A program made the translations under genes and the position numbers. Positions 1 through 64,000 of a stretch of 64,000 bases of DNA are shown in pieces. Below the pieces are notes generated by a model. That model did not search any database. It was given only the letters and a program-made list of their open reading frames with translations, and was not told the origin of the DNA. Location of the stretch: assembly GCA_013180625.2 (NCBI GenBank), contig SNVD02002538.1, positions 1,594,173 through 1,658,172 on the forward strand, written 5' to 3'. The stretch's first letter is position 1. Every line of letters starts with the position of its first letter. The stretch comes from Boswellia sacra (Eukaryota > Streptophyta > Magnoliopsida > Sapindales > Burseraceae).

Positions 1-623
1 TGGGGACGATCTGATCCCTCGCTTCAAGACCTAAACTACCCTCATCTCTTCAGAATATGGGTTCAAGAAGTTAGGTATGAGTTGTTCAATCTACCCGGAT
101 ATCGATCCGACCCTCACTAGGGAAATACCAAATGAAAATAGTTTGTGTTGTTACTTTGTCTGCTTAAGTGATTCGTTTTATGCACATGTTTTGATTTTTA
201 TCTTTATTAGACATGTGAGGTGATTATTCAATCAATGGCAATTATAAACATCCATAGAAAGAGGGAGGAGAATAGATTACACTTCCAACAAACATGGGGC
301 AAGGGGAAGAGGATTACATCACTTTTATTCTTCAATAAAATAAATCTAAAATGTACAATCATCCATAACATAAATTTAAACATTAAATACAAATGGTCTA
401 TTCAAGACCCAATAGATCATGAATTCCTCACCACCATATGTAAGTCTATTCAACATATATTGAACCTCTATTCATACATTAAGTCATTCATTCTTAGTGA
501 CGATCCCTCACCATCAATGTGAATCCACCACCACTTCATGATAACAAACATTCATACATTCATAAATAAATAAATTTAAATCAAACAAAGCCATAATCTT
601 ATATCATGGCACTTCAACCTAGA
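1..623. other. Unassigned sequence left of the old Athila-like element
   Basis: AT-rich sequence with no coding frame I can assign; a 100-codon open frame at 220-522 has no recognisable domain and looks like chance. It ends at the TG that opens the 3' LTR of the old gypsy element. It may be host intergenic DNA or part of another degraded repeat. Confidence 0.4.
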
Positions 624-2168
624 TGACACAACCAAAAATAGGACCTCCCAAGTATAGGAGTATCAAAGTAATAAATCCGGCAAGACCGGGGTCGATCCAC
701 GAGGAAGGGGATTTAGCGCTACAAACTAAAAGATAAGCAAATATGATATGAATAATCAAGATGATATTAACAAATAGAAGTAAAGATGGTAGGCGGTAGT
801 ATCAACCATTCAAATGTAAAACAAAAGCAAAAGGTGATAAAAACCATCCATGGAAATTAGAAGGTAAAACCTATTATAACAAATAAAAGAACAAGTTTGT
901 AAACAATAAATGAGAATAATTAAAATACAAGTAAGAGGAATTAACACAATGATAATGAAAGCTAAGGTTAGGGGATCCACCCTTGATATTTTAAATAAGG
1001 ATAAGCAACCCAATTATAACTCAATTGGAATCCACACATCAGGGAGGTTTCAATTGGAAGGTATGTCATTTAAGCCCAATTTTAGTTATATGAATTATAT
1101 TTATTTTATTACCAATATTTATATCACTTCTTGTAAATGGGTTCAAGTACACAATATGCCAATCGTTATATGTCTACAACAAATCAAGGTTCCTAACTAG
1201 ACTCGTGTCGGTAAGGAAGAATCATACAACATCTAGAAAGGATCCAAGCATTTGATATGCTAAGGATTGTCTGCAATGGATCAAGGCCTCCACTTTACGA
1301 GTGGCGTCAAGATTGATTAGGAAAATAAATATAAATCATATAAAATAAAAAACAAAAGATTATAACTATTAAGCACACATCAAAGGGTTAGAAAATCCTT
1401 ATTCTTATATTAAGAATTTCACCCTTTCACCATAGCAAGAGAAAGTTTAGCAAGACATTATAAAAGAAAGAAACAAATTGCAAGAAAAATGAGATTTATT
1501 AATGACATAAAAACACAAGAGAGAAAAACATAATAACAAGAGATCCCAGCCAAGGCCAAGATGCCCTAATGGGTCACAAGGCACCTCTATTTTTATATAC
1601 ATTTAGGGGCAAACTTGTCAAATTACAAAGAGACAATTGTAAACTATCTTGTTGACAATTTGGATCATCATGTGCACCATCATGTGCACCATTTTTTACC
1701 ACCAATTCGGCATCGAATTATTTAGAATTTTGATCACATGTCTTCATAAAAGCTATAGATATTTCTCTCAGCTTTCTAGAACATATTGATTCATATGATT
1801 TAGATACGTATATCAAGAGATATTGTCAAAAAACGGAGACATGGTCAGGTTGGGTTAAAACTGCAGATGGGTTCATTTCAAGCCCATTTTCGATCCACTA
1901 AGAGCCCAAATTTCATGATGCTTGTGAAATACAATCTTGTAGATAATTTAATCAGATTTCCAACAAATCAAGATTTGTACTATTCTGATATATAAATAGA
2001 AAGTTATGGCTATTTTACTAAACCTATAACAAAAACCAAAATTAAGATGAAGTTAAATTAAAAGATGCAAAGACTACAAATATGTTTAAATGGAGGAATT
2101 TAATGACACTATTAATGTAATGTGATGAATTAAGCTCTTATTAAACACACATATTTAAGTGTTCATCA
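624..2168 (-). repeat. 3' LTR of the old Athila-like element
   Basis: About 1.55 kb beginning TGACACA and ending GTTCATCA, aligning along its length with the LTRs at 32294-33821 and 42305-43829. The TATA-like segment near 1590-1600 is altered relative to the young LTRs. The base after the LTR starts a pyrimidine run (polypurine on the minus strand), as expected for a 3' LTR of a minus-strand element. Confidence 0.9.
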
Positions 2169-2478
2169 CACCCCCTAATCAGCTTGTTGCTAGTCCCTAG
2201 CAATTAAAGCTTTATTATTTAGAAGTGATTTATAGAATTTTACATCCAAGATGGTCATTATTGCACTCTCCTTGATCTATTCAAATAAACAAACTCTCAA
2301 CCAATTTTTTTCTCTTTTTTTTTTTTTTTAAGACTTATGTACCCTTCAGTCAAGATATTAACAAACCTTTCTTTTTGTGCTTAGTCGACATATGACTATG
2401 GGACTTATTAGAAAGAAGCCATATCTATTCGAATATTTGTTAAGGCTAACATCCTTAGGCACGGGACATTCATTCATC

Positions 2479-2542
<64 letters not shown>

Positions 2543-3589
2543 TTTACATATTTTTATATTTTTTATTTTTTTTGGAACAATACATCTTTAACCCATATAG
2601 CGAGCCTTAGGCTAATGACTCCTAGACCAGTTGGCCTTAAGGCATTAGGTGTTAAGACACCCCTATGAGCTTAATGACCTGGGTTGTCGATGCTTTATTT
2701 TTGCTTAAAAACTTGTGGATAGTGTAATTTTCAATCCTCTTAAGCTTTCTCCTTAATCCATATAACGAGCTTTGGGCCAATAGCTCCCAAACTAGTTGGT
2801 TTTAGGGTATTAGGTGTTAAGGCACCCATCGGGCTTAATTGCTCGAATTAAGGAGGCTACGAGACCAAACTTATCCACAATTGCTTTTTTTTTCTTTCAG
2901 TTTTTTTTTCTCTTTTTTTTTAACTTTTTCCTTCCTTTTGTTGTTATCCTAAAAAAACAAAAGAACTCAAATATTATAACATTTCATTTCGCCACCCATA
3001 ATCATGCATCAAGGTATATGTGTGTGTGAAGAAAGGTTCGTGAATACTTGCTTAATGAGTACATGAGCAAACAATTTATTAAATGACAAAGTTGTGAGAG
3101 TTCATAGATTTGAATAATTCAAAGTAAAGTGAATAAGACATCCTCGTTATAAAATTCAAAAATCAAAACTAAATAACATCAAGTTAGCTAAAATAAGTCT
3201 TCAAAAGTGTAAAATCAAAACAAAGTGACAATTTGGTTAGAGTCTGTTTCAAGAGTTCAAAATGGTCCTCTTAACTCTGCCATTCCTGACCCAGAATGCA
3301 TCTCAAGAGGATTTGAACTCCTTACACCGCACTCTGAATCTAATTACTCACTCTCTTTTTTTTTTTTTTGCAAGAAAAAGAAAATATATGACACAGTTAT
3401 GTCTACTATCCTTCACCCCCCCCCCCCCCCTCCACCCAACCAAATGGAACATTGTCCTCAATGTTTAAATGTAGAGAGATAAAGTATAGGAGACATTACA
3501 TGAAGCTTCAGTTATTCAAAAGAGATGACCTAAAAGACACGTAAAATAAAATGCTACAAATAAAATAAAAGACAAGAAAGATTACAAGC
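2169..3589 (-). other. 3' non-coding spacer of the old Athila-like element, with microsatellites
   Basis: Spacer between the LOG remnant and the 3' LTR. It contains the degraded polypurine tract (next to 2169), a long TA dinucleotide run (2481-2539), T-rich tracts near 2885-2930 and a C run at about 3416-3430. A roughly 85-base block about start-of-gene-cluster wording (CCATATAGCGAGC...) occurs twice, near 2590-2675 and 2757-2845, and is also doubled in the young element. No coding sequence is evident; short open frames here are low-complexity. Confidence 0.7.
2481..2539. repeat. (TA)n microsatellite
   Basis: Uninterrupted TA dinucleotide run of about 59 bases inside the old element's spacer; the matching site of the young element (about 34134-34145) has a much shorter run, so it expanded after the copies separated. 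Confidence 0.95.
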
Positions 3590-4232
3590 GAAGATTCAGA
3601 TCCAATTTGCACTTTTTGTTTTGTCCCCCTGACTAATTAATTTGAGTTATAGCTGGGTCAGGTTCATACTCGACTGCTTGTAATTTGTCAAGTGATTCAC
3701 TAGCAGTAGTGGCAGAAACAAGGATTTGTCACACCAAATGAGGGATAAATTTCTGGTCTACGGCTACATCAACAAAACGTATCAAAGGATCAAAAACAAT
3801 TTTTAACATTCAACAAACCTATGGGTTTTTTATGGAGATTCAGTTGGGCCCAATAGGCAATTTGAAAAATTCGTTCAAGAGTACCAAAGCCACCTGGTAA
3901 AGCAAGAAAGGCATCTGAATTGATAAGCATATATGCCATGCGTTCATGCATAGAGGAGACTTGTAACTCCTTCCCAACCATTTTTCCAATGATGCTTTCT
4001 ACAGCCAAAGCTTTAGGAATAACATCTAAAACTTGACTGCCTCCTACGAGTGCAACTATTGACACACAATCCATTAACCCGAGGCTATCTCCCCCATCAA
4101 CCACATGAATCTTTCTTTCAGCTAATAGCGTATTAACATAATTTGCTACTGCTACAAACTCTTCACTTTTTTCAGGTTGAGATCAACAGAATACACATAT
4201 CTTTTGGATTCGACGTTTTGAAGTTCACTCCA
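3590..4232 (-). pseudogene. LOG-family cytokinin-activating enzyme remnant in the old retrotransposon
   Basis: The minus strand aligns along its whole length with the intact LOG ORF at 35158-35808. The open core at 3790-4104 still encodes SSMHERMAYML and LPGGFGTLE, the signature of the LOG phosphoribohydrolase family. Breaks: the codon matching the start is ACG rather than ATG; a stop follows the CVFC segment; the frame shifts nearby; the GGGSLGLMG loop reads DGGDSLGLMD; a one-base loss near 3750 shifts the frame again; and a stop lies close to the end. It is intronless like the younger copy. It is certainly non-functional and shows that the cargo was present in the common ancestor of both elements. 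Confidence 0.88.
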
Positions 4233-4559
4233 CGTTTATGCAACTTTCTAACTACATGTGTGGAGTAAAAAACAAGAGATGTCATATTTATGGAGTGCAA
4301 AAAGGTATTCTAGTGATGACATCTAATAGGTAGCTCAGCTATTTGTTAAAAAAGTTTGACAATAAAGCATAGAAATTAAAAAAAATTGATAGAAATAAGA
4401 CACCATAAATGCATGAGTCGACTGAAAGATAGAAATATTAATTCAAAAATGATAGTTGTAAGGCATTAAAATTCAAAAATAATAGCACACATGCATATGT
4501 ACAGGTAGTTGTGACTGTGGCTCACATCTTCCTCTAGTTTTACATCCAGAAACGGCTTA

Positions 4560-5115
4560 AACACCTTCTATGAGTTGGAGATATGCTTCCTATCCAGTTT
4601 TCTTATAAACTGGCAAACATGGTCTTTTTGAGTCAGATTCTCAAGACTATAACGTTCCTACTCGTCTTGACATTGTGTCCATAATTTCAAAATTTCACGT
4701 TGCACAATTCTAGAAGAATGCATCTCAAGAGTCAATTGGATATTATCCAAAGACTTCCTACTCAGTCCATTCTTGATGAGTTGTAGCTTATCCTCTCGAT
4801 TATTAGACAAATATCCCAGGGAGCAAAAACACTAGTTACAAGTCCATCTTGCACATTTTTAACAAACTTGTAACCTTTTCGCTCTTCGCTTTTTGGCATA
4901 AGAGCTTTTTCCCAAACTCGGCATGTGGGAAACAAGATTATCTAAAAACTCACAAGAAAATCAAACCTTGGCTTCAATTAATCATTTAAATCAGCAGGAA
5001 TACCCTTGCACATCAGCATCCTTAGTCTTTCTGCATGAGCTTTGTAAATTTTAAGTAAATCATTTTAAGGAAGAGAGGGAAAACGTTTGTGTAGATTTGA
5101 GAGAATAGTATCCAT
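4560..5115 (-). pseudogene. Broken copy of the cysteine-rich basic cargo ORF
   Basis: Collinear with the open 182-codon ORF at 36123-36671, on the same strand and in the same place between integrase and LOG. The segment SSYAKKRRAKRLQV is kept exactly, followed by a Cys-rich stretch and GYLSNNREDKLQ. In-frame stops interrupt the Cys-rich stretch (around 4830-4860). This copy has a Cys at the site matching Tyr85 of the young copy, so the ancestral cysteine cluster may have been richer than in the surviving open copy. Confidence 0.75.
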
Positions 5116-5249
5116 GTGAAGAAAATGAGAGAGAAGAAAAGAAAATGAATGCAAGGTGAGCAACAGTTTTTAGGGAATTGAAAAACCAACTTTAAAAGTC
5201 ACAGAGTACCGTATCTTCTACTTGACTGGGAAAAATTAATCCTTAAAAG

Positions 5250-8200
5250 GATCGATTAAAGCAATGGACTCTTTATTTTGATCAAAATTTTTAAAGAATG
5301 GTTTTAATTGTTATCCATTAATTTAAAAACATGTTCATTCTTCGGGTTCTCAATTTGAATAGCTCTATGAGGGAAAACATTTTTAGCAATGAAACGCCTA
5401 GTCTAACGAGACTGAAGTTTACCTAGAAACAAATGCAATCTTGAATCATACAAAAGGACTTTTTGTGAAGGTTCAAAAGATTTTTGAATAATGAATTTGT
5501 CATGAAAAACCTTCATTTTTTCTTTGTAGATTTTAGATTTTCATAAGCCTCATTCCTGATTTCTTCAAGTTCACTCAGTTGGAGTTTACGTAACTTGCAA
5601 ACATCATCCAAATTTGTGTTAAATGTTTTAATGGCCTAATAATCTTTATGCTCAATTTCCACAGGCAAGTGACAAAGTTTTCCATAAACTAATCTATAAG
5701 GAGACATTCCTAATGATGTTTTGAAAGTAGTTCGATAAGCCCAAAGTGCATCATTAAATCTTTAGCAGTTCGGTAAGCCCAAAGTGCATCATTAAGTCTT
5801 AAAGACCAATCTTTACGGTTTGGGTTAATCGTCTTTTCTAAGATCTATTTTGTCTCCCTATTAGCTAATTCAACTTGTCCACATGTTTGCGGTGATAAGG
5901 TGTAGAAACTTTATGGGTTATTCTGTATTTCTTCATTAGAGTTTCAAATGGTTTGTTACAAAAATGTGTACCCCCATCACCAATAATGGCTCGAGGAATT
6001 CTAAATCTACACAAGATATTCTCCTTCAAGAATTTGATAACTATTTTGTGATCATTGTTTTGACATGGAATTGCCTCGACCCATTTTGAAATATAGTCTA
6101 CTGCAACAAGAATGTACACAAAACCAAATGATGGTGGAAAAGGTCCCATAAAATCAATACCCCAACAATCAAAGATTTCAACAACAAGGATGGGATTCAA
6201 AGCCATCATGTTTCGTCTTGAAATGGAACCCAATTTTTTACAATTTTCACAAGTTTTTCAAAATGCATGTGCATGTTTAAATAAGGTGGGCCAATAAAAT
6301 CCACATTGCAAGATTTTAGCTGTTGCTTTTTTAGATGAAAAGTGTCCTCCACATGCTTCGGAATGACAAAAATTAATGACACTACTTACCTCATTGTCAG
6401 TATGCATCTTCTAATTATTTTGTCCGAACAATATTTGAATAGATATGGGTCATCCCAATAAAATTTTTTCACCTTGGTCAAAAACTTCCTTTTGTCTCGA
6501 GCATTCCAATGAGATGGCATTTCTCTTGCTGCTAGAAAAATTACAATGTTAGCAAAACAAGGTACTACAGCAACGGAGAATAAAAATTCATCAAGAAAAG
6601 AGTCATTGATAGGTGAAGTTCCAATTAATGTCTCTGTCATTAATCTTGACAGATGGTTTGCAACGACATTTTTGGCTCTTCTCTTATCCTTTATTATGAT
6701 GTTGAATTCTTGGAGCAAAAAGATCCATCGTATCAATCTAGGTTTTGCATCCTGTTTAGACATTAAACATCTCATAGCTGCATGGTCAGTGTAAACAATC
6801 GTTGGAGAACCGATTAAATAAGATCGAAATTTTTCCAATGCAAATACTACTGCAAGTAGTTCTTTTTCAGTTGTTGTGTAATCCATTTGTGCATCATTTA
6901 AAGTCCTACTTGCATAGTATATCACATAAGGTTTACCTTCTTTTCTTTATCCTAAGACAGCACCAACGGCATAGTCACTTGCATCACACATCAATTCAAA
7001 AGGCAAGGACCAATTAGGAGATTGCATAATTAGAGCAGTTGTTAAAAGTCTAATTAAATTATCAAAGGCATTTTGGCATTCTTGAGTCCATTCAAAAGAA
7101 GTGTCTTTTATTAAGAGGTTGCAAAGAGGTTTAGATATTGCACTGAAATTTCTTATGAACCTCCTATAAAATCCAGCATGCCCTAAGAATGAACGTACCT
7201 CTTTGACTGTTTTTGGTGGAGGTAAATGGAAAATTAATTCTACTTTTGCTTTGTCCACTTCAATTCACTTAGAAGACACCACATGACCTAAAAGAATTTC
7301 TGAAGTAACCATATAATGACATTTTTCCCAATTCAAAATAAGACCTTTTTCTTCACACCTTTTAAGGACTTTTTCTAAGTTTTCAAGACAATTATCAAAA
7401 GAGTTACCAAAGACAATTAAATCATCCATGAAAACTTCTAAGCAATGCTCAACCATGTCATTAAAAATGCTCAACATGCATCGTTGAAAAGTAGCTGGAG
7501 CATTACAAAGTCCAAAAGGCATCCTTCTAAATGCAAAAGTGCCAAAGGGGCACGTGAATGTGGTCTTTTCTTGGTCTTTAAGTGCAATGGGAATTTGATA
7601 ATAGCCTGAGTATCCATCAAGAAAGCAGTAGTAGGAGTGCCATACTACTCTTTCTAGAATTTGATCGAGAAATAATAAGGGAAAATGGTCTTTTTTGGTG
7701 ACAGCATTTAATTTTCTATAATCAATGCACATCCTCCAACTAGATGAGGCATGAGTTGGTAATGATTCACCCTTTTCATTTTTGACTACTGTAATGTCAG
7801 ATTTCTTAGGTACTACTTGTGTAGGGCTTACCCACTTACTATCAGAAATAGGGTAGATAATTCCCACATCAAGTAGTTTGAGAACTTCAACCCTAATGAC
7901 CTCTTTCATTTAGGGATTTAATCTCCTTTGAGGTTGTTAGGATGTTTTGGCATTTTCTTCTTAATGTATTCTATGTGTACAAATCAAAGGGTTAATGCAT
8001 TTTATGTCTTTTAAATTCCACCTGATTGCATTTTTATGCCTTTTAAGCACTTCTATTAACTTACCTTGTTGCTCGCTTGTGAGGGATGAAGAAATTACCA
8101 CCGGATATGTTTTATTCTCCCCAAGATATGCGTATTTTAGTCCTTCAAGTAAAGGCTTCGGCTCTAACTTGGCGCTTCCTCTTCCTTGCTTTCATTCATT

Positions 8201-8790
8201 TGCCCCAATTCTTCGAATCTTGGTTTTGATCCTTTTTCCATCACTTGTGCACACTCCAGTAAAAAACATATATCAAAAAGATCAGGCTCTAGTTCCATAC
8301 TTGACTCTAATGAATTGACTAAACAAGTTTTCGAAGGGTCAAAAGAACTCTCTTTTTGGATGTGGTCTTCCACAATAGTTTCAATCATATTAGCCTCCTC
8401 AACTTCATCATCTTCTTCATGCGGTTGATTTGCACATATTAAAAACGTTAAGTTCAAATGTCATGTTCCTTAATGATAGCTTCATGACACCATTCCTGCA
8501 ATTAATCAAAGCATTAGAGGTAACTAAAAATGGACACCCTAAAATGACAGGAGTTTAATTACATACTTTCACTGGTTGTATATCCAAGATCGTAAAATCC
8601 ACTGGGTAAATGAATTTATCGACTTGAACTAACACATCTTCCACTACTCCTCTTGGCACTTTAATTGATCTATCAGCAGGTAAAAGAGTCACAGAAGTTG
8701 GTTTTAACTCACCTAGATTGAGTTTCTGAAAAACAGAGTATGGAAACAAATTCACACTAGCACCAAGATCAAGTAAAGCTTGTTCAATTT
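5250..8790 (-). pseudogene. Degraded Athila-like pol (protease, RT, RNase H, integrase)
   Basis: Successive open pieces on the minus strand, in element order: end of protease (8555-8755, with the DRSIKVPRGVVEDVLVQVD segment); reverse transcriptase (7265-7909, with CIDYRKLNAV and the catalytic variant FMDD); RT connection (6947-7258, GFYRRFIRNFSAISKPLCNLL); RNase H (6386-6925, VYTDHAAMR); integrase core (5865-6233, [14 protein letters not shown] and [15 protein letters not shown]). Stops and frameshifts between and inside the pieces rule out function. The integrase C-terminal part continues to about 5330 in fragments. Confidence 0.88.
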
Positions 8791-10560
8791 TATGAAATTA
8801 TAGGACAACCTGGATCCTTATATTTCACTGTATTATTGTTTTGAAGAATAGCACTTACTTGCTCGGCTAGAAAGGCCTTCTTTTTCACATTCAATTTTCT
8901 TTTCACAGTACACAAATCTTTCAAAAAAATTTGCATAACAAGGTACCTGTTTGATCACATCTAACAAGGGAATGTTGACCTTTACCTGTTTGAAAATTTC
9001 AAAGATTTCAGAGTTGTGACTTGGCTTCTTTTGTGTGGCTAATGCTTAAGGAACTAGAGGCACAAATGGGGATTTGGTTCCTTCTTCACTAGGTGTTGGT
9101 TTGGTAACCTTTTCCTGACCTTTAGAGATTGATTCTTCTTCTTTCTCCTAAGGTTTAGGAATATGTTTTTCAACAACCTTACCATTGCAAAGGGTCATGA
9201 TTGATTTGGCTTGGTTCACATAATGGCTATTTGAACTCCCCGCATTTGAGTTGGATTGACCTTTAGGGTTTTGTAGTGTTTGAGAAGGAAATTTTTCTTT
9301 TTCTTGGATGCTAAATGTGGATGCAAATTTTGCAAGAGTGTCTGACAAATTTGCTACTGTTTGAGCAGTTTGACTATTGGAAGTCTCTTGCTTTGTAATG
9401 AATGAATGTAATGTCTCTTCAAGGTCATTCCTAGGAGGAGGAGCATATGCATGATCGTGAGAATTTTGAAAATTTTGATATATTTGAAAAGGGACTTGTG
9501 AAGATTGTGCATGATTGTCATTTTTCCAACTAAAATTCGGATGATTTCTCCAACCACAATTGTAGGTTTGTGAGTATGGATTGTGATTTGGCCTTTTGAA
9601 ATTGTTCAAAGCATTGGCTTGTTCATTGAGACATTCCCTAAAGGCAAGCAAAGTTGGGCACTCATCAGTAGAATGGTCATTATCATTACAAATGTGACAG
9701 ACAATTTCTTGAATAGAATTCAATTGACCACTCTTTTTCATTTCTAAAGCCTTGACTTTTCTAGCTAGGGATGCATATTTGGCTTGAAGGTCATGGTTTT
9801 CCCTAAAGTTGCAACTGCCTCTATTGGATATCGAGGTTGGGGCTTTGCTTGGTGCCTCATAGGTGTCAACAGTGTCCCAATTTTGGGCTTTGTCTACTAA
9901 TGAATCTAGGTAGTCAATTGCTTCATTAGGATCTTTATCTCCAAATTCTCCGTTACATATTAACTCCACTAGTTGTCTATCTTGAGGTGTTAACCCTTCA
10001 TAGAAGTGTGCAACTAGTCTCCAAGTTTCAAACCCATGGTGAGGATAGGTATTAAGTAATTCTTTGTACCTATCCCAACATTGGTAAAGAGTTTCTCCTT
10101 GTTTTTGAGTGAAAGTGGTGATTTGTCTTTTAAGAGAATTTGTTCTATGGGTAGGAAAAAAATTTTCGAGAATTGTTGTTTCATCTCATCCCATTAACTC
10201 ATGGAGCTTGACCTCAAATTTTGTAGACATGTTCTAGCTTTATCTTTTAAATAAAAATGAAAAAGCTTTAATCTAATGGTGTTTATGCTACAGTTTGAGT
10301 CACTGTAGGAGTTACACACTTCTTCAAAGATTTTTAAGTGGGAATATGGGTTCTTCATATCAAGGCCATGAAAGGTGGGTAAAAGTATAACGAAACTCAA
10401 TTTGAAATTGAAAAGGATTGCGTCGAGAGGAGAAATTACACAAGATGGTGCACTAATCCTTACCAGATTCATGTAATCTTTGAGAGTTCTTGGTTGGTTT
10501 TGGTAATTTTGTTGGAAACGATTGTCCCCTTCATCCGTGAACCTTTTCACTTGATTTCAG
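8791..10560 (-). pseudogene. Degraded, 5'-truncated Athila-like gag
   Basis: Open pieces at 9148-9969 and 10194-10550 (minus strand) match the gag of the young element. A zinc knuckle CHICNDNDHSTDEC (CX2CX4HX4C) lies in the 9148-9969 piece, before an Asn/Gln/Pro-rich stretch. The capsid-like part (PTFHGLDMKNPYSHLKIFEEVC) is in the upper piece. The segment ends near 10560 without the gag start, because the 5' end of the element is missing. Confidence 0.85.
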
Positions 10561-12264
10561 CCTTAAAATGGCATTTTTTTCTATCGCGTTTTGGTTAATT
10601 TTGTTTTTTAAGTTTGTCTTGGTTAAGGTTTGAGTATTTAAACATTACGTTATTGTTGCAATAGCAACTTTGATTACTAATGAATAAGAATTTCTTTCAG
10701 TTTTCATGGTTCTTTGCGATTCGTGTGGGATTGCATATGAGATTCAACGGATTACTGCTATACTATTTTGACTTTGATTTGTTCTATTCAACCCCTATTT
10801 TCGATCTCATTAACCCCCACTTCAAAATTAAATAACGGTAAAATTTTAATAAAAGTATAATAAATAACATAATTAATGTTAAGGGAGTGGACTTAACAAA
10901 AAACTCCTCATTATCCTCATACATCTCTAATCTTTTCTCCTATTTTCTCTCTAAGCTCACATGATCTTTATCCTCTCTCTCAAATATTTGTGTTTTTTTT
11001 ATCTCAAATTAATTACAAATTGATTATCATTCTTTCCCTATAAATTTCAACCAGTTACATAATTTTAAATCTAAAGGCCAAATTATCTCTACTTTTCTAT
11101 ATTTCTCTCTTCCTTTCAAATGCCAAAACTAATAAAAAAATTCATTGATTAATCAATTGATATGAATTTGAAGAATTTAATAATATAGAGAGAAACAATT
11201 GATTGAAGTTAAATTCCTTTAAAAGTTATTTTTATGTATCACTCATATTTGAAGAATTTAATAATATAGAGAGAAACAATTGATTGAAGCTAAATTCCTT
11301 TAAAAGTTATTTTTATGTATCACGTGTATTAGTATTTAAATTTACAAAATGCAAATATATAGAAAAAAATTGAAAGAAAAAAGGGTTAAACACCATTAAG
11401 ATTAAATGATAATTTAATTAACGGTGAGATTAAAGAGGAAAAAATGTCAAACACCATTAAATTCAAATGATAATTAATTAAGTTTGTCATAAATATATTT
11501 GAAATTGAATATTCAGTATAACAAAAGATTGTCTAAATTATAATTCTATCCTTGTTCAATAAGAGATAGTGGCTAATAAGATAAACAATGAGAGCATGAT
11601 ATAATTACTCTTTTTAACTTTTCTGTTTAGGCCTCTTTCTCGTAATGTTTCGTAGCATCAAACCCAACCCGACCCAACAGTTGGAAAGGAAACCCCTCAT
11701 TATTATATTCTGGTGGGCTTCTAACATTTTGATTTGGTCCATTCAAATTGAGTCAAAGTGCAACTTCAAACCATTCGTGTTTCGACTGTAATCTCATGAG
11801 AACCCAAAGGTAACCTATCATTAAACAAGATTCAGTTTGCAATTTGGCTGCGTTGTTTAGCCCAAACTTAGAAGGGTAAATACGACACGGTCATTTGGTT
11901 CAAGTAGTCCTTTTTGATGGTAAAATGAAAAACAACAGATGAAATGTAGAGAAGAAGATTTAATCATTTGTTTCAATATACAAAACCTCTAAATTTCAGT
12001 AACGCATTAGATTTTCAATGAAGTTTCCAAAGGAGGAAGAAACCAATTACATATTAAAAATTTAAAACAGAGAAAGATTGTTATCATGATTTAAGTTAAA
12101 TCGAGTATCATTTCTACATATTGTATACAGAATACCAAAAAACGCTGCATTTAGAAAGACCCAAAAGATTTATTTAATTATTAAAAGATTTGATCTCCTA
12201 TTATTGATTTTTTTTCTAAAATTATGAAATTTTTATTTTACGCTATTGTTGAAATCAGGAATGA
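10561..12264. other. Intergenic, AT-rich; no gene seen
   Basis: No coding region can be supported. It holds a short tandem duplication (11166-11323) and otherwise simple AT-rich sequence. The last eight bases (12257-12264) form one arm of a target duplication for the next element. Confidence 0.6.
11166..11323. repeat. Tandem duplication, period 81 bases
   Basis: Two almost identical adjacent copies starting at 11166 and 11247 (ATTTGAAGAATTTAATAATA...), ending ...TTTTTATGTATCAC. No coding potential; it looks like a recent local duplication. Confidence 0.9.
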
Positions 12265-13726
12265 TTAGACTTGACAAAGGGCCGGGGCGGGTCTGGAGCG
12301 GCAAATACCTATCCCCGTCTCGTCAAACATTTTTTTTTTTTTTTGCCCCAGAACGAGGCAGGGCAGGGCGGACAATAGTTGAAAGACAAGACCCAAACCT
12401 GCCCTGTCCCACCTAATTTAAATTTTATTAAATTATTTAATCTAAAATATAAATATATTGATGATCATTATTTAAAAACTATAAAAAACGTTTTATTCAA
12501 TCTATTTCATTCAAAAAAAATACATACATCTATAGATTTTAAAGATAACAATAAATATGATTTATACTTGACCTAAAAAAAATAAATATACATATGATAC
12601 ATATTCTAAAATGCTTTGCAATCAAATCTAATTACCAAACAATCATTAAAACTCAAAAGAAATAAAGTTAATTTCTATTATATAAAAAAAATTCATTACT
12701 CATAAAGTTTGTATAAGTTTTTATTTATATTGGCATTGTACAAATTAATGGTGATTGTATTTCAACTCAAATAGAAATAAAATTAATTTCTTTTAGATAA
12801 AAAATTTATTACTCACGAAGTTTAAATAAGTTTTCATTTATATTGACATTATGTAAACTATATGGTAATTGTGCAAATTAGTTATATCATCTAAAAAAAT
12901 AATGACCACTAATTACTATTTTACTTTATTAGTAATAATATTACATACTCTACTAATAATAATGTTCAAAGTGTATTATTGCTTTTAAACTAGTTAATTG
13001 ACAATTTTTGAAATAATTTATAATATAATTAAATAATTTTATAATAACATGTTGACTTAATTTCAATCTAATAACAAAAATATGATTGATATAAACCAAT
13101 TGATTAGCATTACATGTATATATAACATTAATAATTCAATTAATTAACTTAAATTACGATAAATCATTTGTTTAAGGTTATATGATTATTCTTATCATAT
13201 TTATATTTATATATTTAGAAAATAATATATTGACTATATTAGAGGTATACATTTTGAAAACAAATTAGTACTAGTAATATATATCAAGATGGTATATATT
13301 ATACAATTAATTTATATAAAATAAAATATTTTATTTTGTCATTACAACATAACTAAATTAATGTTAATATACTAAAACATTCATAATTATTAATTAAAAT
13401 TTAACTTTTGTTAAAGTTTTTGTATCATTTGTAAAAGTATAAAGAATTCACATATATGAGAATTTTAATAAATATAACCTTAAAAATTCTAGCAATCCTA
13501 AAATTTTAAAACTTTATAAAGATACCCCTACATCCTCCAATGCAGGGCGGGACAACAAGTCTAAGGGGGTCAGACCCACACCCGGATTTGCCCCAAATGG
13601 AGCAGCACACTTAAGGATTCAGATTCGTCCCTAAACTCAAAAATGACGGGTCAAGACTCGCCCTTAAAGCACGGGTCATGGCGGAACCCTAGACCCAACT
13701 TTTTTTTTTTTGTTTTTTTCATCCCT
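12265..13726. mobile_element. hAT-like non-autonomous DNA element
   Basis: The 8-base sequence AGGAATGA flanks both sides (12257-12264 and 13727-13734), as for a hAT target duplication. The right end reads CATCCCT inward and the left end TTAGACTTGACAAAGG; the left terminus looks mutated from the usual AGGGATG-type hAT end. Subterminal GGGGCGGG/CAGGGCGG motifs near 12280-12370 and 13543-13700 face each other, while the centre is very AT-rich and non-coding. There is no transposase. The type call rests on the duplication and the end layout. Confidence 0.6.
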
Positions 13727-13734
13727 AGGAATGA

Positions 13735-15793
13735 CGAAATCCTTTAGCAAAATTCTTGGGAATGGAATATCTAAAACATCACCAAGGTATTTGATGATTT
13801 TAAAAATGTTTGGCTTCAATTGAAGATAAACCAGAGCTTGAGTCAGTGAGAATAGCTTGTTTAGGTTCTAACTCCTTACTATTTTCTTATAGAACTTCAA
13901 TTAGTAATAGATGATGGATTTTTAGGAACCACAACTACAACGTTTAAGAATCTTAAAATTAGAACCGATATAAAACTATCACAATTCCAAGTTTATAGAA
14001 CCAAAGTCAACCTAGAACCATTAAGAAAAAAACCAGAACCGACCCACAGTTTTAATGCATATGTATATATATATATATATATAGACCACATGTATTTTTA
14101 TATTAATAATAAAATCATATATCATTTTATCTTTTTTAATTTTTATTTTTTTTTCACTTTGATAAATAATTATAGGTACGTAAATATAAAAAAAACTAGG
14201 AAGTTATAAAAGAATTAGTTTAAAAGTGTTACCCCAACCAATCCATTTAACCAGATTTTTTTTATTTAATCAAATATTAATATATTATAGGATATATATA
14301 TATATTTATACTCTAAATATAAACAAAATAAAGATAACAACCGATAAAACTTTAATTCTTTTCTTATCAATAAATAAATCTCCTCATTTGTATGGTACAG
14401 ATAAAACAAAGTATCAAATAAATATAAAAGAAAAAGTAATAAAATTTATACAATGATAAATACCTTGAAAACTATTAGAACTTTAAAATATAATCTAATA
14501 CCAAGATATAATTTAAAAAAAAAAATTGTTTCAAAACATATTGTAGGTAATTAAATATATTTGTCTGAATATATAAATAATGATGAAAGATTTTCGATGA
14601 TTTCAAAATATCCTATAAAATTCATCCTCTTGACAGTAACATAAAATAATAACTTAAAATAATATGTTAACCAATAATAATACTTTAAAATTTGTAATAA
14701 TGTTTAACATTTTATGTATAAATTTATTAAGATATCCTAATTCTTAATGGGTTAAAAGATAAAAGTACGGTCACACCCTAAACCCAAAAGCAATCTAATT
14801 TCAAATGTGTTTATCATATTAACTAATTAATGACAATACTTACCTTTTGATCTAACACATATTTTCAGGTTTTACTACAACTCAGCTGTTGTAATGGTAT
14901 AACAATTGTGCTAAAAGTGTAAAAATTATAAACAAATATATAAAAATCGTAAACGAGTAAATAAATATTATATTTTATTAACAACTTTGCAACTTTTATT
15001 TATTTATTTATAACTTTTATACATTTGTTTATAATTTTTATACAGTTGACACAATTGTTGTACCAATAGGCAACTATATGGTAACAATTATCCTACTTTT
15101 ATCAAATATAATCATATCATATTAACGAGTCATATAGAAATTTGTGGGCCTAAATGTATCCTTTTAACTCCCTAAATGGAAGACGCAAGTTCAATAGTGC
15201 AACGACAAATACCTAACATGATTTTTTAGCTCAACCCTTCATTAAACTCTTCATCTAACATTGTCCAAAAACTTGAGATACTAATCTATAACTTGTTGCT
15301 TAATTAAACAATTTAAAAAAAAGGTTTTATTGTCAAAAACAAGTTTCCCAACTCACTTATTTTAACAATTGACCTTGCTTTTTTTAAATTTTAAAAAAAA
15401 AAAAAACTGTTTGATCAGCATGAACTATTCACGGTTGCCACTCTTAACATTTTGCAGAACACCACACAATTCCAACTCCAAAGTTGCTGTTGGGATGCCT
15501 GTGAATAAGTTTTTTTTAACCATATTGTAGTTCTCAATGCTTGCATTATACAACAATTCCCTAGTTTCAAACGAAGCTAGAAGCTATTTCCTTTTGCATG
15601 TCCTGTATCCGTAAACTCGAAGGCATGTATTATACTATATACGATAGCACAAGCAAGACCAAATAAAATAACGGCATTTGCTCACCTTTCCCTCTTTTCT
15701 GCAATAAACTGGTATTACGCCATCATTGATCAATCGATTCAAATTCTACTACCATTAAGAATGAACACCAATAGCGGTGGAAAGCAATTAAGG
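13735..15793. other. Intergenic DNA downstream of SPPA; no gene seen
   Basis: Very AT-rich with poly-A/T tracts and a short TA run near 14063-14083. I see no supported coding frame. The end nearest 15793 would contain the 3' UTR of SPPA, transcribed on the minus strand; no single poly(A) signal stands out. Confidence 0.5.
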
Positions 15794-18700
15794 TCATAGG
15801 GAACTGAGGTAGTCTTTAATCAGAGAGAGGATAGGATTAGCACAAGAAACACCCTCCATTCTCTGGAACAAGATCCCATCCATCCGGGCTTGCACTCCAT
15901 CAGAAAATGTCAAGTCCTGTAGCAGTTTCTTCAATGTTCTGTCGACTCCAGCTATTGAACTCCCAATGCCACTCAAGATTTCTGGTAGTGAAGGAGATGG
16001 TCTCGACATCTCGACAAGAGTAACCTAGAGTCACATGACTATAAACATTAGATTGGATTCACAATAGATGATATATGTATAATAACTTGTGTGTTCTCAC
16101 GGATAACATCCAACACAGTCCCACATTCAAGCGGCAATAGGTGACCAGAAATATATTCCCAGTTATGTTTCGATAGAAATGCTGGCCAAGAACAAAGATA
16201 CACCCTTAACAAATGGTAGCCAACTAGACAGCCAGAATGTATGAATTTCTTTTCTAGATCAGCCACGTAGACATAAACATATGGATGTCGTATCTATGGA
16301 ATTTTGAAAGCATGGATGAGAAGGTAGACCTTGTTTGCTACTAATCATTCATCTTTCGGGTTTTAATTGCCAAACAAGGACAGATGCCACACACCAGATA
16401 CTTCAGACCACCACACAACTTACAATTTTGAAAGACTAGCAATCATTCTATTATCGAGACCAGTATCTGCATTCTTTAAAATTAAAATACCTAGAATTGT
16501 GCTAGGGATCAAAATATCTACTCTGAATGGAACTAACTAAATGAGGTCCAACAAAATTACAATTAATGACCTTACTCAACCTGAATAAGCTTTTGCTATT
16601 TTCAAATTCAAAACAAATACACTACTGCAAATAAGTTAGTTCTATCAGAGTCCTTTCTTATTGAATGAATTGTTAAGCTAACCTGTCTGTCTTCAGGTAT
16701 ACTAGCCTTTTGCTTTGCAATGGCAACAGCTCGAGTAAACCCACCAATGGCATCAACTAGACCATGCGAAATTGCATCATTACCGGTCCAGACTCTGCCC
16801 TGTGCCACCTCTTCCATTTTCTCTACCTGTTGTAAGAACAATAGCAAAATCAAAGCTCTCTTTGTCAATTCCAAACAAAAAATTAAAAATAAAAAAAGGA
16901 AAAGGAAGGAGAAGAAGAAGAAGAAAGAGAACTAGCATCAAATTTTGAAAATAATGTCAAAAGAGCAACATACAGGCATTGATCTTGAGAAAGCTGCCTT
17001 GTCACGGAACTGCTTATATGCATTATGTGCAGACTTAGCAAACAGCTCTGCTTCATCAGGTCTAAAAATTTAATTCGTGATTCAGTTAATGGAGCATGTC
17101 AAAAGTCAAAATCAAGCAAACAGTTGATCTAGGACCTATATCCAGCAAAGGGACGGGACATTTGCTAAGAAAACACAGGCAGGTGATAAAATATAATCAC
17201 ATTTCATTTGTTTTATGAAGATATGTATCGATATAACCAAGAAATGCAACAAGAACCCTCACCTAAAAGGTCTCTGTTCAGCTGCAAAGAGCTCAGCATA
17301 TCTTCCCCGTGATATGATCTCCTTGTTAAAGCCAATTTTTTCATACAGTTTCCCTAAGTTGATCTTCCCTACAGGAAATAACTTGAAGGACATTTATTGT
17401 TTACACCAACTATAGGGAATATACTACAGAAACTCAGAAAATTTACTGCCAAAGAATTTCATAAATTGGTAGAGAGAAGAAAGAATATGGCACTGGTAAG
17501 AGAGAACCCCCATATGAACGCTTTTTCACAAGAAAAACTGATATAAAATACAAGAACCACTAGGTGTATTCCATCAATTGCATTGCTTATGTTATGACAA
17601 TTTAATTAAGACCTGGTATATGGCTGTGGAACAGTCAAGTGAGCACCAGACAACCAGTCAGCCAAGACAAGAACAGGAGAAATCTCAATGATGTTTCTCC
17701 AATTATAAGATGATACAAAAATTATCGATCTCCAATATTTTTAAGGGGACTGCAACAACAGCAGTGATCGTACTTGATTGAAAAGATGCAAATATCTTGT
17801 TAATTTCCAGTTCAAGTAGGTATCATCTAAACTTCATTCTAGAACACTGGTTATATTAATCATCACATTTAGTTTCCACAACATGAATTAAACAGGGTAA
17901 TAATTTTTCCACATAAGTATGCAATTTTTTATCCATGCAAACATCTACAACACCTAAAGTTTAAGCCTTAAATATACTACATAGCTAAACCTCTTTTTCA
18001 TAGCTCTGGAACAATTATAGAATAACAGGGGAATTTTTATGTGGACTTGATACAGAAATTAATAACATATTTTTGTTATATGTTTTTCTTTTGAAGATTA
18101 TATTCTCTTTCTCTCTCTGTCTCTCTCTCTCTCTCTTCTTTTTTTACAAGGTAGAAGAGATCGACATTGAATGAAAAGGATGAATCATACATTATCTTTC
18201 ATTTTGCACTTGGGGTCATACATGTTCTGGAAATCATTGACTATTAATAAAGATGATTTTCTGACTGCAAAACAAATTTTGATCTTTTTATATATACATA
18301 TATGGATATAGATATATTTGCTAATATTTGTACCAAAATTTCCACTCCTACCTATGTCACACTTAGCAAGGTTCAGAAAGTTATGATTTGTTAGGTTCAC
18401 CTGTGACAACTCCTATTGAACCAGTCAAGGTTAAACTTTCAGCAACTATAGCCCCAGCTGCCATTGCCATATAGTATCCTCCACTTGCTGCCACATCAGA
18501 CATTGATGCAATGACAGGTTTTGATTCGGCCAAGAGTCTGATTTCCCTCCACATTCTGCATAAAATAAAACATCCAGGGGTACTTAGCTACCACAAAATA
18601 AGTTGTTTTTCTTATTTTATTTTCTTTCTATTGCAATACGAGTACTGGAAATGGATATCATAATGTAAGCAAAAAAACCATATCCTAACTTTCCACATTC

Positions 18701-21700
18701 CATAGCTAAATAAGGATGTCAAAAAATTATTCAGCTATGTTAGAAACATAAACAGTCATCGCAAAAGGTAAACAATATGTGATCAGATAACAGAGAATGC
18801 AAAAACTCAGTTGCTGCAGATTAACGCTAGGATTTAACAAGGTATAATAATACTACAAGAGTACTTACAAATCAGAAGCAAGAGCATCGCCTCCAGGGCT
18901 GTCTATCCGAATGATAGCCGCCTTATATCTTTTGGACTCTAGAGAAGGTAGGAAATATCAGCAGCCATGGGGAAAGAAAAATTATCTATAATGAAAGTAA
19001 AAAGAGGTTGTATCTAAACAGGAAAAGTAAAACACAGAACAAGGTTTCAAGTGGCAATTCAGGTACTTAAACAACTGAGCCTTGTAGACTCCAAGTTATT
19101 TGAACACACAATTTTAATACACTTTGTCGAGTTGCCACTGGATCCAAAAGCTCCAACTTATAAGTAAGGCCCCAACAAGAGTACTTAAGCCCTAACAGGT
19201 CAATATTATTATCGAAACTGATATAACAGAGCATTTGAACACAAGATATTATAGTCAATCTTACTCTAATACCATGTTGAACCATTAATCCAAAGTAGTA
19301 GACGACTTAGTATTCTAGCAATATGATCACGTACAAGTCAACTCCTCTAGTTGAGTCAAAAAACACGTGAAAGATAAATTAATATATAAGACACTGAAAC
19401 AACCAAAGAAAATACTATGAACCAACTTAGATAAACATGTGTAAACCATTTAGCAGCTCATGTACCTCCAAGATGGAGACGAGTTTGACCCACAAGAAAT
19501 AAATCGATGTTTCAACACTCACCCAGTTTACACCAAACATTTTAACAAGGAAATAGCACTAACCTTCAGACCCAAATTCATTTGACAAACTGGATTAGGT
19601 ATCACAGTGATTTCCCAGTGGGTTACCCATTTTGAGATTGCTTTGCCTTATGCGAGCTTAATAATTTTGGTTGTGTAGATAAATATTCTAATAATCCAAA
19701 AACATGGTCAAAAACACATGTTACATTTAAGTACAAGCTTTGAAATCTAACTCTTGAAAGCATGTTAGTTCTCTCTGCATCCTTAACAGTATTTCTTAAC
19801 TCAAAATGCTTTCCATCAACATAATGCAAAGAAAAATATAGCTTAATGCCATTAATACCTTGAGTGCAATCCCAAAAAGGCATTGATAGTTGGTCACTGT
19901 ATTCATATATAAATTGCATGCATTTATTAAATCAGAAAAGGTTTTGCTACGTGTCGCATCTTAAACCAAAAAGAGGCATATAAGATGAATGAAGAAAACT
20001 AGCAAAATCAAGTATACCTCTCACAGTACGAATTTTCTCAATGAGCTGCTCCCCAATGATACCCGAACTAGACAAACTTAATGGACTCCTTACACGGCTA
20101 ATGCTGCCAGAGGCTCTGATCACAGCTATTTGGTCTTTCCCACCAGTTAAACAAAGAGTCCATTTCCTGACTCCCGAGTATTTCCTGCACTTGCAAATGG
20201 GGGGAAATTTCTCATATACTTTCAATATCTACATCTTTTAGTTTGCAAGCATCAATAAAAAACTACGATAGATAACAACAGACTGCAATGCTGGCACGTG
20301 AAATGTGCTGTTGAAAGTTAAAAATTTCCTAGAAATTTTGAAGGCACCTAAATATGCTGGAAGATTACGTACACGGCAAATAAACTTTAGACAAATGGCC
20401 AAGCAATCTCCAGTTTAAAACATGGTTAACCACAAAGCAAAATTATCATAAAGTAAAGAAATAATTGCATAATTTAGTAAAGATATTTACACATTTTTGC
20501 TAGACCTGGCAACGAGTCGTATTAGAGTGGTTTCGTGTCGTTTCGTATTCTTGTCGTGTTAAATTATGTTAATCCAAATCCGACCCATTAACTTATTGGG
20601 TCTAAATCTAGAAACCCAAATCCGACTGTTAACTTAACGTGTTACCCGAATCCAACCCATTTAACCCTTTTTTATTTTCATGCTAGACAACAATAAGGTA
20701 ACATGATTTGTATGAATTTTAAACATATAATACAGCCAATAGTTTATAAATTTAAAATCTAACAAATATTTTGGAATTTATTGAAATATCCAAATTTAAT
20801 ATAATACGAAAATATAAACAAAATTTTGTATCCACTATCATTTAAAGATCTATCGAAAGTATATTTAAGATAAATAATTGATAATGTCCAATTATTGAAT
20901 GATTTCTAAAAATGAAATAGGACATTTTATAAGTTTCTTCTTTGTATTTTCTATAAAATGTCGTACTCATACACACCTAAGAAAAAGATGACATAATTGT
21001 ATTATAATAATTTTAATTAGGTTAAACATAGTTATAAACTAGTATTTGTTACATTTTATTATATTTTTTCATGTATCATAAATAAATTTACTATATTATC
21101 CTTAATATTAACCGGGTTAAATGGGTGAAACGATTTTTTATAGGATAAATCCAAACACGATCCAATATAAACAGGGTTTTATCGTATTAATCCATTAACG
21201 ACCTGATCCGATAATATTAGATCCAGAACATGTTTTTATCGAATGGGTTCGTGTCCTATTAACGGATCGTATAAAATTTGCCAGGCCTAATTTTCACCTT
21301 GTTCATTGAGTTCTAAACTGATGGCTGCATCCACATCCTACAAGCTTGAGAGCTAAGAATCATGTGGTCTTTTTAGGTGTCCTAAGTAGGCGGTCCCCAG
21401 GAGATTTAAACCCTTTGACCTTGGTGATGGGACCAAGGTCTTTTTACCACTAAGCCCAACCCAATTTACACAGTATATAAGTACGCTCTGAAAAGGTGAC
21501 TCTACAGAACAAGTTGAAAGATATATGTTTCCCAAATGGCACAAGTGCATTTGAGAGACAATTTCATAGCATGTATTTCCTCCGAGTTCATTTATCTAAA
21601 GTCAGCTTGATGTTAGACTAATCTAATATCTGAAAATTTAACAGAGTCGAGGAAAAAATTAAACTGATGCCTTAAACAAACTTTAAATCTCAAATAGAAG

Positions 21701-24700
21701 TAACAATGTGAAATCATAGCTAATAACAACTTAAGATTTAAGATTGAGGAGTGTTAAGACAACATTCTCAGACACATAGAGAGATCAACTAGATATTTTG
21801 GTAATTGAAGGCCTATACAATGATGCTGACTACCTGTAATCAACAGTAGGTAGGTTTTTATCCTTCTGGACTCCAAGTCTCTCTTTCAGCATTGAGATAA
21901 CCTGCAAGGGTCAATTATTATTATAACAGAACAAGAATATTATCACTGAATCACAAAAAGCCAAAAGATACCATTTCAAGATAAATGACACTGCCCAGTA
22001 CAAAGTATTAATACATAATGTTTAACTGGTGATACAATAATTGCAGTTCATAATTAATCAAATCATTAGTTTAGTGGTTCTAAATGCCTTTGGAAGATTT
22101 CTTTTCTTTTCATTTTTTTTCTTTTTTCTTTCCCTTTGATAAGTTTTTCTTTATGGAATAAAGTCTGAAACCTTTCACTACGAATTTCTTTACCCACTAC
22201 TAAATGAAAGTGGGATCCCATCCCAGAGTATGTCTAAGATTACTAATTGCGGATTGCCACTAAACGTTTTAATTCTTCCTCATTTACTTATCTTCAATTA
22301 ACTAAACAAAAGAAAAGTATCTTTGTACCTGATCATCATAGCTTATATTTGTTATCAAGCCCTCTTCTTTCAGCTTCTCTACTTTGTACACTCCTTCATT
22401 AATGAATTTCTCAATATCTTCTCTTTTCTTTCCTGCATAAACCACAACCCAAAATTATATTTAATAACTAAAATCCAGCCAAACCCACAAAATAACAAAG
22501 CACCTTTTGCAGAACAAACTTTATCCAGCCAATTCCCATAGATATTATCAAGCAATGCAGTCAGCATCTCACAATTTTCTTCAGACATAGTCTTGCGAGT
22601 GAGTTGATCCCCAGCACTTTTGTATTTTCCAATCCTTTGAATTTGTGGTTCAATTCCAACTTTCTCCAAAACACCTGCACAAAAGTTTTTGTATTCCGAC
22701 CAACTGCAGTTAAATTATGTTGTGAGCTACAATTATAGTACACGCTAACATTTTATATACGTGCTAAATATTAATTACTTTATCTAAATGCTTTCAAAAG
22801 ACGTGTAAAGAGACACAAGGCTACAAGTAATACCCTCAAAAGCATCTATGAGATGCTCTTGGACTTGCCAATAATACCACAATAGATAACTCTCATCCTT
22901 CTTTCACATTTTATGATGTGGTAGGCATAACCACTTGCTTGATGTTCTTTAGAGACCCACAGAAAACATACAAGAGCACTCAAGCCACAATGCCAAGTTT
23001 AAAGGATCAATAAATATAAGCAACCTCCCAAAAGTAACCATCACATGCATCATGAAATGCTTTAAGATGGCTTCCTTGCTCTTTGATAAGGCTGTTGAGA
23101 ATTTTCCAACAGTGCTTAAGTGCTTACTATCTACAAAACCCAAAATTTTAAGCAAGCAGGTAAGGGCCACCGTTAGTGTTAAGCTCTCTAATAAGCCTGT
23201 CTAGTGTAATGCAGACCAGAAAAAACCAAATCAAACCCAGATATAGAACTAGACCAGACATTAATATTAAGTTCTCTAAAAGAATTTTGAGTGTTAGATG
23301 ACCGTCAAGAGGTCTTTTCTCACCATAGCTAGAAGCCTAGGACTAATAAAAATAGTTCAATCATCCAATTTAAATTCAACCACTAAGAGATGTTACATTT
23401 TCAATCTACGCTTTCCTATCAAAAATTCTTTATCCTAATTTTGACCTCTAACATAAGTTATCAGTGTATAACATCAAATGATCAAAAAACTTGGCTTAAG
23501 ATTATGCCTTTATTACTAGGGGGCTGAGAAAAGTAAGTACAATGAAGGCTGGTAGAAAGAGAAAACTGAGCTAATGATGGTAGCAAGACTTCATCTTCTT
23601 AGCTCCATAGTCGAGCTGGTAGAGATGTCAGGTAGGAAGTTGGGAATGAAAAATACATACTGCTTAAAGCAAAGATGGTATAAGACAACACTGAAGGGTT
23701 GAGAAAAGTTCCTTGAACTGGAAAATAGAAACTCTCAAAGTTTATACTACTCAGATGACTAAAAACATGCGAGCATTTCATCACCTTAAAATCTAAGCAC
23801 AGAGATATTTTGTTTCACCAGACTACGAAATAAGATTATATGCAACGCAACATAGATAAGTCCTTCCACAGTCTCAGAAGAAACAAGTCCCATTCTACCC
23901 CAAAGCGACCTTCCAGTAACGAAACTAGTTTTTATAAGCCAAGTTAATTGTTGAGAAAAAATACTAGGTACAGGGGGAAAATAAACAAAAGAGATAGGAA
24001 AGCACAAAATGAAGCTCCACATTTATAACTGCTAAAGATTGGTCAACAATTTAAAAGTTTAATATGATTTTATTCATATTAAAATAATAATAATAATTTG
24101 TACACACTAAAAACCAATATCATCAGCAAGCAATTGCAAGATTTCTCTTAACACGAACCCTCTAAAGAACAAGTTTGGTTGGGTGGGGGGGGTGGTGGAA
24201 GGGAAGGGGGAGGGGAGGGGGGAAGAGAGAGAGACCTTAAAGAACAAAAAGATTTCTTCCAGTTGTCCAGTTTTACAACAAGCTATTCGAAACTGGGAAA
24301 ATGAACTAACCTCCAAGGAATGATGCTTGAACAGTCAAACCGTATAAAGAAAAATAAGCACTTGGAGGTGCATACAGCTCTTCACATGCACTGGCAAGGT
24401 AATACTCTTTTTCACCACATGCTGGGACATAGCCAATAACGAACTTACCTAAAATTTCCATAAACACCAAATATTGTAGGTATATAAGAAAAATTTAGTT
24501 AAAACACCAAATATAGGAGGTATCTAAGAAAAATTTAGAAGATCACAACAAGCTTCAACTTGTAACACCCAATATATAAGATAAGTGCAACTTGATAATA
24601 GAAAGAAGATACGTGTAAAGAGAATATTCAGTAGATGTAAATGGAAAAAAATAAAAATAAAATACATCATCCGTCTCCATCATTGCACGCGCTTATACAC

Positions 24701-25987
24701 TCCCAGAGAATCTACTAATCCAAAAAATATTGATTGCATATTGTCAATTACAAATATTGCACATTTTTCTGCTAAATCCAAGAATGACAGAAATTAAACT
24801 GATGACAATAATGAAAAAATCAAACTACTGTTTAAGTAAAACAACATAAACTACAATCCTACCTGATTTTTTGAAATCCACAATATGCCTTCGAATTTCT
24901 TCAACTTTTCCCCAACCACAATTTAAGGGTTCAATATGAAGATAAACACCCACAATACGAGGATCATAAGCTGCTTTTATGAAATTTTCACAAATTTGCG
25001 GTAGAGATAGTCCAGAAGAGAAACGGCTCTTCAGCTGATCAGATATCTGAACAAAAAAAATTTGATGATTATTAAGAGAACAAAGTAACAACCTCCATTT
25101 ACATTAATCACAAAAAAACAAGCTAAAAAATGCAACGTCAGTGAAAGAATTATCAACTGAAACTTTAAAGCTTACGTTCCTAAGATTAGATCGTAGGGAA
25201 CATGAAAGAGGAGATCATTAGAAAGCCTATATATATCTCATGCTAAAGAATCTTTTCTTCATTTAACAACAAAAATATGGTCAGCTTTAGCTCAAGTAGC
25301 ATTTACAGTTTCTCTTAACATGAAATCCATGGCTACCTCATTTTAACTATGTAGCTTTATAGCTAGAACCTAATAATGCAGTTCCGAAAGCAATTGCTCA
25401 CCTCAGCCACAGTGCACATACCGCAATTATCTAAATTTCCACTAATTCTTCACTATCTGAACTTCAAAAACATAGCTTTAAATAAACAAAACAACATGAA
25501 AAGCTCTCTCTCGAAGATAAATCAAATAAAGCAAAGTTGATTCCAAAAGAAGTAGTAAGAAAACCTGGCCACGCAATTTCATAGTGAGAACGCTGCCTTT
25601 GCGAATGCGTTCCCAAGGGAAAGCAATAAGTATCCGAAGCTTAACATTGAAACTCTTCCACGCACCGAAGTTCTCAAACTCGAACTCTCCAGTCGGATAT
25701 TTCTCAGCCGTCGAATTCGCTCCAGTCTTACCATCATCATCCTTTAGCTGTACCTGTTGAGAAATCTTGGCATCGGAAGGCGAATCGTCGAAGGCACGGA
25801 CGGAGAAGCTTCGGCGGAGAGATTGAATTCGGGCGAGCGCGTGAAAGCGGTTGGAGCGGGAGAAGGAGGGAAGAGGTCGGTAGTTGAAGTGGAGAGGCGA
25901 GAGAGTTTGAGTGAAGACTAAGGAGACGGTTTTGGTGTGGAGTCGAGAAGTGATGTGAGGAGTGTGAAGGAATAAGAGCTTCGACAT
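15794..25987 (-). CDS. SPPA: SPPA, plastid protease IV (signal peptide peptidase A), 13 exons, intact
   Basis: Serine protease of family S49, in plants a thylakoid-associated, light-responsive enzyme. Exons in coding order: 25565-25987, 24863-25046, 24311-24448, 22504-22674, 22329-22432, 21834-21901, 20018-20184, 18869-18938, 18401-18555, 17263-17368, 16974-17061, 16683-16826, 15794-16024. All introns are GT-AG and the phases join to 682 codons plus TGA, close to the length of Arabidopsis SPPA1. Residues 1 to about 70 are Ser/Arg-rich with few acids, like a chloroplast transit peptide. Two S49 domains follow: the first contains RIGKYKSAG with the candidate catalytic Lys267, the second [12 protein letters not shown] (431-441) and [10 protein letters not shown] with the candidate nucleophile Ser466. 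No frameshift or stop is present. The open frames inside its introns are shadows. It is flanked on both sides by retrotransposons. Confidence 0.95.
20501..21289. mobile_element. hAT-like non-autonomous element in SPPA intron 6
   Basis: Ends form an imperfect inverted repeat: TAGACCTGGCAA at the left and TTGCCAGGCCTA at the right. Subterminal words such as TCGTGTCGT, ACCCATTAAC and GGGTTCGTGTCC recur, as in plant hAT elements. The flanking 8-mers ATTTTTGC (20493-20500) and ATTTTCAC (21290-21297) agree at 6 of 8 positions, consistent with an old target duplication. No transposase. It sits between exons 6 and 7 and lengthens that intron without touching a splice site. Confidence 0.7.
24176..24226 (+). 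repeat. G-run tract in SPPA intron 3
   Basis: Several runs of three to eight G on the plus strand, separated by short spacers, then a GA repeat. The G-rich strand is the template (non-mRNA) strand of SPPA; the pre-mRNA would be C-rich here. The spacing would permit a DNA G-quadruplex. Confidence 0.75.
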
Positions 25988-26170
25988 TCTTCTTGTACTC
26001 GCTGTGTGTGTCGGGTGAGAGGGAAACGGTGCAGAAGAAGAAGTGGTGGATGAAAAGGTTAAGTTTCGTCCACGTCTTCACACCAGGTGTCATCCATTTT
26101 GATGACGTGGTCTCAGAACGTTTGCTTTTTGTTCGCTCGAAGATTTTTAGCCGGCGAGAAAAGTTAGGGG
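25988..26170 (-). promoter_or_regulatory. SPPA 5' leader and proximal promoter with ACGT-core motifs
   Basis: Directly upstream of the SPPA start codon. On the plus strand CCACGTC lies at 26070-26076 and GACGTGG at 26104-26110, two ACGT-core (G-box-like) elements within about 125 bases of the ATG. Such motifs bind bZIP/bHLH factors and are common in light-responsive plant promoters, which fits a plastid protease. No clear TATA box is visible. The transcription start is not determinable from sequence. Confidence 0.4.
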
Positions 26171-26713
26171 TGCGTTCTTTTTTGTTTCATGTGTTTTTAT
26201 TTTTAAAATAATTTTAAAAATATGTGGTTGATTTTAAATTATTTATGTGGTTGAGATTTAATATAAATTGTATTAAAAAATATACAGCACAGAAAACAAG
26301 ATTTAGAAATAAAAAAGAACAGAGCCTAGATAACTAATGCGAACGTTGCACTCCCCCCACTCCGTGGTAGTACGACCCTATTTATTTATTTAATGGAAAA
26401 TTATGCAACCCCTAATGTTTCTAATTTCGCGCCTCTGTCAACCTCGTGATTCCATGAAGTTATAGAATTGTAGAGACCATCGCTTAGAAGGTAGAGGGAA
26501 GCACTACACAAACAAAAGAGGCCAAAATAAATAAATTCTAAAACCAATAATTTACTAATAAACCAATACTAAATTTGCTAATAATCCACTAAATTGCACT
26601 AACAGATTACAAGATTTCACAAAGAATAATTACTGAAGAATCGTAAATGAAATAAAACTTTGAAAAATAGAGGATATTTTCATTTGTGTTATGAATATGT
26701 GCATAGTGGTGGA
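26171..26713. other. Intergenic DNA upstream of SPPA; no gene seen
   Basis: AT-rich, with no supportable coding frame. Its last bases (TAGTGGTGGA, 26704-26713) recur at 29745-29754 and provide the target duplication of the next element. Confidence 0.5.
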
Positions 26714-27394
26714 TTGGGGTGGACAAACGTCAGGTGGGTCGAGTTTGACTAAACCCGAAATAACCCGATAATTGATCAGGTTTTATAAAAACTACCCGAT
26801 ATCAGGCATTTTGTATGTTAAACCCGATGCAATCCCATAATGTTCAGGTAGATTCGGGTCACATCGGGTTAATCGGGTTTCCCATTTATGTAATCTTTCA
26901 TTTTTTCTTTAATTCACAGAATCTATCTCTAATTCAAATTCAAGAGGCTAACAAAAGTCCAAAAAACCCATTTCTAACCTAAGCAATATCACAATTTTGT
27001 GCTCCAGTAAATGAAGAACAATATACATTTTTCAAGTATAATAGATTTTTTTTTTAGCACTAGAACATGCTCGTCATTGAGTTGTTGGTGACAAAGCTGC
27101 TAGCTAATGCTCTTAACAGTTAGCTGTTGCACTCAACCAATTGGATTACAAGCTTATAAAATCGACGTTCGTTGCCATCTCTGGTGGAGGTTTATGGTTT
27201 GTTGAGTGGTGGAATAATGTTTAGAAAAGTGAAGGGAGATGGTAGCATAATGGAGAGTTGAAGAGATGAGGACAAATCTTAAAGTCTATAGAAAAGGTGT
27301 CTGGGGTTCTTAGAGTTAAAATAATGTTGTGATATATTTTTGCAAAGAAAAAAGAAAAGAAGCAATGAAAAAACAAAGCTGACTGGAGGCTGTT

Positions 27395-27841
27395 TGATGA
27401 GGAACGAGGTTCCTCAAATTAACAGAAAGGGAGGGAGATGTAGACAGAGGAAATGGGAGAAATAATAGAAGAAATTTGGGGAAGAAGTAGAGTGAAAATT
27501 GAGGGAGAAATAATCTTTTTACTAAAAGATCAAAAAACAATAACAACCAAGTCTGAAAATAACATAACTAAAGGTTCCTATTTATAGGACCTTAAAGCCT
27601 AGTTCTACTAGGAAATAAAATCCTATTAGGAAATAGAATCATAATCCTAGTTTAACTAGAAAATACCAAAATTAAATCCTAAGTAAAATAGTAAACTATT
27701 AATTTAGGAAAATGACTCAAATTAGGATTACTCCCAATTTAGGAAGTCAAAATCCCTAATAATAGTCAAAATCCCTAATTTATTAAAATCCCTAAAATCA
27801 AAATTAAAATCCCTAATTTATTCCTAATTTGTCCTACATCA
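27395..27841 (-). repeat. 3' LTR of the small non-autonomous element
   Basis: Begins TGATGAGGAACGAGG and ends CCTACATCA. Differs from the partner LTR by only a few bases by eye, so the insertion is recent. Confidence 0.93.
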
Positions 27842-27881
27842 ATTCTCTCCCTCTTGAAAAAACTCGACTCCTGGCGAGTTG

Positions 27882-28661
27882 TCAAGGAGGAAATTGCCAA
27901 TACACGAGGAAACGCCACATCTTATCTTGCATGATCATTGGAAAGTCGTCAATCCAAATCTTCGCTTCATGATGATCCAATATTAGAAGCACACATGATA
28001 GAAAAATTATTGATGCTTCATCGGCCTTCAATATTGTTAGAGCAACAATAATTCCAATAGAAGATTTGACCGTTGACCTGATAGAAGACTTCACCGTTGA
28101 CCCAATGATAGGAATAGAAGAACCTAAATATGAATCACAACCTATGAAATCAACTTCTTGAATGATTTCATGAGATTCTTCACATATAGGCTCCACATCA
28201 TCATTAGAATTCATCTTGTCCTCGATCTCAATATCATCTCTAGATTCTTCACTTGTAGGCTCCACATCATCATTAGGAATTGCCTTGCCGTCAATCTCAA
28301 TATCACGTCTAGATTCATGCCCATCTACAAGATCAATCTCGCTTGCTTCATCATCTCCACTAGAATAATCACACTCATCCTTATGGTTCTTAGGAGTTGC
28401 ACCCAAGATCTCTTGATTCCTATGTTTGGTGGATGACTCCAAATTAGGGCCATGTATTTTAAGAAAGGAAGCTTGTAAGGCTTTTACAATTGTTAATATT
28501 TCTTCCATCTTATTTTCCAAAGCATCAACCCGAACGTTTACAAGCCGGACTGTTTCTAATATTTCAGGTTGTTGGACTGAGGTTTCAGACATGTCAGGGT
28601 CTTCAGTTTGATTTTTCTTGCTTCGAATTATGTGCTGTTGATGAACAGTATCCGCGGTCAA
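27882..28661 (-). CDS. Gag-like N-terminal ORF of the non-autonomous LTR element
   Basis: Open frame of 259 codons; the biologically likely start may be an internal Met, MSETSVQQPEILETV, about 23 residues in. Residues around 30-70 (VNVRVDALENKMEEILTIV) predict a short coiled coil, as at the N-terminus of some gypsy Gag proteins. An acidic stretch follows with a doubled block (DIEIDGKAIPNDDVEP and DIEIEDKMNSNDDVEP). There is no zinc knuckle, protease or polymerase. The C-terminal part probably crosses into a remnant of the pol end. It may be only a vestige of a larger gypsy Gag; function is unknown. Confidence 0.5.
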   Translation of the reverse strand: MTADTVHQQHIIRSKKNQTEDPDMSETSVQQPEILETVRLVNVRVDALENKMEEILTIVKALQASFLKIHGPNLESSTKHRNQEILGATPKNHKDECDYSSGDDEASEIDLVDGHESRRDIEIDGKAIPNDDVEPTSEESRDDIEIEDKMNSNDDVEPICEESHEIIQEVDFIGCDSYLGSSIPIIGSTVKSSIRSTVKSSIGIIVALTILKADEASIIFLSCVLLILDHHEAKIWIDDFPMIMQDKMWRFLVYWQFPP

Positions 28662-28746
28662 CAGTGATGTCCGTGAACAGTGCGCGATGAACAGTGCGTC
28701 CGATGAACAGTACTCGCTGTGAACAGTGCGCGGTTGAACAGTAACT
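28637..28746. repeat. Cluster of GAACAGT-type short repeats
   Basis: Within about 110 bases the heptamer GAACAGT occurs six times, plus one CAACAGT variant, separated by GC-rich spacers containing CGCG. It lies in the leader of the element, between the primer-binding site and the gag-like ORF on the minus strand. Confidence 0.9.
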
Positions 28747-28889
28747 TTTTTCCTTTTTTAGGGGTGATGGAAGATGAAATTGAGGTAAACTAAGTTGATG
28801 GTGGTGGGAGGTTTTAGGGTTTATGGATTGAGCAAAAATTAAAGGATAAATAGTATAAGAGGGGATCAAAACCACGCTCTGATACCAAT

Positions 28890-29337
28890 TGATGAGGAGC
28901 GAGGTTCCTCAAATTAACAGAAAGGGAGGGAGATGTAGACAGAAGAAATGGGAGAAATAATAGAAGAAATTTGGGGAAGAAGTAGAGTGAAAATTGAGGG
29001 AGAAATAATCTTTTTACTAAAAGATCAAAAAAACAATAACAACCAAGTCTGAAAATAACATAACTAAAGGTTCCTATTTATAGGACCTTAAAGCCTAGTT
29101 CTGCTAGGAAATAAAATCATATTAGGAAATAGAATCATAATCCTAGTTTAACTAGAAAATACCAAAATTAAATCCTAAGTAAAATAGTAAACTATTAATT
29201 TAGGAAAATGACTCAAATTAGGATTACTCCCAATTTAGGAAGTCAAAATCCCTAATAATAGTCAAAATCCCTAATTTATTAAAATCCCTAAAATCAAAAT
29301 TAAAATCCCTAATTTATTCCTAATTTGTCCTACATCA
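28890..29337 (-). repeat. 5' LTR of the small non-autonomous element, with TATA box
   Basis: Same ends as the partner LTR. A TATA box CCTATAAATAGG (minus strand, 29073-29084) is well placed to drive transcription toward lower coordinates. Confidence 0.92.
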
Positions 29338-29904
29338 CTGTTCTTGGCTGGACGATGAGTGCACTTGGCTAAGCTGCAGCTACGATGGAGCAGTAAAGTA
29401 TTTGAGAGAAAACAAGGAAGGCCAAAGGAGTGTTTAGTGGTGCAGCTAGGGCTTCTTCAATCGGTAAAGTTTATATACTATTTATTCCATGTGTGTGGTG
29501 CTAATAAAATGAAACTATCCTTTGTAAGGCTGCCATGTATATAAATTTATTTACTTTAATATTATATTATCGGGTCGGGTCTATAATCGAGTTTGCACAT
29601 ACAACCCGAATTTAACCCGATAATCATTGGGTTGTACTTTTTTTACCCGATCTCGGGTTTCCTAATCAATATATCCGATCAAACCCAAAACAACCCGATT
29701 GGCTTGGTTTGGGTATATCAGGTCCGAGTCAAAGTGCCCACCCTTAGTGGTGGAGACTCCACTCGGCCGACACTTTCCTACTCAATCCTACATCTACTGT
29801 AAGTCCCCACAACATGTGTGCATGTAGTAAGAGATATTTGAGTTGTGCAAATGAGTAGAAGCCATGTGGAAGCGTTTTGAGAGTTGAGTAGAATATGAAA
29901 AAGT

Positions 29905-30238
29905 GAGGCTAGTCGAATTTCCCCCAAATTATTCACTAATGCAACACAATATTCAAACAACACATACACAAGGGATTAAACGAAAAGCAAAGTTAATGGT
30001 GAATTGTGATTGGCTAAGAAAAATGGTCTCATCGGTTTTCAATGCCTATAAATGGGCAGGTTGTAAATGGCTTCAGCATCATGCGAGGCTAGTCAAATTT
30101 CCACCCAAATTATTCTCCAATGCAACACAATATTCAAACAACACATACACAAGGGATTAGACAAAAAGCAAAGTTTATGGTGAATTGTGATTGGCTAAGA
30201 AAAGTAGTCTAATCGGTTTTCAATGCCTATAAAATGGG
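29905..30238. repeat. 180-base tandem duplication interrupted by the copia insertion
   Basis: The block starting GAGGCTAGTC at 29905 repeats from 30085 with few changes. The second copy is broken at ATGGG by the copia element 30239-47177 and resumes at 47178 with GGGCAGGTTGTAAGTGG, matching 30056-30072 of the first copy. No coding content. Confidence 0.88.
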
Positions 30239-30807
30239 TGTTGCACAATGTGGAAGCGATACCATCAAAACAACCAAATGCACAATCACAAACTATGCCA
30301 GATAATTGAATATAATAGCAATTAAAGAAGACAACCAATTTACCAACAATGCAGAAATAGAAAGAACACCAAGATTTAACAAGGTTCGATATTGTTACCT
30401 ATGTCTTCAGACGCCGCTAAAGAAACCTTTCACTATCTTCAAAGAAAATTACAAACTTTTGGGCCACAATGCAAATACCACAACTATTGGGTCAAACTAT
30501 AATTATCCAAATAGTTGAATCAAATCGTAATTACCCAAACAATTAGGTAATACTGCAAATACCCAAAAATAAAAGAGAAAAAACAAATATTACAAACTTT
30601 AAGGTTCTTAATGAAAGGTCCTTAAACTATGAGGTCTTATATTGATACCTTAAAAATATGGGGAGTGAAGGAGAATTTTAATGGGACACTTAAATGAGAA
30701 GACTTGTCTTTAATTTATAAGCCCAAGCCTCTCCAACACAATGACTTCCACTTCATGTGGGATCCTTGCACACATATACAAATGTCTAAAGGGCTAAAAC
30801 TCCAACA
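30239..30807 (-). repeat. 3' LTR of the nested-host copia element
   Basis: Begins TGTTGCACAATG and ends CTCCAACA; 569 bases, visibly diverged from its partner (46601-47177). A purine-rich tract on the minus strand lies at 30808-30821. Confidence 0.93.
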
Positions 30808-31010
30808 ATTCTCTACCTTCACGGTTTAGCTAATCCACCACAAGACTCTTCTTTTTTCCCTATTCTCTGTCATAGTTGCAATGCCTCCAAATGTGCCTAA
30901 TGGCGCAGTCAAACTCGTACAATGTTGATCAAATTCAAACCATGACTGAACTTAATCGTTGTCACAACCTTAGTCAACATATCTACGGGATTCTTGGCAG
31001 TCCCAATCTT

Positions 31011-32288
31011 CTAAAGTAATATTCTCCCTTCATCAATAATCTCCCGCACAAAATGATTTCGAACATCAATATGCTTCGTACAAACATGGAACACTGGATT
31101 CTTCACTAAATGGATAGCACTCTGATTGTTAGAATAAAGAGTGGTCTTCTTCTGCCCAATTTTCAATTCATCCAGTAATCCCTGTAACCAAATAGCTTCC
31201 TTTACAGCCTCTATCATTATCATATACTCTGCCTCTATAGTAGACAAAGCCACCGTAAACTGTAAAATAGACTTCCAAGTCACTGGTGCTCTAGCAAGAG
31301 TAAACACATAACCCGTTGTTGACCGACGTTTATCCAAATCACCAGCATAATCTGAATCAACATAACCAATAGCATACTGATCACACATATCATCCCTCTC
31401 AAAGACTAAGCCAACGTCTACGATTTTCAGCAAATACCATAGAATCCATTTCACTACTTGCCAATCTCCTTTACCAGGATCATGCATATACCTGCTCACA
31501 ACTCCAACTGCATGTGAAATGTCAGGTCTTGTACATACCATAGTATACATCAGGCTATCAACTGCATTAGCATATAGAACTCGAGACATATACTCTCGCT
31601 CCTCATCTGTACTAGGAGATAAAGATGCACTAAGCTTCATATAAGGAGCAAGTGAGGTACTTACAAGTTTTTACTACTCTGTAATGCCAAACTACTATAA
31701 TACCTTCTTCAGATATTGCTTCTGAGTCAAACAAATTGTGTTTCTCCCTCTATCTCTGCTAATCTTCATACCTAGTATCTTCTTAGCTTCACCCACATCT
31801 TTTATCTCAAACTCTCGATTCAACTGAGTTTCAACTTTGCAATTTCTTCGACATTCGTCAAAGCTATCAACATATCATCAACATATAAGAGTAGATAAAT
31901 GAAAGAACCATCACGTGGCCTTCGAAAATACACACAATTATTAAATTTGCTTCTTATGTACCTCTGACCTATCATAAACCGATCAAATCGTTTGTATCAC
32001 TGCCTCGGAGATTGCTTCAAACCATAAAGCGATCTTTTCAGTTTCCACACCAAGTTTTTCTTACCAGCAACTTTGAATCCCTCTGGCTAAATTATATAGA
32101 TTTCCTCTTCCAAGTCACCATGTAAAAATGCAGTTTTTACATCAAGTTGAACTAGTTACATATTAATCTGAGCTACCAAGGCCAACAAAATTCTAATAGA
32201 AGAATGTTTCACAACAGGAGAAAATACCTAATTGTAGTCAATTCCTTCCTTCTTAGCATAGCTTTTAGCCACCAACCTTGCCCTGTAG
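31011..32288 (-). pseudogene. Copia RT C-terminal part and RNase H (distal half)
   Basis: The open frame 31011-31640 encodes the end of RT and RNase H with typical copia segments: CTRPDISHAVGVVSRYM, GYVDSDYAGDLDKRRSTTGYV, ALSTIEAEYM and NPVFHVCTKHIDVR. Upstream, 31640-32288 is RT with frameshifts and stops. The frame resumes on the other side of the Athila-like insertion at 43835. The protein resembles the TNT 1-94 group. Confidence 0.9.
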
Positions 32289-32293
32289 TGGAC
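32289..32293. repeat. Target site duplication TGGAC (left arm) of the young Athila-like element
   Basis: TGGAC immediately precedes the LTR terminus TGACAC; the same five bases follow the opposite LTR at 43830-43834. Confidence 0.95.
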
Positions 32294-33821
32294 TGACACA
32301 TCCGAAAAAGGATTGTCTCCCAAGTATAGGAGTGTCGAAGTAATAAAATCCGATGAAACCGGGGTCGATCCACGAGGAAGGGAATTTAAGCGTTACAAAT
32401 TATAAGCTAAACAAATGTGATATGGATGATTCAAAGAGGTGACATGATAATATCAACAAGTATGTAAGATGGTAGGTGGTATTACCGACCATTCAAATAT
32501 AAAACAAAAAGCAAGAGGAGGTAAAACCATCCATGGAAATAGGTGGTATAACCAACCATAGTAAATTAAAGAAAAATTTCATAAGGTGGTAGAACCTACC
32601 ATAGTAAATAAAATAAAAAGTTCATAAACAATAGAATAATTAAAATACAAGAGGAATTAACACAATAACAATGAAGGCTAAGGTTAGGGGATCCGCCCTT
32701 GATATTTCAAATAAGGATAATTAACCCATTTTAGTTATATGAATTATATTTGTTTCATTACCAATATTTATACCACTTCTTGTAAATGGGTTCAAGCATC
32801 CAATGTGCCAATCATCATATGTCTACAACAAATCAAGGTTCCTAACTAGATTCGTGTCGGTAAGGAAGAACCATACATCATCTAGAAAGGATCCAAGCAT
32901 TTGATGTGCCAAGGATTGTCGACAATGGATCAAGACCTCCACTTTACGAGTGGTGTCAAGATTGATTAAGAAATTAAATATAAATCATATTGAATAAATA
33001 TTATAAGATTAAGATTATTAAGCACATATTAAGGGTTAGAGAATCCTTATTCTCATATCAAGGGTTTCACCCTTTCACCTTAGCAAAAGAGAAATTAGAA
33101 GAACATTATAATAGAAAGAAAATAAAATGCAAGAAAAAGGAAATTCATTAATAACATAAACACACAAAACACAATACAAGATCCTAGCCAAAGCCAAAAT
33201 GTTCCAGCCAAGGCCAAGATGCCCTAATGGGTCACAAGGCACCTCTATTTATAGATACATCCAGGGGCAAACTTGTCAAATTACAAGGGCATAATTGTCA
33301 AATATTAGTTGTAAATATCTTTGACAATTGGGATCATTAGGCACCGACTTTGACCATCAATTTTGACATTGAAATGTTGCCAATTTTAATCACATGTCTT
33401 CATGAAAGTTGTAGATATTTCTCTCAGCTTTCTAGAACATCTTGATTTGCACAATTTGGATACATATTTTGAGAGATACGGTCCAAATACTGAGGCCTGG
33501 TCAGACTGGACCGAGACTGTAGATGGGTTCACTTCAAGCCCAATTTTGGTCCACTAAGAGCCCCAATTTGATGATGCTTGTGAAATGAAATCTTGTAGAC
33601 AATTGAATCAGCTTTCCAAAACATTAAGAATTGCACCATTCTGATCTATAAATAGAGAGTTATGCCCATTTTACCGAACCTGTAACAAAACCAAATTAAG
33701 AGGAATTAATTCCAAAGATGCAAATGCTACAAATATGCTTAAGTTGAGGAATTTAATGACACTATTAATGCAATATGATGAACTAAACTCTTATTAAACA
33801 TGCATATTTAAGTGTTCATCA
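32294..33821 (-). repeat. 3' LTR of the young Athila-like element
   Basis: 1528 bases from TGACACATCC to GTTCATCA. A TATA box CTATAAATAGAGG (minus strand, about 33243-33255) sits inside. The matching LTR is 42305-43829. Confidence 0.97.
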
Positions 33822-33831
33822 CACCCCCCAA
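33822..33831 (-). other. Polypurine tract of the young Athila-like element
   Basis: On the minus strand the ten bases read TTGGGGGGTG, directly before the 3' LTR, the expected plus-strand primer of reverse transcription. Confidence 0.88.
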
Positions 33832-35157
33832 CTAGCTTATTGCTAGTCCCTAGCAATTAAAGCGTTATTATTTAGAAGTGATTTATAGAATTTTCCATCC
33901 AAGGTGGTCATTATTGCACTCTCCTTGATTTTATCCAAATAAACAAACTCTCAACCAATTATTATTATTATTATTTTTTTTATGACTCATGTACCCTTTA
34001 GTCAAGATATCAATAAACCTCATTTTTGTGCTCAGTTAACACATGACTATGGGGCTTATTAGAAAGAAGCCCTATCGGTTCTAATATTTGTTAAGGCTAA
34101 CAACTTTAGGTAGGGGGCATTCATTTATTTTATATATATATATATGTGTTTTTTTTTTGAAAGAATGCATCTTTAACCCATGTAGCGAGCCTTAGGCTAA
34201 TGGATCCCAGACCAGTTGGCCTTAGGGCATTAGGTGTTAAGACACCCCTTCGAGCTTAACGACTCGGGTTGCCGATGCTTTATTTTTGCTTAGAAACTTA
34301 TGGATAGTGCAATGTTCAATCCCATTAAGCTTTCTCCTTAATCCATGTAGCGAGCTTTGGGCCAATAGCTTCCAAACCAGTTGGTCTTAGGGTATTAGGT
34401 GTTGAGGCACCCCTCGGGCTTAATTGCTCGAATTAAGGAGGCTACGAGACCAAACTTTATCCACAATTGCTATTTTTTTCTTCTTTTTTCTTTTTTTTTG
34501 CTTTTTTTTTTTAACTTTCCCCTTCCTTTGTGTTGTTATCCTAAACAAAATAAAAGAACTCAACTATTACAACATTTCATTTTGCCACCCACAATCATGC
34601 ATCAAGGTATGTGTGTGTGTGTGAAGAAATGTTCATGAATACTTGCTTAATGAGTACATAAGCACACAATTTTTTTTTTTTAAAATGATAAGGTTGTGAG
34701 AGTTCATAGATTTGAATAATTCAAAGTGAAATGAATAAGACCTGCTTGTTATAAAATTCAAAAATCAAGACTAAATAATATCAAATAAGTCTTCAAAAAT
34801 GCAAAAATAAAATGACAAATTGGTTAGAATGGGTTTCAAGAGTTTAAACTGGTCCTCCATACTCTGCCATTCCTGACCCAGAATGCGTCTCAAGAGGATT
34901 TGAACTCCTTACACCGCACTCTGAATCTAATTACTAACTAGCTCTTTTTTTTTTTTGCAAGAAAAAAATTCAAGACACACTTATGTCTACTATCCTTCCC
35001 CCCCCAACCAAATGAAACATTGTCCTCAATGTTTAAATGTAGAGAGATAAAGTATAGGAGACATTACCTAAAGCTTCTGTTATTCAAGAGAGATGACCTG
35101 AAAGAATCATAAAATAACATGCTAAAATAAAATAAAATAAAGGACAAGAGAAAAAAA
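33832..35157 (-). other. Non-coding spacer between LOG cargo and 3' LTR
   Basis: No supported coding frame. A block of about 85-90 bases occurs twice in direct orientation (about 34170-34260 and 34340-34430; each contains TAGCGAGC, CCAGTTGG and ATTAGGTGTT). T-rich tracts lie near 34470-34515. The same arrangement is present in the old element, so the repeats predate both insertions. It would form a long 3' UTR to a LOG transcript. Confidence 0.75.
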
Positions 35158-35808
35158 TTATAAACGGAGATTCAGATCCAATTTGCACTTTTTGTTTTGC
35201 CCTCCTGCCCAATTAATTTGAGTACTAGCTGGGTCAGGTTCATACTCAACTTCTTGTAATTTGTCAAGTAACTCACCAGCAGAAGTGGCAGAAACAAGGA
35301 TCTTTCTCGCTGAATGAGGGATAAAATTTTGTTCCACAGCTGCATCAACAAAACTTATCAAAGGATCAAAGAAATTTTTAACATTCAACAAACCTATGGG
35401 TTTTTGATAGAGATTCAATTGGGCCCAAGAGGCAATTTGAAAAATTTCTTCCAGAGTGCCAAAGCCACCTGGTAAAGCAATAAAGGCATCTAAATTGATG
35501 AGCATATGTGCCATGCGTTCATGCATAGAGGAGACCTGTAACTCCTTCCCAACCGTTTTTCCAACAATGCTTTCTACAGCCAAAGCTTTAGGAATAACTC
35601 CTAACACTTGACTACCTCCTACATGTGCAGCTGTTGATACGCAACCCATTAACCCGAGGCTACCTCCCCCATAAACCACATGAATCTTTCTTTCAGCCAG
35701 TAGTCTACCAAGGTAATTTGCTACTTCTATAAACTCCTCACTTTTACCCAGTCGGGATCCACAGAATACACATATCCTTTGGATTCGACGTTTTGAAGTT
35801 CCCTCCAT
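35158..35808 (-). CDS. LOG: LOG-family cytokinin riboside 5'-monophosphate phosphoribohydrolase carried by the retrotransposon
   Basis: LOG enzymes release active cytokinin base from its nucleotide in one step. The 216-codon intronless ORF is complete and of normal family length. Visible family features: GGGSLGLMG at 47-55 (phosphate-binding loop), MHERM with Arg98, and PGGFGTLEE at 113-121 with Glu121; Arg and the motif Glu are the catalytic residues described for the family. The C-terminus ends KLDLNLRL, an LxLxL pattern like an EAR motif. Host LOG genes have several introns; this copy has none, so capture probably went through mRNA. It is in the sense direction of the element, after integrase and the cysteine-rich ORF, with a TATA-like box about 50 bases upstream. 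Whether it is expressed or active is unknown. Confidence 0.92.
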   Translation of the reverse strand: MEGTSKRRIQRICVFCGSRLGKSEEFIEVANYLGRLLAERKIHVVYGGGSLGLMGCVSTAAHVGGSQVLGVIPKALAVESIVGKTVGKELQVSSMHERMAHMLINLDAFIALPGGFGTLEEIFQIASWAQLNLYQKPIGLLNVKNFFDPLISFVDAAVEQNFIPHSARKILVSATSAGELLDKLQEVEYEPDPASTQINWAGGQNKKCKLDLNLRL

Positions 35809-35857
35809 ATCTATGCAACTCTCTAACTATGTGTGAAGAAGAGAACAAGAGATGTGG

Positions 35858-35865
35858 TATTTATG
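35858..35865 (-). promoter_or_regulatory. TATA-like box upstream of the LOG cargo ORF
   Basis: The minus strand reads CATAAATA, 50-57 bases before the LOG ATG (35808), followed by a CT-rich stretch suited to transcription start (about 35825-35855). The same box is kept in the old element (about 4281-4296). It could allow LOG transcription independent of the LTR. Placement is suggestive, not proof. Confidence 0.4.
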
Positions 35866-36122
35866 GAGTGCAAAAAGGTATGCTAATGATGATATCTATC
35901 TAGGTAGCTCGGTTTTTTGTTGAAAAATTTGACAATAATGCATAAAAATTCAAAAGATTATGAAATAAGACACATAAGTCAAACAAAAGATACAAATTCA
36001 AAAATGACAGCTATGAGGTATTAAAATTCAAAAATGATGGCACGCATGCATATGTACAGGTAGTTGTGACTGTGGCTCACATCTTCCTCTGGTTTTACTT
36101 CCAGAAACGGCTTAAACACCTT

Positions 36123-36671
36123 CTATGAGTTGGGGATATGCTTCCCATCCAGTTTTCTTATAAACTGGCAAACTTGGTCGTTTTGAGTCAGATTCCCAAG
36201 ACTATAGCGTTCCTGCTCATCTCGGAATTGTGTCCACAAATTAAAAATTTCACGCTGCACAAGTCCACAAGAATACGTCTCAAGAGTCGTTCGGATATCA
36301 TCCAAAGACTCCTTACTCAATCCATTCTTGATGAACTGTAGTTTATCCTCTCGATTGTTAGACAAATATCCCAAGGAGCGGCAACGCTGGTTACAAGTCC
36401 ATCTTGTACATCTGGGATAAACTTGTAACCTTTTTGCTCTTCGCTTTTTGGCATAAGAGCTTTTTCCCAAACCTGGCATATGGGAAACAAGATTATCTGA
36501 AAACTCACAAGAGAATCGAACCTTGGCTTCAATTAACCATCTTAAATCAGCAGGAATACCCTTACGCATCAACAACCTTAGTCTTTCTGCACGAGCTTTA
36601 TAAATTTTAAGCAAATCATTTTGAGGAAGAGAGGGAAAATGTTTGTGCAATTTTGAGAGAATGGTATCCAT
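36123..36671 (-). CDS. Cysteine-containing basic protein of unknown function (carlavirus CRP-like centre)
   Basis: 182 codons, open, located 314 bases upstream of LOG and just after integrase. Residues 1-60 are likely helical (KARAERLRLLMRK). Residues 68-82 contain GKSSYAKKRRAKRL, followed by Cys88, Cys93 and Cys97, then GYLSNN and QFIKNGLSKE (112-121). A basic YA-[RK]-rich stretch, then a Cys cluster, then a Gly-Ser/Asn turn and an FI-x2-G segment is the layout of the small nucleic-acid-binding proteins of carlaviruses, some of which act in silencing suppression or the nucleus. The Cys spacing here is not a perfect match. The rest (122-182) has no recognised relative. The homology and any role are inference. 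Confidence 0.6.
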   Translation of the reverse strand: MDTILSKLHKHFPSLPQNDLLKIYKARAERLRLLMRKGIPADLRWLIEAKVRFSCEFSDNLVSHMPGLGKSSYAKKRRAKRLQVYPRCTRWTCNQRCRSLGYLSNNREDKLQFIKNGLSKESLDDIRTTLETYSCGLVQREIFNLWTQFRDEQERYSLGNLTQNDQVCQFIRKLDGKHIPNS

Positions 36672-36754
36672 GTGAAGAAAATGAGAGAGAAGAAAGAAAA
36701 TGGATGCAAGGTGAGCACGTTTTTTAGGTAACTTGAAAACCGACTTTTAAAACG

Positions 36755-39700
36755 TCACGGAGTAGCCGTTCCCGCCACTTGACGGGAAAAATCATCTATA
36801 AAAAGGTCGTTAAAGCAATGGACTCTTCGTTTTGGGCAAAAATTTTCAAAGAATGGTTTTAACCGTTGTCCATTAACTTTAAACACATTACCATTCTTTG
36901 GGTTCTTAATTTCAACTGCTCCATTAGGAAAAACATTTTTACAATGAAAGGCCCAGTCCAACGGGACCGAAGTTTACCAGGAAACAAATGCAATCTTGAA
37001 TCATACAAAAGAACTTTTTGTGAAGGTTCAAAAGATTTTCTAACAATAAATTTGTCATGAAAAACCTTCATTTTTCTTTGTAGATTTTAGAATTTTCATA
37101 AGCCTCATTCCTGATTTCTTCAAGTTCACTCAGTTGGAGTTTTCGTAACTTGCAAGCATCATCAAGTTTGTGTTAAATGTTTTAATGGCCCAATAAGCTT
37201 TATGTTCAATTTCCACCGGCAAGTGACAAGGTTTTCCATAAACTAGTCTAAGGCGATATTCCAATGATGTTTTACAAGCAGTTCGATAAGTCCCAAGAAG
37301 TGCATCATTAAGTCTTAAAGAACCAATCTTTACGACTTGGGTTAACAGTTTTTTCTAAGATCTGTTTTATCTTCCCTATTAGCTAATTCAGCTTGTCCAC
37401 TTGTTTGTGGTGATAGGTGTAAAATTTTATGGGGTTATTCCATGAGTTTTTCCTTCATTAAAGGTTCAAATGGTTTGTTACAAAAATGTGTACCTCCATC
37501 ACTAATAATGGCTCGAGGAATTCCAAATCTACTCAAGATATTCTCTTTCAAGAATTTGACAACTGTTTTTTGATCATTGTTTCGACATGGAATTGCCTCG
37601 ACCCATTTTGAAACATAGTCTACTGCAACAAGGATGTACACAAAACCAAATGATGGTGGAAAGGGTCCCATAAAATCAATATCCCAACAATCAAAGATTT
37701 CAACAACAAGAATGGGATTCAAAGGCATCACGTTTCTTTTTGAAATGGATCCCAATTTTTGACAATTTTCACACGTTTTGCAAAATGCATGTGCATCTTT
37801 AAACAAGGTGGGCCAATAAAATCCACATTGTAAGATTTTAGCAGCTGTTTTTCTCGATGAAAAATGTCCTCCACATGCATCAGAATGACAAAAGTTAATG
37901 ATACTACTTACCTCATTGTCGGGTATGCATCTTCTTATTATTTGATCCGGACAATATTTGAAAAGATACGGATCATCCCAGTAAAAATTTTTTACCTCGA
38001 TTAAAAATTTTCTTTTGTCTTGAGCATTCCAATGAGGTGGCATTTTTCCTGTCGCAAGAAAATTTACAATGTTAGCAAACCAAGGTACAGTAGCAACGAA
38101 AAATAAAAATTCATCAGGAAAATAATCATTGATAGGTGAAGTTTCAATTAATATCTCTGTCGTTAGTCTTGAAAGGTGATCAGCAACGACATTTTCGGCT
38201 CTTTTCTTATCCTTTATTGTGATTTTGAATTCTTGGAGCAATAAGATCCATCGTATCAATCTAGGTTTTGCATCCTGTTTAGACATTAAATATCTCACAG
38301 CTGCATGGTCCGTGTAAACAATCATTGGAGAACCAATTAAATAAGATCAAAATTTTCCAATGCAAATACTACTACAAATAGTTCTTTTTTAGTTGTTGTG
38401 TAATTCATTTGTGCATCATTTAAGGTCCTACTTGCATAGTATATCACATTAGGCTTACCTTCTTTTCTTTGTCCTAAGACAACACCAACGGCATAGTCAC
38501 TTGCATCACACATCAATTCAAAAGGCAAGGACCAATCAGGAGATTGCATAATTGGAGACAGGTTGTTAAAAAGCCCAATTAATATATCAAAGGCATTTGA
38601 CATTCTTGAGTCCATTCAAAGGAAGTATCTTTTATTAAGAGGTTACAAAGAGGTTTAGATATAGCACTGAAATTTCTTATGAACCTCCTATAAAATCCAG
38701 CATGCACTAAGAATGAACGAACCTCTTTAACTGTTTTTGGTGGAGGCAAATGGGAAATTAATTCCACTTTTGCTTTATCCACTTCAATTCCTTTAGAAGA
38801 CACCACATGACCTAAAACAATTCCTGAAGTGACCATATAATGACATTTTTCCCAATTCAAAATAAGACCTTTTTCTACACACCTTTTTAGGACTTTTTCT
38901 AAATTTTCAAGACAATTATCAAAAGAGTTTCCAAAGACAGTTAAATCATCCATGAAAACTTCTAAACAATGCTCAACCATGTCACTGAAAATGCTTAACA
39001 TGCATCTTTGAAAAGTGGCTGGGGCATTACAAAGTCCAAAAGGCATTCTCCTAAATGCAAAGGTGCCAAAGGGGCACGTGAATGTGGTATTTTCTTGGTC
39101 TTCAAGTGCAATGGGGATTTGATAGTAGCCTGAGTATCCATCAAGAAAGCAGTAGTAGGGGTTTCCTGCTACTCTTTCAAGAATTTGGTCAAGAAAGGGT
39201 AAGGGAAAATGGTCTTTTCTAGTGACAGCATTTAATTTTCTATAATCAATGCACATCCTCCAACTAGATGAGACACGAGTTGGCAATAATTCACCCTTTT
39301 CATTTTTAACTACTGTAATGCCAGATTTCTTAGGTACTACTTGTGTAGGGCTTACCCACTTACTATCAGAAATAGGATAGATAATTCCCACATCAAGTAG
39401 TTTGAGAACTTCAGCCCTAATGACCCCTTTCATGTGTGGATTTAATCTCCTTTGAGGTTGTTGAGATGTTTTGGCATTTTCCTCTAAATGTATTCTATGT
39501 GTGCAAATTAAAGGGTTAATGCCTTTTATATCTTTTAAAGTCCACCCAATTGCATTTTTATGCCTTTTAAGCACTTCTATCAACTTACCTTTTTGCTCGC
39601 ATGTGAGGGATGAAGAAATTACCACCGGATATGTCTGATTCTCCCCAAGATATGCATATTTCAGTCCTTCAGGTAAGGGCTTCAATTCTAGCTTGGGAGC

Positions 39701-40090
39701 TTCATCTTCCTTGCTTTCATTCATCTGCCCCAATTCTTCAAATCTTGATTTTGAGCCTTTTTCCATCACCTGTGCACAATCCAATAAAGAGCATATATCA
39801 GAAAGATCAGACTCTAGTTCCATGCTTGATTCTAATGAATTCACTAGAGAAGTTTCCAAAGGGTCAGAAGAACTCCCTTTTTGGATGTGATCTTCCACAA
39901 TAGATTCAATTACATTGGCTTCATCAACTTCATCTTCTTCTTCATTTGGTTGTTTGCACATATTAAAAACATTAAGTTCTAATGTCATGTTCCCAAATGA
40001 TAGCTTCATGACTCCATTCCTGCAATTAATCAAAGCATTAGAAGTAGCTAGAAATGGACGCCCTAAAATAACAGGAATTGAATTGCTTAC
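36755..40090 (-). pseudogene. Athila-like pol: end of protease, RT, RNase H, integrase (frameshifted)
   Basis: RT is in 38579-40096: LLDVGIIYPISDSKWVSPTQ, CIDYRKLNAVTRKDHFPLPF, and the active-site variant FMDD. RT connection and RNase H continue at 38337-38615 and 37435-38325 ([13 protein letters not shown]). Integrase has an HHCC zinc region (HSDACGGHF...CKTCENC) and core segments [10 protein letters not shown] and [10 protein letters not shown] supplying the two Asp; the Glu-containing part is disrupted near 37430. The C-terminal part with [16 protein letters not shown] is at 36859-37071, ending near 36755. Frame breaks occur near 38590, 38335 and 37435; three look like single-base losses in short homopolymers relative to the old copy. 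Needs helper proteins to move. Confidence 0.92.
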
Positions 40091-42103
40091 TTCCACGGTT
40101 GTGTGTCCAAGACGATAAAATCCACTGGGTAAATGAATTTATCGACTTGAACTAACACATCTTCTACTATTCCTCTTGGTACTTTAATTGATCTATCAGC
40201 AAGCAAAAGAGTCACAGAAGTTGGTTTTAACTCACCTAGATTGAGTTTTTGAAAAACCGAGTATGGAAGTAAATTCACACTAGCACCAAGATCAAGTAAA
40301 GCTTGTTCAATTTTATGGTCTCCAATAACACATGAAATTGTAGGACAACCTGGATCCTTATATTTCACTGTATTATTATTTTGAAGAATAGCACTTACTT
40401 GCTCGGCTAGAAAGGCCTTCTTTTTCACATTTAGTTTTCTTTTCACAGTGCACAAGTCTTTCAAAAATTTTGCATAAGAAGGTACCTGTTTGATCACATC
40501 AAGCAAGGGAATGTTGACCTTTACCTGTTTGAAAATTTCAAAGATTTCAGAATTGTGAGTTGGCTTCTTTTGTGTGGCTAATGCTTGAGGAAATGGAGGC
40601 ACAGATGAGGATTTGGTTTCCTCTTCGCTAGGTGTTGGTTTGGCAACCTCTTCTTGCCCTTTAGAGATCGATTCTTCTTCTTTCTCACAAGGGTTAGGAA
40701 TATGTTTTTCAACAACCTTACCATTGTGAAGGGTCATGACTGACTTGGCTTGGTCAAAATAATGGTTATTTGAACTCCCTGCATTTGAGTTAGATTGATC
40801 TTTGGGGTTTTGCAATGTTTGAGAAGGAAATTTTCCCTTCTCTTGGATGCTAAATGTAGATGCAAATTTTGCAAGAGTTTCTGACAAAGTTGCTAATGTT
40901 TGAGCAGTTTGACTATTGAAAGTCTCTTGCTTTGTAATGAATGAATGCAATGTTTCTTCAAAGTCATTCCTAGGAGGAGGAGCATATGCATGATCATGAG
41001 AATTTTGAAAATTTTGTCGTGTTTGAAAAGGGACTTGTGAAGATTGTGCATGATTGTCATTTTTCCAACTAAAATTTGGATGATTTCTCCAACCAGGATT
41101 GTAGGTTTGTGAATATGGATTGTGATTTGGCCTTTTGAAAGTGTTCAAGGCATTGACTTCTTCATGGAGACATTCCCTAAAGGCAGGCAAAGTTGGGCAA
41201 TCATCAGTAGAATGGTCATTGTCATCACAAATGTTACAGACATTTTCTTGAATAGACTTCAATTGACCACTCTTTTTCATCTCTAAAGCCTCGACTTTTC
41301 TAACTAGGGATGCAAATTTGGCTTGAAGGTCATGGTCTTCCCTAAGGTTGTAAATGCCTCTATTGGATGTCGAGGTTGGGGCCTTGCCTGGTACCTCATA
41401 GGTGCCAGCAGTGTCCCAATTTTGTGCCTTTTCTGCCAAGGAATCTAGGAAGTCAAGTGCTTCCTCAGGGTCTTTTTCTTTAAATTCTCCATTACACATT
41501 AATTCTACTAGTTGCCTATCTTGAGGTGTTAACCCTTCATAGAAGTGTGCAACTATTCTCCAAGTTTCAAACCCATGGTGAGGACAGGTATTAAGTAGTT
41601 CCTTATACCTATCCCAACATTGGTAAAGGGTTTCTCCTGTTTTTGAGAGAAATCAGAAATTTGTCTTTTAAGAGAATTTGTTCTATGGGTAGGAAAAAAT
41701 TTTTTCAAAAATTGTTGTTTCATCTCATCCCATAAGCTGATGGAATTCGACCTCAAATTTTGTAGCCATGTTCTAGCTTTATCTTTTAAAGAAAAAGGAA
41801 AAAGCTTTAATCTAATGGTGTTTATGCTACAATTTGGGTCAGTGTAGGAGCTACATACCTCTTCAAAGAGTTTCAAGTGCGAATATGGGTTCTCCATGTC
41901 AAGGCCATGAAAAGTGGGTAGAAGTCGAACAAAACTTGGTTTGAAATTGAAATGGATTGAATCTGGAGGAGAAACTACACAAGATGGTGCACTAGTCCTT
42001 ACCGGATTCATGTAGTCTTGAGGGTTCTTCGTTGGTTTTGATCATTTTGTTGTGAACGGTTGTCCTCTTCATCCGTGAATATTTCCTCATGATTGTCGGC
42101 CAT
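40087..42103 (-). pseudogene. Athila-like gag and protease (two one-base frameshifts)
   Basis: Likely start is the Met at 42103 (MADNHEEIFTDEEDNRSQQ). The capsid-like part is at 41553-42011 (LLPTFHGLDMENPYSHLKLF, LKDKARTWLQNLRS). The part at 40087-41499 has the zinc knuckle CNICDDNDHSTDDC, an Asn/Gln/Pro-rich linker and a protease with LLDLGASVNLLPYSVF, the DLGA active-site variant normal for Athila. Frame is broken near 42010 and near 41638; at both places the old copy has one more base (TCTTTGAG and CTCCTTG), so these are deletions here or consensus errors in the assembly. Confidence 0.9.
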
Positions 42104-42280
42104 GTTTTCTAAGGAAGATGATGTTTTTCTAACAAGTCTACCACTAGATGTTCGTGACCAAATTTTCATGCAAGAAAGAGAGAAGAAGGGAGAGGAAAAG
42201 ATGAACACACAAAAAAAAAAAATTTAGATCTAAGATGAGAAAAGAGAATACTTACCAATTTTGCACGCCAATTTTTACCT

Positions 42281-42298
42281 TCGCCGGCAACGGCGCCA
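42281..42298 (-). other. Primer-binding site, tRNA-Asp type
   Basis: The minus strand reads TGGCGCCGTTGCCGGCGA, matching the 3' end of plant tRNA-Asp except at one position, six bases inside the 5' LTR. This primer is typical of the Athila clade. Confidence 0.88.
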
Positions 42299-42304
42299 AA
42301 AACT

Positions 42305-43829
42305 TGACACATCCGAAAAAGGATTGTCTCCCAAGTATAGGAGTGTCGAAGTAATAAAACCCGGTGAGACCGGGGTCGATCCACGAGGAAGGGAATTTAA
42401 GCGTTACAAATTATAAGCTAAACAAATGTGATATGGATGATTCAAAGAGGTGACATGATAATATCAACAAGTATGTAAGATGGTAGGTGGTATTACCGAC
42501 CATTCAAATATAAAACAAAAGCAAGAGGAGGTAAAACCATCCATGGAAATAGGTGGTATAACCAACCATAGTAAATTAAAGAACAATTTCATAAGGTAGA
42601 ACCTACCATAGTAAATAAAATAAAAAGTTCATAAACAATAGAATAATTAAAATACAAGAGGAATTAAAACAATAACAATGAAGGCTAAGGTTAGGGGATC
42701 CGCCCTTGATATTTCAAATAAGGATAATTAACCCATTTTAGTTATATGAATTATATTTGTTTCATTACCAATATTTATACCACTTCTTGTAAATGGGTTC
42801 AAGCATCCAATGTGCCAATCATCATATGTCTACAACAAATCAAGGTTCCTAACTAGATTCGTGTCGGTAAGGAAGAACCATACATCATCTAGAAAGGATC
42901 CAAGCATTTGATGTGCCAAGGATTGTCGACAATGGATCAAGACCTCCACTTTACGAGTGGTGTCAAGATTGATTAAGAAATTAAATATAAATCATATTGA
43001 ATAAACATTATAAGATTAAGATTATTAAGCACATATTAAGGGTTAGAGAATCCTTATTCTCATATCAAGGGTTTCACCCTTTCACCTTAGCAAAAGAGAA
43101 ATTAGAAGAACATTATAATAGAAAGAAAATAAAATGCAAGAAAAAGGAAATTTATTAATAACATAAACACACAAAACACAATACAAGATCCTAGCCAAAG
43201 CCAAAATGTTCCAGCCAAGGCCAAGATGCCCCAATGGGTCACAAGGCACCTCTATTTATAGATACATCCAGGGGCAAACTTGTCAAATTACAAGGGCATA
43301 ATTGTCAAATATTAGTTGTAAATATCTTTGACAATTGGGATCATTAGGCACCGACTTTGACCATCAATTTTGACATTGAAATGTTGAGAATTTTAATCAC
43401 ATGTCTTCATGAAAGTTGTATATATTTCTCTCAGCTTTCTAGAACATATTGATTTGCACAATTTGGATACATATTTTGAGAGATACGGTCCAAATACTGA
43501 GGCCTGGTCAGACTGGACCGAGACTGTAGATGGGTTCACTTCAAGCCCAATTTTGGTCCACTAAGAGCCCCAATTTGATGATGCTTGTGAAATGCAATCT
43601 TGTAGACAATTGAATAATCTTTCCAAAACATTAAGAATTGCACCATTCTGATCTATAAATAGAGAGTTATGCCCATTTTACCGAACCTGTAACAAAACCA
43701 AAATTAAGAGGAATTAATTCCAAAGATGCAAATGCTACAAATATGCTTAAGTTGAGGAATTTAATGACACTATTAATGCAATATGATGAACTAAACTCTT
43801 ATTAAACATGCATATTTAAGTGTTCATCA
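42305..43829 (-). repeat. 5' LTR of the young Athila-like element
   Basis: 1525 bases, TGACACATCC...GTTCATCA. The element promoter lies here. Confidence 0.97.
43251..43263 (-). promoter_or_regulatory. TATA box of the Athila-like 5' LTR
   Basis: The minus strand reads TCTATAAATAGA, a strong plant TATA sequence, about 950 bases from the inner end of the LTR. It would start the genomic transcript toward gag. Confidence 0.6.
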
Positions 43830-43834
43830 TGGAC
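43830..43834. repeat. Target site duplication TGGAC (right arm)
   Basis: Matches 32289-32293 exactly. Confidence 0.95.
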
Positions 43835-45530
43835 GTCATTCTTTTCAGGAAATCCATCTTTCTTTATAAATACCCATTTGCACCCAATTACCTTTTTACC
43901 CTTCGGTAGTTGAGCTAGCTCCCAAGTTTAATTCCTTCGAAGAGACTACATCTCTTCACTCATAGTTATCTTCCATTGATCAACTCTAGAACATCTGACT
44001 GCCTCTTTATAAGTGGAAGGAATATCATCTTTAATAATTGGAAGTGCATAGGCCACCATATCAGCAAATCGAGTAGGTTTGCGAATCTCACATTTTGGCC
44101 TATTAACTGCAATAGATTCTTGTTGCTGTTGAGATTCTTGAGTAGAACCCTCTCCATCATCTCTCAAATCCTCCTCTGTCACAAGAGTACCATCATCTGT
44201 CTCAACAGATCTAACTGAGTTCAATGTTGTCTTCTCCAACTCTACCTGCTGCTGAGTATGCTCCACCTGTTGTGGAGTACCTTCACTTTTGTCTGGTTTT
44301 TTGATTTCTTCAACATTGAAGACTCATCAAATGTCACATCTCGACTGGATACAATCTTCCTTGAACTAGGACACCAAAGCTGATATCCTTTTACTCCTAA
44401 AGCAAACCCCAAGAAAATTGCTTTCTTGGCTTTAGGATCTAACTTAGATTCTTTCACATGATAATACGCAGTGGAACCAAAAACATGTAAAGAATCATAA
44501 ACAGAAACAGGTTGTCCAGGCCATACCTCTAATGAAGTTCTATCACCAATAGCAGCTGAAGGTAGACGATTAATGAGATGACACACATAAGTCATAACCT
44601 CAGCCCTAAATTCTTTACCCAACCCAACATTGGACAACATACATCGAACTTTCTCCAACAATGTCTAGTTCATGCGTTCTGTCACCCCATTCTGCTATGG
44701 TGTACCTTTAATAGTAAAATGACGTACAATACCTTCATCTTGACACAATTTTAAAAACTAATCATTGCACTACTTACCACCATTATCTGTTCTGAGATGC
44801 TTGATCTTCTTGCCAGTTTGTGTCTCAATCATCTTTTTCCACTTAAGGAAAGCACTAAGTACATCATCTTTTGATTTCAAACAGTACACCCAAGTTCTTT
44901 TGGAAAAGTCATCAACAAAAGTAACAAAGTAATGCCTACCTCCCATAGATGCAGTTTTGGCAGTTCCCCACACATCTGAGTGAACATAATCAAGAATAGG
45001 CTTAGTGTTATAAATAGTGGTGCCAAATTTCAATATCTTCTGCTTTCCCATAACACAATGCTCGCAAAAATCTAGCTTGCAGGTCTTCGCACCTTTCAAT
45101 AAGTCTCGTTTCACCAAACTGATAAGGCTTTCTTACCTGCATGCCAAACGCATATGCTACAGTCTAGTGATCTTTGAATTTGTATCATTATTAGAAACCA
45201 TAGCCGCTGATCCAACAACCGTATTACCATTATAGTAATACAATTTGTTCCTCCTAGTGCCTTTCAATACCACAAGAGCGCCTGAAGTGACCCTCATAAT
45301 ACCATCTCGAATAGATACCGCACAGCCTTTAGATTCTAAGGCTCCCAAAGAGATGAGATTCTTCTTCAACTTGGGTACATACCGAACATCTATTAGAACT
45401 CTAATTAGTCCATCATGATTCCTCAATCGGATCGAACCTGTCCCAGCAGTATGGCAAATATCATCATTGCCCATATACACAATTCCACCATCAAGAACTA
45501 AAAGAACCATTCTCTATGTGGACACACATG
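43835..45530 (-). pseudogene. Copia protease, integrase and start of RT (proximal half)
   Basis: Minus-strand pieces in order: protease with DEWIMDSSCTYH near 45530; linker (45157-45510, LISLGALESKGC); integrase (44770-45117) with CEHCVMGKQ, the first Asp in YVHSDVWG and the second in LRTDNGGK; integrase end and linker (44242-44661, GSTAYYHVKESKLDPKAKKAIFLG); RT start (43946-44266, RCSRVDQWKITMSEEM). Stops and frameshifts separate them. RT resumes beyond the nested element at 32288. Confidence 0.9.
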
Positions 45531-45689
45531 ATAAGTACAACTCGAATCCATAATCCACTCATCAGAATCAGAAGTGGATGGGTGACCAACTAGACATATA
45601 TCTGAGTCATTATCATCCTTACGCTCAATAACACATGCATCAGAAACAGTCTTGCCCTTATATTTCTTTTTCAACTTCGAACAATCTTT

Positions 45690-46440
45690 CTTTCAATGCC
45701 CTTTCTCATGACAAAAGGCACACTAATCTTTTCCTAATCTACCGCTTAATCAAGATTTTCCCCCTTTTCCTAGTTTCCTACTTTGACTACGCCCTCTCAC
45801 TGTTAATGCATCTACTAACTCATCACTATGTTCTCTTTGATCTTTCTTAAGAATTTCATAATTCAACAAAGCAAAACAAACTTCTTCAAAAGACAGTTTA
45901 TCTTTCCCATGGATAAGAGTAATGCACAAATGATCTAATTCATCCGGAAGTGAGCCAATCAATAGCATAGTGTTACGTTCATCTTTGAAGGTTTCATCTA
46001 AGTTTATCAAATCAGCAATTAACTTATTAAACTCATCAATATGAGAACTGATGCTCGTACCTAGTTTCAATTGAAGATAGAATAATCTCTTCAATAGATA
46101 CAGCCGATTCTCATTACTTTCTTCATATATTTGTTTTCTAGCCCCTTCCATATTTTGCTTGCAGATGTCTCTTTTCTGAATGGATACTTCTGTTCTCTAC
46201 ACAAACAAGAGCGAATAAACCCACGAGCTTTTATATTCAGCCTGTCCCAATCTCTTGCACTGATATCTTCTAGTTTTGTTTCTTCCAAAACAATATCCAA
46301 ATCTTGCTGATACAACCCGTTCAACACCTCACTCTGCCATAAGCTGAAATTATTTCAACCATCAAATTTTTCAACATCTATTTTTGCATTTGTCATAGTC
46401 ATTGTCTTCTCCAGTATAGTTGACGATGATGCCATCACTA
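45690..46440 (-). pseudogene. Copia gag remnant
   Basis: Pieces at 46091-46327 and 45750-46151 encode a UBN2-type copia Gag (KIWKGLENKYMKK, LPDELDHLCITLIHGKDKLSFEEV). The zinc knuckle follows near 45680-45722 with a stop codon replacing an interior residue. Non-functional. Confidence 0.88.
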
Positions 46441-46586
46441 CCTCTCACAAATAAGCTTGATACACAAATCACCAATAACCAAGCTCCAACAAACTATTAT
46501 ATTCAATAACTAGCAATCCAACCTCAACAACCCAGAATAGTAGTAAGTGCTTCAATGAAATAGCCACTCACTACCCAAAACCTTAG

Positions 46587-46600
46587 ACTCTGATACCAAT
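46587..46600 (-). other. Primer-binding site of the copia element
   Basis: The minus strand reads ATTGGTATCAGAGT next to the 5' LTR, matching the 3' end of initiator tRNA-Met. Confidence 0.88.
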
Positions 46601-47177
46601 TGTTGCGCAATGCGAAAGCGATACCATCAAACAACCAAATGCACAACCACAAACTATGCCAAATAATTGAATATAATAGCAACTAAAGAAGACAATCAAT
46701 CAACCAACGATTCAGAAATAGAAAGAATACTAAGATTTAACAAGATTCGGTATTGTTACCTACGTCCTCGGGCACCGCTAAAGAAACCTTTCACTATCTT
46801 CAAAGAGAATTACAAACTTTTGGGCCACAATGCAAATACTACAACTATTAGGTCAAACATAATTATCCAAATAGTTGAGTCAAATCGTAATTACCCACAC
46901 AATTGGGTAATACTGCAAATACCCAAAAATAAAGGAAAAAAATTAAATATTACAAACTTTAATGTCCTTAATATAAGGCCCTTAAACTATGAGGTCTTAT
47001 ATGGGACCTTACAAATATTTGGGGGGGTGGGGGTTTGAAGGAGAATTTCAGTGGGACACTTAAATCAGAAGACTTGGCTTTAATTTATAAGCCCAAGCCT
47101 CTCCAACACAATGACTTCCACTCCATGTGGGATCCTTGCACACACATACAAATGGCTAAAGAGCCAAAACTCCAACA
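46601..47177 (-). repeat. 5' LTR of the copia element
   Basis: 577 bases, TGTTGCGCAATG...CTCCAACA, with TTATAAATT (minus strand, about 47083-47091) as a possible TATA box. Confidence 0.93.
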
Positions 47178-48600
47178 ATGGGCAGGTTGTAAGTGGCTTA
47201 AGCCTATGGTTTTGGAAGCCTTGAGTGCTTAATAATATTTTGATGCCATGATTCATCTTCTCCCATACTTTCTTTTCTTTACAATTTCATCCTTCTAGCA
47301 TTTTTGTTTGTTATATAATAATTTGAAATTTATGACGAGCTACTCTAACACAGAGACAAAAAGTTTAAATAAAACCCGAATGAAAAAGGACTAAGAAAGT
47401 AAATTCTTCTAAAATATGAACTTCCTTAATAAGTTATAATTATAATACAAAAAAAACTATAATTGAAAAAGACCATAAAAAAAATCTAAACTTGAATCCT
47501 AACAAAAAGATATATTAAGAAAATTAAAACTTTCCCAACAATGTAGTTTTGAGGTTCTAAAAGAAAAATACCTGTAAGACATAATTAATGACTTGTTCAT
47601 ACTCTTAAAAAACATCACTACATATACATTAAATTCAATTTAACTCTTGGCAATAAATATGTGTATTTTGAAATAAGTGTGGGTTGAATTGTTATTGTAA
47701 AGAGCAAATGTGCTACTTTTATTAGTATTTCAAAAGTACTCTTAAAAAGAAAGCAATCTTAAGAGTAATTTATATATGACTCTTAATGGGTTTGATAACA
47801 AAAAAGTAACTGGACACTTCTACATATGTAGGTATAGGTTTCACTCAATTTAAATGTGGGCAAATGTCACACGTTACCCCTGGGTTTAGGCCAAATTACG
47901 AGTTATACATTTTGTCAAGTTGTATTAGTGTCTGCCCCTACCTTTTCAAATGTCATCATAAACCACCATTCTATTAATTTTGTTCTTAAATAATGATAAA
48001 TAAGTTAAAATTTGAGGGTTATAATGGTCATTTAATAATATATAGTCAACAATATATAAAAGAATTTCTACTAAATAATTTATATTCCAATTCATATTTT
48101 TTGTTTTACATTCCCCGTTTCTCTCCCTCCACTCCATAGATGGGGGAAGCTTGCTAGAATAGACGTTGTAGATGGAAGCAACGGCGGAAGGTGATAGAGC
48201 AACCAAAGTGGCAGCGATATCACTATTTTCGTTTAGATCCTGATGTCTGGTGCTAGGATCTGAATCTTGTGAACTTGGGTTTTTATATTTTTTCTCTTTT
48301 AGCTGATTTTGGTGTGTTTTAATTTGATTTCATTTCCATCTTATTGACTGAATGGTTGAAGGATGGGTTTTTGGAGTAGTGACGATTGCTTTTTGGGTTT
48401 GTTGCATTTTTTGTCTTTTAATTATTTTGTCAGACGCAGCTGTGGTGCTTAGATTTGGTGGCTTTTATTTTTGATAAAATAGGCTGGAGTGGTGGGGGAA
48501 AAGCAAGATTGCAGTGAAGCAACTCTCTTCAAAATATAAGTAAGAAAATTTTGAATTTGTAAACGAAAATAGGCTTCAACTATGGCAGGAAGGCTTGAGG
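47178..48600. other. Intergenic, AT-rich; no gene seen
   Basis: The first bases complete the second copy of the 180-base duplication. The rest has no supported coding frame. The segment about 47860-48060 is slightly repeat-like in composition but I find no termini. Confidence 0.5.
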
Positions 48601-48726
48601 ATATTTGGGCACTTTGAAGCTATTCTTTGAGCCATAAGAGTTCCTTTAGTGATGTGCTAGTGAAAGGAGGGCTTGAACATGCATTATTGTTAGGAATATT
48701 TTGGTTCAAAGTTTGGCTTCTCTATT

Positions 48727-48737
48727 TGGTATCAAAG
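48727..48737 (+). other. Possible tRNA-Met primer-binding site upstream of the movement-protein relic
   Basis: TGGTATCAAAG resembles the initiator tRNA-Met primer site used by plant pararetroviruses and most copia/gypsy elements, 16 bases before the ATG at 48753. No LTR is recognised upstream, which favours a virus-derived origin. Confidence 0.4.
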
Positions 48738-48752
48738 ACACGGCAAATAAAA

Positions 48753-49556
48753 ATGGTTTTTGTTGTTCCTACTCCTTCTGTTAGAAAATCATTTTCATAT
48801 AAGCTTAATAGTTTGTATGAAATTCTATATTTTCTAGATAGTTCTCAACTTCCAACTTCTAATCTTCCTTATCTTAATCCATACCATGTGTATAAAAACC
48901 CTCTTTCTTGTTTTTATAAAACTATAAAAACCTTAATCAATCCTTCTCCTCCTAAGGTAAAAAATTATGTCCAATGTAGTATGTTTAAAGCTTACCAACT
49001 TCCTGCTACTCAGTTTGAACAATTTGTCCAAATAGATATTCCCAATCATTTAATTGATTTTTGGAAATGTAAAGGTATTACACATCTCCATTTTAGAGGT
49101 ATTCATTTTGCTCTTACTCATCATGCTCGAAAAGGTCTTCCTGTTACTTCTAGAATTGCTCTTGTAGACACTAGATTTCCAAATTATGAGCATGCTTGTT
49201 TAAGAATGGGCCAAACCACCCTTAATGCTAGTATTGTGATGATTACTATGTTTCCTAACTTCAATATGCCTATAAATGACCCTCAACTTCAAACATGTCT
49301 CAAATTACGAATTCAAGTTATTGGTGTTGTTCCTGTTGGTCCAACTTATATGGGCACGCTTCATTATCAAATATTGTCCAACTTATATGGGCACGCTTCA
49401 TTATCAAATATTATATAGGGTTCAAGATCATGCAATGGATATCGGTCTTCCAAATGAAACAAATGATTCTATATTGATTAATGTAGAATCAAACCAAGTT
49501 CAAGCTGTACTTTTGATCCAAAGCAAATTGCTCAAGAAAAGCTCAAGGAGTTGATA
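48753..49556 (+). pseudogene. 30K-type movement protein relic, endogenous pararetrovirus-like
   Basis: From the Met at 48753 the frame encodes a cell-to-cell movement protein of the 30K superfamily in the Caulimoviridae style. Visible segments: GITHLHFRGIHFALTHHARK, VTSRIALVDTRFPNYEHA (with the conserved Asp) and LNASIVMITMFPNFNMP. A 37-base tandem duplication (49339-49412) shifts the frame just before the final conserved part, which continues in another frame to about 49552 (LPNETNDSILINVESNQVQ). It is a dead relic: no replicase or capsid genes of this element are present in the window. A retrotransposon that acquired a movement protein is a weaker alternative. Confidence 0.75.
49339..49412. 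repeat. 37-base tandem duplication in the movement-protein relic
   Basis: GTCCAACTTATATGGGCACG... occurs at 49339-49375 and again at 49376-49412, identical. It causes the frame break. Confidence 0.95.
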
Positions 49557-50693
49557 CCCACTAAATGGGTTCCAATTATAAGGAAAGTCATACAGCTTCC
49601 TCATCAAAATCTACAGAACCTTATTTCAAAAGAACATCCATTAGAAAGCTTCAAGTCCATTTTGCTTCAAAAAAGCCTTCGATAGAACCTTTTTCAACCG
49701 AATTTAGAATTTCTCCAGCTACGCCAATAGAAATTTATGCTTTTGATGAATAAGGAAACTCGATCTATATGCTTCAAGAACATCAGCCTGGTAATCTTTA
49801 TTGCAATTGTCCTGCTTGCTTAGAGCACGCTAATCCTTTTAGGCACCAAGTCAAAGAAGAGTACACAGGCTTCCAAAGCCTCATACATCTGATTTTTTTT
49901 TTATGAGGCATATAAGAAAAAGTCTTTTGGTTATGATTTGTTAGGAGAGATAAGTGGCAAGTTTGACATTGTAGTCAAATACACTAGCCCAATCCATCTG
50001 ATAGTCCCAGAACCTTCTAGATAAGATGATCCAGATGACGAACCTTCTTCTTTTGGTTATGATTTGTTAGGAGAGCTAAGTGGCAAGTTTGACATTGTAT
50101 TCAAATACACTAGCCCAATCTAGCTGATAGTCCCAGAACCTTCTAGATAAGATGATCCAGATGACGAACCTTCTTCTTTTGATTCTTCAGATCCTAAACC
50201 AACAATCCTGATCTCTGTTCCCCAAAAGAGATACGTGCCTAGAGCTATTTGGATTCCAAAGAAGCATACAAAAGTAGCTCTTTCTTCTATAGCTATGTAC
50301 CAATCAGATCCTGAATTATTTCCTTATCTCGAGTCAAGAGAAGATCTGGTTACTAGAAAGAAATTTGCATCGAAGGTTAAACCACCCACTTCTAGAAAAG
50401 CGAATGGACAACCTAAGCAAATGACTCAAACAGAAGCAGTAATAAATTGGCAATCTAAAAATGCTATGGTTCAAAATCAATATCTTCAAAAAATAGAGGC
50501 AAATACAAAAAGAATCGAATCTAAGATCGATTCTCATCAACAACAAGTGTTGATCCCTCTTGAAGCACTAAAAAAAAGAATTGAAGATCTCCATCAAACT
50601 ATTCTTCAGCATCTGAAACAATCCATTCCTTTTCAACATCTCCAAACTGAGATAAATCAATTAAAACAACAACTGACTTCTTTAAAGGAATGA
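49557..50693 (+). pseudogene. Downstream part of the pararetrovirus-like relic, with coiled-coil segment
   Basis: Broken frames continue on the plus strand: 49565-49753 (SKSTEPYFKRTSIRKLQV), then stops, then 50235-50693. The last frame begins with ALSSIAMYQSDPELFPYLES and ends in a Gln/Leu/Lys-rich heptad region (KKRIEDLHQTILQHLKQ, INQLKQQLTSLKE) that predicts a coiled coil, as in the linker between movement and capsid domains of some caulimovirid polyproteins. A 126-base tandem duplication (about 49924-50175) lies between. It ends at a TGA at 50691 and is soon followed by the left end of a hAT element. Confidence 0.55.
49924..50175. repeat. 126-base tandem duplication
   Basis: The block starting CTTTTGGTTATGATTTGTTA at 49924 repeats from 50050 with few changes (GAGATAAG versus GAGCTAAG). 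Period 126. Confidence 0.92.
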
Positions 50694-50765
50694 TTTCTTC
50701 TACTCAACCCTCACAACATCCTTTAGACAGGCTCTTTACCACTGTTTTTTCGCCATCCCTTCTAC

Positions 50766-53396
50766 TAGGGGTAGGAATTTTTGACATGACCTGCAAACCC
50801 GACACGACACAACATGCAAATTAGCGGGTTTGGGTTTACCTTAATCATGTTTGGGTCGTGTTTTGGTTGAAATTTTTAACCCGTTTAATAATTGGGTTGT
50901 GTTCGAGTTGAGGGTCTGAACCCACGGATGACACGAACCCATTTAATGGCACGAATCCGTTTAGTGACACGAACCCGTATAATGACATGAACCCATTTAG
51001 TGACTCGTATAACCCAAATAAAACATAATATCATAAAGACACGAATTGACAATTTGGCACGATTAAATTTTGAATAAGTAAAATTACAAACACAAGTCAA
51101 AAATTAATTTGAATTTTAAACTGCTAAAGAAAGGTAAAAAAAAATAGAGGACGAAAACCTAAATCAAATTTCATATTGAATACCAAAGCCAATCGCCTCC
51201 TCAGCTCACAAGCCTCTCCTCGCCACACAGCCTCTCCCTGCCTCACACTCACAGAGTCGACCGCCTCTAGCTTGCTGTCCGTCCACCTCGTAGTGACAGC
51301 ACCGCCTCCAAGCTCCAGCCCTCCACCTCGCAGCAATCATCTCTGTGCAGCTCCTTACCATTTCACCTCGTGGCGACAGCACCACATCCAAGTGGCAGCC
51401 CTCTTCCTTGCAACAACCAGTAACCTCTAGGCTTTTCCCTCTTGCTGCTGTCGTGTTAATAGAGCAGGTGAATTTAATGGGTTAGATTTGAATCATTTGA
51501 TGCTCTACTTTTTCAATTAATAAAAAATTAATGGCTTAGATTTGATGTTCTACTTTTTTAATTAATAAAAATTAATGGGTTAGATATGTTCATTAATTTA
51601 TTTGATCTTGGATATGTAGTGTGATCAATGTTGTTTTGGCATTAACGGTAATGGCTTTGCGGTGTTTGAGTTTAAGTTTGCGTGACTTGTTGATTTGAAA
51701 TTCTCAACGTTAGACTAAGTTAACTTTGTGCATTAACACATCATGAACCTCTCACAATGCTCCAGATTCACTTTAACATTAATTTATAATAATATTTTTT
51801 TGTTGTAAAAACACTATCAGAGTTGCCAATGCTTTGATGCATTTTTTAGTGAATAAATGCATGCACTTGACTGACAAGTGATAATGATGTTTCACATATT
51901 CAATTTATAATGAGCTTTAACAATTAAATTTTTTAAGCTTGGTGCTTAATAGTGCTAGATGTGGTTAGTCTATACTTTTATATTTTATTAAAAACTACAT
52001 CTAGATTTTGCAACTACAGCAAGCTTTAATGGCTTTGGCACGTGAAGCTTTATTGACATAAGAGGAAAGTAAATTTTTAATTCATAAACTTTGGCCTCAA
52101 AGTAAGAATAAACAATGGGCAAGGGCAAAGTTGCAAAATTTTTTTTTTGTTGCACACGGATGGCCATAAGCCTTTTCATTTTCTTAAATAATGACAAAAT
52201 TATATATCTCAAAATTTTCCTCTTTACATTTCACCTGGTCATCCTTTTTCTTACTCAGATTTCTTTTGCTTTCTACCCTCTTATGGAATATAATTGACTT
52301 CCAATCATCACCTTTTCTTTGATTTAGAATTGCTATGTACATGATAAAATCATATAATAGATTGCATATCATCTCTACATTGTGGTTTGTTCATTTAATG
52401 TTATTATTTTAAAGACCAATTTGACAATTTATGTATATGCATGTTTAATATGAACTAATAAATTAATATTTTGTTAAATCTGATTTTGTTTCTAATTTTA
52501 TGTAGTTTTAGTCTTTAAAATGGATACTTTGGGAATTAATTCACCCGTTGGAGTGGAATCTACTGAAGCAAGTGCATATGACATTTTTCAAGTGGGTAGT
52601 GAGAATGAAGATAGTACACAAGTAACAAAACAAGGCATAAGTCAAAGTGGGACATGCAAAAGAAAATTAACTTCAGTAGTCTGGAAATTTTTTGACATAC
52701 TACGAAGGGAAGGATATCCGGATAAGAAGCAAAGATCTAAATGTAAATTATGTAGAGTGATTTGCATCTCTGAATCTAGGCATGGAACGGGTAATTTGAA
52801 GCGACATTTGGAGACTTGTCCAAGAAGAAATTCACGTGATATAGGTCAGTATATGATAAACCAAATTGACGGCATTATGGGAGTCCGTAATCTTAAATTT
52901 GATCCTTTTGTCTTTCACGAAATGTTGTCTACTATAATTGTTATGCCCAATTTACCATTTTAGTTTGTTGAGTACAATGGTATTAGAAGAATTTTTAGTT
53001 ATTTGAATGAAGATGTGAAGTCCATTTGTAGAAAAACTGCGAAGCTTGATATTTTGAAGATATATAATAGGGAAAAGTCTAAAATAAAAGCTATGTTAGA
53101 AAAAGCACCTGCTAGGATAGGTCTAACCTTTGATTTGTGGACTTCCATAACTACAGATGGTTACTTGTGTCTTACAGCTCATTTTCCAGATAAAGATTGG
53201 GTTTCACAAAAGAGGGTGATAAACTTTTATGCTTTGTTACCTCCACACACTAGTGTTGTTTTGTTTGATAAAATATTTAAGTTGCTAAGTGAGTGGGGAA
53301 TTGAAAAAAGGATATTCTCAATCACTTTGGATAATACTATATCTAATGATATTTGTGTTGATTTTCTAAAAGCCCAATTAAATTAAAGGAAAACAT
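50766..53396 (+). mobile_element. hAT transposon, left part, 3'-truncated
   Basis: The left end TAGGGGTAGGAATTTTTGAC is a typical plant hAT terminus, with subterminal ACGAACCCGTTTA-type repeats to about 51000. A Ser/Pro-rich GC-rich stretch (51180-51430) and introns or spacer follow, then transposase pieces from 52520. The element stops at 53396 against CACTA-like sequence; no right terminus is seen. Confidence 0.7.
52520..53386 (+). pseudogene. hAT (RICESLEEPER-type) transposase remnant
   Basis: The first frame (52520-52963) has a BED zinc finger: VWKFFDILR, then CKLCRVIC and GTGNLKRHLETCPR. A stop after MPNLPF is followed by the second frame (53003-53386) with ARIGLTFDLWTSITTDGYLC and IFSITLDNTISND, hallmark segments of plant hAT transposases (the Asp in LTFDLW is catalytic). 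The C-terminal dimerisation domain is missing because the element is cut at 53396. Dead. Confidence 0.9.
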
Positions 53397-53402
53397 TATT
53401 GT

Positions 53403-53860
53403 CACTACAACAAGCCTTTTATGTCGGCCAGAAAATGACATATATCACTATATATGTCGGTTTTCACGCGACATAAAGTGACCTATCACGTATTCCTATA
53501 CGTGTCATTTGGTCAAACCGACACAAAATATTATGAAATTTGTGTCATTCAAAAATAGACGTGTATTGAGTAACTAATTGCCATAAACATGTCGGTTTTC
53601 AATAAATACGTGTCTGTTCATAAGTGACACAAATGTAGCGTCAGTCGTCGAACGACACATGGATCAAATCTTTTGTGTCACTTATGAAGTGACACCTAGT
53701 TTTAATTTGTCATTCACATAAAATATTATGTGTCACTTATGAAGTGACAATTAACTTGTGTTGTTTTTTGGCCGACATGTAAATTCAACCATATATAATA
53801 CATGTCAGCCTAAATCTGGAATTCAAGCCGACATGTATTATATAATTATTATTTTTAGAA
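53403..53860 (+). mobile_element. CACTA-type (En/Spm-like) transposon end with subterminal repeats
   Basis: Starts CACTACAACAAGCC, the terminal signature of CACTA elements. The next 400 bases are packed with direct and inverted short repeats such as GTGACA, TGTCGGTTTT, GTGTCACTTATGAAGTGACA. No matching opposite end is visible before MULE sequence begins, so this is one end or a deletion derivative. Confidence 0.65.
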
Positions 53861-53974
53861 ATATGGTTTTATATATGTATATATATACAAGAACACCTAG
53901 ATAACAAAAACAATGTAATAACTCAACAATTATAGAAAAAACATTTCATCATACACAACTGTGCCTTAATTCTT

Positions 53975-54905
53975 TCACCTAAAAAGCTTCAAAACCAAAT
54001 CACTCTGTTACTACCAAACTGCAAAAATTGATCATGTCATAAACAACTTTAGTGAGAGCTTTAATAGCTTACTTGGGTAATGGAGGTCTAAACCAATAGT
54101 GCCTCTTTCGAACCACATTAGAAAGAAATTGATGAGAATATTCCAAAAGAAAAAGATATTGGCTACAAAATGGAATTGTGATATGCCTCCCAATGTGAAA
54201 GCTGATGTTACAATTTTGATGAATGAAAGTAGACAGTTAAAGTTGATTCATTATGGTCACTTGGAGTTTGAGGTCATGGATGGAACTAGGACATTTGAGA
54301 TTAGGCCTTCTAACAAGTGATGTAAATATGGTGCATGGTCAATTGCTGGAATACCATGCAAACATGCCATGGGGGCTATTTGCTACTCTAGGATAAGCGT
54401 TGATAATTACATTGATCCATATTTGACAGCTCATGAATATTACATGAAGACATATGCAAGGCTGTTTCACCTCATACCAGATCAGACTAGTTGGCCTGAA
54501 AGTAATGGAGCTCCAATTCTACCACCTATAAAGACAAGAAGGATTGGAAGGCCTAAGAAACTAAGAAGAAAAGAGGCACATGAATCTACTTCAAGGAATA
54601 AGAGATCATTCATGCTTCATTACAGCTTTTGCAACTCTTCAACCCATAATAGAAAGACATGTAAGCTTGTTCCATCCAATGCAAGAAGACTAAGGGCTAA
54701 GGTAACTACCAATTTATTCTCTTAAATATTTTTCATTCTTACTTTATGCAGAACATAAATTAATATTTTCTTCATATTTGGCAGGGGCAAGTAACAGGAC
54801 CAGCTATTATTGAGGACCAGGTACAATATAACCTTCAATATAATGTTAATCAATCCTTCCAAGTTAACTATGTTACTACCAATCAAGCAAAGAGAGATCT
54901 TCAAA
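53975..54905 (+). pseudogene. Mutator-like (MULE) transposase C-terminal fragment
   Basis: Frames from about 54033 encode DHVINNFSESFNS, then 54099-54320 (HIRKKLMRIFQ, ADVTILMNESRQLKLIHYG), then 54369-54725 (ISVDNYIDPYLTAHEYY, LPPIKTRRIGRPKK). Between the last two lies GAWSIAGIPCKHAMG, the SWIM zinc-finger core; a stop (TGA) replaces one expected Cys codon. A short knuckle-like segment HYSFCNSSTHNRKTC follows, and a likely last exon starts at 54784. Only the C-terminal third remains. Confidence 0.85.
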
Positions 54906-55414
54906 CAAAATACCTATCAATGAAAACAGAATATAAATTTCTAGGATAAGAAAGCAATGCTCCACTTGCCTCTAATAATTTTCGAAGCTAGCATGCATGA
55001 CTTAATGGAAAAGATAAAAGATGGAAAAAGGATGTCTAAACAATACTACCCAATGAAAACATAATCAATGGCCATCTAACAAATCCAAAATATTTCATCA
55101 TCTAGTTCACATCCAAACAATATCAAACTACCAATAGGAGCTTGTTTTGAGTAATATCAAAATAGAAGTAGAAATGAGTTAACTCGACTTTAAGCCCAAA
55201 ATGGCTGGCAAAAAGTGCAAACCTAGCACATAAACTAGAAATAGATAACCTTTAAAGTTTAGATTTTAATGCCTTTCATGCTGGTCATCCATTCTCTACA
55301 TTAATTCTAACCCCCCATGCCAATTCACAACATATCTTCTAGACAACTCTTAACAGAAATTTTGAACTTGAAATAAAACATGCAATTTCAATATGTAAAT
55401 GCTCAGGACAATAC
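54906..55414. other. Spacer between MULE fragment and CLASP pseudogene; no gene seen
   Basis: No supported coding frame. The expected last exon(s) of CLASP are not found here on the minus strand. Confidence 0.5.
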
Positions 55415-58400
55415 CTTTTTCAAACAATTTATGCAAGTAACAAGAGTTTTCTCATCCTCAGTGACCAACAAAGGGACAATAACCTGCAGAATGCAGAATC
55501 AGTAATTAATAGCAACATTCATATTAGTACACTAGAACCACAAGACAAACAAATCCAAAACATTTAATTTCCACTGCTATTACTAGAAGATGACAAAGGC
55601 TAAAAACATCCAAAAATGAGGTACACGAGAATATGAGAGAGAAAGAGAGAGAGAGAGATAGAATTGTCAGAACTATATACACTTAAACATCTGAATGGAT
55701 CATATTGCGACAAAACCACAGTCAAGCAATGTTCAGCTTCATTTGAAACCTGAAGATGGATTTATAACATTAAGAACAAAACATATGGCAGGAGAATAAA
55801 GTAAAAATCTAGCTGAGTAGAAGTAAAATTACTTTCGGAACAACATCCTTTGTAACGTGAAGCAGCTTCTCAATCACAATCTCGATAGAATCTTCTATGG
55901 CATCTTTCTGTAAATATGAAAAATATAAGGTAAGTTATAATTTCATTAGAGAGGAAGAAAAGACATAAACTGATATGCACATACCTGATTTTTTAGCATT
56001 TCATTAATCAATGAAAGAGCAACCTCCCGAATTGAGGAATCAAAATCATCCAACACCTCAAGTACAGCCATCAAAATCTGATTGAAGTACTGCCATTATT
56101 TGAAAAGATGACATCAATGTATAGTTCAATGTCAATTGCAGTGTAGCAGAGAATTATTTTACCTAATGGACATAAAAATGTTCACTACACAATTAAAAAA
56201 TTTCAAACACAGAATCTACAAACATCACACAGGCTAGGTACATGAAATAGTAGGATATCACGTCAGAGTGACTTACATATGAACAAATTTTAACTGAAAA
56301 ATGGAGATAAAAGGAATTATGGAGAAAAAAGCAGCGGACAATTCTTTTTGAAAGACTAAGCTTTGAAGTAAGGAATTATGAAGAAAAACGCAGTGGACAA
56401 TCCTTTCTAGAAAGAGTAAGCTTTGAAGTATAAAAACTTGGAAATCCGTTAATTTTTTTTTTCTAGCAAAGAGATAGAAAAGCAGAACAAATCATATGAG
56501 ATTCAACAGTGTCTTAAGCATGTCTCTGTACAATCTCGAGTACAGCTGATAATGATATTACCAACTGGTACTTACTCATGCATGGTTGAGTCAACCAATG
56601 AAATGAATCTAATCAAAACAGTCAAATTAATGGCAGACCATTCTTGTGAAGAAATTTTAAAAAGCTAACTCATATTAGTTTTCACAGAGAGAATGAGGAG
56701 GGGAACGAGCAAATTCTAAAAGCTAGGATCCATATAATAGTCATACAAATAGAGTGATAGGGAAGCATAGGTGTGGGTTAAGTGCTTATTGCAACAAATC
56801 TAGATTGTCAAAAACAATACGCATGCTTGAGTTCCAAACAAGGTAGCAGAATGCGAGATTTAGTGAAAATGCCAAGGATGACAAAGTGAAAATTGGAACC
56901 CAACATTTTCATTAGCTTGAAGGAAAAATAAAAGATAAAAAAACAATTCCATATAAATTCATTCACATGAATCATGTACATTTGCATGTGCACACACATG
57001 AAAACAAACATAGAGAATGTAGTACAGAAACAGATCATGCCTTAGTCCAAATTGATGGATCACTAGCCACAGAAGCTTTAATTAGTTGTTGAAGTGCATC
57101 ATGCTTACTTGCAGAAGGGCTAACATCATTACCATTGCAAATCTAAAAAAAATAACAAGGAAACCCTTCATAAAGATGAAGTTCTTTTAAATCAATATTA
57201 TCAAGTATTCTGAAAGAAATAAATAATTTCTACGATTTTTTGTTCTATTCCTTTTTTTCTCCTTCCTTTCTTTTGCACAAATTTGAATAACTAACTCATA
57301 ACTACTAAAAGAAGGCTATGATGTCACAAAGCTTACCAGGTGAAGAATTTGGGGAATGCTAGGTTTAGCATCTGTGAGAGATTTGGTCTTTATAGCTGAT
57401 GGTTTATGATAATTAAGATCCAAATCAGCTGACATTTCATTATTATGCCCAACACCTCCAGATGCTCATAAGGGGTTGTCAGAGCTCACTAGATCATTAA
57501 TGTCTAGATGCGATGAAGACAAACCCTCCAAGTATTTGTTCGAACTAGTCAGATCCTTAGCTTTGGAAGTAACATCAGCATTAGAACCAGTCTCAAAGTT
57601 CTGACACGTACTCTCCTTAGTTTCATCAGAAGTTGTATGGTCCATCTACCTGTGATCAGGGTTGATTCTTGGACAGAGCTCCACTTCCTTCCACCATCAC
57701 TATCAACAAAACCAGAAGAATACTTTCCATAGTAATGACTCTTTTTGGAAGCGACAACATAGCCTTCTTCTGAAGATGTTCCGATAACATCCGATGGGTC
57801 ATAAGAGGACTTGGCAAGCTGCCTCTCTTTCTTGCTCTGAAAATAGTTCATTAGATCCACCTCAATACGAGGAGTAAACTGTTCAAGTGATCGCCTCAAG
57901 GAATTTTGTTCTTCAACTGATAAACTAAGAATAAAATTAAGCACAGCCGTTGAATCATAGTGAGAGTAGACAGATATAATGCATGTAATAGATGTTTCCT
58001 TAAGCTTAGTATTTTTATCATGGACCAATGGTGTCAACTTAGCAAGCCACAACTTCAGGATGCCAAGATTACCAGAACCTTCAGAATTCATTACAGGCTT
58101 GTTAAAGGAACTAATAGCAAACTCAATAACAGCCAGTTTGGCCCTTGATGACCGCTGTTCATCAAGCAAACGGAGCATTGCAGGTAAGAGAGAATTAACA
58201 CTATAAGTCTTGCTCACAATGTCCAACATTGTTGAGCAGGGTTGCCTAACTAACTCCTTTGGGTCTATCAGCCTAGAAAAAACATGGGGCAAGATTCTTT
58301 CCATGTAACTCTCAAAGGGCTTCCGACAATTTGGAATAATATCTGCAAGTGTTAAAAGAGCTGCCTGTGCAACTTTATGATGGGGGTCATCCAAGTGCTG

Positions 58401-59599
58401 GAAGAACAAGTTCATCATCTTCTCAAAACTTTGAGTTATCTCCTGAATACCTTTTGGGCCTTGTTGCAACAATGACCAGAGATAATTAAAAGCAGTAACC
58501 CTAGCAGACTAGTCAGAACTTAGACTGAGTCCTTCACTTAAAGCATCGTTGAGAAAGGCTAGACCATCTGTGTAATTTGAAATCTCTCCAAGTGACAGCT
58601 GGCTATCATCAAAACTCCTTCTCCTGCTAGCAGACATCCGTCCAAATACATGCTTCCTCAAAAGTGGCCTTTGGAAATTTGGAATGTAACTGTTTTGTGA
58701 ATCCCTAAAGTTTCCATCTTTATATGGTGTGTCCAGATACTGTCTGTCGATCTGCGAGTTCGTGCAACGCCTTGCCTCCCTATTGTCATTATTCTCTTCA
58801 ACAGAGCCTTTTTCTTGTAGCTTCTCAAAAGCCCTTCTAGCTGAATATGATGAAAAGGATGGCAAAGACTCGGTTGGCACATTACTATAATACGATAATC
58901 TATTAGAATCTTTGGAAGCTTGAATTTGAGTAATGATATCAAACACTATCAGACCAACATTGCGGCTATTACCTTTATTTACACCACAGGCAACTGATTC
59001 CACTGAGGTGTTTGTATGATCATTAGAAGCTGGAACAGTAGTAGGGATTGGTGGATCACGAGATGATGGAGGTTCAACTCCTGCACTAGGGAGTAATAAG
59101 AAATATAAAAATTAGCTGCTCACAGATGATTCAAACTTTAACTCATTAAACAATCTAACAAATAGCCATCAATTCATCCTGAATGATTTAAAGCTAGTTC
59201 CATAGACTATGAAAGACATTAAAGCAAGCAAAACAATTTAATACCTAGATCCAAGCTAGATGATCGAAGAGTTGAAGGGTTCTGTTTGTCAGATATCTCC
59301 AAAACCCTAAGCATGCTTTCAATTGCAGTAACTTTCTGTTTGCTTGCGTGCAGTACACTTTCTAGACTCCGCTCACTGCCTTTACTAAGGGACTTTGTTT
59401 ATGAGAGTAGTCCAGAAGAAAGAGATGTTCCTGAGGATAAACTTGAACTTTTGTCCATCACAACAATAACAGAAGTTCCATATCCAGGTAGATTGGAAGG
59501 AGTTGATGTATGAGGGGTAAAGGACATATGTCCACCTCTGTCACAGAGAGAAGGAGAAGCATGTCGTCTATGCATGTCCCTATCCTCTTCATTTATTAT
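55415..59599 (-). pseudogene. CLASP: CLASP (CLIP-associated microtubule protein) pseudogene fragment with introns
   Basis: CLASP binds microtubules through TOG/HEAT arrays. Exons of its C-terminal half, in coding order: 59245-59599, 57337-59080, 57041-57142, 55985-56089, 55833-55907, 55681-55749, 55415-55483. Recognisable segments: SKQKVTAIESMLRVLEIS, LQQGPKGIQEI, HHKVAQAALLTLADIIPNCR, SVEEQNSLRRSLEQFTPRIE, LEVLDDFDSSIREVALSLIN and VIVPLLVTEDEKTLVT. Splice sites are kept (one donor at 57040 is GC). Premature stops occur at 59399-59401, 58509-58511 (a Trp codon in relatives) and 57476-57478, and a frameshift near 57645. No final exon is found below 55415, and upstream exons would lie beyond the copia element at 59722. 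Retained introns mean a genomic duplication, not a retrocopy. Confidence 0.88.
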
Positions 59600-59721
59600 C
59601 TGTCAAAACCACATTCTCTTGTCAAATATGGTCTACTTTGTGGAAGTACATAAAAACATTCTTTGAATAGAAAACAAGCTATATACGCTTTGAATGGCAG
59701 GATCAAAGGATGAAAACAACT

Positions 59722-61039
59722 TGTTAGCCCTAAGGCTACATGATAATTTTGATGATAACAATACACATTGATTAATTGAGATTTACTAACATGTTTATTT
59801 ATGTGCAAGATTAAGATCATTGAAATAATTTTAAAATCAAGAAGAGGCTTATTAAAATGAAGTGTTGAAGCTAAGGAGAAGACTACATGTTAAAGGCACC
59901 AAAGTTTAAGAACAAGGATTGACTCAAGGAATGTGACACATGAGCAATGTTCAATCAATTGGTCATATATATCTCTACAAATATCCAAATGACGTGATTC
60001 TTGAGCCTTTGGAAAGCTTACTCAATTTATAACATTTCATATGTTTTAATGAAATTCAAATTTCAAGTGCAAGGTTGTCCAAATCATCATGCAAGTTGAA
60101 AGACAAATGGAAGTAGCTGAAATGAGCACCGAATACTCCTTTGGACATATCTTGAGCTAGAAAAATCAAAATGACTTTATTCTTGCGGCATTGGAAATAT
60201 TACTTAATGAAAAACATTTCATATGTTTTGAAGAAATTCAAATTTCAAATGGAAGGCTGACATAATTGACATGCAATTCGGTGGACTGACACAGAGAAGA
60301 AAAATCAACTCACATGAGCACCGAATGGTGTTTTAGCCATATATTAAGATAGAGATATCCAAATGCTTTGATTCTTAATGTTTTGGAAATCTTATTCAAA
60401 TATTCAGATCTTTTATGTTTTGAATAAATTCAAATTTCAAACGGAACGCTGACAGAATTATCATTCAATTTGGTGGACTGACACAAGAAAGAAAAATCAA
60501 GTCACATGAGCACCGAATGGTGTTTTGGCCATATCTTGAACTACAGATATCCAAATGACTTGATTCTTGATGCGTTGGAAATATTATTCAAATGTGCATA
60601 TCTTTTATGTTTTGCAGATTTCCAAATTTCAAACAGAACATTGACAAACATGGCAGACAAGATTACGGTTTTTATGGTGGGCAGAAAATTTGGAGATGGT
60701 GTCTTCACTTGATTAAGTTCATCTCATTTGCCTATAAAAGGAGCCATTCTCCCATGCATTCAACAAGTGCAAGAGAAGCATTTTATCAAGCAAAAAGCAA
60801 GAGAAATATCAAGTCTAGAGAGCTTTTATATTATTTATCTTTAATAACTTCTCTCGATTGTTCATTATTGTTATTCTCTCGATTGCATCTTTAATAACTT
60901 CTAATTTCATCTTCTTCACCTTTATTCTCAAAGAAAGAGTGAACTAATTTTGATCTTTCAAGAAAAGTTTTATAAATCCGTTTTGATAAATAAAAACTCA
61001 ATTCACCCCCCCTCTTGGATTGCCATACCTGGGTCAACA
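59722..61039 (+). repeat. 5' LTR of the second copia element, with internal ~190-base repeats
   Basis: Starts TGTTAGCCCTAAGG and ends GGGTCAACA. Four diverged direct repeats of about 182-192 bases begin at about 59942, 60124, 60316 and 60508; each carries a GAGCACCGAAT-like start, CATATCTTGA, a TCCAAATGACTTGATTCTTG-like centre and AAATTCAAATTTCAAA. TATA box CTATAAAAGG at 60732-60741. Confidence 0.85.
60732..60741 (+). promoter_or_regulatory. TATA box of the copia LTR
   Basis: CTATAAAAGG, about 300 bases before the inner LTR end, immediately after the repeat array; suits start of the genomic transcript near 60765. Confidence 0.6.
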
Positions 61040-61041
61040 AG

Positions 61042-61055
61042 TGGTATCAAAGCAA
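61042..61055 (+). other. Primer-binding site of the second copia element
   Basis: TGGTATCAAAGCAA, complementary to the 3' end of initiator tRNA-Met with one change, two bases inside the LTR. Confidence 0.88.
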
Positions 61056-61095
61056 GGTTGCTCAATTTTTTAAATCTTAATCGATTGTTTGAGCT

Positions 61096-62825
61096 ATGAC
61101 AACTTTTAATTCAACTTCATATGTTGAGGGACTTTCTATCTCTAGACCTCCATTTTTTAATGGAAGTGATTACTCTTATTGGAAAACTAGAATGAGTATT
61201 TTCTTGAAATCTTTTGATTATGATTTGTGGTCTATTTTTGGAAGGACCTTTTGTTCCTACCAAAATTGAAAATGGGGAATGCATGCTTAAAGAACCTAAA
61301 GAGTTTAGTGAAGATGATAAAAAGAAATTGAGTTTGAATGCTAAAGCTATGAATGTGTTATATTGTGCTCTAGATAGAAATGAGTTTAATAGAATATCTA
61401 CTTGTTCTACGGCACAAGAAATATGGCACACACTTGAAGTAACTCATGAAGGAACTAGTCAAGTTAAAGAATCCAAAATTAGTATGCTAGTTCATAGTTA
61501 TGAGCTTTTTAAGATGAAATCGGATGAATCAATTTCTGAAATGTTTACTAGATTTACGGATATTATTAATAGTTTGAAATCTCTTGGTAAATCTTATTCT
61601 AATGTTGAAATGGTGAGAAAGATTCTTAGGTGTCTACCAAAATCTTGGGAGCCAAAGGTGACGGCAATTCAAGAAGCAAAGGACCTCACCAAACTACCAT
61701 TAGAAGAACTTATGGGTTCTCTCATGACTCATGAAATCACCTTGAAGGAGAATGAAGAAGATTTCAAGAAAAAAAAATATCGCTTTCAAATCTTCAACAA
61801 AAGAAGATGATGAGTCCGACGATGAAGGAGATGATGAAGATCTTGCATTCATCACAAGAAAGCTAAAAAGGATGATTAGAAGAAACCAAGGATTCAAGAA
61901 GAATTCTAGAAGGGAGTACAAAGGGCAAAGCTCAAAGCAAGATAAGAAAAATGATCAAGTCATTTGCTATGAGTGCAAGAAACCGGGACATGTAAAGATG
62001 GATTGTCCTTACTTCAAGAGGCAAAACAAGAAATCCAAAGCAATGAAAGCACAAATTGGGATGATAGTGAAGCTAGCTCCACCGAAGAAGAAGATTGCGA
62101 AGTGGCAAACATGTGCTTCATGGCTTTAAGTGAAGATGAGGTAAGTATTCTAAACTATGATCCTAAACTTTCATATGATGAATTACTTGAAGCATTCCAA
62201 AATTTACATGTGCAAGTTGATAAGCAAAATTCAAAAATTAATGCTTTCAAAAAGAAGTCAAAAATCATGTTATCTCAATTAGAAGAGGTGGTAGAAATAA
62301 ATGAAGCTTTAGAAAATGAAAATGAAATTTTAAAGCAAAAAGATTTTGAAAGTTTGGAAAGTCAAATACATTTTTAAAAACTGAAAATGACATTTTAAAA
62401 CAAAAGGATTTTGATAAATTGGAGAAACAAAATGCTATTTTGAAAAAGGAAAATAATGACTTAAGAAATATTGTTGATAGTTTTACAAAAAGCACAAAAA
62501 ATTTGAATTCTATGTTACAAAACCAAAGGTGTGTTTTTGATAAAAGAGGTTTAGGATATAAAACTCATAAAAATCAAAAGTATTTTAAAAATTATTTTGC
62601 TCATGCATCTTTTAGGAATAATCCTAATCATTCATGTACTTATTGTGGAAGAAAAGGACACAAAGTGCATTCTTGCTATATTAAGAGAAATCCTAATTTG
62701 AAACAAATATGGGTTCCAAAAAGTACCATAACTAACCCCCAAGGACCCAAGAACTTTTGGGTACCAAAAAGTTACTCCTTGAATGTTGATTGTAGAGACA
62801 AAGTGGCAAACACAAGTGGTACTTA
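61096..62825 (+). pseudogene. Copia gag of the second element (frameshifted)
   Basis: Probable start ATG at 61096 (MTTFNSTSYVEGLSISRPPF). A frameshift near 61238 separates this from the main UBN2 Gag frame (61214-61810: FVPTKIENGECMLKEP, CSTAQEIWHTLEVTHEGTSQ). A second shift near 61780 leads to the first zinc knuckle CYECKKPGHVKMDC (about 61966-62008). A long Lys/Glu/Asn-rich coiled-coil stretch follows (62150-62500), then the second knuckle CTYCGRKGHKVHSC (about 62635-62676). Stops at several places make it non-functional. Confidence 0.88.
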
Positions 62826-63976
62826 GATAGTGGATGCTCAAGGCATATGACCGGAGATGCCTCCAAGTTCTCAAGATTAATCATGAAGAAAGGAGGATAT
62901 GTGACCTTCGGTGATAATGCCAAAGGAAGGGTAATCGGACATGGTGATATTGGTAACCCTTCTTCACCTATTATTAAAGATGTTTTGCTTGTTCATGGTT
63001 TAAAACATGATTTGATTAGCATTAGTCAATTGTGTGATAAGGGATATTTTGTACTTTTGAGCCTAATAGATGTTTGATTAAGGATGTTAGTAACAATAAG
63101 ACATTATTTGTTGGTAATAGATGTGGTAATATTTATACAATTGATATTGATGTTAATGATCACGTAGAAAATTGTTTCATTGTTAATCATGATGCTTGGT
63201 TATGGCATAGAAGGTTAGGTCATGCTAGCATGGACACAATTTCAAAACTTTTAAAAATGATTTAATTGATGATCTTTCAAAAATAAAATTTGAAAAGCAT
63301 AAGATTTGTGATGCTTGTCAATTTGAAAAACAAGTGAGAACTTCTTTTAAAAAATTTCAACAAATAAACCTTTATAATTACTTCATTTGGATTTATTTGG
63401 ACCATCAAGAAATCCAAAGCCTTGGTGGAAAGTATTATGTTTTTGTTATTGTGGGATTGATTATCAAGATTTCACTGGGTAATTCTTGAAAAACTAAAAA
63501 TGAGGCCATACAAGCTTTTTCAAAATTTTTGTCCAAAAAGAGTTCCAAAATCAAAAAGGATATTCTATTGTGTTCCATTAGGATGGATCATTGGTGGTGA
63601 AGTAGACAATGTTGCATTTGAAAATCTTTGTGATGAAAATGGTTTTGAGCATAATTTTTCCTCACCTAGAACTCCACAACAAAATGGTGCTGTTGAGAGA
63701 AAAAATAGGACTATCACAGAAATGGCTAGGACCATGTTACTTGAAAATAATTTGCCAAAATATTTTTGGGCCGAAGCCGTTAATACCGCATGCTTTATAA
63801 TCAATAGAGTCCATATTAGAGCTTTAATAAAGAAAACTTCTTATAAACTTTGGAAAGGAAGAAAACCCAACATTGGATTTTTTAAAGTTTTTGGATGTAA
63901 ATGTTTTATTTTAAACACCAAGGATAACCTTGAAAAATTTGATGCAAAAGCCGATGTTGGAATTTTTGTTGGCTAA
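62800..63976 (+). pseudogene. Copia protease and integrase of the second element (frameshifted)
   Basis: Protease motif LDSGCSRHMTGD starts near 62823. Pre-integrase segment DAWLWHRRLGHASMDTISK is at about 63192-63248, then ICDACQFEKQVRTSF (HHCC zinc region). The integrase core is damaged around 63390-63480, with the first Asp in LDLFGPS. The later core at 63500-63976 has SSPRTPQQNGAVERKNRTIT with the catalytic Glu, then YFWAEAVNTACFIINR. It is cut near the window edge. Confidence 0.88.
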
Positions 63977-64000
63977 TCCAACCATAGTAAAGCATATAGA

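Follow-up and report, generated by a model that had tools for sequence, protein, structure and literature searches.

Does an LTR retrotransposon of Boswellia sacra carry an intact LOG gene, one of the cytokinin-activating-enzyme type, as lasting cargo, and what could such a gene do for the element? The locus that raises this question lies in a window of 64,000 nucleotides, the whole stretch of DNA analysed here. To our knowledge, plant retrotransposons have seldom been shown to act on their hosts via proteins beyond gag-pol. A search of the host genome for other LOG-bearing elements, a tree of LOG proteins and a comparison of dN/dS across copies, all proposed in an earlier note on this DNA, were carried out.

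The LOG ORF runs uninterrupted from ATG to TAA. It matches the Pfam domain Lysine_decarbox (PF03641) with an E value of 5.1e-37 and 127 bits, a score that rules out a chance match given the cut-off of 27. The solved structures nearest to it by sequence are those of Arabidopsis At2g37210 (PDB 2a33, E 1.5e-60) and then At5g11950 (1ydh, E 3e-54). GGGSLGLMG, Arg98 and PGGFGTLEE, which the earlier note had reported as kept, are all in the ORF, as is Glu121 (P0001); we take Arg98 and Glu121 to be functional residues of LOG enzymes. By its Pfam domain and its solved relatives the ORF is thus a full-length LOG, as had been claimed, and cytokinin release is predicted for its product. A TATA-like stretch, CATAAATA at 35858-35865 on the minus strand, precedes the start of LOG by about 50 bp and is identical in a second copy of the element, copy B; it is a possible mark of LOG's own transcription start.

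The element around this ORF, copy A, reads on its minus strand as 5′ LTR, gag, protease, reverse transcriptase (RT), integrase, an ORF termed NABP, LOG and 3′ LTR (Table 1), in agreement with the placing of LOG between integrase and 3′ LTR on the element's coding strand. Its characters are those of a Ty3/gypsy element: LTRs with TG..CA ends, a 5-bp target duplication (GTCCA, at 32289-32293 and 43830-43834), gag, and RT before integrase. The element had been described as complete. This holds for its structure, with both LTRs and the GTCCA duplication present, but not for its coding capacity, since gag-pol is split into several ORFs and copy A is therefore not coding-intact. By its sequence features copy A may be Athila-like; the ATHILA Pfam model is not among the Pfam matches of the window ORFs. 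The primer-binding-site-like stretch is presumably a match to plant tRNA-Asp. Assuming 1.3e-8 substitutions per site and year in plants, copy A is roughly 0.4 million years old by the divergence of its LTRs. Direct, copia-type LTR-like repeats (30239-30809 and 46601-47179, 89% identical) flank copy A, with copia-type ORF pieces close by, and copy A was apparently inserted inside this older copia-type element. For copy B a second LTR was not found within the window; its remnants carry four stops in LOG and six in NABP, with one indel each.

Table 1. Positions of the LOG-bearing element, its parts and its older relative in the window
Feature	Position	Strand	Evidence
LTR retrotransposon copy A, about 11.5 kb, apparently nested in a copia-type element	32294..43829	-	LTR pair, TG..CA ends, target site duplication
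5′ LTR	42305..43829	-	98.7% identical to 32294-33821 over 1529 columns
3′ LTR	32294..33821	-	LTR comparison, ends
Primer-binding-site-like stretch TGGCGCCGTTGCCGG	42284..42298	-	Just inside 5′ LTR
gag piece	41553..42011	-	Retrotrans_gag 7.4e-14
gag/protease piece	40087..41499	-	Asp_protease_2 7.3e-4, under its cut-off
Reverse transcriptase piece	38579..40096	-	RVT_1 7.4e-30
Integrase piece, shortened	37435..38325	-	rve 3.6e-13, Integrase_H2C2 1.6e-13
NABP, 182 aa	36123..36671	-	Viral_NABP 6.9e-6, Carla_C4 1e-4
LOG, 216-aa cytokinin-activating-enzyme-type ORF	35158..35808	-	Pfam, solved relatives
LOG C-terminal tail KKCKLDLNLRL: basic patch and LxLxL	35161..35193	-	Sequence, motif counts
Older copy B, same family; LOG remnant 3582-4233, NABP remnant 4568-5115	624..10562	-	Repeat and remnant comparison

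Further features lie elsewhere in the window. A 263-aa ORF at 48627-49418 (plus strand) matches the Pfam Viral movement protein PF01107 (1.8e-7); with more plus-strand ORFs up to 53386 it is perhaps the remnant of an endogenous pararetrovirus. The copia-type gag of another element is present at 61214-61810 (plus strand; Retrotran_gag_2, 3e-34). Direct repeats of 449 bp, 98.9% identical, at 27394-27841 and 28889-29337 are perhaps the LTRs of a short element. A 307-aa, HEAT/CLASP_N-like ORF at 57549-58472 (minus strand) is likely to be a host gene exon. Tandem repeats have units of 126 bp (49923-50181), 192 bp (60222-60646) and 181 bp (29905-30238).

NABP, located between integrase and LOG, had been missed in the earlier note. 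It scores above the Pfam cut-offs for both Viral_NABP (26.6 bits, cut-off 23) and Carla_C4 (22.6 bits, cut-off 20.9), the similarity covering its basic stretch and first cysteines. Database relatives number 325 at E up to 0.001, and the best 120 of these 325 are 53-75% identical to it; named ones among the matches listed come from Populus, Xanthoceras, Rhamnella, Acer and Orobanche. In the aligned set (E up to 0.001), 55/60 relatives match Viral_NABP and 53/60 Carla_C4. The usual cysteine spacing, C-x2-C-x4-C-x3-C, is seen in 103 of 121. In one Rhamnella protein (P0203) an NABP domain is followed by a LOG domain. The window NABP has Tyr at position 85 in place of a nearly invariant Cys, so this copy may be impaired. 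Structure models of NABP were of low confidence (pLDDT 51.5 for the first and 67.8 for the second), and in a viral structure search with the latter no hit passed E 0.001, the first-ranked being a carlavirus NABP at E 2.1. No relatives of NABP were confirmed in IMG/VR; the search with LOG gave 24 loci of 24-49% identity. Two NABP copies elsewhere in the assembly (G000:C3305:11775-12320 and C3673:81383-81928) lie within longer open frames, of 870 and 563 aa respectively, as if read in frame with a second ORF. Viral relatives of NABP suppress silencing and determine pathogenicity according to part of PMC12172455, which describes p12 of chrysanthemum virus B also as a transcription factor inducing hyperplasia.

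To address the amplification of LOG and NABP, the host assembly (638.6 Mb, 7431 contigs) was searched with both proteins. First-look candidates numbered 14573 for LOG and 13625 for NABP, loose and uncontrolled counts. The best 150 LOG places, the window copy included, are 94-100% identical to the window LOG over at least 213 of its 216 residues, and 123 of them are free of stops. The best 150 NABP places are at least 95% identical (94-100% across both genes), with 124 stop-free. Between these two sets 34 places adjoin, the window among them, LOG following NABP on the same strand at a distance of about 300-340 bp. A second sample of 48 loci was drawn from a Pfam-ranked list of 150 LOG-domain places, the ranking being by intact LOG domain. 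In 42 of the 48, NABP is found upstream of LOG on the same strand; it is absent in six, one of which (L061) has too little upstream sequence. Three loci (L032, L037 and L042) belong to the window's family, with LOG 88-97% identical, and the remaining 45 show 64-71%; L025, counted as a 216-aa LOG, has an internal stop. Long direct repeats were present on both sides of the NABP-LOG module in five of six insertions examined, and the sixth, the C4162 pair, has a neighbouring NABP-LOG copy upstream instead of a simple LTR pair. This copy, L075 (G000:C4162:292000-300600), stands just upstream of L063 and shares 95% identity with the downstream piece over 4 kb; the two would be adjacent or tandem insertions. 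A 101-aa piece of Arabidopsis LOG3 listed 150 places in the host genome at 58-61% identity, and these are taken for element copies, not host LOG genes. LOG-bearing elements are thus numerous in this host, and the reading of LOG as lasting cargo, which a single genomic copy would have undone, stands.

Selection on the module was followed between copies. Pairwise dN/dS between copy A and copy B is 0.37 for LOG, 0.40 for NABP, 0.33 for integrase, 0.37-0.40 for gag and 0.20 for RT, all values being raised by the decay of copy B. Between copy A and L032, LOG differs by 19 synonymous and 7 nonsynonymous changes (dS 0.138, dN 0.014). At dS of about 1, comparisons between the two locus groups have median ratios of 0.19 in 81 LOG pairs and 0.22 in 9 NABP pairs, values that reveal constraint. 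Within family 2 the LOG ratio is 0.60 when pooled and 0.18 as a median, a difference taken to be due to outlier pairs.

Many of the loci have lost pol. Thirty-two could be read far enough upstream (10/48 were too short); an integrase or RT core is present in 10, 21 are pol-less, and L064 is neither. At the 21 pol-less loci the end of a protease ORF is followed after 476-605 bp by NABP, RT and integrase being gone. The upstream ORF of L043 is 48% identical over 169 aa to the protease region of the window and also related to the start of the RT ORF, and stops short of the RT core. Two of the insertions with long direct repeats on both sides are pol-less; they have LTR pairs 98.3% and 99.3% identical and clean duplications, AAGAC and GCTAG, so these two transposed as pol-less units. 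A target duplication was sought for the L079/L080 element and not found.

The pol-less loci allow the module to be compared with the protease region of the same elements. With 20 loci each set against one shared reference, L043, pN/pS was 0.70 for the protease region and 0.19 for NABP, and NABP was below protease in 19 of the 20. Within LOG, codons 1-53 gave 0.59, the final 32 codons 0.31 and the final 12 alone 0.10; the 0.09 of the screened domain is biased because the loci had been ranked by intact LOG domain, so that a fair comparison is confined to NABP, protease and the two ends of LOG. Disjoint pol-less pairs gave 46.5 synonymous differences in 925 sites and 29.5 nonsynonymous in 2963 for LOG, and 11 in 253 and 4 in 839 for NABP (4 loci). 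This NABP test is without L038 and L046 (L031 is out of its last row), both of which are included in the L043 comparison. By these codon counts, elements without RT and integrase show tighter constraint on NABP and the LOG tail than on the protease region. The protease region may have been dead before the pol-less branch spread.

Pairing of NABP with LOG, amplification in the host genome, a LOG clade apart from the ordinary plant LOGs sampled, an added LOG tail (see below for clade and tail) and the tighter constraint just described are established from sequence. We consider it about an even call that they reflect a widespread Ty3/gypsy lineage whose two-gene module, NABP and a tailed LOG, targets either the host cell or the transcript of the element itself. 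NABP would bind nucleic acid and blunt silencing or alter host transcription, by analogy with the carlavirus cysteine-rich proteins. LOG would free active cytokinin, leading to more division of cells whose new copies reach the germ line, and its tail could direct it to the nucleus and recruit TOPLESS-type corepressors. The NABP role is predicted from viral relatives, that of LOG from its family and its tail; the influence on meristems envisaged in the earlier note is likewise hypothetical. Since pol has been lost while the module stays constrained, pol may be supplied in trans, with the benefit of the module falling mainly to the copy that encodes it. The two genes are accordingly described as a candidate module for host manipulation: its maintenance is visible as constraint, and its putative activities comprise the release of cytokinin, binding of TOPLESS and suppression of silencing. 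A stronger version is put forward tentatively. The lineage might be an effector carrier, in whose pol-less branch the genes still clearly selected are NABP and a nuclear, corepressor-binding, cytokinin-releasing LOG. Within the cell producing them the two would jointly quiet host control, much like paired effectors of a pathogen, and favour divisions leading to the germ line, with pol, and perhaps gag, borrowed.

The relation of the element LOG to ordinary plant LOGs was examined in a tree. Both groups were the best 120 of two different queries, the ordinary set being rich in LOG1, LOG3 and LOG8 types, so LOGs intermediate between the groups may be unsampled. The element-type set comprised 121 proteins; three with doubled domains (P0002, P0003 and P0034) were left out of tree and clusters, and the remaining 118 were analysed with 120 ordinary plant LOGs and two bacterial ones. 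The groups separate, with support of 0.977 for the element-type clade and 0.872 for the ordinary plant LOGs. The refuting case of the earlier note in which LOG equals a local host gene fails as judged from the 120 ordinary plant LOGs sampled. Names of element-type LOGs elsewhere, among the matches listed, include Xanthoceras, Diplodiscus, Reevesia, Pterospermum, Populus, Melia and Paulownia, several of them many times. Only for the copies of this genome is carriage by an element seen directly; P0203 suggests it, and for the rest of the 118 it is presumed from similarity and copy number.

A typical element-type LOG terminates in a basic patch and then L-[DN]-L-[TS]-L-x-L; the window LOG ends in LDLNLRL, which contains LxLxL, an EAR-type motif with putative TOPLESS-type binding. 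An exact LxLxL terminus was found in 99/121 element-type and 0/120 ordinary plant LOGs. It is present in 26 of 30 clusters of the 118 at 80% identity, in 18 of 20 at 70%, and at 41 of the 48 genomic loci. The basic patch (K-[KR]-x-[KR] or three consecutive basic residues) occurs in 97 of the 106 recognisable tails (of 118), against none of the 120 ordinary LOGs. As described in part of PMC7446885, the oomycete effector HaRxL21 binds TOPLESS via a C-terminal LxLxL, and none of ten LxLxL-containing effectors tested interacted with TOPLESS; LxLxL alone is therefore insufficient for this binding.

The specificity of this tail to the element-type clade would suit a LOG fold kept mainly as a scaffold to display the basic patch and LxLxL, with cytokinin activation secondary or absent. 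LOG proteins form oligomers. In the pol-less loci the last 12 codons are tighter than the N-terminal third, whose weak constraint disfavours a uniform demand on the LOG enzyme. We regard this explanation as unlikely, because active-site residues are present in most members: Arg98 in 111/118 and Glu121 in 113/118, PGGxGTxxE in 104/121 (110/120 among ordinary LOGs) and GGGxxGLMG in 99/121. Alternatively, the LOG fold could act on other nucleoside monophosphates, in the service of reverse transcription or RNA metabolism and not of cytokinin. LOG belongs to a broad phosphoribohydrolase family, and a nucleic-acid-binding partner would fit a role in replication; this too appears rather improbable, as the nearest solved structures by sequence are plant cytokinin LOGs and the tail suggests a nuclear, regulatory role.

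A third explanation is that NABP and LOG were captured once as passive cargo and are intact merely through young insertions. The many near-identical young copies and the 98.7% identity of the copy A LTRs are in keeping with it, as are the stops already present in 27/150 LOG copies (read off the list) and 26/150 NABP copies (best 150 each). It does not account for the between-family ratios at dS of about 1, for the difference of NABP from protease in the same pol-less loci, or for an NABP frame kept in relatives from other plants at 53-75% identity. As the whole story a passive recent capture is strained, and we judge it distinctly improbable. An assembly error or chance neighbour, with LOG mis-joined to one element, found no support and was rejected with next to no residual probability in view of the 150 scored copies, the NABP pairing and the direct repeats.

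On the reading of a maintained NABP-LOG module, selection seems to preserve one hormonal and one virus-like gene in a very abundant family, even in copies without RT and integrase. The long-standing question of whether transposons in plants encode proteins dedicated to steering host development or silencing can now be tested directly. For annotation, LOG-like 'genes' in such genomes may be members of mobile families mistaken for host cytokinin genes.

The earlier note had regarded LOG as unusual retrotransposon cargo; it is not unprecedented. As given in part of PMC9289625, the YgdH domain, found in LONELY GUY proteins, is present in Gypsy consensuses of Citrus sinensis, C. clementina and Populus trichocarpa, in agreement with Steinbauerova 2011, cited there. 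These elements resemble the present one in having a LOG-type domain inside a eudicot Ty3/gypsy element, whereas NABP, a C-terminal motif, pol-less forms and selection are not mentioned in that part of the paper. Best-ranked matches in open-licence PubMed Central text had no joint mention of retrotransposon with LONELY GUY, nor of retrotransposon with the NABP Pfam names, both weak evidence. Also described in part of PMC9289625 are Phalaenopsis Gypsy elements with an AlkB-type RNA demethylase ORF, active in vitro. There, as with LOG here, a host-type enzyme is kept as an extra ORF, but the enzyme is another one, a single plant genus is concerned, and no virus-type partner gene is mentioned in that part. 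Additional sense-strand ORFs located between pol and 3′ LTR in plant LTR elements are treated in part of PMC7264820 as env-like; they share place and strand with NABP and LOG, which however have other, clear relatives. The element LOG shares an LxLxL at or near the C-terminus with pathogen effectors of the HaRxL21 type, although here the motif terminates a transposon LOG enzyme and TOPLESS binding is putative. The element NABP is like the cysteine-rich nucleic-acid-binding proteins of carlaviruses and allexiviruses above the Pfam cut-offs, and differs from them in being a protein of 182 aa, with the usual C-x2-C-x4-C-x3-C, borne by a retrotransposon and not an RNA virus. Thus, LOG in Gypsy elements was already known; NABP, the basic and LxLxL tail, and pol-less elements that keep both genes go beyond the earlier note.
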